DNA from: Bryoerythrophyllum caledonicum | Lineage: Eukaryota; Streptophyta; Bryopsida; Pottiales; Pottiaceae | Length of the DNA: 64,000 nt | NCBI GenBank assembly: GCA_963971425.1 | Contig: OZ020514.1 | Span: 23,719,406-23,783,405 of the forward strand | Reading direction: 5' to 3' | In this document: positions 1-64,000 of the stretch, in pieces | Position numbering within the stretch: position 1 is the stretch's first letter | Layout: each line of letters starts with the position of its first letter | The notes under the pieces: generated by a model | What the model saw: the letters and a program-made list of their open reading frames with translations, nothing else | Databases searched by the model: none | What the model was told of the DNA's origin: nothing | Translations under genes and position numbers: made by a program

Positions 1-1131
1 TCTTTGGAGGAAAGTGGAGAAGCACGTTTGTGGGAGCGATGTCATTGTGAATGACATTTGCCTTGTGGACTTGGGCCATGGTGCACATCAAAGCCCAGGC
101 AAGTCTTGCTCTATTCTTCCGGAAGGCTAAGATTTGTATTGTATCCTCCGCCAAAATATATGGAGCTGAAAGGATTGAGTTGCTCGAAGCCGCCGGATTT
201 GCCTTTAAATCGACGGTTTTAAAATGGCCCAGCTACCACTATTCCACCACAATGTGTACGCCTCCATATTCTTTCATATTCACCGCCCAAAACTTTATAA
301 CTCCTGGGTGTGCAACATGACATATCATGGCCTCGTGAGATCGTTGTCTAAATTTCTCCTTCGGATGAGACGCAGTTGGCATTTTCCCCGGCAACTCCAT
401 GTACGCCGAAATGGCTCGCACACCTACGATGCGGACCTTCCAAACCTTTCCGTATCCACCAACGGCGTCATATCCGGAAAGTCCATAAACTCCGATATCT
501 TCTGGAAGAAATTGCATGCTGTGCAACATATGCTCCTCCATGGCTGACTTAATTGATGTTCATTCCAAGGCATATCTCTCGTACGAGAGCTTGAAAACGT
601 GCCGATGGTGGTCTTCACACCTTCGAGGAACTTGCGGAGTTCCAAGTCTCGTGGCTGATGCTGGCCCCCACGAGGTTTTTTCACGTCACAATCGAATACA
701 TGCGATGCATTACTCGTGCATTGAGTGATTACTCTCTCCATGAATGAGGCATAGTGATACATGCCATATGCATCCTTGAACGATTCAGAACTCTCTAGAG
801 CGCGCTCGAATTTTGATTGGAGGTCGGCCTGTAAGCACATGATTCCTGGCTCTCCCTTTCTCAAAATAAACTTGACGGAATCGCACCACGTCGGTTTCAC
901 ACCATCGACGGTAGTATTGTATCGCCACACCTCGAAGAAATGCGGTATTCTCCTTTGGTGGATAACCGGCATCCTTCTCGTGCGCAAACATTTTTTGCTT
1001 CGCCCTCTTCGACGGTGCCTTTGTGCATCGGAAGGATTGCGGCTCGACTCCGCAACGCTAGTAGGTGGAAGCTCAGATGCATCTGGAGCATCTAAACCAA
1101 CGTACGCAGGCGCTTTCCAGTATTACGATTA
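1..1131 (-). pseudogene. Protein-kinase-like pseudogene, runs off the left edge
   Basis: Reading leftward from an ATG near 1131, an N-terminal region of about 190 residues (roughly 1100-560) is unrecognised. It is followed in another frame (541-239) by a kinase-like N-lobe, with a glycine-rich loop (GGYGKVWKV) and a later HPGVIKFWAV stretch typical of the beta4 region. After two in-frame stops near 241-235 the C-lobe begins, with a catalytic-loop motif VIHNDIAPTNVLLHF near 40-10. This is a variant of HRDLKPxN in which the catalytic Asp and the Asn are kept. At least one frameshift (about 541-580) and the stops make it a pseudogene. The activation loop lies outside the window. A Ser/Thr or Tyr-like kinase fold is well supported, the N-terminal part is not. 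Its promoter appears to share the minisatellite with the gene at 2284. Confidence 0.6.
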
Positions 1132-1307
1132 GTGGCCATTGCAATAATCACAACCCTACACAAAACTATAATTTTATAAAAAAATCAAAACCTCCCCCGG
1201 ACCCAATGTGTCGTGGCCGCCCTCTTAGTTCCTAGCAAAGTACGAATAGTACTAGGACAAGGAGCCACTTGAGAGGAGCCTATGTGATTGATATTAGAAT
1301 TTGTTCC

Positions 1308-1315
1308 ATTTATAG
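1308..1315 (-). promoter_or_regulatory. TATA box of the kinase-like gene
   Basis: CTATAAAT on the minus strand, about 180 bp upstream of the ATG near 1131 and about 55 bp from the near end of the GC-rich minisatellite. The same minisatellite-TATA-gene arrangement is seen at four other genes in the window. Confidence 0.45.
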
Positions 1316-1370
1316 TGAAATGGAAAACCCTGGCCTCGCATGCGCGTCTGCATGCGCCTGACCAAGACGC

Positions 1371-1990
1371 CACGCGCCCGGCCCTCCAGCAAACGCGCTT
1401 GGCCCTCCAGCGTATGCGCCCGGCCGTCCAGCATACGCGCCCGGCCCTCCAGAGAACGCGCCCGGCCCTTCAGCATACGCGCCCGGCCCTCCAGTGTACG
1501 TGCCCGGCCCTCGAGCAAACGCGACCGGCCCTCCAGAGAACGCGCCCGGCCCTTCAGTGTACGCGCCCGGCCCTCCAGTGTACGCGCCCGGCCTCCAGTG
1601 TACGCGCCCGGCCCTCCAGCGAACGCGCCCGGCCCTCCAGCGTACGCGCTCGGCCCTCAAGCGTACGCGCCCGGCCCTCCAGGGTACGCGCCTGGCCCAT
1701 AACTGAATAGAGCATGTTGCCCACGAATAGAGCCTGTTCCCCCACGAATAGAGCCTGTTCCCGCACGGATAGAGCCCGTTCCCGCACGCGCCCAATCCGT
1801 TCCCGTTCGCACTTGGCCTGTTCCCGCACACGCCCGGCCACAATGTCCACGCGCCTGACCGTGGATCCTACGCACGAGGCCCCAAACCCTACGCCCGAGA
1901 CCCCAAAACGTACGCACGAGACCCCAACGTACGCACCCGGTCCCCATACGGCATGCGCGCGTTCCCCATGCGGCGTGCGCGCTCGGCCCA
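1371..1990. repeat. GC-rich 21-bp minisatellite (bidirectional promoter region)
   Basis: From 1371 to about 1701 there are roughly 15 units of 21 bp containing the core CGCGCCCGGCCCTCCAG, with drifted 4-bp junctions (CGTA, CATA, GAGA, CAAA). From about 1701 to 1845 the unit changes to one built on ACGAATAGAGCCTGTTCCC, and from about 1850 to 1950 to one with ACGCACGAGACCCCAAA, keeping the 21-bp period. Because the period is a multiple of three and lacks stops, long open frames exist on both strands (120-190 codons). I regard these as non-coding. The array lies between divergent TATA boxes at 1308-1315 (-) and 1995-2001 (+). Confidence 0.9.
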
Positions 1991-1994
1991 CTAG

Positions 1995-2001
1995 TATAAA
2001 T
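1995..2001 (+). promoter_or_regulatory. TATA box for the gene at 2284
   Basis: TATAAAT lies a few bases past the end of the minisatellite and about 280 bp upstream of the ATG at 2284. It is supported by the same layout at the paralogous genes at 5498 and 10381. Confidence 0.5.
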
Positions 2002-2283
2002 GGTCGCGCGCGCCCAGCCCATCTCACAAACTCCAATTGGAAATCATGGCCTTCAACTATCTTTTTAAGGTGGCTGATTGCATGATCTTCGATTGGGGCT
2101 CCAGATTTGCACACATCCATACGACGTATTGCATCACGGCATCGATCACCGTTCTATTTAATTAACATTGCTACCTTGGATTATTTTGAAATCCAAGGTG
2201 GTAATTTTTGTTAGTTTTTTTTTTCGATAGAGCTTAGCGTAGTTAACGAATATTTTGGTAGATTTTTTTCACAGTGTTCGGCT

Positions 2284-4713
2284 ATGGAGAGTGAGAGTGA
2301 GCCGGATGCCCAACAACAGCCACCAATGTCCACCGCACAGAGAAAGAGGGAGAAAGACAGAGATAGGGCGAGGCACGGGAAGCTCCTGAAGAAGCGGATG
2401 CACGTGTTCAACAATCCAGCGAAGATTGAATTCGTGGGTTGGCAAGATGAGCCATCGCCGTGGTCGTCTGTCACTTGCGAGGATTACATCGAGTGGTGCC
2501 ATTTGTCAAAGATATTTCCTCCACATCGCCATTTAATAAATCGTCGCGAAAACAAGGCGAATTTGAAGTATTGCATCAATGAGGCGTTTCGAGCTCGTGC
2601 CCTCCAAGTGCACCAATACTTATACGAGCTCGAATTCATGCCCCACAATGATTGTCCCCTCTATCTCGCTCGCATGGTATATGCGGAGGTCGTTCTCAAT
2701 AAGCGAGTGGATTGGACGGCTGTGCGGAAAACTCCCAAAATGCCGAAGGTGTGGATGCATGCCGATGTGCCTAGGGAGCAACATCCAGTGTTTCCTTTTA
2801 CGGCACTAGGGCCACAGAAAACAGATGGCCCAGAAGAAGTACCTCCTGTAGAGTCAGATTCATCACCGGATTCAGACTCAGATGGTCGTGTAGGTCGGCG
2901 TTCATCGACTTCTCTAGTGGCGTGTGCGTTATGGAAAAAGCGCCAACAAGTGAAGCTCCATCAAGCAGGACGTCTACTGGTTCAAGGAGGTGGCCAGGTA
3001 GATTTACCAATCGTGAATCTTGTTGGCGATGATGACCCACCGCGAGGCTTGAGGGGTGTTGGAGATGAAGAACCCATCCATGTTGTGGATGAAATGCCAA
3101 TGATGGATGTCGTAGTCACCACTTCCAACACCAGGCATGTAGCATCAGGGTCCGGAAGTACGACCGTCGATGCTCACCAGGAGTTATTGGACACTATCAG
3201 CTTGAAGGATGAGATGATTCAACGTCTCCAAGAAGAGATTGAAAACCTCAAGCTGCAATCCAGTGGAAAGGGTGATATTATCACCAAGCAAGCAACCGAA
3301 ATAGAAGAGTTGCGTCGAGAACGTGTTGCCAGCCAGGCTGATATTGGCGAAGTTGCTCGAGGTGTGGACCAGACAATGATCGCCAATGTTATTGGCAACA
3401 TTACTAGCAGCTTTCTAGAGACCCCGACAAGACCACTGCGTCACCGCTTCGCTAGTCGTCCGTTGGTATTTCTACCGCCGCCGACTGTAGCAGCGCAGCC
3501 ATTCGTAGATTCCATCAGCACCGAGGATTCTCTGTCATTTTCCCCAGCTAATCCAAGCACGGAACTAGTTCAGCTTCGTAGTGCAAACGACATCCTTCGA
3601 AAAAGGGATTAGATCGGTGGGCAAGCAGTACTATCAATAGAAGGTGGCATGCATCTTGAATGTTGACCGTGCGAGGCAAATGGCAATAGAATTCAAGAAG
3701 ATTGACAACGAATATCTGACGAATAATACGCGCCGTGACTTTGGACTCACATCTTGGGCTCACATCGATGAGTTGTTTCCAACTGAATTGCCTCTGTTGT
3801 CAGATGGTAAATCTATTGACTGGGCAAAGTTGCAGTGACCACGCACAGGCTATGTCTTCTCATGCCCTTCAACCAAGCGGAAACGTGGCACCACGCAAAT
3901 TATGGCCAACACCAGCAAGCTTCACGCAAAATGAAGATACTTGCCCGGTTTGTTTAAATCCTTTCGGGCCAGAAGGTGCATATGCTCTTGGCAAGTGTCG
4001 GTGTTTATACCATCCGATGTGTCTGCTATGTGGTATCTTGACATGTAGATTTGCGCAAAGTGTAGAGCACCATTTCATAAGCGCTTGTATGAAGTGTTTG
4101 GCCTCACCGCCTACATGCCACCTAGTTGGGAGTTGAACCCGGAGAATGCCCTGGGGGATGCCTATGCTCAAAAGTGGGAGAAGATTTGGTGTGGTATAGG
4201 CGTGCGCAGTGCCACCAACTACATAGGTCCAGTGTAAGCACGCAATTCGGTTGGGAAAATGACCACCAAGAAATTGTACAAGTGGCCAACAAGCTCATAT
4301 CGGGAACCACCGCGGACCATGTTGGTAAACGAAACTTCTTCTACCAAGTCATGGGCGGATATTGGGATGCTAGGCGGAAGGTATTTCAATTTGGGCGACG
4401 TCCAGATGGGAAATTGTGGAATCACGAGGGACGTGTGGTGTCAGAATTCGGAGAGGCCACTGATCTTGACCTTCGCAATGCGTTGCACTGGAAAGAATCG
4501 CAATGGAAGGAAACTTGGGAGAAGGAAGCTATTGATTTCCTTCTTGAGGAACATAGTCCGGCGACTATGAAGACTCTCAAAGCACTTCGGAACTCCGAAA
4601 TGTTACGTGCTCTGGTAAACGCGGATGGGCCTCACCGGAGGACGCGAGCGGCTCGTAAATTGCTGGATGATGGGGCCTCAGGAAGTGGTGAACCAAGTCG
4701 AGCTGATGCGTGA
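2284..4713 (+). pseudogene. Coiled-coil / RING-like zinc-finger protein, paralogue 1 (frameshifted)
   Basis: The first reading frame (2284-3612, 442 aa) starts at an ATG after a TATA box. Residues about 35-165 form a domain shared with the genes at 5498 and 10381 (pattern SPW..V.CEDYIEWCHLSK, NLKYCINEAF, LARMVYAEVVL, VDWT). Residues about 165-290 are acidic/Ser-rich, and about 295-365 are predicted coiled coil. After a stop and frame changes the reading continues at 3644-3838. It then gives a cysteine cluster (CPVCLNPF, then CRCLYHPMCLLC, then CAKC, about 3940-4070) that looks like a RING-type zinc finger, followed by APFHKRLYEVFGL. The C-terminal part is open from about 4215 to 4713. At least three frame breaks (about 3612, 4050, 4215) mean it is decayed, although some could be unrecognised introns. 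Function unknown. The RING resemblance suggests, but does not prove, a ubiquitin-ligase-like role. Confidence 0.6.
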
Positions 4714-4919
4714 TGAAGTGGAGTACATGCAAATAGAATGCAAGATGAAAGCGTAGCATTTGTAACCATTTAGTATGTTGCGAAATTTGCATGTGCAATA
4801 TAAATATAAGGACATCTTTAAAGCATTGACCGAATTCTTGCATCTCCTTTGAAATATTGAAATTAGTTTGAAACATTTAAGATAATTCAATTTGCAAGAT
4901 AGGGACTTTCCATGGTCCC
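4714..4919. other. Short AT-rich spacer
   Basis: 3' flank of the gene ending at 4713. No coding signal or recognisable element. It ends where the next minisatellite begins. Confidence 0.6.
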
Positions 4920-5250
4920 TGTTCGCACGCACCCGACCCACAGCGCACGCGCCCGGCCACTGTTCGCGCGCGCCCGGCCTCACAGCGCACGCGCCCGGTC
5001 CCCATTCGCGCGTGCAGTGTCACTATTCGTGCGCGCCCGGCCTCAAAAGGCTCGCGCCGGCCCCTATTTGCGCGCGCCCGGCCTCACAGCGCACGCGCCG
5101 GACCCTAAAGCGCACGCGCCCGGCCCCATTCGCACGCGCCGGACCCTTGAAGCGCACGCGCCCGGCCCCATTCGCACGCGCCCGTTCCCATTCGCACGCG
5201 CCCGACCCTGAAGCGCACGCGCCCGGCCCCATTTGCACGCGCTTGGCCAT
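4920..5250. repeat. GC-rich minisatellite 2
   Basis: About 15 imperfect units of 19-23 bp containing GCGCACGCGCCCGGCC and CCCATTCGCACGCGCC. It has the same CGCGCCCGGCC core as the array at 1371-1990 but different linkers. It precedes the TATA box at 5341 and the gene at 5498. Confidence 0.85.
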
Positions 5251-5340
5251 TCTGTTCTTCCTCCCCGAGACCATGATTGGTACGCGCGAGACGGTCCCAT
5301 CATGTACCCGCGCGGCCTATGGGGGGCATGCGCGCCTCGC

Positions 5341-5347
5341 TATAAGT
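5341..5347 (+). promoter_or_regulatory. TATA box and conserved 5' leader of the gene at 5498
   Basis: TATAAGT at 5341. The leader segment 5370-5409 (CCACTTCC, GGCGCTTTGGCCTGCAACTG, then a CCACGTGG G-box) is nearly identical to 10250-10289 upstream of the third paralogue. Both leaders also contain the inverted repeat GGTGTC-TATT-GACACC (5445-5460 and 10325-10340). Confidence 0.55.
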
Positions 5348-5497
5348 TTGGGAATCATGGCACGATGGGCCCACTTCCCAGGCGCTTTGGCCTGCAACTG
5401 CCACGTGGCACCTGCTTGCTAAGCACTATTGGGAAGTGGGTCCCGGTGTCTATTGACACCCTTTTACTCCCGGTGCCTCTTCACGCTAGTTTCAAGC

Positions 5498-6451
5498 ATG
5501 GACTCAAGTGGGCCTTCTGAGATTCGGGCTTCCGAGAAGAAAATGAAGAAACGAGAGCGTGATGCGGGACGAGTACGCAACCACAAGCAGAAGAAACGCA
5601 TTCACATATTCATCGATGGTGAGCTGAAGGCATTTCGAGGCTGGGGAGATGTACCAAACCCGTGGACATTTACACAGTGTGCAAAGTACATTGCCTGGTG
5701 TCATTTGGGACGAATGTGGCCGCATTCGCGGTATTCGCAACTTCGGAAATACGACAAGGGTAATTTAAATTACTGCACCAATGAAGTATTCAAAGAACGG
5801 TGCATCCAAGCGTACCAGCACATCTACAACACGGCAAAGGTTCACCGGAACGAGGTGAATCTATCCATTTTACGTATGGTGTATGCTGAGATTATACTCG
5901 GAGTAGTAGTCGATTGGAGGACGATGGAAATACAACCAAACTCCAAGATGACACCAATATCCACGGCGTCACTACCAATAGAGCGCAAGTTTCCGGGCGA
6001 AGCTCTAGGAAAAAAGGCGAAGGAAGTTGAAGTTCCAAACGAGGAAGTCGTGTGGTCAGACACTTCCAGTGACGACTCGGACACTGGATGCGACCCATCT
6101 ATTCGCAAGGAGATTGAGGGCTTTATTAAACGCCATTGGCTAGATTCTGCCCTCCAAGAAACACCGACAATTGGAGAAGATTCCGGCAAGGTAGAAGATC
6201 AAACTGAGATGGACGCGGTTGCATATGAGAACATCAATGAAAACCTAGAGTCTTCTAATGATGTTCCAATTGGACGAGAGGCTCATCTTCAACTTCTTGC
6301 TAAATATGAGCAGAGTTTACAGGAAAACAAGAATCTGGTAGGAGAAGCCAACCGCAACAAAGAAGAACTTCAAAAATTACGCGCTATACTCCAAGAAAAG
6401 GACATTCAAATCCAGGATTACGCGAAGTTGGTGTTTACTTTAAAGTCGTAG
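5498..6451 (+). CDS. Coiled-coil family protein, paralogue 2 (longest intact copy)
   Basis: About 317 aa from the ATG at 5498. The frame is open upstream to 5429, but 5498 matches the start of the paralogue at 10381 (MDSSG versus MDSGQ). A basic N-terminus (residues 10-35, many Lys/Arg) is followed by the family domain (about 30-150). Motifs there are NPWTFTQCAKYIAWCHLG, NLNYCTNEVFKERCIQAYQH, LRMVYAEIILGV and VDWRTMEI. Then come an acidic Ser/Asp segment and a C-terminal coiled coil (about 260-317). Unlike paralogue 1 it has no zinc-finger region and ends at a TAG at 6449. Function unknown. The basic stretch and coiled coil would suit a nucleic-acid-binding oligomer. Multi-copy and promoter-associated, so probably an element-borne gene. 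Confidence 0.65.
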   Translation: MDSSGPSEIRASEKKMKKRERDAGRVRNHKQKKRIHIFIDGELKAFRGWGDVPNPWTFTQCAKYIAWCHLGRMWPHSRYSQLRKYDKGNLNYCTNEVFKERCIQAYQHIYNTAKVHRNEVNLSILRMVYAEIILGVVVDWRTMEIQPNSKMTPISTASLPIERKFPGEALGKKAKEVEVPNEEVVWSDTSSDDSDTGCDPSIRKEIEGFIKRHWLDSALQETPTIGEDSGKVEDQTEMDAVAYENINENLESSNDVPIGREAHLQLLAKYEQSLQENKNLVGEANRNKEELQKLRAILQEKDIQIQDYAKLVFTLKS

Positions 6452-6864
6452 AATTTGATAGCAATGGAAGTAGTGCCATGAATGATAAACGGGCAATTTT
6501 GTAACATTTTGAAATCATAGACCTTGTGAATTTTGTAAATTGCACTTCATTTGTAAATGGCTTTAGTTCAAAACAATATTGTTTATCTCTGACGTTAATC
6601 AAGTTTGTATGGTTCAACATGTTTTATAATTTGGCTAGATGTAATAAAGTGAATGTTCTATACAATCTTGTATACGTTTAAATTATATATTTGATGAATG
6701 TGTTATGATCTTCCATAACTGTACAACTTCATGCACCCTAGTCAATAAATTAAATTCACTTTTGTCTAATATTTGATAATCAACTACAATAGTCTATAGT
6801 ATCATTGAGAATTTTTTTGTAGTGGAATTTATATCATGTGTTGAAGAATAAAACTTAAATTTTT
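6452..6864. repeat. 3' flank of paralogue 2, duplicated
   Basis: This segment recurs almost exactly at 7500-7789 plus 9482-9606, with the solo LTR between the two halves. It marks a tandem duplication with a 1,046-bp offset (6019 corresponds to 7065). Confidence 0.85.
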
Positions 6865-7064
6865 NNNNNNNNNNNNNNNNNNNNNNNNNNNNNNNNNNNN
6901 NNNNNNNNNNNNNNNNNNNNNNNNNNNNNNNNNNNNNNNNNNNNNNNNNNNNNNNNNNNNNNNNNNNNNNNNNNNNNNNNNNNNNNNNNNNNNNNNNNNN
7001 NNNNNNNNNNNNNNNNNNNNNNNNNNNNNNNNNNNNNNNNNNNNNNNNNNNNNNNNNNNNNNNN
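6865..7064. other. Assembly gap of 200 N
   Basis: Exactly 200 N. It falls inside the tandem duplication, where the 5' half of the second gene copy and presumably its GC-rich minisatellite should lie. The true size is therefore unknown. Confidence 0.98.
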
Positions 7065-7499
7065 GAAGGAAGTTGAAGTTCCAAACGAGGAAGTCGTGTG
7101 GTCAGACACTTCCAGTGACGACTCGGACACTGGATGTGACCCATCTATTCCCAAGGAGATTGAGGGCTTTATTAAATGCCATTGGCTAGATTCTGCCCTC
7201 CAAGAAACACCGACAATTGGAGAAGATTCCGGCAAGGAAGAAGATCAAACTGAGATGGACGCGGTTGCATATGAGAACATCAATGAAAACCAAGAGTCTT
7301 CTGATGATGTTCCAATTGGACGAGAGGCTCATCTTCAACTTCTTGCTAAATATGAGTAGAGTTTACAGGAAAACAAGAATCTGGTAGAAGAAGCCAACCG
7401 CAACAAAGAAGAACTTAAAAAAATTACGCGCTATACTCCAAGAAAAGGACATTCAAATCCAGGAATACGCGAAGTTGGTGTTTACTTCAAAGTCGTAGA
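7065..7499 (+). pseudogene. Duplicate of paralogue 2, truncated by a nonsense codon
   Basis: About 97% identical to 6019-6453 by eye. A CAG codon in the parent is TAG at 7357-7359, and an added A in the run near 7420 shifts the frame. The 5' part is hidden in the gap. This is recent duplication followed by decay. Confidence 0.85.
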
Positions 7500-7784
7500 A
7501 TTTGATAGCAATGGAAGTAGTGCCATGAATGATAAACGGGCAATTTTGTAACATTTTGAAATCATAGACCTTGTGAATTTTGTAAATTGCACTTCATTTG
7601 TAAATGGCTTTAGTTCGAAACAATATTGTTTATCTCTGACGTTAATCAAGTTTGTATGGTTCAGCATGTTTTATAATTTGGCTGGATGTAATAAAGTGAA
7701 TGTTTTATACAGTCTTGTATACGTTTAAATTACATATTTGATGAATGTGTTATGATCTTCCATGATTGTACAACTTCATGCACC

Positions 7785-9486
7785 CTAGTTGTTACGCGGA
7801 AATTTACCACTTCAAGAAAACACCCAAGCTTACACACTTACACACAAATGTCATTAGGATTCGCTCTAGGGGATGATCATACGCCTAGTTTTAAGTAATA
7901 TGACTCTAAATATTTGGTTAAGTTGTCTTTTAATTGAACATTTAAGGTTTAAATGTCATTTTTAAGGGAAGTAGGGTTGTTAGCATCACTCTTATGGGGT
8001 ATATAAAGTTAAAACCCAAGGATCTCTCGTGCCTAATGAAGGTACATTAGTCCTTTTAAGATTGTGCTTGTGTCCCAACTCCTAGACCTATGCCACGCTG
8101 GGCTAATGGAAGATTCCATTTAACTCAATGGATTGGTTCCTTAATTAAGTTCTTTTATAAACCAATTATTACCTCATGCAATAAACGCTCCTCTTTACAC
8201 GTCCGTCTACTCGGCCCGTGCGGATACGTTCTTAAAACAAGTGTTAGTTTCACAAAACACACACAAGTTACGAGTAATCTTAAGACAGGCACTTCCCGCG
8301 CTCTATTCTTAAGAACTACCCTCTTATTTCTTAAGGTCTTAAGACGACATTTACACTCATGCTCGTCTTCCTTAAGATTTAACACTCAGCTGTAAGAAAA
8401 CTGACTACCACTGGATTGTCCTATCTCTATAGACTCTAAATACTTAAGGACGCTCCTTAAAGGTATCAATTCCTTAAGAAATCCTCTCTTGAAGATTCAC
8501 ACTTTGTCTTAAGAATACTGATTGTATCTGCGTCCGCTTAAGGAATGCTTAAAGACTTAAGATCTACATCACTTAAAACGTCCAATTCCTTAAGACCGTA
8601 GCAATACATGCTAAACTCACGCTTTTTATAAAGTTTTATCTAATCCGTGCATTTTAGACTAAATCAACACTTCCTGTCTTAAGACTCCAACTTATTATTT
8701 CTCGTCCAACGGTTAAATAACATTCTAATTCTCATGATCACCCTCCATCATTTCCATGCATACCTCTAATTACTATCACATCAACTTAAAGGTATTTATG
8801 CATGGTTCATTCAATCACATTGTACAATTCAATGATACATTAATTCCACATATTTAGTTATGCTTTAATTATAAAGTACAATATGTCACATAATCAGTTA
8901 ACAATGATAGAGTATTGCTCTAATCTATTATATGAAGTTCAAATGTATTGCATTTATGCATAGTACTTGACTCACAATCAAGACTTATTATAATGCAATC
9001 ACACATAATTATAATCACAATTCAACACAACACAAGTAAATTAACAATACTTGGTTAATAAAAAAGAGTCTTACAACCATAAGATCTCTCATACTAGCTT
9101 CCATTCACAAGCTAGGGCTCACTCCGTCTTCACTCGAGGTAATTGGCCAAGAATGCTAAAAATTCAAGCTAGTCATTCTACTCAACATCCAAGAGGTACA
9201 ACTCTTGGAAAGAGGTTTTGCCTATAATTAACCATTGAGATTAATTCCACTAAATCCTCACATCTATTCATATCTAGATATGAAAGGGCACACCCTTCCC
9301 AAAGGGTGCAAGTTCAACCCTTTTCCCATTATTTCTTTATTCTTGGATATGAATAGGTATTTTCCAATTAATTAACTACTTAGTGTAAGCTTAATCATTA
9401 TTTTTTAATTCTTCATATATCTACAACCTTTTTTACACTTAATTTTTGGAAAAAATCTATTTTTGTCATTTTGGCTCTACACTAGT
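7785..9486. mobile_element. Solo LTR of an LTR retrotransposon with 5-bp target duplication
   Basis: The insert 7790-9481 (1,692 bp) begins TGTTACGCGG and ends GGCTCTACA, the canonical TG...CA ends. It is flanked by direct repeats CTAGT at 7785-7789 and 9482-9486. The empty site is visible in the sister copy at 6732-6760, where the flanks are continuous around a single CTAGT. No internal region or second LTR is present, so this is a solo LTR. It contains a dense CTTAAG cluster (8279-8683). Confidence 0.9.
8279..8683. repeat. Cluster of 12 CTTAAG palindromes inside the LTR
   Basis: CTTAAG occurs at 8279, 8308, 8330, 8338, 8371, 8443, 8473, 8508, 8537, 8556, 8589 and 8678. Chance would give about 0.1 in 405 bp. 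Several near-misses (CTTAAA, TTTAAG) surround them. Confidence 0.9.
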
Positions 9487-10060
9487 CAATAAATTAAATT
9501 CACTTTTGTCTAATATTTGATAACCGACTACAATAGTCTGTAGTATCATCGAGAATTTTTTTGTAGTTGAATTTATATCATGTGTTGAAGAATAAAACTT
9601 AAATTTTTGTCTCAAACATGTCAATCATAAGACTAAACAATAAAAATCATGTTACTTTCTTGCATAATAAATGATTTGGGAGGTAACAAAATCCCCAATA
9701 TTAATGCAACATTATTATTCTTGGTTGAATTATATGTAACTAATTGTAACGGCCTTCCAAATGATAAGAGATGGCATTCTACCATACAAATTATCCATAT
9801 TATATCTTAATATGAGTATAAGTTTGCGGAACAAATCATTGAGCATGCTAATTGAAGGTACTAACTCTCCCCAAAAAATCATTAAGTAAGCATAAGTATT
9901 GTGTGCCTAAGTAAGTATCAGTATTGTATAAGTAAGTATAAGTATTAAGTATTGTATGTGAAAGTATAAGTATTGTATAAGTAAGTATAAATTCAAGGCA
10001 CTAGGTTATAAGTAAGTAGAAGTATTGTATGTCAAGTTTAAGGCACAAGTTCAAGGCACA
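9487..10060. repeat. Duplicated AT-rich tail and AAGTAT-type microsatellite
   Basis: 9487-9606 completes the duplicated tail. From about 9885 to 10040 the sequence is a loose repeat of TAAGTATAAGTATTG units. No gene seen. Confidence 0.75.
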
Positions 10061-10069
10061 CCCCTCTCG

Positions 10070-10200
10070 CGCGCAGCCCTCCAGCATATGCGCGCAACCC
10101 TCCAACGTACACGCCCGGCCCTCCAGCGTACGCGCCCGGCCCCTCCAGCGTATGCGCGCAGCCCTCGTGCGTTACGTACGCCTCTTGGTCGTATGCGCCC
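10070..10200. repeat. GC-rich minisatellite 3
   Basis: About six units of the ACGCGCCCGGCCCTCCAG type, some degraded to GCGCGCAGCCCTCCAG. It lies directly upstream of the TATA box at 10221. Confidence 0.85.
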
Positions 10201-10220
10201 GCCATAGGTCACTAATTTAC

Positions 10221-10227
10221 TATAAAT
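10221..10227 (+). promoter_or_regulatory. TATA box of the paralogue at 10381
   Basis: TATAAAT about 20 bp beyond the minisatellite. It is followed by the leader conserved with 5370-5460, including the CCACGTGG G-box and the GGTGTC-TATT-GACACC inverted repeat. Confidence 0.55.
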
Positions 10228-10380
10228 ATGAGATTTCAAAGTTACGGACCCCACTTCCTAGGCGCTTTGGCCTGCAACTGCCACGTGGCGGCTGCTTTGC
10301 TTGGCACTTTTGGGAAGTTTTTACGGTGTCTATTGACACCTTAGTATTTTGCCACCTTCGTATTCCTCCACCTCGTCACC

Positions 10381-11310
10381 ATGGATTCTGGACAACCATC
10401 TACCAGTAGCAGTCCCCACGAAAAGTGACAACGTGATTTTCGTCACGCACGCTCTAAATAGAAGAAGCACCTTCACGTTGCTGATGGATGAGAAGATGAA
10501 GGCATTTTCTGGTTGGGAGTCAGTTCCAACCCCATGGACATTTGCACAATGTGCAAAATACATTGGATGGTGTCATTGGGGCACCTCTGGCCATACTCGC
10601 GATATTCTCTAATGCGACGTAACAAACAGGGCCAACTTGGGGTACTGCACCAATGAGTTCTTTAAGGAGCGTTGTATCCACGCGTACCAGCACATTTTAC
10701 GACGAGGCGAAATTGAGCCGCAACTCGGTAAACATTTCAATTTTACGAATGGTTTACGCGGAGGTGGTACTTGGCGTACCGGTTGATTGGAGGACAATGG
10801 AAATCCAAACACACTCCAAGATGGCGCCAGTCATTGGATTAACAATACCGTTTTGTGCGGAAGTTTCCAGGAGAAGGTCTCGGGAAAACCATGGAAGTTG
10901 AACCTTTGAATCAAACAATCGAGTGGTCAGCGTCTTCATCATCGGACTCGGATACTGGATGTCATCAGTCTGTGCGCACGCTTCAAGAATCGTCCATCAT
11001 ATCAGCGTCGAACCCTAAACCGTCGGTTTCACAACAAGACAGAGATGCCACGAAGACGGATGCGGTACCTGAAAAGGGCATGGATAATAAAAAAAAGTCT
11101 ACGGAGGGTGACTAGGTGAGTCGTGACGATTATCTTTGAGTTGTGAAGCGACTAAAAGAAAGCTTGGACGTAATTGAGGATCTAGGAGAAGAGCTCGATG
11201 AGAAGGATAATGAAATTGCAAAATGTCTTGAAGAAATTCAAGACTTAAAGGCACGAGTTCAAGAGAAAGACAATCTTCTTTCATTTTTTACTGGCTTTAA
11301 GGGATTCTAG
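10381..11310 (+). pseudogene. Coiled-coil family protein, paralogue 3 (decayed)
   Basis: Starts at ATG 10381 and aligns with paralogue 2 throughout. The basic N-terminus carries in-frame TGA (about 10426) and TAG (about 10459). The domain motif TPWTFAQCAKYIGWCHWG lies in one frame (to 10612), and LGYCTNEFFKERCI, LRMVYAEVVLGV and VDWRTMEI in others. A C-terminal coiled coil (about 11140-11310, KRLKESLDVIEDLGEE) ends at TAG 11308-11310. Multiple frame breaks make it a pseudogene. Confidence 0.75.
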
Positions 11311-11532
11311 AACTACAACAGTGCGAGAAATGTACATAGAGCAATGTTGAATTGTTTTGGAACAAGAGCTTTCTACAATTTTATAACTGTCATTTAATAT
11401 TGAGCGATATTTTGTATTTTTAATAAAACCTTGTAAATTGAGTGGCATCATGTATATTTAGTGGATTTTTATAAGATGTTTTACATATCAAAATGTTAAG
11501 TGTTGCAATGTTTCAATATATAGTAGGAATTA

Positions 11533-11672
11533 GTGCGCACGCCCCAACATTGTGCGCGCCCGGCCCCACAGCGTACGCGCTCGGCTAGAAGCGTGCGCGT
11601 TCGGCCCACAGCGTGCGCGCCCGGCCACATAGAGAATGTGTCCGGCCACCCTTGTGCGCGCCCGGCCCCAGA
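11533..11672. repeat. GC-rich minisatellite 4
   Basis: About seven units with CGTGCGCGCCCGGCC / CCACAGCGTACGCGC, upstream of a hAT transposase gene. The spacer before it (11311-11532) shows no feature. Confidence 0.8.
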
Positions 11673-11689
11673 TGCTCCTGCTCCAGCAC

Positions 11690-11696
11690 TATATAA
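11690..11696 (+). promoter_or_regulatory. TATA box of the hAT transposase gene
   Basis: TATATAA about 18 bp beyond the minisatellite and about 190 bp upstream of the ATG at 11887. Confidence 0.5.
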
Positions 11697-11886
11697 GAAC
11701 TATATGCAATGTGCTTGATTCACCTCACATCCTTGGCTTCGTGTCCTGGAACTCCTCATTGGGCTCCTTGCATGAATCTACAAGTTTGTGAGTGACCTTT
11801 GGGTCATTATTTTCTATGCACACACAATTTCCTATTACTTTTGGCGGATTCTCTTTGGCACAACATTGCGCGCCAATTTTATTGTG

Positions 11887-14800
11887 ATGTCGTCTCAACA
11901 AAGGGCTCAAACAAAGGAGTGGGCCCCATGGTACACATTTAACAAGAAGGATCAAGTGACATGTGTTTGGTGCAATTACACGTTCGCATACAAACGTGGG
12001 AGGTACATGTCACACTATGGGTAATCACAATGGACGAAGACTTTGTGCACTAAGGCCCCACCAGCTGTTAAGGCCCGTTTTAAAAGATGCGGGAATATTA
12101 TTCCTTCTAGGATGATCGAGGCGGAGATCGTTGGCCTTCCTAGCGCACCAGCAACATGTTCCAGTGAACCTTGTTCTAGCCAATCCATCCAACAAGGTAG
12201 TTTCTTGGAAACTCGAAATGAGGAGAACACGTAGTCCATAAATCCTTTAAGCCAAGCAGCATCATCAACACCAAGATTTGTACGACAACGGAGCTTCCCA
12301 CAAGCTTACCAAATAGAAAAACGAAAAGAATTGGACGAATTATGGGCACATTTTTTTATGAAGCAAACGTTTCATTCAACGTGGTTAGACATCCGGCCTT
12401 CATCAAGGCCACCCTTGCAACGTCAAAGGCGGGTTTCGATTATACACCGCCATCGTACAATGCCATTAGGACGACATACATTGAGCCTCTAAAAAAAAGT
12501 GAAAGACCTTGTGGACAAGAAGACCGGCGTAGATATTGCCAAGTATGGGGCAACAATATGCTCGGATGGGTGGGACAATGTTACACGTCGCCCTCTCATG
12601 AATATCATGCTCGTATGTCCAATGGGTGATATCTTCTTGGGGTCTATAGACACCATAGGTATGAAGAAATCTACGGCATATATAGGGGACCAATTGAAAA
12701 GTTTTATCCGTAAGGTTGGACCATTGAATGTGGTCCAAGTGTGCACCGATAATGCTTCAAACATGTTGGGGGCAATGAAGAAGGTCAATAATGAGTACCC
12801 GCACATATATACTCAAGGGTATTGTGCACATATTTTGGACCTCCTCCTCGAGGACTGGGGGAAGGAAGGCATGTTTGCAGACCTCGTCCAGAAGGCGAAA
12901 CAGGATTGCATTGTATATCCGGAACCACCATGTGCCCATGGCCCTTTTTCGTCGATTTTCGCCAAAATTGTCTCTGTTGTGGTCAGCAGCAATAGGGTTT
13001 GCATGCAATTACATAATGATCCATCGCCTGTTGGAAGTGAAGAATGCCTTGGAGATGATTGTGATAGACCCAGCATGGATATCCTACGTATCCTCTCTTT
13101 TTGATAGGCAAAACGGGCACCGTGCCCATGCAAAGGCATCGCAGGTGCGAGCCACCGTTCTAGACGAGACTTTCTGGCATCGGTGCACTAACTTTGAATT
13201 TGTAGTGGCACCAGTACTAAAGGCATTGTGGAATTTGATGGTGACACTCTGGCAATGGGAATTGCTTGGGTGACCACGAACAAGCTAAAGGAGCACGTGT
13301 TCAAGCTGCGCAATGCGCCATTGAACATGCTTGACGGAATTGCAACTCGCCTTGAAGGATCATTCCTACGGCGTTGGAAGATGATGACAACAGATCTCCA
13401 TTATGTAGGAGCTTTATTGAATCCTTATCTAGCCAATAACTTGCAAATTCAAAACAATGTTGAGGCTAAAAGGGCCCTAAACAAGGTTGTTATGATGCTC
13501 TGTGGTCCACTCGGAGTGTCTTTTTCGACAGTAATGCTCGAAATCACGGAGTATGAAGAATTGCGAGGCCCATATTCACCGGAGGAAGTTGGGGAAATTG
13601 AAAACATCAACCTCTTGCCTCACCAATGGTGGAACTGCGTGGGCGGGCAATCATTGCCTATCATTGCGAAGCGTATACTAGCACAAACCTGCTCGGCCTC
13701 GTCATGTGAGCGTAATTGGAGCATGTATTCGTTCGTGCATAGTAAGAGCCGAAATCGCTTGGGAGTGCAGAAAGCGGAAGATTTGGTTTACATCTACACG
13801 AATAGTCGATTGCTCCAAGAACATGCTCGTCCAGCCCCGATTCGATGGTATGAGGAGAATGTGCATTCGGAGGAGTCTGATCCAGATGGGGGACTTCCTT
13901 CAAATACACAGGACGAGGGTTTGGAGTCGGATGATGAGGGTTATAACTGGATGGGCGGCGATTGGGAAGACCTTGCCGGTGACAACAACCCTATGTCTGA
14001 TCATAGCCCACCTAGGGACAACTCTGCAAACAACGAGCATGGTGGAGATGCACTACATGACCATTTTCACAACGTCCACGGTGACCAAGTGGATCCTTTT
14101 GTGTTTGATAATGTCGACGCAGCGGCAGTCCATATTGTAGCAAAATTATCAGGTGAAGACCATGCCCAAGAAGCTAGGGCAGACGAAGATGGGTCGGCAT
14201 TGGGGGGCAATCTTGATGGAGATGACAACATCTCGGAGAATCAGTCTATGAACTCAAACGGCTCTAGCGCCTCGGGCCCTTCTAGTGGGGATGGCCCTGA
14301 ATTCGACGATCATGGCATTGGCATTGTAGCAAACGATACATTTCCTCACAATGGAAACGAAGTGAGCAGTGGTGGAAACGATAATGAATCCCATGAGCCA
14401 ATGGCCACCACGGGGTCCATTGAAGTTGTGAGAAGCTCTCCGATTTTGCCTCAAGCAATAGAACTGGACTCAGAGGAAGACCTGCCACTACAAGATTTGT
14501 TTCGGCGGCCACGTGATCAAAGTACCGCATCGATCGGAAGAACTCTTTTACGTGTAAAGAAAAAAGACCTCTTCAACAATAGTTCGGCCACCCGTCCACC
14601 GTAGCGCACTCAGCCCAAATGGTGGTGTGGAACGTGCGATACTAACCCCACAACTTCCCTCCGTGAGGGTTGGGTCCTCTACTATGAGCAGCCATTTAGG
14701 GACACGGAGGGGCGAGAACAATGGTACTCTCCCTTTCTTCACGGGACCTTGGCGAGGTGGAACCTCAGAGAGAGTCATTGGGGCCAAAGGCAACCGCTCT

Positions 14801-15112
14801 AAAAACATGGATGGAATAACAGACAAAAGGAAGAATATCCGAGTAAAACGACTTGTGAACGCCGCATCAACTACTGGAGCCGAGCTACAACTACGAAACT
14901 TGGCCTCGGAGATTGAGGAGTACGTGGCACCAGTCTTAGAAAATGCAGCCGAGAACTTCTCATCATCGGGCGATGATGCAGACCATGAGGATTGCAATGA
15001 GGTACCTTGCGACAATACGGTGGTGCTTCGCGGGCATTCTCTTCCCCAAAATGTTCGCCGATCAAAACAGAAGCGAAAACACAATGAAGAATCCTCAAGC
15101 TCAGATGATTAA
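11887..15112 (+). pseudogene. hAT-family transposase pseudogene
   Basis: ATG at 11887 starts a BED-type zinc finger (WAPWYTF, then CVWCNYTF) interrupted by an in-frame TAA at 12022-12024. Reading resumes in the same frame to about 12240. The catalytic core follows in several frames. CSDGWDN (first Asp, about 12560) and VQVCTDNASNM (second Asp, about 12735) lie in 12499-12900. Then HHVPMALFRRF to LVAP-like sequence lies at about 12925-13225, and the last frame is 13228-14604. That frame carries the dimerisation domain with SCERNWSMYSF (third acidic residue, about 13710) and NRLGVQKAEDLVYIYTN. A long acidic Asp/Glu/Ser-rich tail follows, continuing in another frame at 14627-15112 with a basic C-terminus. 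Frameshifts near 12497 (an A8 run), 12910 and 13225 show it is dead. No terminal inverted repeats were identified. Confidence 0.88.
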
Positions 15113-15344
15113 AAGATGACGGACATGAGGGTACTACAAGTTAAAAGTGACTTTAGTGGTGTGGTGATAGCATGGTACAATAGCACCGCGGTTTTAAAAT
15201 ATGTACTTGGTGTTGAGAGTGCCCATTCATGAAAGCACCACATTGAAATAAATAATTTTAATGTTAGAGCACCCTGGTACAATTGAATTCTTTCAAATTC
15301 TCTGAACCTCAGCCCTTTTGAGGGGCAGACGCAGTGTTCGATCG
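15113..15344. other. Spacer without recognised features
   Basis: AT-rich 3' flank of the hAT gene. No convincing gene. Confidence 0.5.
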
Positions 15345-15620
15345 CGCGCGCCCGATAGGCAGGTGCGCGCGCGACCCACAATGGTACGCGCCAGGCCCGT
15401 GACGCTGCGCGCCCGGCCCCTAACGGTACGCGCCCGACCTTGATGGTACGCGCGCGGCCCTGAAATGCACTCGCGAGGCCCTTAGGGGTACGCGCCCGGC
15501 CCTAAATTGTACGCGCCCGGGCCTAATTGGAACGCGCCCGACCCTACATGAACGCGCCTGGTCCAGATTGGTACGCGCCCGACCCCAAATGCTGCGCGCG
15601 CGGTCTTAAGGCACGCGCCT
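15345..15620. repeat. GC-rich minisatellite 5
   Basis: About 13 imperfect 20-22 bp units (GGTACGCGCCCGACC, TTGTACGCGCCCGGCC). It sits immediately upstream of truncated element A. Unlike the other four arrays I see no TATA box after it. Confidence 0.8.
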
Positions 15621-15739
15621 GTCCCTTGATGTGACGTGGAATGCCGTCTGATGTGTCGTGCACACGTGTTTTACTAGGGGGTAAGTTGAAAATTTGATTT
15701 AGGGTTTGTAATTTTTTTTACACGCAACTGTCTGCCAAA

Positions 15740-17060
15740 CAGTGATGTCTGTCTTGTCCGTCCGTCCTACTGTCCGTCCGTCCGCTGTCTTTGGACCCCT
15801 GTCCGTCTATGTAGACAACCCTGGGTTGGTACCGCCCTTGCACCAGGTGTTCCCGTCGTTGGTACCGCCCCTGCACCAGACGATCCCGTCGCTGCAGCAC
15901 ATGTTCCCATCCCTGGTACCGCCCTTGTTGCAAATGTTTCCGTTGCTGGTACCGCCCCCGCAGCAGATGTTCCCGTCGCTCGTACCCTTGTAAAATATAT
16001 CCCTGTCATCCTGCTGTCCGACTCCAGTGATGATGAAGGTGGAGATCGTCCCAATACATCTCAGAATGTGGGGGCACCGATCGTGGTGACAATGATGGTT
16101 ACGATGGATAGGGAGGACGCTTCCCTACCTGATGCCACCTCCGAAGATGTAGCTAGGCATGCTCCACCCCTTTGGCTGCCGGTAGAGGGCGCTTCTTTTC
16201 CTGATGACGCCTTTGCAAATGCAGTTGGGCATGCTCCGGCCCCGGGGCTGCCTGTGAAGTACGTATCCTGTGCTGACTTTTATCAACACCAACGCAACCA
16301 ACGCCTTCAGGAGCAACAGGAGAGGCAGACAATCTTGGCACAGTTAGAGGCTACCCAGAAAAGACAGGCTGAGATGGAATCTGCTTTTGAGAGGCAACGG
16401 GCAAAGTCTGATCAAGAGTAGGAGAGAATGGCGATGTCAATTCGTGCCGAGATCCAAGCGTAGATGTTGGTGGAACTCAACAGACGTCTTGCTGAGCAAG
16501 CTCACATTTCGGTTCGCACCCCCGCTGTTCCATCCGGATCCGACGTGTCTCATCCCTCCACTTATCCTCGCACCGAGGATAACTCTATGGCTGAGCCTCA
16601 GTCTCGTTCAACTGGATTGCAACCTTGCACTTCATCTAACCCACTTGGAGAAGCCGCCGTTTTGGTTGAGGTACCAGTTTTTCTTGGGGATATCCCCTCT
16701 TCATCGTCCGGGCCTTTTGAGTATCCTCGATCCGAGAATACTTAGCCTTCAAATCCAACTCCCCTTTCGCCTACGGCAAATGGGGTTGGCTTTGCTGTTC
16801 GTGTGCGTGATCTCCATGTTGATGGTGCTCCTGGAGGTTTGACTCATTTGGTCCCTGCTCAACTTGTAGAAGAGTCGTCTCATGCGGAAGCTGCGGTGGA
16901 GGGAGAAGAGGTGTGCATGGAGGAGCGCGTCGACTACGAGCCGTCTCCAGAGCCTCGCGGACCACAATCATGAGAGGTGGATAAGGTTGGCTAGCTTTTT
17001 AATACATTTTTGCCCGTTTTATTATGAAGTGCAGCCTTGATTTTTTGAAATGACTGTGCT
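15740..17060 (+). pseudogene. Element A: linker and coiled-coil part of the element-B-type gene
   Basis: Begins at a point matching the start of the linker in element B (SVYVDNPGLVPP versus CVYVSRPLPPDS). Everything upstream (ParB-like and methyltransferase-like parts) is missing, so this copy is 5'-truncated. Matching landmarks are a low-complexity Pro/Ala linker, IPVILLSDSSDD, VKYVSCADFYQH and a coiled coil with KRQAEMESAFERQR. Next is a stretch holding two copies of the element palindrome (16563-16581 and 16722-16740) that read as YPRTED and YPRSEN, and last ERVDYEPSPE near the exon end. In-frame TAGs at about 16420, 16461 and 16743 break it. Confidence 0.75.
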
Positions 17061-17229
17061 CAGCCTCAGACTCAGTAGGTTTTTTTTTGGATGTGTTTTC
17101 ATGCAGGAGTCAGATCCATACGCATTTCGATGTACTTTACAAGGAGTGTATATTTTTGTAAATACAATGTTATCATAATTCGAAGAATTGTTTAACGATT
17201 CATTTTCTTCAATTGTTTCTCAGATTGGA

Positions 17230-18220
17230 TTGGATGACATTGTCCACCGTCCTCTTGCATTGAAGTCTCCAATTGGGATAGTTGTATTCCAGTCGCTGTG
17301 TGGGGGGGAAATTGTGCAATCAGTGGCAATTCCATTGCATATTACTCGATCCGCATTTTATCAGGTACCTACCACTTATTGCTACCATTGACTGTATTGT
17401 GTGTTGGTCCTGTCCCAGGATCTTGTTCCTAGAACTGTGTCCGTTGTTGAGAGCGCCGGACCAGCAAAGTAGCTAAATCTCGTCATGGATTTGAATGGCA
17501 TTCTATGCGTGACGGATTCAGTCTCTATTGCTGTGAGGCTTACCGTGCATAGCTCACAATGGACTGATTATTCGTCCACCATTCCTACCTTAATTGGACC
17601 AAAGGCGGTCTACTTTCGTCCGGGAGTTCGTGAGTTTTTATTGGTCATCAGAAACTTTCTGAACTTTGTCGTCATCTGGAGCTCTATGAAGAAATCCACA
17701 GTCGAGGCGATCGCGGCTTATCTCTTCAGGGATCTGGAGACTCCTTTTCTTGTTCTAGGTCAAGAGAAATGTTCACAGATAAAAACTTCGCGGACTGTAT
17801 TCCTCATGGCTAAAGATAATAAGGAGAAGCCAATGTTTTGAAAACCTTGTCGAAAACGTTGTTAGCCTTCGGCATGAGCCGGTAGTCTTTAACTCCGACA
17901 ACACTCTTCTTATAGACGACAGCCCGGAGAAGAGTGTTTGTAATTTTACGGGGAACGCCATCTTTCTGCCTCCTTGGAGAAGCGGAGATACGAATGATAA
18001 TGTCCTTACCGGGACCCTTCTTTCGTGGCTTCACCGCTTGCATTCTGATTGTCCTCTCGGGTAGTTGAAGAATTACGTCGATAGTAATCGTATAGGGACA
18101 CCTCCTTTGGTGCATAATAGTCCTATAATGAAGCATATCATTGATGGAATGGCGCTCTCCACAAGGAACATGGGTACTGCGTACGAGATTCCCAATGTTT
18201 TTAAATCAGCTCCTAAATAG
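17230..18220 (+). pseudogene. Element A: FCP1/SCP-like HAD domain exons
   Basis: A short exon (about 17221-17364, DDIVHRPLALKSP) ends at a GTACCT donor. The next exon starts after CCCAG at about 17420. The HAD domain follows. Motif I is MDLNGILC: the nucleophile Asp is kept, and the second Asp of DxDxT is Asn. WSSM (motif II region) is at about 17680. After a frameshift near 17838 come DNTLLIDDSPEKS (motif III, about 17900) and NAIFLPPW, which is typical of the FCP1/SCP group. Ends near 18220 (KSAPK then stop). Intron positions match element B at 41941-42120. Premature stops at about 17472 and 18063. Confidence 0.75.
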
Positions 18221-18517
18221 TTGTAGGACTAACTCCTACTCAAGATATAGGGGAACCTCATATATGTAGGGGTTCTCAATGTAGGTTTAGTGTGCCGGAT
18301 ACATTTTGTTCTATACTTGTAGCTAAAACGTACTTGTAAATCTTATATATATTTTGAAAACTGTTAATATATAAAACCGTTCGTTTTCTCCTTCTACATA
18401 TTTGTCGTGTTTGTCACCTCTTCTGATGCCATGAATTTATCTTCGGGTCAAGCTTAATTTCATTGCCTCGCATGTGTTCATGTTCTTTCTCTCATTCCTT
18501 GCTTTATTCCAATGTAT

Positions 18518-19266
18518 TTCAGGTTTCAAAGTCTAGTGTTGATCCTACCGCATGCCTGAATATTGGTAGTATGCTGCCCTTGGATGTTAGCGTCATTCCG
18601 GAGTACTCTGGGTCTTATGGTGGTGACATCTCCCAGCCCCAACAATCGAAACCATATCTTATGTGCACTGCAACTGATGTTGCATCTGCTATCATGGACT
18701 TCTCCAAGCAGAAGGTCGATGATGGTGTTGTGGATAGCCCTCCCGAGCGGAGGGCTGGGATAGTGCCTGTTGCATCCCCTTCACCTCTCAAGCGGATGTT
18801 TGCTAAAGTCCAAGATAGAGCCGAATGTACTCCTCAACGGAAGCTTTATGGAGATGATGGTGTCCATCTGAACATGGAGAAGTAGGATGTGCCTAATTCT
18901 TCCGATTGTAGACAACCGCCCGCTAAGCAAAGCCGGTATTCCGCAACACGTTCTCAAGGTGCTATGAAGGACATAGCCCGTCCCAGTCGTTCAGTGAGGT
19001 GTCAAACTCAATCTGTGGGTGTACAGCCAAGGCTTCGAAGCTCAGGACCGTCAACGAATCAAGTGAAGTCTGTTCCGTCTCGAGTTTGTGATGGTCGTGG
19101 GGCTCATATTGGTCTGTGTCCTATGTCATCTCTTTCTGAGAGTGTGCTGGCAGTTGACCCAGATTGGTGTTTTAAGCCTTATTCTCGGAGAAGGGAAATC
19201 AAGATTGGTTATGCAAAATTTAAAGCGCAAGAGGCATTGCGTCTGAAGGCCCTAGGACTTGAGTAA
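18518..19266 (+). pseudogene. Element A: C-terminal region
   Basis: After a CAG acceptor near 18522, the sequence PYLMCTATDVASAIMDFSKQKVDDGVVDSP aligns with SKPFLMCTATDAASAIMDF in element B (about 40600). One in-frame TAG at 18883-18885 separates a Ser/Arg-rich region (18889-19266) ending KPYSRRREIKIGYAKFKAQEALRL. Its counterpart in B is PYSWRKEIMIGYAKVKAQEALLL near 40000. Function unknown. The close conservation of the two ends suggests it was a functional protein tail. Confidence 0.7.
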
Positions 19267-19962
19267 AATGTATCTAGTAGATTCATTTAGTACACAATAT
19301 TATATGATGATTCTATATGTTAGGGTTGATTTTTCTAGAATCTATTCAGGAAGTTGTCTCCGTATATAGCCAGCAGTGAGTTGTTTGGATTTTATAAATA
19401 AAGTTTTCTAAACGATTCATTTTGTTTGTGCATTTTATTCTAAATCCATGTATTTTTGTATGGTGTTCTACCACTAATAATTTGTAGTCGGAACCATTGC
19501 ATTTTGACTTCGCTTTTGCCTTCTACCATTCTAACACCTTTGTTTTGTCACTAGTGATTTCTAATTTTAGATTGTGATTTTTCAGGAGCATTTAGTTTTG
19601 GTGAATGGTTGGTTCTCTATGGTATTAGCGAAGATAGGTCTATCATATCATACCACTTTAAATCAACAATTAACTTAATGTCTAAGTCTTTAGTTATTAT
19701 TTGAAATATAACACGATAGTATGTACTCTAAGAGAACTGTCTTTTAATATAGGCACTCCCTAACTTGTTGATAATTGGCCCAAATTCAGTAAATTACCTT
19801 TTCTTCTAAGATAAATATTTAGAATTTAGCCCTTACAATGTTGGGGGGACCGCTTGGTGATGCTTTTTCTTATGTTGTTTACTGTATTTTACAGTTTGCA
19901 GTAACTATACACGTTGTTTATTCTTCCGAAATAATAGGCTTTTAGTCTCAAAATTCACAATT
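19267..19962. other. 3' flank and subterminal region of element A
   Basis: AT-rich. The last ~130 bp (TTTGCAGTAACT, CCGAAATAATAGGCTTTTAG, TAGTCTCAAA) align with the inward flank of the left end of element B (39558-39640, minus strand). Confidence 0.7.
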
Positions 19963-19987
19963 TGTCTCATTTTATTGAATATAGTGT
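19963..19987. repeat. Terminal repeat of element A
   Basis: A 25-bp sequence beginning TGTCTCATTTTATTGAATAT matches the end of element B (57630-57656) with two differences. The matching opposite end of element A was not found, consistent with 5' truncation. Confidence 0.7.
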
Positions 19988-22354
19988 AAACCCTAGCAAT
20001 GTTAGTGCAGGGAGTGTTGTGTCAGATGTGAACACAATAGGTCCATTAGTGATAAAGCACAGAGATTCTAGGAAAAAATGGGGGCTCTCAATAAAGCGAG
20101 GGTGTACTGCTCGCTTTACCGTGAAGACTCTTTTACACGCACCTCACATTACAGAGGTGTGTGTGCATGAATCTCGACATGTGAACATGGACGGGCTAGT
20201 GGTTCATGGACGATTTCGATTTCGTGACCGTGGAGCCTTCTCTGCCCAACTGTCTCCAGTTATAAAGAACTTTGTGGATGAATGCCTGCGTGAGAATTAT
20301 ATTGTATAACAGATAATGAAGATCACCTGAGACTATTGCGGAAGTGGGAGGCTGATGGTAAGGTTATTACTCGAGACCTGCTTCTGACTCCAAAAGACAT
20401 TTGGAATATCTCACAAAAGCTGGCTAGGGAGACTTGGATGTTGCATCCTAATGATGTTCAAAGTGTACGAATGTGGGTCTAGAAGAACCTTGATAAGGTG
20501 TTTCACAATACCGAGACAAACCTTGCAAAACCTGTACAAGTGCAAGGCCAGTTGACCACTCACAATATGCCGTTTACCATTGAAATCCAAACCAAGTGGC
20601 AAAGAGAGATGATGGCAAAATACGGTCATGGAGGTGGAATCTCCATTGACGCCACTTTTGGAACCAACGATAAGAAGGTAGTTGTTGTGTCCTGTCAATT
20701 CTTAAATACCCTCTCCAACTTTGCCCGAAGTGGATGTGTGTGGTTGTTTGTAGAACAGAGTTATAATTATATTTGATACTAACCAGTCGGGACTTATGAC
20801 ACTATTTGTTGTTGTGTAGTTCTCTTTGTACACTGTTATGGTGTTCGATGAGTGGCACCATGGCATATCAATTGCTTGGATCCTGACATCCCGATGCACT
20901 GAAGATGACCTTACTCCGTGGATGGAAGCTCTAAACCGTCGAGTGAAACAAGAAATGCCGGATTGGAAACCGTCAGCTAGTATTGTGGATTGTGCCCAGG
21001 GAGAGATCAATGCACTTACGTAAATTCTCTCCAACATCTTCTGTTTAATTTCAATGTAATGGTGACACTACTACTTCAGCTTTTGGTACTACATATATCA
21101 ATGTGAATGGCATCGTAACTCTTGTTTTTTTTATAGAACATGTAACCTATGTAACAATAATATCCGAATATGAAATGGGAGTTTGTGCTTTTCGCAGAAA
21201 AATTTGGCCCGACACTCCAATCTTCCTATGCCTTTGGCATGTTCGGCGTGCTTGGCAGAAGCATTTTTGTTATAAGATTAAAGACCCTGTGCGGAGAGGT
21301 GAGGTTCTTTGAGAATTAGGACTTATAATGTATGACAAGAGCTCACCGTCTGGCAATGAATCAAAGACTTGGGCAAAAGATAGGATTGAGAAACTCAATA
21401 AACAATATCCTAAAGAGGGGGAATTCTGGAAATACATGGAGAAGCAGTGGTTGGGTAAGGTACATATGTGGGTTGTAGGTTATCGGAACTTACCTTACAT
21501 AGGACAAGACACAAACGCAACCATTGAAGGGTATCATGAATTCCTGAAGGTTGTCCTAAAGTTGGAGAGGTGTCTCATGATTGGACGACGTGTGGATTGG
21601 AGCATCACTGCTCTTACTGAAGACGTTCACGATCATTTCTGGTACAAAGGGCTGCGTAAAAAAAAGGGTTTTCAGGATAACAAGAAAATGCAAGACTTGA
21701 TTGTCTCCGCATGGATGAAGGCTCGTGACATTCCAGATTCGGATGTGACACAGCATGTGATGCCAGGGGACTGCGCCATGGTTACTTCAGCGCATCACCG
21801 ACATATTCAATATGTGGTTCATAATCCCGGTGAAGAATGGGCAAGTTGCAATTGTGTTTGGGCACAACAAGGAAACATTTGCAAGCTTGTTCTAAAGGTT
21901 CTTTTAATAATGCAGCCGGATATTGCCGAGGGCACCATTGCCCGTGTCTGCGGTAGATAGGCACGGAACGTGTTAGGATGCATGAGACAGTTGCTAAGTC
22001 TTACAAGGGTTCAACCCGGGCCTGAGGTGGAGGATATCCCAATTTCAACTCCACATCAAACTCCAACTCCGAAGACCATTCTTACAAAAGACGTTGCAAA
22101 AACTCTGCGAAATCTTGTGATTGACTTGTCAGATGAGGTTTCTGGGCAGCCTGTCCTCGTAGACTAAACGAGGTAATAGGGCGAATCCTAGCACTAAAGG
22201 TAGAACTTCGTTCTGGAACATTGCATCCGTTTGCGGCGTCACCAGTGTTACGGACAGTTGATGATGGACAAAGTTTTAGCCTTCTCAGACGTAAAGACTT
22301 CTTAGAACGGGGGAGAAAGTCTGTTGCAAGACAGTTGAGAATGGCTGGTTGTTG
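19988..22354 (+). pseudogene. Mutator-like (MULE) transposase pseudogene
   Basis: The N-terminal region (to 20309) looks like a FAR1/FLYWCH-type DNA-binding segment (GCTARFTVKTL, HVNMDGLVVHG). The MULE catalytic domain follows over apparent introns or frame breaks. The parts are ISIDATFGTNDKK (first Asp, about 20640), YTVMVFDEWHHG (20830), IVDCAQGEINAL (second Asp, about 20990), FLCLWHVRRAWQKH (21225) and TNATIEGYHEFLK (catalytic Glu, about 21520). A SWIM zinc finger is at about 21845 (CNCVWAQQGNICKLVL, with the usual His replaced by Leu). The C-terminus runs in another frame to a TGA at 22352-22354. In-frame stops at about 20307, 20480, 21310 and 21958 make it inactive. Sequence up to its start abuts the end of element A. 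Confidence 0.85.
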
Positions 22355-25195
22355 ACTATATTTTTCTACACCGTATTATAGATGCGTTAAAGAAGTTATG
22401 ATGTATCTAAAAAGTTTGCAGTCATTGTGCTGTAGGCATTAAAAGAACTTAAATCTGTGATTCACCATCTTCTGTTCAAGTGTGGTGGTTTGCGTTGTTT
22501 CCATTTATAGTGTTACAGACCCTTTAGAATACAAGCACACTTGCTCAATTTTTAAGCAACAACATAAGCAAATCCGGGTGAAACCTAAGATAAAATCAGT
22601 GGCACTTTCACTGGACCGTGAAGTACGATTTATCAGGATACTTATCTATTTACAAAGGAGGTCCCCAATAATCAGTGTCACAATCACTACAATCTTCATC
22701 ATGACGCTTCCTTATCCTCTTTTGCTTATAATCTTCTGTTGTAATGCCTTCACCATCTTATGTGCAATTTGTCTGCCATTCTCTCTCTACTACTCCTCAC
22801 GTCATTCTCTGTCAGCATTGTATGGAGTCATTTTCTGCCGTATTGGTGTTCACTCTGATTGTTGCGTCGTTGATAATAGTCACAATGGCGTTATCAACTT
22901 CATTGGTAGTTCCTCAGTTGTTGGCTCGTCTTTTGAGGTCCAGTCTTAACAGGAATGATGTTCCAACACTTGAGGAAGCACATTTCTCTCCAGAACGCAG
23001 AACCGGGGAGATGACTTCTCTCGCCGTGTCAATGTCGTTAGACGCAGATCTGGCCTGGCCTATTCGAGGCATAACCCTGGTACATCCATGTCACGAGGAC
23101 TCCCCTGACTGTGCTTCTCCTACCCAACAATGGAGCATTGACAATGTCCAAAGCATATGGAACGAATTGGCCAATGCAAAGAAGAGCTCGACAATTTGAG
23201 CAATTACAGTCCTAGGTAGGACTTAGTGTCACTGATGTTTAACCTAGTGTCACTAATGCTTTGACTTAGTGTTGTGTGCGAATTGACTTAGTGTCATGCA
23301 CAATTTTATGAAGCATTTATGTCTTCAAGTTTGTATTGAGAAGAACTATAGGATGGATACCTTAACTATAGGATGTCCATGTAGGTGCATATGATATCAA
23401 GTACTCGTTGCCCCATTTGTGAGCTACGTATATGAATCATAATGTATACTATATATAAACTACAATTTCCATATCATTTCTTGTATTATGCACCGCGTAA
23501 TGGTTTGTATATATTGCTTAGCCAAGGATGTGTTTAGCATCTACTTTATTTATATATGCATAATTGAATTATACATCGGGTTGCTACTACGAAAACACCA
23601 TTGCCTAAAACTGTGAGTTTGTATGTATTGTGCTTGTAAACTAAAAATCATGATAACAAATCATTAAGATATTAATAAAATGAATGTTAAGATGGCCTAA
23701 AGTACGTGTAAATCTTGTAAATAGGAAAGTAGCATGTAATAAGAGAATGAAAAATAAATACATAAATGAATAAACCACAAGGGATGCAATGGTTATATAA
23801 TATATTGAATGTTGGTCCCTATATCCCAAAAAATTGGGGCATGTGATGATAATTAATTTTAAGAACCGTAAATAAAACATACGTAGTACTCTATAGTAAC
23901 CCCTAAGGGATTGTAAGAAAAATATTAATCCTTTAAGATTCAAATGTTCCAGAAGAGGGCTTTTTGACCATTTCGATAAGTTCTTCTATTTCAATTTTGA
24001 ACAAACTGTTTCGGGAAAAAATAATCATGTATGAGTCTTTTGTATTGGCATTTTGAATGGTAATTTTAAAATGTGTTTTTAAAAACCATAGTCGTGGTCC
24101 TTAGGGATTAAAGTTGCTTCAAATGCTATAATCTTCTAACCAATTACAATCCACACTTCTTCTTCTTCTTCTTCTTATTCTTCGTCTTCTACTTATTTTT
24201 CTTCTTCTTCTTCTTTTAGTACTTCTTCTCCTCCTTCTCCTCTTCTATGTCTTGCCTCCTTTTTTTCCCTTTTACCTTTTTTTTTCAACGTTTTTTAAAA
24301 ACAAAACTCTATTTATTTATTTATTTATTTATTGCATAAATGGGTGTGTTTATGCATGGAAGATGTCTAGAGAAGAGGGTATTTACAAATGCAAAAATTA
24401 GCATTAACATTTTATATTGGAGAAGAGATAATAATGACACTATTTATATTTCAATTAATGATGTTCAAAATAGTAACTAACATCATCATGACTATTGAGG
24501 ATTAATATACACATAATCATCAATAATGTCTCATTAACTACCTCATTAACATATGTTCAATTATCATTCGATCCAATACATAGTTTAATTTTGTGCACCA
24601 TCATTTGATTTTGAATAATTTTTTCTTTTCTTTTCTTCGGCATATGAGTTTTTATTTATTTTTTATTTATTTTTTTACTCCTCCCAGTATAATTTCCTTT
24701 CCTGTTTTAATAAAAAAACAACATATGTTCTTAAGGTAATTTGGAATAAGGTTAGAAGTGCAAAGAAATTATTATGTGTGAGTTTTTCATACTAGCTTTA
24801 TTAATGGTAGTTTTAATGTGTATTATTCAAAAACGTAGTCTTTGTGATGCCAAAGATTGCAATACAAGTGTAATGGGCATCCATTGTTTGCATAAAGGAT
24901 CCGTGACATCCGAACTTTACAATGACTTTCATTCAAACACTGTGATGAAGTAGTTGTAATATGTCAACGCTAGCACATAGAAAACTGAATTTATGAACAT
25001 TGTCCGTTGGTTTTTTGTGACACAGGTTTCCTAGGTGATAGTCGGATGTAGTTCACTAGTTTCATGAAACAATTACTCACACTGAAACTGTACATCACCG
25101 CAATGGATACACAATATCCCCACTATATATAGAAGCTAGACCTACATTTTGTAACCCTTACGTTGTCATCAGGATTTTCACCTTGGCCGTCCAGT
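22355..25195. other. Mostly non-coding stretch with low-complexity repeats
   Basis: An open frame at 22744-23199 (+, 151 aa, one hydrophobic stretch near residues 30-60) has no recognisable family and may be chance or a decayed exon. Near 23219-23300 there are four copies of CTTAGTGTCA-like units about 22 bp apart. A CTT-rich microsatellite is at about 24157-24230 and TTTA repeats at 24310-24332. Nothing else supported. Confidence 0.5.
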
Positions 25196-26580
25196 CTACA
25201 AAGCCTTTTGAGATGCACAAGTGCAGGGCTTCTTCGGAAGAGAAGGTGGTGCTCCATCTATCAACAACCCGTTGTCCTCAACTCGTGATGCATTAGGAGT
25301 CCAAAGCTGACAAAGAGGGGCTGGATATCTGACATCTCTTCGTTTTGGATTTAACTCCTTTGCCAGAAGCACCAATATTTCTTTGTTCATCTCCTTTGCA
25401 GTGAGGGGTTTTAAATACTCGACGTACAACTGCACTTCCTTTGTAGATGCTCTGTTACTTCGAAACTGTAGTGTCACACAGTGCAAGGTCAACACATTGT
25501 AAGAGCAAAAATATAGTGTCACAAGTCCAGCCAACCAAATTGAGATAATAAAATCAAAGAACGAAATGGTAACATATAGATTACCTTTAGGTATAACATG
25601 ATGTTGCGAATGCATAGATGACCACACTCGTTGACTCCAAGTTGTTGAAACACCTCAATGGGCTGGACATTGTCCACTTGATACTCTTCTACTCCTCTGA
25701 GACACTGCCAGGCCGAGTATAGCCACCTAACGAGTTCTACATGCCTTCCCTTGGGAAAATGCACCGCGTCGGAGCAGGAGTCTAAGTGAAACACTCGTTG
25801 AGGCTGCAAGACCAACACGGACCAATGTCCATCGCTAACCCAGGGAACAATCAATTCCTTCACTTGGTGAACCTGCACTCCTTCAAGGGGATGCAGCCAA
25901 TCCTTCACAAATCTCTCCATAGGAATGCTCCCTAACATCACCGGCACTATATATGTACATACTCGAGAACTAACAATATGAATTTCGTGTCGGCGCTCAA
26001 CTGGGTATGCCATGTATAATCGCGAGAGCACAAAGTCCATAATGTAATTCCCAAGCCGGACTCTCGGCTTTAGAAGGTCCTGAATGGTTTTGTGCTTCAC
26101 TTCTATTTCCTTCTCCTTTTGGTTGAAGAAAATTGTGCTCAAATTACAAATTGTTCCCTTGCCCCCAATGGGAACTTCACTTAGCAAAGTATCTATCTGA
26201 AGCCGGTCATTCACCTCACTCAAGATCATATTCTTGATGTCGCCTGCATCACCAATGATACACTCCCGAGATGCTTTCAGAAATGTAAAATCCAGGGAAC
26301 AATTTCCAGGTTTGGTTGTTATTGGTTCTGCACACATTGAGGATGAACCCCCTTCAGGAGTGTGAAAACACTGTTGAGAGAGATCCACCAACTATTTCAC
26401 AGCCTCCATGTCTCTGTAGTGGTCAAAGATCTTGTCCAATTATTTAGAGCACGAGTCATTCCCGGGCACAATTGAAGGATCTACCTTGCTTTTTCCGTGT
26501 ACCTGGATCACTCCTCGTGAAGAGTCTTCGCCGTCAACGGAGTTGTAGTGTCCATCCACTGAGAGAGACTGCATTCAAAT
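25196..26580 (-). pseudogene. Ulp1-type (C48) cysteine protease domain
   Basis: The main exon (26391 to about 25583) contains the protease signature. This is SDGHWSVLVLQ (catalytic His), VFHLDSCSD (Asp), then VFQQLGVNECGHLC (oxyanion Gln and catalytic Cys, NECG in place of DCG). The exon ends LYLK at a GTAATC donor. The next exon starts after CTACAG near 25472 and runs to the stop at 25196. Upstream (26570-26392) the frame continues with TAA and TAG stops. This family normally cleaves SUMO-like proteins. In plants such domains are carried by some Mutator-like (Kaonashi-type) elements, and a MULE transposase gene lies convergently at 20.0-22.4 kb, so the two may once have belonged to one element. 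Confidence 0.8.
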
Positions 26581-26588
26581 TGTGTCCC

Positions 26589-28571
26589 TTATTGAGGCAT
26601 ATCATCAACACCGTATGACCCTTTAGAAACCTGTGTGACGGTCACAAAGGACTCACCATCTTGAAGAACTTCAACAACGTGCATCGCATGCTTGATTCCT
26701 GGAAATATTGGTGCCGGCCCTTGTTCAATTCCTTGGGCGTCTCCTTCACCACTGCCTTGTTGACAAGCACATGGTTCCAGCTCCTCCAATATCATGGGAG
26801 GATTTTCATGAGGAGCCAAACCCCGAATGCAGTTAGTATATGGCATTCTATGAACCCCAGACTTTAGTGGACTCACATCTCCGTAGGGATTCACCTCCTC
26901 AGCTTCCTTCCCCTCCTCAATTCCCCCCTCCTTTAAGCTCGCGCCAATAGCTCCAACTGCTATCAAATCTGTGACATTGATCGCATCTTCAACGAGACCC
27001 CCACCTGGAGATTGTACATGACCATTCACCAAAGAGAAGTTATGCACCGCCCTAGATTGAACTGTACCTGGCACGTCGATGATCTTGCCCTGGCCCTTGC
27101 TCTTTGAGACAACGTCCACTATAGTTTGTTCTAGTGTTGGAATCGTCATACTCACGTGTTGAACCTCAGTTACAACATCGAGAGATTTCTCAGCTTCACG
27201 TAAAATGTCCCTCCCTACGCAAGAAATCCAACGGGCATCGTCTTCTTTCCTCAGTGTTGCTGCAATGCCACGCGCTGCGTTTTGAATACCATTGCGCAAC
27301 AACGCTACTCCAGTGCTCCATGAAGGTGTAACACTAGATGACACCCATCCAATATCACGGTCCTCCCTATATCGTAGAGTGTTACACCAGTGTTTTGATT
27401 GATTTCCCCAATGATAGTACTGTATTGTGGTCCATACCTCGTCAAAACACTATGGGTGCTCCACTACGTGGTCCTGAAGTGCGCGCATTTGCACAACCCG
27501 CACCCAATCCATGGCTCCCGCAATGAGATCATTTCCATTGCCCTCTCAAATCTGTGCAATCTCGATGCTGACACAATGCTGAAGCACCTCTTGCGACTCC
27601 TCTCCAACTTCAGCAAACAAAAATGGGCAATACGCGCACAACATGGATAAAGCCTTTGTGATCTTTGTGTCCTCCTTGCAGCTATCTTCAATGATAGTAG
27701 AAGTCAATCCATTCATGGGGCATGTTAATTGACATAACATCCCATTCTCATGTAAAAACATAATCCAGAGTACTAAAATTAAGGGGGGAGGTTTCTTCCA
27801 TTGAACGCCGTGATGAAGTAGCCTTCCTTGAACAATTTGGAATTCATTGACTACAATGAACACGGATGGAAGATGAGATCATTTAGTTATTTTAAAAACA
27901 AATGTCGGATCGGTAAATAACAAGCAAGAAGACGCGACGCCAATGTTACAGAATAAACAAATCATTGCTAAAATTTGGAATAAAAGACAATTAACAAGCG
28001 GACTTATTGTCGTGGTTCCATGGTAGGGGGGAGCCTTGGCAAAAATCCCCTCATTGGCTGATAGAACGCGCCAAAGTGGACACCAATCCCACAGGATTTT
28101 TTCTCGAAGCATCGCATTTTTCTCTCGAAACTCAATCCGAGCCCTCTGTACCATTGCTTTACTCTCATCCTTCTTTCTCTGCATGTAGCCCTTGCTCTCG
28201 TCTTTGAACCGGGAATAATCAATTGTCCACAACAAATATGCACACAACTGATTGAGCTCAGAGTAAGGTTCATTTGAGTTCAGGGTAAGGTTCATTTTTG
28301 GTAAGGTCCAAAATCCAAATAATGAAGCCGTTGTTCACCTTTTCTGATGTCCACCACCAAAGACACTCCGTGAGTTTTTCTTAGAACTCTTGAGTTGGAA
28401 AAGACTCCTCCCAAGCACGACGGAATGCTTCACCGCTACTATGATCCCAAGACCATGACAATGTTACAGACCCTTGAAATGCCCGCAAGTGAAATAGTCC
28501 CAACATCTTTGGCTTCTTCGGCGCAGAGGAGGTGTGGAAATCCGTTCCCGCAAGTTTCCGGAAGTTAACCT
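26589..28571 (-). pseudogene. Upstream exons of the Ulp1-protease gene
   Basis: Open segments at 27344-26589 (251 aa, acidic, no known domain), 27863-27546, 28295-28004 and about 28571-28380 (AWEESFPTQEF, LTECLWWWTSEKV) are collinear on the minus strand and separated by intron-like AT-rich DNA. The last follows an acceptor-like TTTTTTAG. I assign them to the protease gene by position only. No function can be given. Confidence 0.4.
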
Positions 28572-29033
28572 AAAAAATTTGGCAATAACAAAGAAAAAAA
28601 TTTGTACTAGAAGGTAAGAAGATAGAATAATACCGTAGCAAATTAGATTCAGCAAATAAGACGAATAGGGGCCGGGCAAGTTCCTTAAAAGCGCTAATGG
28701 AATGCTTAATTCGAAAGGTCCGGATACAACCGGATCCGGCAGAAATCGTCACGACCGGAACATTCTGAAGGTATCCGGACTAGAAGAAGCCGGAGACGAA
28801 AATCTCCAAAACCGGCAATTATTCGGAACCGGAAATGCCATCATGACTGCAACGGCCATCCGTACATCGACGAGAGTATAAGAGCAAGAAGTTATTTTTG
28901 ACATCTCACACTTCTTTGCTTGCTCTCTTCCTCTTTTCCCTTGCTTATTGCCTTCTTGATTCAGTTAGTCCAGAAGCGTTTCCGGAAGAGAAGGTTTTGG
29001 TGTGGTCAGTGCGTGCAGGTGTGACTGGAGAGA

Positions 29034-31052
29034 TTGCGAGGTAATAGTGTTCGTGTAGACATGGTGGAGGAAGGACCTGGCCGGGCAACACAGGGTACCA
29101 GAACGGAGCCGTCGGTACAGCGGGTGTCTTTAAGCATACGGACAGATCCGAAGGAGCTAGCGGTCCTCGAGCACTATCTCAGCAACATGGGGTGCCGCAG
29201 ACTGCTCGACGTGGCGTGGGGTGTGAAGGATGTGAAGTTGGTGGTGGAGCTTCTCGGACCTCTGGACAATCAATACGACGGCACGATCCGCGCTCATCCC
29301 GAGACGTGGGGTGTGCCGGAATGGCAACACACTTACGCATTCACCAGTGGGAACGTAAAGACGGCGGAGCGTAATGACGAAATCTTGGGGGACAAGTTTA
29401 CCAAGCAAGCCAACCCGAAGGAAGGATATAGCACCGACGACTTGCAGCACGAAGACGTGCGAATCGTGGTAAGATTCCTAAACCCCATTTTCCACCCGGA
29501 GAAACCAAAGGGGATGGTGTCAAAACGGGCGACTACCATCTTAGGATCGATGAAGGGGAAGTTGAGAGTGGATTGGGCCTCGCTTATGAGCGAGATGATC
29601 ACCCGGATGGTGAAAGGACTCCAGAAGGGGAAGAAGGCCGGAACCCCCCTTCCATCTCACCTTGCTCACCTTTATGCTCGGCACAACGTCCTTACGCCGG
29701 AGGAGCAAGACAAATACAAGGAGTTGCTTAGCATCCAGACTTACGGCGGTCCGGAGCCAGCATCCGACGAAGAGAGTATGGAGATTGTCGAAGTCCCCGC
29801 ACCAGAGCCAGTTTCCCAGCAACGGAAGAGGAGCAGGTCCGTGCAGAGGGAGTCGGTGCCGGGACCTACTACATTGAGCCAACCCACGGGTGCACAAGAA
29901 GCTCGCAGAAACCCTAGACCAGTTCCGCGAGAAGGTCATATACCTCCAGCGGAGCCAACGACACTCATAGGAGTAAACGAACCCGACCTACTGGAGCTCA
30001 TCCAACATGTGGGATGGCGTGCAGCCATCCTATGCTAGTCCGAGGCGAGACATGTGCAGATTCTTGAGGGTATTCGGAAGGAGCTGGAGGTGGAGAGGAT
30101 GTTCGACATACCGACATCAATAGCGGAGCTCTGGAAGAACACAATTCGACTTCGGGCATTGGAAGATCAGCAGGCGGCAATCATCTGGTGTCGCGACCTA
30201 TTTGCTGCAAAGTTGGACAAGACCTTTACGACTCTAGCGGAATCCAAGGAGAAGAGGAAGGAAGCCAAGGATCGAGCGAACGCCTCACCCCACGCCTTGG
30301 CCGAGGTAAGATCAGCTCTTACATTCGTGGTTGACACTGTCAACCGGAGCCTTCTCTTCACGGATCAGCTGGAGAAAGAAGACAAGATGAACAGGGTCCA
30401 GATCATCAGATTCATCCACGACCATAGCAAGAAGATGGAGAAGACGTGGAGCCGGATGCAAGACCTCGTGGCCAATATGACTCTGAAAGGACCAGAGACC
30501 CGGAGTACCCAAGCATCGGAGGATCGATTAATTCCGGTCCGAGTCCAGACTGCTCCGGATGAAGCCGGACCATCAGGAGTACATCCGGAGCCTTCCGGAA
30601 AGCAGAAGGCGATCATGACCCTGCCGGAGGCCATTGCACCGATGAGCCCGAGCCCCCCCGGTGACCCAAAAGCAGGTACGGACAAGCACTAGACGGATCT
30701 ACTTCCAGAGGTAAGTCCGGAAGAAACACCCTGTCCCATCCAGCCTACACCGACTCCTTCTTCATCAAGGCGCCGGAAGTCGACACCACCGCTAGCTCGA
30801 CGTTTGGCAACGGACCCTCCCAGTCCAGGCGCCCAATTCCAGGGCTTTTCTGAAGCTCCGGGGGCTACCGTGGTAGATGCCACCACCGAACCAACTCCGC
30901 CGGCAGCACCACCGGTACCACCTTCCGGAGCCGAATCACCGAGGACGACGGCAGCTATGACGCCCCTGCGGAGAAAGACTGGCAAGGCCAAAGTAGAGGC
31001 TTCCACAAGGCGTACCAGCCTAAGGTTCAAGAGTATTGGATCACCCCCTTAG
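29034..31052 (+). pseudogene. C1-encoded protein, gag-like in character
   Basis: Three collinear open frames: 29034-30038 (334 aa), 30054-30692 (212 aa) and 30804-31052. The first two are in one frame, split only by a TAG at 30036-30038. Residues about 25-250 are a mixed alpha/beta region (ELAVLEHYLSNMGCRRLLD, DVRIVVRFLNPIF, SHLAHLYARHNVLTPEE). A helical coiled-coil region follows (30060-30480) and then a Pro/Ser-rich tail. C2 carries the same protein (YVVHLYCHHQQLTPTE). The layout (structured N-domain, coiled coil, basic/Pro tail) resembles a retroelement ORF1/gag, but I do not recognise the family. Confidence 0.55.
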
Positions 31053-32356
31053 ATAGATTTAGAATTAGGAGCAGCTTAGTGATCGAGGTTAGGAAGCGAT
31101 TAACGATGGGGCTCAGAGTTGCACCCGGCTACTTAACCCAGGAACTAAGGCATTTTGTAAATTTCCGGACTTCAGCGATATTTCCAGAGGTCCGGAATCC
31201 GGACCCGGGAATTTCGGATCTGAGATTCAATTTTCCGGATTTTCTGGGATAAGTCCCTGACTTTTAGAGATGAGATCCTCCGAATTTCTTGTGGATAGGA
31301 TAAGGCTAAGATTAGGAAACTTAGTTAGTACTTAGTAGATGAGTGTTAGAAAACTCATCATCTTGTTTTTCCTTACATTGAATATATTTTTGGATCTATT
31401 ACTAGAACTGCTACCTAGTTCGTGTGACAAAAAATGTTATCATTGTGAGGTACAGGATCCGTTGTGGTAGTACTTGTTGTAGAGAAGTTCTTTTGAAGTG
31501 AGTGGTATTTGACCTTACTTGAGAGTGAGCCGGTTGGGATCTTCATCGAGAGAAAGCCCGGAAGAGCAGGAGGTGTATTGCAGAGGTGTTCCTGGTAACC
31601 TCCAGGGTCCGGAAGAAGCCAGGAGGGGAAGAGATGTATTGGAGAGGTGTTCCTGGTAGTCTGTAGGGCACGGAAGAATCCGTGTGAACCCGGATTCTGG
31701 TCGAGGCCGGAGTTTACCCCCATGATAGGAAAAAGCCCGTTAGGAAAGTCTAGAAGGAGTCCTCTCCAGTAAACTGTGCCACTTTCTCCGGAGAATTACA
31801 ACAGAGCTACCGGAACGTTGTTGTAGTCCGGACTTGTCTCTACATGACCGCGTTCGGAAGGCCATCCGGATGTTGTGAGAGTATAGGTCTAGTAACAACA
31901 ATCAATCACCGGTTAGGAGAGTAGGGAGAGTGGTTGTCCGGTCACTAAAAGTTCCGGGGCAGTGGGTGTCTAGCCACTTAAAGTTATAAGGCAGTGGGGA
32001 ATCCGGCCACTTACACAAAACAAGATCAGTGGCCTTCCAGTCACTCGTTTTAACCTTCCGGAAGCTTCTCTGAGGAGGAATAGAGATAAATCAAACTACC
32101 CTCCGATTGTCTGGAAACTAGTTTTGGAAACCTCTGTATACCTTCTGGAAGCTAGCTCCGGGAGTCTTTGTATAAATTCCGGAATCCGGAAGTAAATAGA
32201 ATAGCTAGCCTAAGTAATTGATACTTTAATTGATATTGGATATTCTGAAAAGATCGATAGATCTCTATGGGAACAAATCCGGAGTGGTTTACTTTGGAAG
32301 CATTTAATGACGATTGAGTGCATTCCGGAGGAATACTAACTCTACCAACTGCAACA
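31053..32356. other. Non-coding 3' region of C1, rich in TCCGGA
   Basis: At least 13 TCCGGA sites (for example near 31162, 31190, 31231, 31607, 31787, 32178, 32277, 32322). Segments around 31900-32050 (GTGGGTGTCTAGCCACTTA) recur inverted at 59460-59560 in C2. Confidence 0.75.
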
Positions 32357-32422
32357 AGGGGGTGATATAGCACTCATCATGTCATCTGCCTTTCTCTGTG
32401 CTCATGCTATATGTATCCTCTC

Positions 32423-34949
32423 TTAGCGTTGCAATACTTCTTTTCGAGCATGAAATTGTCCTTCTTTGTGAGGGTTAAACGTGAATGGCTTTGGAGGCCC
32501 TTTGTCCTCTGCCCAGTAGTGTAGGAGGTGGACGTTAGCCTCCCAGTTTTTATCCCACACCGCCATCCGTGACACAACCTCCTCTAATCCACCCTCGTCA
32601 TTATCTACCGACTCTAAATCTGGGTTGTCAAGATTCTTGTGAGGTGACATAGCATCCATCACTCGCTCCACATCAGCGTTGCTTTGATCGCCATCAGTCG
32701 GAGTAGTCTCATGGTATTGAAGGGCTTCTTTGATCTGTTAGTTGTAGTTACAACAGTAGCTGTTCCAATAATTACAGTCGCCACTTGTTGATCCTACTGA
32801 GGTTGTACAAAGCCCAAAAAGGAGGTAGATGTTAGTCAAATTATATACAACTCCTCTAACGCCCATGTTGGACCCTCTCCAATTGGTAATAGCAAGTATC
32901 CTCTAATGTCATCTAGAACATACTACAAAGCTTGTCGTAGTAACTTACCGAGGAGTTCGTCTTTGAGGGATGTTTGAGTTGCCTTCCCAGTTTTTTCTTT
33001 GTTGACGCCGTCCTCGAGATACGAAGTCTTTGTTGCACAACCCCTTGTGCATGACCCGCCTTTGGTACAGTCTCCAATTCAGGACCAACCAGTGTTAGAG
33101 GGACCGCCTAGGAAGGCATTGACACCAAAGATGATGGTGTAGGTTGTGTCACACCATGCTTGGGAGCCGGCCCTGAAGGTTCTGGATGAGAATCCAAAAC
33201 CTTCTTATCACGCCCCCATTTTTTCTTACCATTTTGATTGACGCCGGAACTTGGATCAATATATTGACTACCATCGCTGCACAATACATGTCCCGCTAGC
33301 TGGTTCGGCTCCCTCCTTTGTCGCTCTTGTTGGTTTGTGCGAGGGGCCACTGTTGTAACCTTCATCGATGCTTGTCCACTCTCATGCGGCTGCATCACCT
33401 TCTTTATAGGTGAGTCCTCCTCCTCATGGTCGCATTCTTCATCAAGCTTCTTCGTAGAAGCGAGAACCTTTTTCTTCTTGTTCCCTCTTGGAACCGACTT
33501 CTCTCCTTCTCCAAGTGTTGCCCCAAAGAATAAATCAGAGGCGGGGTTGACCTTCACTACCAAATCGGATGCTTCACCCTCTGTCGCTTTGCCATTCCGT
33601 TTCTTTAATGGAGGCGACCCAACAAAGTTAGCACCCCAGTCCTCTTTGTCGACGGTCATCAGTTCTTCTCCACATGCGGCATTTTTGGTGTCGCATGCTG
33701 CCTTTTTTTTACCCTTTCTACTTCCCCATGCCCTCCACCATCTTCCCTTGCCCAGGAAGAAAGTCAAGATAAGGAAGTAAGAGGGCTTTGGTTCCATCCA
33801 AATACTTCGCTTGGTCGCAGCCTTTCTCAAATCTGTGTTGGTTAAGCATGAACTTGTTGGAGGATGTAGACTTCCCACAATGAATGCAGTTGAAAAATCT
33901 ACTTCCTCATGTGGACTTCAGGCGACCTTTGCATTGAGTGGCAAATTCCAGCATGAGATCCTTCATCCGTTGCTCGCTAGGATATGTAACACTGTAGGCT
34001 CGATCATAAATCTTGACTAGCACTGTCATAGGTTCAGCGGCCATCATGTCAGGCGTGTAGGGGCAAGTTTGAGGATAGCAATCTGCACAACCAGTGTGAT
34101 CAAATGAGATATATCTGAACTTGTTCACGAATCCAGCCAAATTATTGCAGCCTTTGCCCTCACAATACGCAGGCTCGTAAAACCAGTGCTCACCAGGAAT
34201 GTCAACGTGGTCTCTGCACAATGTAAAGACATAAGCATGATTAGATTCATAATAGAAATCCGAAGTAATCAACGAGAGCTTGTAGAGATAACTCTGAGAA
34301 GAGGAAATCGACAAGACATAAATGACGAACCTATGACCCTGAATTTTAGAGAGGTTCGGTGGATTAAGTTTGTGTAGGACCAAGTTAGTGTTTCAGCAGG
34401 GGCTGCCTAAACAGTGAATTACAAAATAGAGCAGGAATAGACAACCCTGAAGTCAGAGAAGACTAAGTGCGAACCGTACACCCTAAAGTTTGAGAGCGAT
34501 GGATATCCTAAATCGAAGCAAAAAACTCTTGTAACACTATGTGAAACCCTAAATGTAGAAGCAAAAAACAGTCACGATTCAGTGAGTGCCGCCTACAAAG
34601 ACCATAGCGGCATTAGAGTTTTTGTGAACTCACTTGCACCCTAAAACTTCTTTTCGAGGAGTAGGGCTTTACGAGTGGCAAACCTCGAGATTGACCAATA
34701 TGGAGACTGATCCTTCAAAGATTTAGTACTCTGATATCGTGCGACCAAGACTGCATTTTGCAACAATTTAGCGGTAGACGCACGTTCTAATTCCTGCACA
34801 GCCCGAGAAGCCCACGACATCGCAACGAAAGAGTGAAAACATACATGGTGGAAAACGGCGACCGTCGTGCTTGGTTCAAAACTCTCATGTTCTCCTAGTA
34901 CAAACTCCCCGCTACAATATGCTCCTCCGCAGCAAGATGTCGCTTCCAC
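32423..34949 (-). pseudogene. 5' exons of the gene interrupted by C1 (zinc-binding-like region)
   Basis: Minus-strand open segments 34949-34641, 34383-33907, 33878-33108 and 32671-32423. The 34383-33907 segment has a Cys/His-rich stretch (CRDHVDIPGEHWF, YCEGKGCNN, GCADCYPQTCPY) that could bind zinc. 33878-33108 is Lys/Glu-rich and basic. They sit upstream of the Ulp1 exons on the same strand, and C1 lies in what would be an intron, so I infer one gene split by the insertion. Continuity is not proven. Confidence 0.4.
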
Positions 34950-36587
34950 GGAGCGTGTATTGAATCACCACATGTAATCATTGTGGCAAACTTTAAACCT
35001 AGTGGAGCCACGAAACCCTGAACCCACGTAAACCACAAAAACCATGTGCAATCTCTAAGAACCAAGAACGATGTTCAAAGGGGACTAACATCAAAGGAGC
35101 GGACTTCAAACGCAACCTGGTCGATCCCGCCCAAACCCTAAGTGCCAACGTGCTTGCAAATTCCGAGGACATCAAAGTGGGCTATTGCCGTTATGACACA
35201 GGCCCAATGATGACGCACCTCAAAGTTGTGGTGGGACCTCCGAGCGTCCAATATAGGCATGGCCATGGCGTCCATGGCATGGTAGTGTTTCATTGGCCAA
35301 TTTTGTAACATTGCGGGGTGGAACACTGACCAGTGTTCCAGGGGGCCGTGTAATTATTGCGTGAGTAATTACTAGGTGGCGGCAAGGTGAAACGCACGGC
35401 AGCGCCGCGGCAGGGCCCACGTTGAGCGGCAGTGCTAGCTGGGCTTTACAACAGGGGATTTAACCTTCTCCTTGGGATGCGGTGAAAGCATTTGATGGGT
35501 GAATTGAAGATGTCATTGAGTACTCGAAAAATAAGCTGCAAAATTCTCATGGAAAATTACTGGTGTGATTCCAAGATAATGACGGTTTTGTGAATAAGGT
35601 GTTGGGGGGTGTTGAGAAGGCCAAGGAGATCTTTGTGTCAAAGAGGGTGGATTCTACTAGGAAGCATAAAAGGGAAGATGGCGACGATAGCGACGACAAT
35701 TGGAAATTAGAGTTGCAAAAGAAAATTGTTGCTATTGATCAAGAATATGAAGAAGGTGGTAGAATTGCAAGGCTAGGTCAAAAGCCGGTGACTCAAAGCA
35801 GGACTTGGAGGTAGCGAACGGATGAGGGTTTCACTTTGAGGTAACCAATTCGATTAAAGTAATATAGATTAGAGAGGCATTGTGTAGCTAATATTGTGGC
35901 TACTACTTGGAAACATAACTATGTCTCCTAGCAATTTTGTAGTCTTTAGGTGTTTGATTATGGAGGATGGTTGGAGTTTTAGTCATGGAAAAGGTGAAAG
36001 TTCTTGTAGATGTGGAATACGAGTGGAATATAAAGTTTGTGCATAGATGAAACAAGAATTTACAACTTTTGAATTGACAATCATATGGAGGTTTTGAGGA
36101 ATGTGATGTTACATTGTTAATTCATCTTTTTATGTGGTGATGATTGCAATAGTTTCGAGCATTATGTGCTTGCAAAGCGTTGAAATAAGTAGAAGGCAAT
36201 GAGAGATGAAATATCTATGGATTATGATATGGATAAGAGATTCCTTTACCATGACTATACATAGTGGAACAATAATATGAAATTGGAGTAATACCGAAAT
36301 GGATGAAGCAAACGAATATCAAATATATGCAAAGAAAGTACTTCGGAAAATGAATAATTTAGAGATAAAAACAAAAATAAATTATTCATAGCTTGTATAT
36401 TCTATTAATACATATAAGAGTGTTTTTCAATTGAAAAGCAACCCTAAACCATCCATAGTGTAATGGATAGGCCAGTTATGACTCAAACCTTAGAAATAGT
36501 GCATCTATGAACACACATCAACTTTGGGCCACCTTCTTTTTCATGGAAGGAAGTACAAGTGAAGCATACATAAAACATGTGTATGGT
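34950..36587. other. Region with no confident gene
   Basis: A short Lys-rich frame at 35590-35814 (+, 74 aa, VDSTRKHKREDGDDSDDNW) may be an exon fragment. The rest shows no recognisable gene or repeat. Confidence 0.4.
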
Positions 36588-37930
36588 CTAGCTACTAATT
36601 GATATGAGTAGGAAGTTCATAATCACTATCTCCTTTGACCTCGGCTCTACTAGATCGCGTAGGATCATCTTCATCATTCGTGATGTCTTCCTCTTTGATT
36701 CTCTATTTGTCCGACATGGACTAAATGGTTTTGAACCTCTTGCAAGTCTCGATGGCATGAAGACAATTTCTAGCAGACATGTCGTTACGACGTGGCGACC
36801 ATGCAAATGGCTGCATGGGAACTTGCCGTTTCCCAACATACATAGAATGATAGGACTATGGATGTTGAGATCCACAACATCTTCATTTTTTTGCCTTTGA
36901 GTTAAATGTTCATGTAGGGTTGTTTCATGTGAGGATGATATATCTCCTTGTACTCTATTCTTCATATCATTGCCTTCACATAGACCGACATCTTGAATTT
37001 GTTCCAAAATTATTGTTGGTCCACTTCCAAGGATGTTTTTACTATTGACCATGCCATCTCCGTTCAAGTATTGTGCTATGGGAAGCAAATCATCGGCGTT
37101 TTCTCCAATGATATCATCATCAGGGAAATTGTACTCATTGTCCAAGGCATGGTGAATACTTGTGGTACCTTTTGAAGGGCCACTATTGATGTCATTGTCT
37201 AGGTATTCATCGGTGTAGTTGGCACTTACATCGGTAATTGAATTGTCAAAGTCTTTGGAGTGATTCGATTCATGTGCTAGTGGGTCCTCCAAATCCAAGT
37301 TTTCCGCTTACCACCTCTTCTACCCGTCAACTTTCCATTTTCCAACAGCCTTGGATTTGTATAGACATACACCAAGTCATTTTCCCTTCTAGATAGTAAC
37401 TTATTTTCTTCTCTTGTTATGCACAAAAGAATAGCTACTCCAACTGCGTTTGCAAGAAAAAGATGATAGTGCTTGTGCTAGTATTTTCTTAGCAATAGGC
37501 ATCAGGAGTTTTCCACAAGCACCTTCAAAATCCCACCAAGCACACGGAGAACACTTCTTGAGTTTGGATCTAACATGTCATGAAATGGTACAGTCATGTG
37601 TCAAAAAGCTAAGAACTTGTTAACTACGTCTAGACAAGTGTAAAGTGTACAAAGCTTTCCTAGCACTTGTTTACACGCGGTGATGGCAACTGGATCATTG
37701 GCAAATTCTTTGTCATGGAGAAAATAAGGAATTAGGTGTGCACCAGCAGAGTGTAAGCCGATTGTGATCATCATTTTTTTACGGTAGAAGCGATGCTCAA
37801 CAATGTATGCTAAATTGCTATCAAGATTGAATGGTTCACTACATAGAGCCAAAACATGCTTCTCGAGATTGTGAAGGATGAGCAAAACCTTTCTCATATA
37901 TGGTTCCTTGGCATCAAATTCCCTCAAAGG
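36588..37930 (-). pseudogene. hAT transposase fragment, C-terminal half
   Basis: 37927-37601 encodes the region before the dimerisation domain (YMRKVLLILHNLEKHVL, MITIGLHSAGAHLIPYFLHDKEFAND). 37560-37310 encodes the dimerisation domain in shifted frames (KILAQALSSFSCKRSWSSYSFVHN, NDLVYVYTNPRLLE). 37298-36588 is the acidic tail. The acidic catalytic residue of the CERxWS motif is Lys here (CKRSWS), the N-terminal half is missing and frames are broken. It is a different hAT from the one at 11.9 kb but the same superfamily. Confidence 0.8.
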
Positions 37931-38250
37931 ATATATGTAGTAGTAACTTTTTCAAATTGATGTAGTTTTTGTTGTTTGGATGTAAATAGAGTCTCTAAAT
38001 CCACTTGAATTAGGTTTGGACATGTGAATGTAAATCAAATGGATATGTAAAGTAGTTTTGGTAGTTAGGATATGAAACGACTTAATTTTATAACTACCTA
38101 GGACTATAAGATAAACAATGAAGGAGAAATGAAATACTACACTTAGTTTTGAGCGATTATATTTTACACTATTAGTCACCATCTTAGCTTGAATCTACTT
38201 GATCATACTTTATTGTTGATTAGAGAGCTTCATTATTATAGAGTGATAGC

Positions 38251-39492
38251 TGTTACACTGTGATACATCAACTCGATTACAATATACATATATACAATAT
38301 GAAATTGTTGTGTGATCAACTCGATATGAGTCTGATCACTAGATTTGTCTGGTTTTAACTGTAACATATCAATTGGATTCAATGTTGTATACACCCTGGT
38401 TTCAGCATCAATTAGAAGTCGGAGTCAGACATTGAAGAGTACGTTGAGTCACAATTAGGGATGTTCGATGGAAACTATGCTTATATTATCAACTAGATAA
38501 GAGAGAGATCAAGTTGATAAATGGGAGTCCAAGAGAGGTCTAAAGTTGCCTGAGAGTTGCACTCGTGACTATCTAATGGATATTAGAGGAGTTAATTGTA
38601 GAGATGACGATCTGACAATAGCTATGACTTGAATTTCTATCAACTGGAGTTAAATGTATGTTACCAACTGTGAGATTAATACACATTCTTTAAATCAAAG
38701 ACAGAAAGTACATAGTCAAAAGAAAATGTGAATGATTGATTGAATTATGTTTTACTGGAAATGTGTTTGGCCAACCATATCCATTAGATGATTTACTGAA
38801 TGATTAAATATACAAAAACATTAATCCAATTGAGGGTATTCTAATTGATATGAGGTGTGCGCAGCCATCATCAAATAGAACATTATAACTATTATCAAAG
38901 TTAATTAAGTCTTTGTATTTAAGAAAGATCAGGATTGTAAGTTGAGTTATAGAAGTCCATGAATTGCAATCAAGGCATTTGGCATACGCAAAGTAATCTC
39001 AATCAAGGATTGAGATCAAATTACAAGAAGTAAAGATGGAGTACAGATAAACGGGAGAATTGCATGAGCTAAGCATTAAAACCCTAATTTCAATTTTGCA
39101 ACATGGTATAGCACAATTTGTAATGTAGAATAAAGTAAAAGAATTTGCAATGGTTGTAACTATCAATTTGATCATAGATACATCAACTAGAAACTAAAGC
39201 TACTATCAATCTGATTGGACTAAGAATGCTTTTGGAGTGTTAATTCATTTCTTAAAGATTATACTTTGGGTTATTCAATTGAAGGATTAACTTAGGCGCT
39301 CCCAGAAGGGGATTTAGTTGCATAGGTAGTAACTACATGCACCCGTTAATGGGGCGGGAAACCTACTCCGAGGTAGAGCCGCCACTCAGATTCAAATCTA
39401 GTTAATTAGTATTAATGTGAGTATCACTGGTACTAATACGGTAGTTGAACTATAGTGACCCAAGAGTTAACTAATGGGCGTCTATCCCAACA
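38251..39492 (-). mobile_element. Candidate LTR (TGTTGGGATA...GTGTAACA)
   Basis: On the minus strand the segment begins TGTTGGGATAGACGCC (39492) and ends AGTGTAACA (38251), the TG...CA form of an LTR. No target duplication is evident (ATAGC versus CTCCT), so it may be one LTR of a rearranged element. It contains no gene but a dense set of degenerate ATCAA(C/T)TNGAT palindromes. Confidence 0.4.
38267..39215. repeat. Cluster of ATCAA-TTGAT-type palindromes
   Basis: ATCAACTCGAT (38267, 38315), ATCAATTGGAT (38368), ATCAACTAGAT (38488), ATCAAGTTGAT (38508), ATCAACTGGAG (38639), ATCAATTTGAT (39162), ATCAACTAGAA (39182), ATCAATCTGAT (39205), plus weaker copies. Confidence 0.7.
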
Positions 39493-39530
39493 CTCCTCTT
39501 TGACCATTAGATTATCTCTTAAAAACTTTT

Positions 39531-39557
39531 AAACACCATATTCATTAAAATGAGACA
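39531..39557. repeat. Left terminal inverted repeat of element B
   Basis: Perfect 27-bp inverted match to 57630-57656, reading inward AAACACCATATTCATTAAAA and then TGAGACA. Confidence 0.85.
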
Positions 39558-39959
39558 AATCGTGAGATTTGAGACTAAAAGCCTATTACTTCGGATACAA
39601 ATATCGTGAAAAGTTATTGCAAACGAAGGCATACATAATGTAACATACGAGAAACATCTCAAATCCAACAATAAAACAACATCATCATTGCGACACTCCA
39701 TAATTGCATCACACAAGACATACTATTAATAGATCATCATGGAGAATATAATTCTACCATAGTCAAAGAGGAGGGAGTACAATGGAAAATAATAATACTA
39801 AAATTTTATTTCCATGACACCGTTTACCAACATAGGTAATCACAAGTTAATTTCTATTTACAGTAGTCTAGGATCTATGCTATCGTCTCTACAACAAAAC
39901 AAGAAAGGACTCCTAAAGCATATAAAATTGTTCCTACTTAGGAGTTCCCTCCTCACTAG

Positions 39960-40680
39960 AAGAAATGGTTGAACCACCTCCTCGTGTCTGGAGAAGCAAG
40001 GCCTCCTGCGCTTTCACTTTCGCATACCCAATCATAATTTCCTTCCTCCAAGAATAGGGTTAATAGTAATCATCCACTTCCGAATAATTCACGGATTTTC
40101 GCAGAGGTGAAAGACGTGATTGATGGCACCGACCACTATCAGCCCCAGAACCACCACCTCCACTCAAGCATAGTGAATTCCGATGAAACTGTGAAGATGC
40201 GGATCTCTTAGAACTAGATTTAAAACTGAGAGATTCAGTATGAAATCTCATTGAACGGGAGGGAGGATTACTAACTCCAACAATACCTTCAGATCTTGAA
40301 CTAGAAAGTTGCCTCCGCTTAGCAAGGGTAGCAGAAGGCTCGACAGGAATAAACGAAGGCGGAATTATCAAATTGGAAGAGATAGGCTTAGACTCCTTCA
40401 CCTCGTTTACATCAATTGCACCATTAACATAGAGCTGCCGTTTAGGAGTGCAATTGCCAACAGGCTCTACAGAAGCACACATCCGCTTGAGAGGGCGAAA
40501 GAGATGCCACACAAGGAATTCCGGCCCTCCACTCACGAGGGCTATCAACAACACCATCATCGACCTTCTGTGTAGAAAAGTCCATGATAGCAGAGGCAGC
40601 ATCGGTTGCAGTGCACATAAGAAACGGCTTTGAATGGTGGGATTGGGAAAAACCTCCAGGAAGCAACCCAGAGTACTCAG
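39960..40680 (-). pseudogene. Element B leftward gene: C-terminal exon
   Basis: Aligns with 18518-19266 of element A: PFLMCTATDAASAIMDFSTQKVDDGVVDS (about 40660-40570), KRMC...NCTPKRQLYV, a Ser-rich region, and PYSWRKEIMIGYAKVKAQEALLL (about 40055-39985). A frameshift near 40510 and a TAA at about 40058-40060 break it. The segment 40740-40990 upstream is intron. Function unknown. Confidence 0.7.
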
Positions 40681-41116
40681 AAAACGAGCCACAATTGGAA
40701 AGCGATTTACTACGATCACTCCTACATAGAGGGGGGATGGTAGCCTTCACAACGTGCAAAAGACACACGAGATAAAAGAAGCGATGAGTTAACATAACAA
40801 CACTCACAACAATCAAACGCATGCTCGATCCGAGGATAAATATGAAAGCCCAAAGGAATACAGTATACCTTGAATCCATAATAAAAACAATACGCTCGAC
40901 CAGAGGATAAACAATAATATTGAAAACAATGATAAATCCTAGAACCGACCGAAAGATAAATAACACCACATAGAAAACGAAAAACACGAGACAATGCCAA
41001 TAAATTACAAAATTTTTTGTTGAAGTTGTAAAATATTTATATATTCAAAATATAAGAGGTTGTTTACAATGTTGAAACTAAATGCCTACTGTATTACAAA
41101 ATAGAAGCCGATGAAA

Positions 41117-42110
41117 CTATGAAGCCGACAAAGTAGAACCATGTGGAATTTCATAGACAAAACCAACGTTCTTGTTTGAGAGCACCATCCCATCTACAAT
41201 ATATTTCATGAAAGGACTATTAGGCGCCAATAGTGGAACCCCTATGCGATTGTTATTAACATAATCATGTAATTGCCCAACAGGGCACTCGGAAACCAGA
41301 CGTCGCAGCCAAGGTACAAGTTCCTGAGTAAGGAACTGGTCATCACAAGCCGCATGTCTCCACGGAAGAAAAAAGATGGCATTTCCCATATGATTACAAA
41401 TGCTCTTCTTTGGGTTGTCGTTGATGAGAAGGGTGTTGTCCGATTCTAGGACCATCGACTCAAGTTGTTGCCTAAATAAAGTTGATGACACAGTTTTCAA
41501 AAAGATCATCTTGTTCGAATTATTCTGATCCATCAAGAACTTATTGGGCAAGGTTTCAATTCTATCACAGCTCTCCTGACCAAGAACCAGAGCTAGAGAA
41601 GGCATGTCCGAAAAAAGATACTTCGCAATTTCAACCACAGTGGACTTCTTCATGGAGCTCCAGACGACAATAGAGTTCGTTATGTTTCGGATGTCTGCCA
41701 GAAACGCACAAATTCCAGGGCGAGTATATACCGCTTTCGGACCTATGTACGTAGAGACGGTGCAAGAATACGCTGCCTGACTCCCTGAGCCTCTAGACAA
41801 CCCAGGGGCATGCTTTGTCTCGCAAAGGATGCCATTAATATCCAGAACAATATTAAGCCACTTGTGTGGCCGCCGGTTGGGGACAACGGAAAACTCCTCC
41901 GCAAACAGTTCTGGGACAGCACGAACACACACTAAAGTCAATGGAAATTACCTGATGAAATGCACATTGAGCAATATGCAAAGGAAGTGTCACAGATTGC
42001 ATCAATTCTCCCCCATATAGCGACTTCTATAAATCATTCCCAATCCGAGGCTTCAATGCAAGAGGTCGATGAACAATATCATCCATTCTCATCTGAGAAA
42101 ACAATTGAAG
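41117..42110 (-). pseudogene. Element B leftward gene: FCP1/SCP-like HAD domain
   Basis: 41941-41117 is open for 274 aa. It carries LNIVLDINGILC (HAD motif I, second Asp replaced by Asn), IVVWSSMKKS (motif II region), DNTLLINDNPKKS (motif III, with Asn where element A has Asp-Asp) and NAIFFLPW. The preceding exon (about 42110-41957, MDDIVHRPLALK) lies after a TTTTCTCAG acceptor and matches element A exon for exon. It holds one in-frame TAG. FCP1/SCP enzymes dephosphorylate Ser/Thr residues, for example on the RNA polymerase II tail. The substituted acid suggests this one binds rather than catalyses, but that is inference. Confidence 0.75.
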
Positions 42111-42249
42111 AAAACAGAATTGTTAAACAATTTGATAAATTATAAGCAAATGCTTTTACAAGTATGTACACTCCGCCTAATGTACATTAAAACTCATATG
42201 GATTCGATGCCTGCGGTCCAACAAACTTATATAAGACCTATTGAGGACT

Positions 42250-43930
42250 ATGAGTAGCCTTTCAAAAAATACACGGCTGCAGCTCGTACAATAGCCTGAA
42301 AAAATGGAAAAAAAGAGCTAGCCAACCTGGTCCGAATCAGACGCTTCGTTTCCAGGTCCATCAGGTGACGGCTCGTAATCCACTCGATCCTCCTCCACCG
42401 TACTGACATCCATGGCCACCACAGGAATGTCGACAACGCGGGCCTCATCGTCGCACTCCTCAGACTATTGAAGGGGAGCAGGGAGTGGAAGCGGGTTCTA
42501 GTGTAGGTAGACACCCGGCGTATCCTCGGGTCGAGGATACTCCATAGGAGGGGTTCATCTTGGAGAGGGCACCTCAAAGGGAGCTAACGCAGGTGCTTCC
42601 CCAGGAAGTGATTGCTGGTGATCAGCAGAGGAAGCTTTGAGAACAAGAACAAACGACTCCCTCTGAGGTAATCTAGCCAAAGGTTGCAGGGGAGTAGAGA
42701 GCCCTGAACCCTAAGTTATCTTCGACACGAGGATAACTCGTGTTCACAAGCACCTCAGAGGGAGGAGGACCAGATGATGTTGCCCCCAAAATTACAGGGC
42801 TCTTCACGTACATCTAGGACAGGTCTGCCTTCACTTGAAGCTGAAGCTCAGCCCTGATAGTCGCCTCGATCCGCGCCTTCTCCAAAGCAAACTCCATCCT
42901 CTGCTTTTCAAGAGCAGCCTCCATCTCTGCCTGCCTGCGCTTGGACTCTTCCAAGCGATCCAACATATCCTGCTTTTCCTTCTCCTCCATTAGGCGTTTG
43001 TACGTCAGATCATAGATGTTGATAAAAATCACCACCAGGTTCGTACTTCACAACCTTTTTAGGGGGCGGGGCTTCTCCAGCAGCCGTGACAAAGAAGTCG
43101 GAAGCCTCAATTATAGTCGGTTTCAAAGGATGTTTAGCTACAGGAGTTTTAACATTCAATGGGCCGGCCACTGGAGGTCTTGGTCCTTTATCGTCACTGT
43201 CTGAAAGCAAAATGATGGCAATATCCCGCTTCGTGCCCCCTTCAGCTAGTGGCCCCTCCTCAGATGGAGGTGCTAAAACAGCGGAGGCGTTTCCTTGAAG
43301 ACTAGGAATATCAGAGGAAGGGACCTCATTGGGGAGCACCGCAACGTCCACTCTAGAGGATGATGGCACCGGTAATTTGCCTTCATCACTAGCAGGATGA
43401 GAAGATGGCCCTGCCGACACGGGTCCAAGAGTCAAGAGGTTCACACCAATATTACTTCCATAAGTATCCAATTCCGGAGTATCCTCGTCTTGAGCTTCCG
43501 GGGGAGTCGGCGGAAGAGGAGATCTATGCGAAAGTGGACGGTCGGCATCCACCGCAGGTTCTTCGTGGATGATGACTGAATCCTGACAGATTCTAGGAGG
43601 AACATCCGAAGCTGCCATGGCTCGAGGTCGATGAATGGCAGCTTTGGTTTGAGAGGTTGAGGCCGTTGCAACTGCAGTCTCCGAAGTCCTCTGTGCAGAA
43701 CTTGTGCAAGCGGCAGCGGTCCTTGAGGGCCTGCGATCTAAAGTGTTGAGTGTTGGTGCGGATTCGGGAGCATCGGAATCCGGCGGCAGGGGACGACTAA
43801 CATACACACAATCCTTATGGAGGAAGTCATTTTATGTCATACTTCTCAATTTTTTTCGCATTGTGTTCGTATAAATTGCGATAGTCCTTGTCCACGAGAC
43901 TGTAAAATGACGTTCCGAACATCTGCAAAA
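42250..43930 (-). pseudogene. Element B leftward gene: linker, coiled coil and YPRxED region
   Basis: After a TTTTGCAG acceptor near 43923 the exon continues the methyltransferase-like part (FYSLVDKDYRNLYEHN). It then runs through a Ser/Pro/Thr-rich linker (43807-43010) with IAIILLSDSDD and VKYEPGGDFYQH, and a coiled coil (42990-42830, ESKRRQAEMEAALEKQR). A region follows where palindromes at 42717-42735 and 42521-42539 are read as YPRVED and YPRPED. It closes with DRVDYEPSPD near 42365. Frame breaks near 43833 and 43020, and stops near 42814, 42680 and 42555. Confidence 0.7.
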
Positions 43931-44149
43931 GACAAGACAAAACTAATGAGTTAAACTCGATACCAATAGAAAATAGAAATGGAGAGGCAGGCATGAGAGT
44001 TATCCTCGACACGAGGATAAACACTTACTAATGGAATCATGAAAAGGCAAGATACAGAGCAACCAAATACAGAACAATGTGAATGGGAGATTCATCGGGT
44101 TTATCCTCGACCCGAGGATAAACTAAGTAATGAAGGGGATCAATTACCT

Positions 44150-45510
44150 TACTTGCCAGCACCAGCTTGGAGCCACAGTAGACCCCGAAAACTCTGCTCA
44201 TGGGCTTGCTGAAGGCTGATAGGAGCTCAAGGTAGAACTCCATCCGCAACTCGTAGTCGTGAACAGCGAAGCATGCCTCCAAATACTTGTTTTTCTCGAT
44301 GTAGTATGGAGTATCCGCGGCAGAGTAATTTAGATCAACCTTCTTCAGTAGCGCAAGAGAATCGGGATGGTCGTCCCCTATAAGGAACAACAGGTATACC
44401 TCAGTACACTTCGACCTCGATGTTCCTAAGTTCAGTCGCTCGTTTGCGGATGGCATGTACCTTGACTGAAGGCACACATATTTCGACATCCTCCTCTCCG
44501 CATACTTTTCAGCTTGCACCGCTCGCTGCTTCGAAGAGATTATCCATCCAAACAATCGGAGAGTTTAGAGTGGGTTTGCTTCTCTGCGTCTTCAAGGTCT
44601 TCAAAAACTCCGAGAAGTATGGCTCATCAGATGAGTCTTCTTTGGAAGACCACCCGGGGACCTGTCGAAGGTCAAGGAGACCAAGGGACCACTCTCTGTC
44701 CTCTGCAGACGGATCAAAATATTCGGAGAACTCCATTTTCTCTCCATCAAAATCGCAAAGCTTGGTTGGTCCAACAACGGGGTTGATGTGGCTCTTCACG
44801 TACAAAAACTTCCGATAGAATGGAAACACGTTCGGAAACTTCTCCACCAACTCAGATGCTCGTTTAAGTTTCCCAGCATTTGTGAGCCTCATGCAGAAGA
44901 ACTCCTTGTCAGGCTAGACAAGGAGCATATTGTACGTTGCAAAAGACACAGAGTGTTCTTGCTTCCACACCTTCCACACCGCGTCGTTTGTGGACCCATC
45001 TCGCATCAAAAACTTCAAGGAAGGATCAATTGCGATCAATTCCTGAAGGTCAGTGCGCTTCCTCTTCCGGCGATCTGCCCACTCCTCGTAGTGATAGCAC
45101 GACCCATGAACAACGCTTGTCCGCCGGAGCGTGACTTTCGGATACCTATTTGGGCCTTCACTGTCAACCAGATAGGTGAATAGGTCCCGTAAGTCCTTGT
45201 CAGAGAGGTGGCCCAATCTCTTGAAAAATTCACGATGGATGTGGGAGGCTCTGAAATTTTTCTCCTCATTATACATGACCATCGTGTCTGGGTTGATGAT
45301 CTTGCCTTTCGTGCGCTTTTTGAGAAAATCTTCCGAGAGCTTGAAAATGTCATTAGGCAATGTGATCACCTTGATTTCATTCGTGATATCTGATGACTTG
45401 TTCACCTGCTTCCCTTCCTTCGTGGGGTCGATGTTTTGGAAGCGGTTGACAACGAGTTTGGAGAATAACTGCAATTCAGAAAACCCAGGCATGTCAAATA
45501 ACTAAACAAT
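44150..45510 (-). pseudogene. Element B leftward gene: central region with DNA-methyltransferase-like motif
   Basis: Acceptor TTGTTTAG near 45506, then 45492-44914 and 44892-44509 in one frame joined by a single TAG (44914-44916), then 44530-44150 after a frameshift. The last part has FYLELLSAFSKPMSRVFGVYCGSKLVLASK. In layout this matches the segment before and including the AdoMet-binding motif I of beta-class N6-adenine/N4-cytosine DNA methyltransferases (ELL..FS.PGD.VLDPF.GSGT). The exon ends at a GTAATT donor and resumes at 43923. The GSGT core is altered to GSKL, so activity is doubtful. The 45492-44914 part is a novel, Lys-rich domain. A palindrome sits in the adjoining introns (45573, 44102, 44001). 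Confidence 0.55.
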
Positions 45511-45594
45511 ATCAATGAAAATAAAGAAGACATGCAGGAAGGATAAAATGGACGTTGTTTAGTATCAAGTATTATCCTCGACTCGAGGATAATT

Positions 45595-46992
45595 CTAGAG
45601 ACGGAAGCTCACCGAGTATTTCTCCTGGTCAAAAATTGTGGCATTGCCGCGAGTTGAGCCCTCTCCTTGCTGGTAACTCGGTCGTCCTGAGTTCAGCCAA
45701 ATTCTTCTGCAACTCAAGATCTGATTTCCCCATGTCGGTTGAGCATGGTCCAGGTAGTTGGTGTTGTTGTAGAATTTGGAAATCCTCTGCAACTTCAGAG
45801 GATCTATTGACCAAACTACATACGCATCCCAACGATGCAAAACATTCTTTCAATTCTACCCGCACTTCTCGACGTTTTGCAGACGCTTGGAGGCCTCCAC
45901 TCTATGTTGTCCATTGATAAGCATGAACTTGCCCTTTTTGATAACGTCCCATGATGTAGGCTGCCGCTGAAGAGGCTCACCATCCTCATCGACTGGGCAA
46001 ACACAGATCTTCTGGCGTTGACCAATTTCGCCAAGTTGCACGAGGAAGTCCATGGTGCTTAACACGATTCCCTCCTCTATTCCCCAAATGACGTACTAGG
46101 CTTTCGCTACGACGCACTGCTCGATTCCAACTCCATATGTTGAACTATCGAAGTGGAAGCAGCCCTTGCATTCCTCCCAAAACAGGCGTTGTGATTCAGT
46201 GACCACCTCAAAATCCACCTGCGGATCGTTACGGGCTGTGTTTGGAGTCGCAGCCTGCATTATGGTCGAGGTGGAGCTTCCACCAGCCATGGACTTTCTT
46301 TTCTTTGAGGAGGGCTCTCCAGCCGTTGCAGTCGGTGTCGACGATCTTCTTGGCGGAGCACGGCTGGAAGTTTGAGGTGCAGATGAACCCGATGGATTGG
46401 TTGCATCAACACCAAGAGCGCAAGGTCGACGACGTGCAATGGCTTCGACAGAAACCGACCGAGTTTCGAATGTCGAAAGGAGTTTATGGATTCGAACTAA
46501 TCGCTTGTTGACCTTCACAGCATCATCGTTTGTCCAGGGCAAGTACCCTTTAAATGCCTCTTTTAGCGATCCTTGCCCGTTTCAAACTACACAGTCGAGC
46601 AACTCCGAGAAGTCGAATTGCCCGTAATGTAAACCTACTTTGACGACAATGGAGTGGCAGTGGAGAAGATCAGCTCCGGCATCATCAAAAGCTTGAACTC
46701 CGAGCACAATATACTCCTTCTGTTGCTGCTCGACAAACGTCACTCTCTCGTTTCGGTTCAGAAGCACATACATGACATTGTCATTGACTTTAATCGTAAT
46801 CTGCACAAACTTCCCGGATTTAGAGAACGACCAATTTCGCACTACATCTTGAAACGCCCACAGTGTGCCATAGTTTTCCACCATGTCGTCGATAAAGGGG
46901 GACAAATTGAACGGATTTTTGAACCTCTCAATAAAATATGCCTCCGCTATATAATCGTAGTCGTCCACAATATCTATTCGGTCACTGGCCAT
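45595..46992 (-). pseudogene. Element B leftward gene: N-terminal region and ParB-like domain
   Basis: The start ATG at 46992-46990 follows a TTTTGCAG acceptor directly, so translation begins at the first base of an exon after a leader intron. One frame runs from there to 45600 with only isolated stops: TGA 46584-46582, TAG 46098-46096 and two near 45865. Residues 1-140 are unrecognised. 46500-46250 is Ser/Pro/Arg-rich with a KKRKS basic patch. At about 45960-45880 lies WDVIKKGKFMLINGQHRVEASKR, which matches the VVDGQHRLEAA core of the ParB/sulfiredoxin fold. WDAYVVWSID follows. In bacteria and phages this fold is often coupled to DNA methyltransferases, as appears to be the case here. The exon ends at GTGAGC near 45612. 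Confidence 0.6.
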
Positions 46993-48410
46993 CTGCAAAA
47001 TGCAACACCACATGGATATTAGAAATCATTATGTGGCTTATCCTCAAGTCGAGGATAGGAATTCTTATTCATGACAAATATTATTAGATTTCGAGTCCTG
47101 GTATCCTCAAGTCCAGGATAACATCAAATGTAAATGGTCAATTGATATGGATTCTTGAATTTTTTATCCTCGAGTCGAAGATACATTTTTCTTCCGGCGT
47201 TGATTGTATCGTGATTTAGAGGCTGTTATCCTCGACTCGAGGATAAACATGGAATCAGAATGGTATTTTTTGTGATGCTAGGTATCGACATGTAACGGGC
47301 AAATATATATTTCACATACAATTTCATTGACTGCGTACAATCAAGCATGATTTTTGGTCCAATTTATCGTTGAATTTCAACCAGTTTATCCTCGGCTCGA
47401 GGATACTGTACTTCTTGACATGGTTTTCTTCTTGTATTTATTCTCGGGTCAATGATAAATTGATTGAAATTCAACAATAAAATGGACGAGAAATCATCAA
47501 TGAACCATGGCAACAAGTTTATCCTCGGTTCGAAGTTATCGCTTTTTTATTACCAACTACAGTTCATTGCAATAAAAACACAGACAAACAAGCAAACAAA
47601 CAAACAAACAAATTAGCAATACAAACTCACAAACGATGGTGTCAGGCACTTCTCCACTCAAGCACATATACAATGTTATAGACAGAAAATCAGATGGAGC
47701 TTGAAACGCTCAATGTAGAATTGAGAAAGTTATCATTAACTTACTTAGAGTGACTGCAAAAAAAACAACAGTAAGTTCTGAATGTGATTGCAGTTGCCGT
47801 GCACAATCGATGTGTGGGGAAGCTTAATTAAATTAGGGTTTTGTTCACGACAAAGCCTCAGAAAACCCTTGCACACCGACAATCGAAACCCTTGCTGAGA
47901 TAGAAACCCTAGCTAAGACCGTCTAAATCTCCAAAACCTAAACAGTTGAAAAACTTTGCAAATCACTACCAAAACCCTCGCTTCAGTGAAACTAAATCGA
48001 GAACTTTCAAACCCTAAGCGTTGAAAATCACAAACACACCTCACACACCTCAAATCCTAAGCGTTGACAATTACAAAAAACACCTCACAACTAACACACC
48101 TCAAACACGAACACACATCAAACCCTAAGCGCTGATAGCCACAAACACACCACTTAAACAAACCTCACACAAACAATCACATACACACCTCACACACACG
48201 CTCTCACACACCGTACACACAATCACACACACCTCACACACTCACACACACACGCGCTCATCTACCGCACACACTCTCAGACACACCTCACACATTCACG
48301 CACAAGCGAACAACTACAATGACAAAACCCTCACATACACGCTAACAAAGAGGGGAAGCGAGCGAAGAGAGAGGGAGAGAAGAGAGGAAAAGGGTATCCT
48401 GGAAAAGAGC

Positions 48411-48507
<97 letters not shown>

Positions 48508-48600
48508 GTGTCACGCCCTTCTTCACTCTTGAAAAAGTGAAGGGATTGGCAGCTCTTCAACTTTTTATCCTCCTTTCGAGACCAAACCAAAACTAATTTT
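46993..48600 (-). promoter_or_regulatory. Leader intron with palindromes and (CT)n-rich promoter region of the leftward gene
   Basis: 46993-47545 holds seven palindrome copies (47039, 47102, 47165, 47227, 47387, and degenerate at 47439 and 47520). 48000-48330 is CA-rich and 48412-48503 is an uninterrupted (GA)46, that is (CT)n on the coding strand, as often found in plant 5' leaders. The exact transcription start cannot be read. Confidence 0.5.
48412..48503. repeat. (GA)46 microsatellite
   Basis: 92 bp of perfect GA dinucleotide. The open frames through it are low-complexity artefacts. Confidence 0.98.
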
Positions 48601-48603
48601 AAA

Positions 48604-51600
48604 GCGACACGATAGATGAATGTCCAATTATTTTTAATTTAGAAACTATATCGAAATGACGCAATGCTTCAGTTTATTTTTCAGTTAATGAATGTTCGTG
48701 AATTGGAATGAATATGGGACGTTTTCATCTGTCAGTTTAATTGTACTTGGAATGATTTGAAAACTACTAACTTTGGCATACTCTTGCATGATGAAAATGT
48801 TTTCTAAATTAGTTTCTTTGGGAAGTTCATAAAAAATTTACTTGATATAAACGTATTTAGAATTTTTTAATTTTTGAAATCATCGTTAATAATATTAATT
48901 GTTCATTACTATTGTAAATTTGGAAATTTCAAATCCAATTTTTTTTATATCAGTAACCTTGTAAACATTTATTAGAGTCATTGTTCATCAAATAAGGACT
49001 CTTTGAGTGGATCTATATAAAACTACATTTATATGTCTTTTTTCGTTTCGATATGTGTTAATTTCATGCTCTAAATTGTAAGTTTGTAATAATTTTTCAA
49101 AGTTGTCTACAAGTTGCTTTTCAAATTTAAAGTTGCAATTGTCAATTAAAAATTTCTTACAACTTGTAATACACAATACAAACATACCAAACCAATGAAA
49201 TTTTATTTTAGTCGTTCTTAAAGAAAATTACATGTATTTGACGTACTATAGTTTTATATTGGCAATCCTATGAAACACAATAAGACTTAAGTCACAAGAC
49301 AAAAAAGACTTAAAGAATTACAAACACCATGATCCATGAATAGTTTTCAAATTCACATCATATTTTAAATTTATGATCATTTATTTAAGTCTAATCTTTT
49401 TAATCCAGGTTAAGTTTGTTTGCGTTATATACTTTAGAAGAGGTTTACATTTCCTTAATTTTTTTCTATTTTAGGGCTCTTTGAGATGAATATTCTATGT
49501 TTTAAAGTTTGAATGAATGAAAAGTTAAAGAATTATAAACTTAGTTCAAAGACTTTGAGATAATTTTCATATAGTCTCTTCAAAAATTGTTATTTAACGC
49601 AAACTTGTTATGATTTTACAGTGTCTCCATTGTTTGAGATTAATTAAGCATTTAGCATTTGTACTTTGATGACTCTCATTTACTTCAAGTAAGTTTTGAT
49701 GTCAACTATCTCCTGGCTTATCTACCTTTGTAGAACCACTTAACGTGTTTAGAATACTTCAATATTACTTAACCCCAATAAAACTTCTTGGTCAATTTCA
49801 CACCAAAATCGCTTCTAAACTGTTGATTACAGTACAATGAGTAACGAAGGAAACAAATACTTGTATTTCCAAATTTTACCGTATGATTTCAAAAAATCAT
49901 TACCAAATACTCTAATTACAAAACTTCATTGACATTGACCGCATGGATTGAAAGATTTCTTCTCTACATTCAGTGCAGTCTTTTTTTTTTCTCATTTTAG
50001 TGGGATCGCCACTGTGGCTGCAGAGGCCAGGGAACTGTAGCACTTCTGGCTTTCTCCTCAATCCAAACGAAACTAAATTTTCTCCATAAATATTCGTTTT
50101 GAAGATTTCATCTCTATAAACATAGATTTGTACATCCTTCTTGGCGATAAGATGGAGCCCCCGTTGTTCATTAGTGGCAATATGGCGACATAGCAACGAC
50201 CATTGATGGAATTCTGGCGATGTGAAATCACAAATTTCCCCAAATTTTGGGAATATTCTATTTTTAGACATTTCTCCCTCTATTGGCTATTTTACGCCAA
50301 AAAAAAGGGGGCTGATTCAGTGGATCAAAAAAGTTCTTTGATTCCACTTGTTGTTAAATTTTTGCACTATTTATGGGATTTTAAATGCATTACCATCATG
50401 TTTAGCATGATTCTAGTTTCTTATTATGTGTGAATAATCTAAATGTCAATAGAAACTTCTATGAAGAATTTAGAGCTATGCGGAGTCTGTATTTTTTACT
50501 TTGAGTGGTTCTAACTTTTGAACCACAAATCCAAGAAACATAATTAAAACACCTCCACAAACCTTTGACTAAGGAAAATGGAGTATAAAAGTTTAAGACA
50601 TAAATATAGATTTTTTGAATCACGAGTATTTGCTCAAACTCAAGAAATCTCCTCCAAGGAGATTTTGGTCTTTAGGGGTTAAGTATAGATTTCCTAGAAG
50701 AGCTAGAACAAGCTACAAAGTTTAATTTCATCTAATATTTTATAAAAACATTTCATTCTAGTTTTTATAAAAGTATTATGAAATATACATTTTTAAAAAC
50801 ATGGAATGATTTAACAACAATTGGTTGTTTTTAAAATCAAGTTTATAACAATATGATATTCAGGATTATTGATATCATTTTATAGGTTCCTTTCTTGGTA
50901 TAGAAAAGAGTACAATGTAAGCTTGTGTTTGTAATAACTTCATTTGTTTTAAAAATTTGCATGTGATATTTTGCTTCTCTATAATTTCTCGTTGTTTCAC
51001 ATTTAATTTTTCCATTGATTGATCATTCGATTTATCAAATTGTTTGGTGTTCTTTTATACCATTCTTCTGAAGATATATTGTAGAGCCTGCTTGGTTTAG
51101 ATTCTACAACAATTTCAACCTTGGACGTTTAAAAAATATTTTAAATTGTATTCAAGATTTTTTTTGTTTAAAAACAGATAAATATTATTTTGAATTTTCC
51201 TTATTACCTTATTTAAGGTTTGACTTATTTTAAAAGATTGTGAACAAAATTAATCTTTTTTCCTCTTCTTCGTCAACTTTGAAGCACAAATATGTGTGTG
51301 ACATAAGTTCGGTGAACATGGGCTTAGCGGTGGATCAAATAAACACTTTATTCACGTTGCCTTTTGAATTAGAGTTCTTCTTCTTCTTGTGTGTGACAAA
51401 AAACATTCATCAACTTACTTAAATATAATCAAAAGTTGATTAAAAATTTGATTTTTTATCAATGAAACAAAGAAAGCCTTAATGAATATACAACTTTTTT
51501 TTAAAACCAAATTAAATTTTCTTCAATTCATATCTGAAAAGAATACTAAAACAAATTATATAGGTTAAAAATTTTAATATTCTAAGAGATATTTTCTTGA

Positions 51601-51850
51601 ACTCGATTCTCATTTTATAAGGCTTATTTTTATAAAAAAATCAATTTTTTAAAAACCAATTTAGCATATTTTTGTTAATTTTTATTACATTTTTACATAT
51701 GAAACCAAATATGACTTTCAGTTTTTCATTCATTAGAAAATCCAATTTTGTCAAAACGAATCTCATTTTGTCATATTTGAGTTGGTCACATTCCAAAATT
51801 GAAGTGACTCGACAACTTAAAAAGGTCACCATAAAAGATGTGACAAAAAT
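48604..51850. other. Central AT-rich spacer of element B
   Basis: About 3.2 kb separating the two divergent promoters. It is very AT-rich. One minus-strand frame at 49912-50271 (119 aa) carries CSHSGDP and CTECREE but no family could be named. No palindrome copies were found here, in contrast to both flanks. Confidence 0.5.
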
Positions 51851-51856
51851 ACATTG

Positions 51857-52052
51857 TTTTCCCGCCCCAAAATGCAGCCGTTGGAAAAAGTCTTTCAAGT
51901 TTTCCGCCCACCTCCGTTTTTTGTGCACCGAAGTCCATCACGACATTTTGACTTTCCCCTGGAAATACTCATTTCGAACTCTTCCCTCTCTGAAGCTCTC
52001 TGTGCCTCGCCTCCGCTTCCACTTCTGTGCTTCAGCTCTTGCCTCTATTCAG
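51857..52052 (+). promoter_or_regulatory. Putative promoter/first leader exon of the rightward gene, with E2F-like site
   Basis: TTTTCCCGCC at 51857-51866 fits the E2F consensus and TTTTCCGCC follows near 51899. A pyrimidine-rich GC-balanced stretch then ends CTATTCA at a GTAAGA donor (about 52052). The intron to about 53060 holds six palindromes. This mirrors the leftward gene. Inferred from composition and motifs only. Confidence 0.35.
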
Positions 52053-52378
52053 TAAGATACTGAACTGATTTTCATTGTGCCAGGTCCTTTTTTGGGACAC
52101 AAATGTTTTGGATAGTTTTTTAGGGCACGAGTGTAAGTGTGGTTGTATTTCTTATGTGGTTGTATTTCTTGCACGTTGGTTGAAATCATTTTCATTTTCT
52201 ATTTGCCTGTGTCGCACAGGTCATTTCAATGTTTTCTCCTCTGCTTTCTCTGCAAGAGTACATGTCTCCCCATTGCACATTATTCAGTGATATTGACCAC
52301 TTTAGCGGTTCTTGTTCATCTCTAAACTAAATCTCTATCTGTGATACTCCGCATATTACGGAATCACTGCAGCATTGT

Positions 52379-52964
52379 TATCCTCGGGTCGTGGATAACC
52401 TAAATTCACATAATTGAATCAAATCCATCACTGATGGGACATTACCAATGAGGTTTATCCTCGACTCGAGAATAGAACTATTGAATCTTGGTTCATTCGA
52501 GTAATGTATTGTACTGTATGAAAAAGGCGATTGAAATTGAAAAAACAATTATCCTCGACTCGAGGATAACCGATGTTGATTCGTTGGAATTCGATGAAAC
52601 TACAATGAGTAAATCATGAATTCATCAGCTGAATCAGGGTTCAATGTCACGTCGGACTTTGCACAATATGGGTGGTATATCCTACCTGTGTGTTATCCTC
52701 GAGTCGAGGATATCAAAAGTATGATATATAATAACTAGATCACTTAATTTATGATGGTTATTCTCGAGTGGAGGATAACTGACTTCGAGTTAAATGTCAT
52801 CTGAGATGCATGTATACACAACAAATTGTTGTGTATATTTGGTGTATTCTCTCCGGGTTTGAATCATCACTGTGATGTTATGCCTAACTATGGTTTTCGT
52901 TATATGATCTCCTAATTCAGTGTTGAAATATTCAATATCTGGAATTATCCTCGTATCGAGGATA
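52379..52964. repeat. Palindrome cluster in the rightward leader intron
   Basis: 19-bp palindromes at 52379-52397, 52456-52474, 52550-52568 (perfect TATCCTCGACTCGAGGATA), 52695-52713 (perfect TATCCTCGAGTCGAGGATA), 52759-52777 and 52946-52964, spaced about 65-185 bp. Confidence 0.9.
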
Positions 52965-53072
52965 AACATATCTTATTTGTGTCTATCTCCTCTGATAAGA
53001 GCCGTCCTATACAAATATGTCGATTTTTTTGGATAACTAACCCTCTGTCCTTTTCATTGTGATATCTTGAAG

Positions 53073-55859
53073 ATGTAAGAACGCTCAAATGATGGTGTAG
53101 TCCGAGTTCCACCTACCTTACCTCCAGGTGTTGCTACATATGAGGGCATTCCTCGTGCATCGTGGTTGTCAAAGCGCCTTATCCTTCGAAACACATCTGG
53201 GGCTGATGTTGCAATTGGACTTTGCCGGAGTGTTGATTCTGGATTTGTTCCTAAAACTGGTGGTCGGCCACTTGTAGATGATCATGTTGCTATTCTAATC
53301 ATTGAATGCTTAGACGAGAATGAAATTCCATTGAATTGGATATTTGCCCTCCGAGCATGGCCAAGTCGACAGGTCTTTCTTTGTAATGTGAGTTTGTATG
53401 ACCAAGAGCAAACTAGCATTTTACAATGCAGCTCTTAAAGTATTTCCTCGCGGACCTGGAGTAGGCGTTCGACATTACGAAACCACTCGTCAGAGGATAG
53501 AGAGTCCTTCCCCACCAAAGAAGGAAGTACTTCTTTCTTCACAATCGATCAACTCTGATGCGAGCACCGTCTGTTGTCCAAGAAATTGTACTCAACGATT
53601 TCCATGGTGTTCAATTTCTGTACTTCGCTCCCAAGTTTACCGTGACATTGGAGGTGTTTTCTTTCAGAAACATGTTTGGCTTAATGTACATAGGCAGATC
53701 CACATGGATTCCAATGGAAACCATGTGGTGACGCTTGATAGAATTGATGTATGCCAAAATGCATGGTGTAGTATCATGGGGGTTAGCCGAGCCACATTCT
53801 ACCGGTACAAACGAGAGGCAAAGGATGGGATGCGGGCAGGGGCACACGGCAATACTGGTTCAAAGAAGCCTCGGACTCATATCCTAAAGGCAATTGCTAC
53901 TCTGCATGATATACTTGATGATGTTGCCGATCACAGTCCTAATAAGACAACTACACTTGGCACTAGGGAGAAGGTGGTCTCCAAACACCTTCCTGCCTAT
54001 TTTCAATGGAGTAGAGTGTTGCCCAAAGTGAATGAGGTGAATTCAAGATTTGGCCTCAAACCAATATCTTTGTCTGGTCTTAGTCGAATTCAAAGCTTTG
54101 AATTTGAACAATACTCTACAAAGAAGCCTGGTGACAACTTTGCCCGCTGCGGAAGATGCGACCAACTCAAGCAATTAAAGGAGGCTTGTAGACGTGGGTC
54201 CTCCTCATACAAAATGTGGGAAGTCAAATTGCAGTTACATCAGACCTCTCAACAGACTCATCGTATTTTATATTATGGGAACCGGAAGAATTCGGAAGAA
54301 AAACCTAACGAGGTTGTGTGCATCATCCATGATAAAATGGATCATAGCAAAACCGCATCTCCTCATTTTTCTCACAAGAATTAAGCGACGGAGTCCTTCA
54401 TGAAACTCCTTGTGGCCGTAACTGGAATGATTGCGCATGGACATGGAGATGTTTGTTATGCCCATTATAGTCTTGACATCTTCCCCACCGACTCAAACCA
54501 CACTGTTGGATCCATTGCGAAGATACTTCGGGACTTAGAGAGTCCACCGGTGTATTCTTCTTGTGAATTATTTACGGGAGGCAGAGCTTCTGCTCTCTCT
54601 CAGGCTGTGCTTGCGAATGCTAACGTGTGTCTTGGATCCCTTGCTGCTCCACGGGTTGAACCTATTCCTGCGAAACAATTACCACCAATTCTCCAAATGC
54701 AGTTAGATAATGCCACAGGGGACAATAAAAATAGATTTGTGTTTGCTTTTTTTTCCGTCCTCGTTCATATGGGTATTTTCCGTGAAGTGTATGTCAACTT
54801 CGTACTTGTTGGTCATACTCACGAGGATATTGACGCAATGTTTGGGAGATGGAGTTCCAAACTCAAGTCAAATAGCTATCCATTGATTCCACTCTTGATG
54901 AAATCATTCATGGATGCTGAGAAAATGCCAGTTATTCCACACCTCATTGTAGAGGTGCCCGATTTCAAGGGCTTTTTAGAAGGATATTTGTGCATTGGCA
55001 AAGAGGCCCTTACGGGTCACACGAAGGGCCAACAATTCAAGTTTTACAAGGGCTCAGATGGATTGCCAAAGATGCAATACAAAATTCTTTGTACAGATAG
55101 GGATTGGTTGCCTGAGGAGGATGGAGGAATCCAGCTGCGGAAAGTGACAGAAGATGGTAGGCCAATTTGCCTCGTGGACAGCCGATTCCTCTCATTCCGT
55201 GACGTCATGAGATTTATGATGAGGTCCTGAAGGGTATATCTAGGTTTCTAAGTCTTTGGGAATCTATGGCTAACGAGGATCTCTCGAGTGAATATAGGAG
55301 GAAGAACGAGCATATTATGTACTATTGGAGAGGTGTTAAGGCTTCCTTCGAGGTGCCTTTGGAAGAATCGCCTCTCCTACGAGAGGGATTCTGGCCACTA
55401 TCTAGATATGCTCCATCCATGGTGGATGAATATGAGATTGATGGGTCGTTGAGGGAGGAGTAAGCAGAGGACCCTCCATTCATTGGACAACGACATCATT
55501 GTACTCCTCCATCGTTTTAGGTTGGTAGAGATGTGTACGAGGGCTATGTACTTGCGGTGCGTTCTGCTGATGGAGATTTGCGCCCATTTTGGATTGCCTT
55601 GGCATTGACTAATCCTCATCCAGATCGTGAACATTCTCATGAGATTAAAGTGCAATACTTCAAACCTGCATCCCAGCGTCATGTGGACTTGGAAACATAC
55701 CAAGGGTGGGATTCTAATCATGGGAATAATTGGGTAGAAGAGACTGAATCTGAACCAATCTGGGTGTATACAGATTATATTTTAACGGCTTGGAAGCCTA
55801 GGTTGCGTGGAAACACAAGCTCCTCTAGATTAAAATTCCTAAATCACATGTGGACATAA
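53073..55859 (+). pseudogene. DUF7869-like protein, probable transposase of element B
   Basis: ATG at 53073 is followed by a TAA codon. The frame then continues (RVPPTLPPGVATYEGIP, 53166-53438), shifts once near 53390-53430, and is open to 55230 apart from TAA 54382-54384. Features in order are a helix-turn-helix-like GVSRATFYRYKREA (53785), a Cys pair (CGRCDQLK, 54150) and VVCIIHDKMDHSK (54320). Next are GMIAHGHGD, FPTDSNHTVGSIAKIL, LPPILQMQLDNATGDNKNRFVF (54690), VNFVLVGHTHEDIDAMFGRWS (54800) and LMKSFMD. The tail continues in another frame from about 55232 to 55859 (YEGYVLAVR, FWIALALT) with TAA and TAG stops. The spaced D, D and E/D motifs fit an RNase-H-like DDE transposase core. Family name from memory; transposase role is inference. 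Confidence 0.7.
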
Positions 55860-57629
55860 TCAAGGCATCTTTAGCTGAATTATAGATTTCAACGGAGTTT
55901 GTGGTTTTTGGGGACTCGAGTTATTTTACCAATATAAAATAGGGGGGGTGCATGTTCTTTTTTTAATTTTTGTTCTTTTGTATTGGATATTCTATTAAGT
56001 ATGTAGTGAACTTGTATCTATAGGATGGAATTGTAGACTTTGAATGTGCGCATAGCATATTTGTAGATAGAATTAGATTAGTGTTTGTAGTTACATGTAG
56101 TGATGTATTGTGTTGCTTTCAGTATTATACAACAGCGGCGGGAATTTCGTCTCATCATTGATGTATAAATGGCGGTCTACATTGTGAGTGTCATTAATTG
56201 TACATTTATCCTTGATGCATCGATACTTTCTATTGATAGTAGTTATTGAATGGATTGCTACAATACATGCTAACTTTTCAACGCTAGGTATTTCAACGAC
56301 CTTGTTGTTTGGAAATAGTATAATCTCTTGAAATTGGTAATTATTTCTCTTTCAAATGAAAATGTATGCATTCTAGGTGGAATTTAAATGAGTGTATATG
56401 TGTATTTTAGTCCAATTTTAAACCCTACTTTGAGGGGTTATCAAATTTATTGCCTCTTCTATCTTCCACAGTAATTTTATTCTTGCAATGATTTTTTTTG
56501 GATGTATTAGTTTTTTTTAGGTAACTAGCAGTTGGCGCTTGCTTTGCATCGCATTAGTTCAACCATTTTAATGTAGTTTTTATATCACAAAATATTTAAA
56601 AAAGAAAGGTAACAACAATCTACATAAAATATAAATATGTCTTTGAAACCTATGCATGAATTTTAATAATGTAATAGAATATAATTGAAAAAAATAAATT
56701 AGGTTTTAGGTTTTTGCATTTTAACATGGAATTTTAAAAATGTTATGAACGTCAAATTTGTAATCAAGAGTTTCAAATTTATTTTGGATAAGCACAAATT
56801 GCAACACACAAATGCAAATTTCATATACTCTTAAACTCAACTTGGAATTACAATCTGAATTTCACACACCCGCAAACTCAATTTCCAATTACGATCTCAA
56901 TTTCACACACCCTCAATCACAATTTGCAATTACAATCTCAAAACTTGCAATCTCACCTCAAAACTTCTAATTTCAATCTCCACAACTCGAATATGCAATT
57001 TTGCAACTCCAACTTTGTATGCCAACCTCCAAGATCACAACTCCAACTTCACAACTTTTTCACTCCAAGTTTGCAACTCATAATTTACAATTCACTCTTT
57101 TAGTACTTAACTCAAAAAATATTTTGAACGTCAAATTTGTAATCAAGAGCACAAATTGCAACACACAAATGCAAATTTGTTACACCCAAAAACCCAAGCT
57201 AATGCTTTGCAATGCATTAGACCAACCATTTTAATGTAGTTTTTATATTACAAACTATATTTTTAAAAAAGTAACATGATTCAGTGCGCGGTGGGCTGCG
57301 CAATTAACTGCGCAGTTGACTGCATCGTTCCTATAGTTCACTGCTCGGTTGACTGCACGATTGATCACTACGTGGTTCACTGCACGGATTATGATATTAG
57401 TAGTATGATATGCTCCATATCTTGGTACATTTTTTATAATCTATTACCTTTACATACACAATTGAATATGATATTCAATTTCATTGAAGATGAATTCAAC
57501 AATCCATGATACGGCTAGATTATTTAGCATTTTCAATTGAGATTGAGTCTCAATTTAATACATAGTCTCAAATTAATGAAATTATAAATTGTCTAAAAAA
57601 AGACACCATGATAAATTGAGACTCCGAAA
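55860..57629. repeat. AT-rich right arm of element B with internal duplications
   Basis: No gene. CATTTTAATGTAGTTTTTAT recurs at about 56567 and 57228, and GAACGTCAAATTTGTAATCA at about 56747 and 57125. AATTTGCAATTACAATCTC-type units repeat between 56800 and 57080. At 57276-57390 there is a short array of GTTGACTGCA/GTTCACTGC units. AGTCTCA motifs lie next to the terminal repeat. Confidence 0.65.
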
Positions 57630-57656
57630 TGTCTCATTTTAATGAATATGGTGTTT
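57630..57656. repeat. Right terminal inverted repeat of element B
   Basis: Exact reverse complement of 39531-39557. A near-identical end (two differences in 25 bp) is found at 19963-19987. Confidence 0.85.
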
Positions 57657-57715
57657 TTCAAGGGAAAAACCTTAAAATAAGGAAAAAAAACTAGTAAAAG
57701 AAAAGAGTGTAATCT

Positions 57716-59105
57716 TCAGGTACCTAATAATTCCTTGATGGTCCTCACTCCTGTGTCGTGAATGAGTTTCCAATGCTTGTACGCAGGTAAAGCTTTTGTC
57801 AATATATCTGCTATGTTGTGAGCGGATTCGATTATTTGCATTTCAATTTGCCCAGACTCTATAAGGTCTTGTATAAATCCAAAAATGTGTGGACTAATGT
57901 GTTTGATGCGGTAAGCCTTGATGAAGCCGGATGTTAGCTGATCAATGCATGCGGCGTTGTCCTCAAAAATGATCGTCGGTTTCTTCTCCAGGTTCAAGCC
58001 GCACTACTTGGAGATGACTTGATGATTCTCAACCATACAACTTCTCGTGTGGCTTTGTGGAATGCCAGTAGCTCTGCTTGGTTTGTTGATGTTGCAGTTA
58101 TAGTTTGTTTGACCAAAATCCATGAGATCGGTGCTCCATTCTTCATGAAAATCTAACCGGTCTATGACTTCCTTGAGATTCTGTCTGTCTTGAATCCGGA
58201 GACGGCATAGCCGATGATTTCAATTGATTTGCCTCTCCTGAAACGCAGTCTGAGGTCCTCAATGCCTCTCAGGTACCGTAGTAGGTGCTTGACGCCGTTC
58301 CAATGTCGAGCTGCTTGTTTTTTACTGTGTCTCGCCAAAACGTTGGTGGCAAATGCAATGTCTGGACGTGTGTGGGTGGCAAGATAGAGTAGGACGCCAA
58401 CAGCCATGAGATACCCTGATCTGTCGACTTCTTCTTCTTTCTCCTTGCATGGTCCGTAGAGATCCTCATTGGTTTTGCTTTGTTCAATCATTGGTGCCGC
58501 CATTGGGTGAGCTGGTCTATGTTGAAACTATGTTGAACCATTGGGTGAGCTGGTCAACAAGCAGCTTCTTGACGTAAGTTTCTTGGTGGAGTAGAATGCT
58601 TCCATCAAAGAGATGGCGGATCTCTAGTCCTAGGCAAAAGGTAGTTCTCCCCAATAATTTCATCTCAAACGTTGATGTCAGTATACTTTCAACGTGTGAA
58701 CAAAGAGTTTTTGTTCCTACCAGGTTTAGATCATCTACGTATACAGCTAGAATAATAAAGCTTGAGCTATCTCGGAGAACAATGACACATGGGAGGGCCG
58801 GATGGTTTGTGAAACCATGAGATAACAAAAAGGTGCAGAGATGGTGGTAACACATACGTGTGGCTTGTTTGAGGCCATACAGAGCTTTGTGTAGCTTCAG
58901 CCCTGAGTATTTTCCTTGCTCGGGGAGGGTGCTTTCAACAGGAAAGTCCGGTGGTGGCCATATATGAATTTCGGCATCTAGATTTCCTATAGGTATGTCA
59001 TAACTACGTCGAGTAGTTGGGTTTCTAGTGATAGTTGGACAGCTAGACTCAAAATATATCTAAATGAGGTGCTATCCATCATAGGGGAGAAAGTATGTTT
59101 GAAAA
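57716..59105 (-). pseudogene. Ty1/copia-type pol fragment (reverse transcriptase and RNase H)
   Basis: Reading leftward: TFSPMMDSTSFRYILS (about 59090), IHIWPPPDFPVES, LHKALYGLKQATRM (58880), then VYVDDLNLVG (58720), the YVDD active site of reverse transcriptase. FCLGLEI, YLMAVGVLLYLATHTRPDIAFATNVLARHS and HLLRYLRG follow. The RNase H end has IIFEDNAACIDQL and NIADILTKALP, with stop at 57716. Frame breaks near 58990, 58505 and 58160. Integrase, gag and LTRs are absent. The 5' side is cut off where C2 begins. Confidence 0.9.
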
Positions 59106-61896
59106 CTCGTGTTGCAGTTTGTAGAGACTGTATTCCTCCGGAATGCACCTAATTGTCACTAAATGCTTCCAAAGTAACCGCTTCGGTTTCGTTCCCACAG
59201 TGACCTAATGTTCTTTTCCAAATATTCCCAATATCCAAACTACCGCAACAATCGTTCAAGGGTTAGCTATGCTCTTTACTTACGTATTATGGATCCGGAT
59301 CCCTCCGGTGTCCGGATTTTCTACAACGGCTTCTGGAAATAGTTTCCAGAAGTCCGGAGGGTAGTTTGATTTGTCTCTATTCCTCCTAAGAGAGTCTTTT
59401 GGAGTTTTTAAGCGAGTGTTCAAAGTCCACTAATCATGTTTTGTGTAAGCGACTCGATTTCCCAGTGCCTTGTGACTTAAAGTGGCTAGACACCCACTGC
59501 CCGGAACTTATAGTGACCGAACACCACTCTCCCTACTCTGTTAACCGGTGATTGGATTGTTGTTGCTAGACTTAGACTCTTACGACACCCGGAGGGCCTT
59601 CCGGAGGCGGTCACATAAAGTCAAGTCCTGACTACAACGACATTCCGATAAGTACGATTGTAATTCTCTAGAGCGGATGTTACCATACGCCAAGGGTATT
59701 CCGTCTAGACCTACGCATAAGGCTTTTTCCTATCTTGGGGAAGAATTTCGGCCTTGACCGGAATCCAGGTTAATACGGATACTTCCGTGTCCTAGAGATT
59801 ACCAGGAACTCCTCTGCAGTTCATTTCTTTCCCTCCTGGCTACTTCCGGACCTTGGAGTCTACCAGGCACACCTCTGCAATAGCCCTCCAGCTCTCCCAG
59901 GCAATCTCTTAACACGGATCCTGACCGGTTTTCCCTCTAGCGAACAAGATTACCACTCCACCTTGGAAAGAATCTTCACACAATCACACCTACAAGAATG
60001 GATCTATTTCGCACAATGTCTACATCCACACCAAAGTTACAAGGAAGCAAGTCTAGCAAGAAGGTTCGAAGTGTCTTCAGAGTGAGAAGAAGAAGATAAA
60101 AGGTTTTTCCCCAAAACCTCACTACTAGGTACTAACTAAGTCCCTTCTAAACTTAGCCTTCCTCCTGGCTGCACCTATTGGAAATCCGCTAGATCTTATC
60201 TAAAAGATCCGATAAATCCGGAAAAGTCCGAGATCGGATCTCAGATTCTATAATCTTGGAACAGTTTCCGGCTCCGGATTTCCTATTCTAACTACAAAAC
60301 TGGCAGTCGACTCCGTCAGCAGCTGGGTGCACTTGGAGCCCCATCGTTAATCGCTGCTGGTCCGAAATCTAAACCCAAAAAGAATGCTACAGCTAAAGTA
60401 ACCTAAGTCGGAGCACCTCGTGCCCGGTTTCTCCCACTTTTTTGCAAGGGGGAGATCTCCATCAGAGCCCGGTGCTTGTCCTTGGCCTTCTCCGCTGTTG
60501 CCGGCAAAATGTTTGTCTTCCGAGTCGACGGACCGGCTGCTGGAAAAATCCTAGTCACCGGAGATCAGGAATCCGAAGGTGGAGGTGGTTATTCCGGTGA
60601 ATCTTCCGGAATTGGCGGTGTTGGCTGCTCCAGTTCGGAAGTAGTGTTAGTCTCCCGGACCAAGTCCCTGTAGCTTCCGGAGGGACTCCCTGATCCGGGC
60701 GCTAGCCTCCGGGATACTTACTTGGAGGGTGCCTGGGGGTCGACTTCGACCGGAGGATCTAGTAGGCGCATGGTCGGTGGCGTCAGCACATCCTGGAGGT
60801 TCTTTAATATCTCACCCGTACTAGGGTTGGGAGATACAATACCTTCCGCTGGTGTCCGAGGTGATGGAATATCAAGGAACTCCGAATTCGCCGAGGTACC
60901 CGGAGCTGGAGTTGACTTGGGCTGTGGTGGTTCTGGAAGGGCCGTGGTCCATTTCGGGGTCGTAACGTCCTCCAGTACTAGGGTTGTCTGGTCTTCCAGA
61001 ACCACCTGGGTAATGTTGTTGACCAGGAGCCGCATCTGCTCCCAGGTATGGCCCATCTTCTCCGCTTGATCCAAGAGAAACCGGATGATGTTGGCCCTGG
61101 TCACCTTCTTCTCCTTCTCCACCAGTTTGGTGAAGAGTTGGCTCTGATTGACCACGTCTACCGGAAACTCTAGGGCCTTCCGAATCTCCGTCACGGCAGC
61201 CGCGGATGCATTGGCCTTTGCCTCCGCCTGTTTCCTGGCCACCACCGCCAGCTCTGCCTCCTAGCGAGCATGCGCTACCTTCTTCTCCATTTCCATGTTG
61301 GCCTTGTACATGGTGGAGATTTGAAGGTGCAACGCCTTCGTGTCACCCTCCCTTCTCCGGAGATCCTCCACTCAGTTGATAGCGTCTTCCAGCTGGCTGA
61401 CCCCTAGACTCCGGAAGACCTGCGCGACACCGATTGTGACAATAAAGTTGGTCTCCTTGAGGGCGGCCACTCTCCAGCCGACCTCGCGCAGGAGATCATC
61501 CATCTCCTTCAGCTAAGCCTTGGCATCTTCCGGATCAACCTTCTTCCTCTTTTGGATGGCTTCCGCTGAAGGCCCAGACTCGTCTTCTCCGAATGATGCG
61601 GATGGGCTGTGGATGTCCGGACTCTCCGGCACTGGCTCCTTCCGTTGAGGCCTCTTCTGAGCCCTCCGATCTCCATCTGGAGTATCCGCGGTTGATGCTT
61701 CTGGCACGGCCTCCGTTGCCCCTCCGGATTCTTCCTCTGACTCTTCACCTCCGTACTTCTGGAGGCTGAGTACTTCGTCAAACAGTCTCACCTCCGTCGG
61801 AGTGAGTTGTTGGTGGTGACAGTAGAGGTGCACCACATAGGAGGCTAGTGGGGTTGCCGATTTCTTCACCTTCTGGAGGTTGGTGTGAGCCCCCAA
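59106..61896 (-). mobile_element. Element C2, 5'-truncated relative of C1
   Basis: Inverted relative to C1. The end (GGAATAC, CTAC, AACTGCAACA on the minus strand) and about 1.3 kb of TCCGGA-rich non-coding DNA match 31053-32356. Coding parts are 61896-61513 (YVVHLYCHHQQLTPTE), frame-continuous to 61245-60718 (coiled coil QSQLFTKLVEKEKKVTRANIIRFL), with several single stops (about 61514, 61370, 61261). The match to C1 stops near 61890, inside the coding region. Confidence 0.7.
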
Positions 61897-62456
61897 AACC
61901 GCTCACGATGTCATTTGGGCTCTCGATGTCATTTGGGCATAAGATTAACTAGTTAGCATTAGGAAGTAGTAGTTAGGGTGAAATGGTTAGACTAAACCAC
62001 CTATTGTGGTTAAAGGGCTCAAAAGGCCTTTTACTTGCCATTTCCTAATTTAGAATGAGGTCATCATCCCCAATTGGAGATTTAATTTTGTTAAAAAACT
62101 AAAAAAAAAAAAATTAAAAATTAAAAAAAAAAAAACTTAGAAGACGAAAGGAATTCTTGCAAAAAGGGAGACACCTCAAACCCCATGTGTTTTTAATACA
62201 ATGGGAGGAAGGCTTGGGAAAAACAAAATAAAAAACCGAAGAGGTAAGTAAACAAATAAGTAATTAAATAAAACAAACAAAAACCAAAAGTAAACAAAAC
62301 TCGGAGTGCAACCATGATGTGGCCACTCTTGTAGTTAATCTTTTAAAAAAACCATGCACGAAGTAGTGGCACATGGCCTTGGAAGAAATTAGAAAGTTTA
62401 GATGGTGACGAGGGGAGAAATTAGCACCAATTATTGGCGATCATGGGCTGCCCTTA
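61897..62456. other. AT-rich spacer
   Basis: A-rich low-complexity runs near 62096-62135. No gene or element seen. Confidence 0.5.
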
Positions 62457-64000
62457 GTGGCATGCCCGAAGTTACCTTTAAAAACTTTTTTTATTTTAGT
62501 TTTCTTCCTTCCCCCTCGCCAACTCGGAGGAATTTTGGGTTTTTCCGGGGAATATTTCCCGGAATCTGCTGAAGAAATGCTGGACTTCCAACGTGAGTTG
62601 CGTGCGCGGCTGCCGTTGGAGCTGGAGGGTGCTGGGTTGACTGCGGACATGGAGTTGTTTTTTGGTCTTTCGTTTTTTTGTGTGGGTTTTTTTTTTGGGG
62701 TTGTTGGATCTCGCGTCTGGAGAGGAGATGGCGGAAGAGCCGCAGCGACAAGGAGTTTGAGGTGGAGTTAGCGAAGGGGAAGAGCCCGGTATTGTGCGGT
62801 AGCTATAGAGAATAGTTAGGAGACAACGCCGGAATTTGCGTAAGTACAAATCGGAGTATTCTATGTGTTCCGTGTAGTCTATGAGAGTGTATGCAATTGC
62901 CGGAAGAGTGTGTGTGTGAGAAAAGACGTGATGGTACTTTCGAGCACCGGTGGATCAGCAGTCGGTTATGAGTGACCAGGGAAAAAACTCGGATAGCCGG
63001 GCATAGCTCGGAGGCAAGATCAGAACCTGCCGAGAGAAGGACGAAGAACGACCAGAGGGAAAGCTCCGGTTGCAGGACGGAATTCGAGCAGAAGTCGGAA
63101 GCTCCGACTGGGAGATGAAGGCAGAATTCGGCAAAGGAGAAGAGCCCCAGGCTGAACGCGGCGTGCGGCTGCGGTTGTTTGCAAGAGTGGTTAGGAGAGA
63201 GCGCCGAAATCGTGTAGGTGTGAGTTGAAGTATATTGTGTGTTTCCACGTTGTCTGTGAATGTGCGTGCTAGATGTTCGAGAGTTCCGCAGGCCGGAGGG
63301 TGCGGATCCGGGAAGCCAGGGAATTGACAGCGAGCGGGTAGAGGCTGCGACCACGTGGAACGCGAAGACGGCGGCGGAGTTCAGCTGCAAAGAGTGCGAG
63401 CTCGAAGAGTGCAGGAGACTGCGGTGCCGAGTCTGAAGGAAGTGTGGAGAAGGGAAGCGCCCCACGAAGACAGGGCTGCTGGGTTCCGATCGGGAGCGCA
63501 GAAGCTGCAAGGATCAGGCCGCGGTGCGAGGAGAGCGTCGGAAGAGCGTGGGCACGATCGGAGGCAGGAAGAGCGAGACCATGGCGGAACCCTGACCATT
63601 CACCAGGGAGCTCTTTCTGTTTTTATTTATTTTTCCTCCTTGATGGTCCCTCGTGAATCCATGCTTGTGATGTGAGCCACAAGATGTCGAATGTAATTCC
63701 GTGATGTTTTGAGGCTGTTTAAACCCTTGCGGAAGCGCTGCCCGATTTTTGGCAGAATTAGATTATAGTTAGAAGAAGGTGCCACCTGAAATCAATGGAA
63801 CTAGGAGCCCTGTAAGTATGCTCAATGTGTTGGACATGTGTGAATGGAGAACGCCACAATTGGTTAAAGGCACGAAATGAAGCTGCTTCCCTTGTTAAAA
63901 TTTGAACTTGCATGAGCCGCCGCTGGCCGTCTGAATGCCGTGGGTAGTTGGGTCCTAAACTGAATTTTTATTAGTCCATCATCAAAAGCACAAAAAATCA
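62457..64000. other. Unrecognised GC-richer region with a degenerate tandem duplication
   Basis: Several overlapping open frames on both strands (62457-62771 +, 63510-62803 -, 63355-63675 +), none with a known domain, so I call no gene. 62812-62893 and 63183-63271 are similar (TTAGGAGA..GCCG, then GTGT..GTCT.TGA..GTG), an offset of about 372 bp. This suggests an ancient tandem repeat, perhaps the leader of another element beyond the window. Confidence 0.4.

Follow-up and report, generated by a model that had tools for sequence, protein, structure and literature searches.

The 64,000-nucleotide stretch of the Bryoerythrophyllum caledonicum genome analyzed here (the window) raises the question of why a moss DNA transposon should carry, beside the gene for its likely transposase, a second gene for a multidomain protein, and how the product of that cargo gene might act on the element. 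An earlier note had read the locus as an element bounded by terminal inverted repeats, whose cargo protein, with ParB, methyltransferase, and HAD parts, could bind and mark element DNA while a DUF7869-like protein moves it. Our results bear on each of these parts and reveal a feature that the earlier note had overlooked, a private palindromic dyad that is repeated within the element and gives the best hint of what the cargo may do.

Ends of the element and its copies in the host genome

The sequence from 39532 to 57655 (AACACC...GGTGTT) is a decayed copy of a family of DNA transposons of approximately 18 to 24 kb with terminal inverted repeats and 4-bp target duplications, as seen from its inverted ends and from comparison with the family. 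Self-comparison of the window gave inverted ends at 39531 to 39562 and 57625 to 57656 (32 nucleotides, 94% complementary), and the 27-bp perfect stretch reported before was recovered. The element is indeed bounded by these repeats, but the limits first proposed, 39531 and 57656, were one base out at each end. Comparison of copies indicates that family members begin with AACACC or AACCCC and end with GGTGTT, which places the true ends at 39532 (AACACC) and 57655 (GGTGTT) and the terminal inverted repeats at 39532 to 39562 (forward strand) and 57625 to 57655 (reverse strand). The window copy is flanked by TTTA and TTTC, an imperfect 4-bp duplication. The subterminal motifs are present as described, with TGAGACT at 39570 and 57617 and AGTCTCA at 57546 and 57564.

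A truncated second copy, previously placed at 15.7 to 20 kb, is found in reverse orientation at about 16.5 to 19.99 kb (approximately 16563 to 19989, reverse strand; 77 to 90% alike) and holds two dyads, at 16563 and 16722. The window copy of the element contains an 883-bp insertion (56525 to 57407) that is absent at that place from the divergent copy described below and from two older copies (c5 and c7); pieces of it occur elsewhere, inverted, in the divergent copy. Outside the element, the window harbors GC-rich 21-bp repeats (ACGCGCCCGGCCCTCCAG-like) at 1336 to 1747, 4927 to 5251, 10047 to 10166, 11551 to 11670, and 15366 to 15587, and a direct duplication of about 1.05 kb (98% identical) at 6019 to 7718. 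Inverted related blocks at 31500 to 32356 and 59110 to 59958, 75 to 94% alike, flank the element and are possibly pieces of one repeat family.

The host genome (437 Mb in 894 contigs) was searched for further copies, with 40 copies scored in each end search as the best of 303 and 1519 first-look candidates. A divergent copy at 64.75 to 64.77 Mb of contig C1 (21,372 bp) runs from AACCCC to GGTGTT and has TGAT on both sides; when the flanks of this one copy were joined minus one TGAT, a gypsy-like reading ran unbroken across the junction and had two stops in other places. Matching the lists of ends gave identical 4-bp flanks at 18 of 20 further paired ends, the exceptions being C1:14.73 and C7:11.32, and the independent pairs number 17 because two copies on C14 have common flanks. 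These pairs belong to a subfamily, mostly about 21 kb long, that we regard as young because its best end matches are 98 to 100% identical. Within this subfamily the ends of genome copies coincide, as the earlier note had expected, and the mismatch of ends that it had feared was absent. Among seven older copies (c2 to c8) fetched for comparison, c5 (on C12) is the sole one with a properly placed right end, and it has TACT on both sides; c3 and c4 contain an inverted right end, c6 contains a second left end, and no right end of c2, c7, or c8 was found in the stretch examined.

A large eukaryotic DNA transposon family, as first proposed, is thus borne out by the presence of both genes within common ends and by many copies in the host genome. 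A host gene cluster lying between chance repeats was ruled out by the target duplications and the copies, and a virus or provirus was rejected after nothing viral was found in ten ORF pieces scanned. Two further observations concern the distribution and decay of the family. Of the places listed, 79 of 150 for the cargo and 65 of 138 for the transposase are on contig C1, which makes up 15% of the genome (65 Mb) and is possibly a sex chromosome or a large heterochromatic region. A 6.4-kb derivative (C9:476405-482840) has lost 15 kb from its interior and otherwise matches the 64.75-Mb element at 99% identity; it has kept an intact AAAC duplication and three dyads within 3 mismatches.

The probable transposase gene and the cargo gene

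The transposase gene (53079 to 55859, forward strand), recognized from ORFs, Pfam, and an intact copy, is broken in the window into several frames with an in-frame stop. It had been described, together with the cargo gene, as one of two divergent multi-exon units. This holds for the left gene, which has several exons, but the right gene is a single exon in the intact copy, with one stop-to-stop frame of 949 codons, and looks exon-like in the window because the window copy is broken. The product matches Pfam PF25273 (DUF7869) in the window (E value of 5.9e-43; 147.1 bits versus a gathering score of 26) and in the intact copy (154.9 bits). A stop-to-stop frame of at least 937 codons without internal stop is present in 28 of the 138 transposase places listed, which are the best of 3498 first-look candidates, and the others have shorter frames or stops inside. 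Homologs from Ceratodon purpureus and Physcomitrium patens are 51% and 49% identical, respectively. The conserved blocks, HDKMD, MDNA..DNKNR, and a GHTHEDID-type block, could correspond to a D-D-E/D triad, and profile searches gave weak HTH matches. Both the PF25273 match and the conserved blocks favor the earlier view of this protein as the mover, and we infer that it is a transposase acting on the terminal repeats. No paper naming DUF7869 was found in the literature searched, and the titles listed there included none on an element of this kind.

Elements of the Sola superfamily of DNA transposons, reportedly described by Bao et al. in 2009, are said to have a 4-bp target duplication, terminal inverted repeats, and conserved acidic residues. 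By that description, the element presented here resembles them in its 4-bp duplication, its terminal inverted repeats, its conserved acidic residues, and its moss host. We know of no cargo gene in Sola. Sola1 is listed for Physcomitrella in a table in the available part of PMC9033089, and the available part of a study of moss transposon expression (PMC7466625) mentions neither Sola nor TIR.

The cargo gene lies on the reverse strand. Exon 1 (approximately 45613 to 46992; broken), delimited by ORFs and a donor, encodes the N-terminal part, with Lys/Arg runs and an I[N/D]GQHS domain. Exon 2 (approximately 44148 to 45468; broken) encodes a helical part and a methyltransferase-like domain without DPPY, and exon 3 (approximately 42814 to 43922) the end of the methyltransferase-like fold, a Ser/Pro-rich stretch, and a coiled coil. 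Further exons encode a NIF/HAD phosphatase-like domain, with DxNGxL replacing DxDxT (41117 to 41947), and the C-terminal part (last exon, 40060 to 40746), which is 78 to 82% identical at the amino acid level to that of the 64.75-Mb copy. In the latter copy, exons 1 and 2 are open (460 and 441 codons), and their joining to exon 3 preserves the frame; after these come the coiled coil, the NIF/HAD exon, and the last exon. The join of exons 2 and 3 is also open in two distant relatives, L041 (860 codons) and L042 (848 codons).

The HAD part named in the earlier note is upheld by matches to Pfam NIF in the window (E value of 1.1e-8) and in two relatives (4.9e-11 and 2.4e-14). Active NIF/HAD phosphatases carry DxDx[T/V]; this catalytic motif is absent from all three sequences seen, which read DINGIL in the window and the 64.75-Mb copy and DLNGIL in L042. 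The methyltransferase assignment is tentative. The motif order is methyltransferase-like, with the DPPY place first and then F/Y-x-G-x-K, which we take to be the beta-class order, and PF01555 was the sole, weak Pfam match of the spliced exons 2 and 3 of L042 (E value of 0.0017; 18.8 bits, below the cutoff of 26.7). The catalytic DPPY itself, however, is absent from 15 of 15 sequences (L041 and L042 among them), its place reading D-L-R, D-L-S, or D-F-R, and the GxG place reads GSK, GAK, or GTK where seen. P0038 and P0040 had no Pfam match. The ParB assignment was not borne out: searches of Pfam, NCBIfam, PADLOC, and PDB gave no relevant match, and the likeness comes down to the I[N/D]GQHS motif. 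Profile searches recognized no DNA-binding domain in the cargo protein. PDB profile searches A1, A2, and A6 gave chance-level matches only, search A7 gave arginine methyltransferases (E value of 0.23 over 41 residues), and PHROGs gave nothing useful. A PADLOC match to RTasRmuC (E value of 0.0016, in 1 of 11 sequences) was taken as chance.

No cargo relatives were found in two IMG/VR scans, and among the GTDB species genomes they were confined to three eukaryote-like contigs of one MAG; a bacterial origin of the cargo gene at detectable distance is unsupported in these scans. The three transposon contigs (L040, L041, and L042, from GTDB AVDCRST_MAG81, labelled Synechococcales) contain introns and are probably eukaryotic contamination of the MAG. 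The cargo protein resembles the ParB-methyltransferase proteins of bacteria and phages in its possible GQHS and methyltransferase-like motifs, but its catalytic motifs are changed and IMG/VR gave no relative. Fungal DNA transposons carry TET/JBP dioxygenases, and going by the available part of the source (PMC12730594), they too combine a DNA transposon with an epigenetics-type cargo gene, but they differ in their cargo, transposases, and target duplication lengths, and private dyads are unmentioned there.

The two genes were not seen to occur independently in unrelated contexts, the outcome that the earlier note had named as speaking against its reading. Among the 150 cargo places listed, the best of 1148 first-look candidates, a transposase in divergent order is listed for 81, where about 3 are expected. 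The spacing is 9.5 to 16.3 kb in 78 of these 81 pairs, 4.4 kb in one, and 24.5 kb in two; 8 of the 150 places have a transposase in another order, and 61 have no listed transposase within 30 kb.

The cargo gene is under strong purifying selection. Exons 1 and 2 differ from those of the divergent copy with a pS of 0.69 to 0.78 (saturated) and a pN of 0.12 to 0.22, and comparison with the divergent subfamily gave a dN/dS of 0.05 to 0.09 where computable, the dS of exon 1 being beyond correction, and its dN/dS not computable, in 4 of 7 comparisons. Between the same copies, dS and dN/dS were 0.19 to 0.30 and 0.26 to 0.39 for the HAD exon and 0.11 to 0.56 and 0.13 to 0.38 for the transposase. Since the HAD exon and the transposase are much closer between the same copies than the cargo core is, the elements look like mosaics in which the HAD exon and transposase may have been exchanged more recently than the cargo core.

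A private dyad in the noncoding DNA of the family

Members of the family share a private dyad, located in noncoding DNA upstream of both genes and within the cargo introns. The dyad, TATCCTCG-nnn-CGAGGATA, is palindromic and occurs in 18 to 20 copies in the window element. When up to 3 of 16 positions were allowed to mismatch, 20 dyads were found in the element, versus a mean of 0.08 and a maximum of 1 for 60 half-site-shuffled dyads; with a stricter pattern, the window has 20 matches, of which the truncated copy accounts for 2 and the present copy for 18. When perfect 7-mer dyads were counted de novo, one dominant family emerged, with 10 copies in the element versus a maximum of 1 in 20 shuffles, and the same count found no dyad above 2 copies in the other 41.3 kb of window sequence.

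One cluster lies upstream of the cargo gene (47039 to 47538; 7 sites with up to 3 of 16 positions off) and another upstream of the transposase gene (52379 to 52964; 6 sites). Within the cargo gene, the dyad of intron 1 (45573 to 45591) starts 21 nucleotides after the donor, and one of the two dyads of intron 2 (44001 to 44120) lies 27 nucleotides after the donor. Two dyads are found between exon 3 and the HAD exon (42521 to 42735) and two weak ones between the HAD exon and the last exon (40820 to 40909). None of 99 sites in seven sequences overlaps a conserved coding stretch (such stretches cover 26 to 50% of these sequences); two sites in the 64.75-Mb copy lie in an open frame after exon 3 that may be either coding or noncoding. 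In the whole genome, 385 places match the 21-mer exactly, versus 0 for a reversed control. Of the 50 exact sites listed, 40 are no more than 20 kb away from a listed element feature, although these cover 5.7% of that stretch, and the remaining 10 are away from listed element features.

Between subfamilies, the dyads are 90 to 100% identical in three regions and 72% in a fourth, with flanks at 53 to 73%. The identical dyad columns between the window and the divergent copy were 88 of 96, 55 of 61, 16 of 16, and, in intron 2, 23 of 32, counting columns seen in at least 2 sequences, which favors conservation somewhat; the values for the flanks of the same regions were 713 of 972 (0.73), 191 of 364 (0.53), 128 of 215 (0.60), and 88 of 160 (0.55). 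Within a subfamily, dyads were kept no better than flanks in several comparisons, a pattern that fits the decay of dead copies after insertion and provides no evidence for function. Deviations from the dyad were G>A and C>T in 103 of 161 cases, a pattern of decay suggestive of loss at methylated cytosines. One-sided deviations dominate (149, versus 6 two-sided, of which 3 keep pairing and 3 are unpaired); it is therefore the letters that are kept and not the pairing.

The relatives of the cargo gene in the MAG carry dyads of two types. L040, with 76% cargo identity, has 5 dyads of the window type. L041 (27%) and L042 (26%) have no window-type dyad within 3 mismatches, and L042 has one at 4. 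These two contigs of one MAG harbor a different dyad, TCAGCTCG-nnn-CGAGCTGA, in 6 and 7 perfect copies, respectively, with a different outer half (TCAG) and a common core and layout. It lies upstream of exon 1 in L041 and in introns of both; the L042 contig holds no upstream stretch. The first intron dyad follows the donors of introns 1 and 2 by 24 to 26 nucleotides in L041 and L042 and by 21 to 28 nucleotides in the window and the 64.75-Mb copy; in L040, a dyad follows the intron 1 donor by 21 nucleotides. A peptide that the TATCC-type dyad would encode was found in 10 of 43 cargo homolog ORFs, versus 0.36 expected from shuffles, near the end of the ORF, where translation runs on into the intron, and in 2 of 87 transposase homologs. 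Because these matches are peptides, we infer the DNA word in the homologs from them.

Candidate readers of the dyads

The simplest reading is that a dimeric protein reads the dyads, and since the dyad differs between cargo clades, the cargo protein is the likelier reader. We give about even weight to a model in which a protein of the element, the cargo protein or some other, binds the dyads of its own element and either opposes silencing or promotes expression, as VANC does, with unrelated parts. A dimer of the cargo protein (less likely of the transposase) would bind the dyads, with the methyltransferase-like and Pol II CTD-phosphatase-like domains of the cargo protein serving mainly as adaptors. 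The protein would relieve silencing or recruit transcription on its own element family only, and the DUF7869 transposase would act on the terminal repeats.

Anti-silencing is proposed because the layout of the dyads matches that of the VANC motifs. VANC-mediated anti-silencing is described for the VANDAL elements of Arabidopsis, with motifs that differ between related element families, in the available parts of PMC5735166 and PMC10398659. According to the former, the motifs of VANC21 are located in the region upstream of VANA21 and within introns of both VANB21 and VANC21; those of VANC6 are different. As far as these sources describe them, VANDAL21 and VANDAL6 share with the moss element a second gene encoded by the element itself and short private motifs that precede the transposase gene and also occur in introns, but the moss motif is a dispersed 19-bp dyad, whereas the VANC motif consists of tandem direct repeats of an 8- to 9-bp word. 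The moss element also differs in its DUF7869 transposase and 4-bp target duplication, and anti-silencing is here a proposal by analogy. The VANC homolog domain (DUF1985) was not among the Pfam matches of the cargo exons and relatives scanned. A bolder version, tentative and in our view somewhat doubtful, is that of a private code, in which a large multidomain protein, composed of methyltransferase-like and CTD-phosphatase-like folds deprived of their standard catalytic motifs, would read a family-specific dyad maintained in noncoding DNA and introns of the element, both would co-diverge into separate codes, and anti-silencing would have arisen independently outside the flowering plants.

Other readings draw on the same sites. 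Bacterial operator/repressor pairs are the model for one of them, in which a protein of the element, either the cargo protein or the transposase, uses the dyads as operators and acts as a repressor or autoregulator that limits its own expression and copy number, with no anti-silencing involved. Clusters directly upstream of both genes, a dyad symmetry suited to a dimer, and the weak HTH matches in the transposase are consistent with it, but a simple operator would not need the sites in the cargo introns, which are found with both dyad types, and we consider this reading unlikely, if worth weighing. Intron sites that start 21 to 28 nucleotides after the donors of introns 1 and 2 in the window, the 64.75-Mb copy, L041, and L042, and 21 nucleotides after the intron 1 donor in L040, might instead function at the RNA level, by folding into hairpins close to 5' splice sites and controlling cargo splicing. 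This is very improbable given how few changes are compensatory (3 paired and 3 unpaired versus 149 one-sided), and dyads also cluster upstream of the transposase gene, which is intronless in the intact copy.

The outer part of the dyad, TTATCC/GGATAA, presumably resembles plant I-box/MYB-related half-sites, which raises the possibility that the element has captured the sites of a host transcription factor. Two relatives, however, differ in the outer half (TCAG) and agree in core and layout, and the listed exact sites are mostly near element features; capture of this kind appears improbable. There is likewise little chance that the dyads belong to a ParABS-like or marking system, with a ParB-like protein loading at parS-like dyads and an active methyltransferase marking element DNA. 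The I[N/D]GQHS motif, the methyltransferase-like motif order, and the presence of several dyads per element would agree with such a system, but no profile from Pfam, NCBIfam, PADLOC, or PDB confirms ParB, 15 of 15 sequences have other residues at the DPPY place and, where seen, GSK, GAK, or GTK at the GxG place, and no ParA-like gene was found in the ten ORF pieces scanned.

Taken with the model of a cargo protein that acts on its own dyads, our results suggest that a dyad-rich element recognizes and switches on its own copies. For the DUF7869 family, a transposase function becomes likely, and the two types of dyad would offer matched protein-site pairs for studying how specificity changes. 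Sequence-specific transposon anti-silencing is documented in Arabidopsis VANDALs in the portions of the literature available to us. If the model is true, finding this private-motif layout with an apparently unrelated protein in a moss would point to repeated origins of such anti-silencing.
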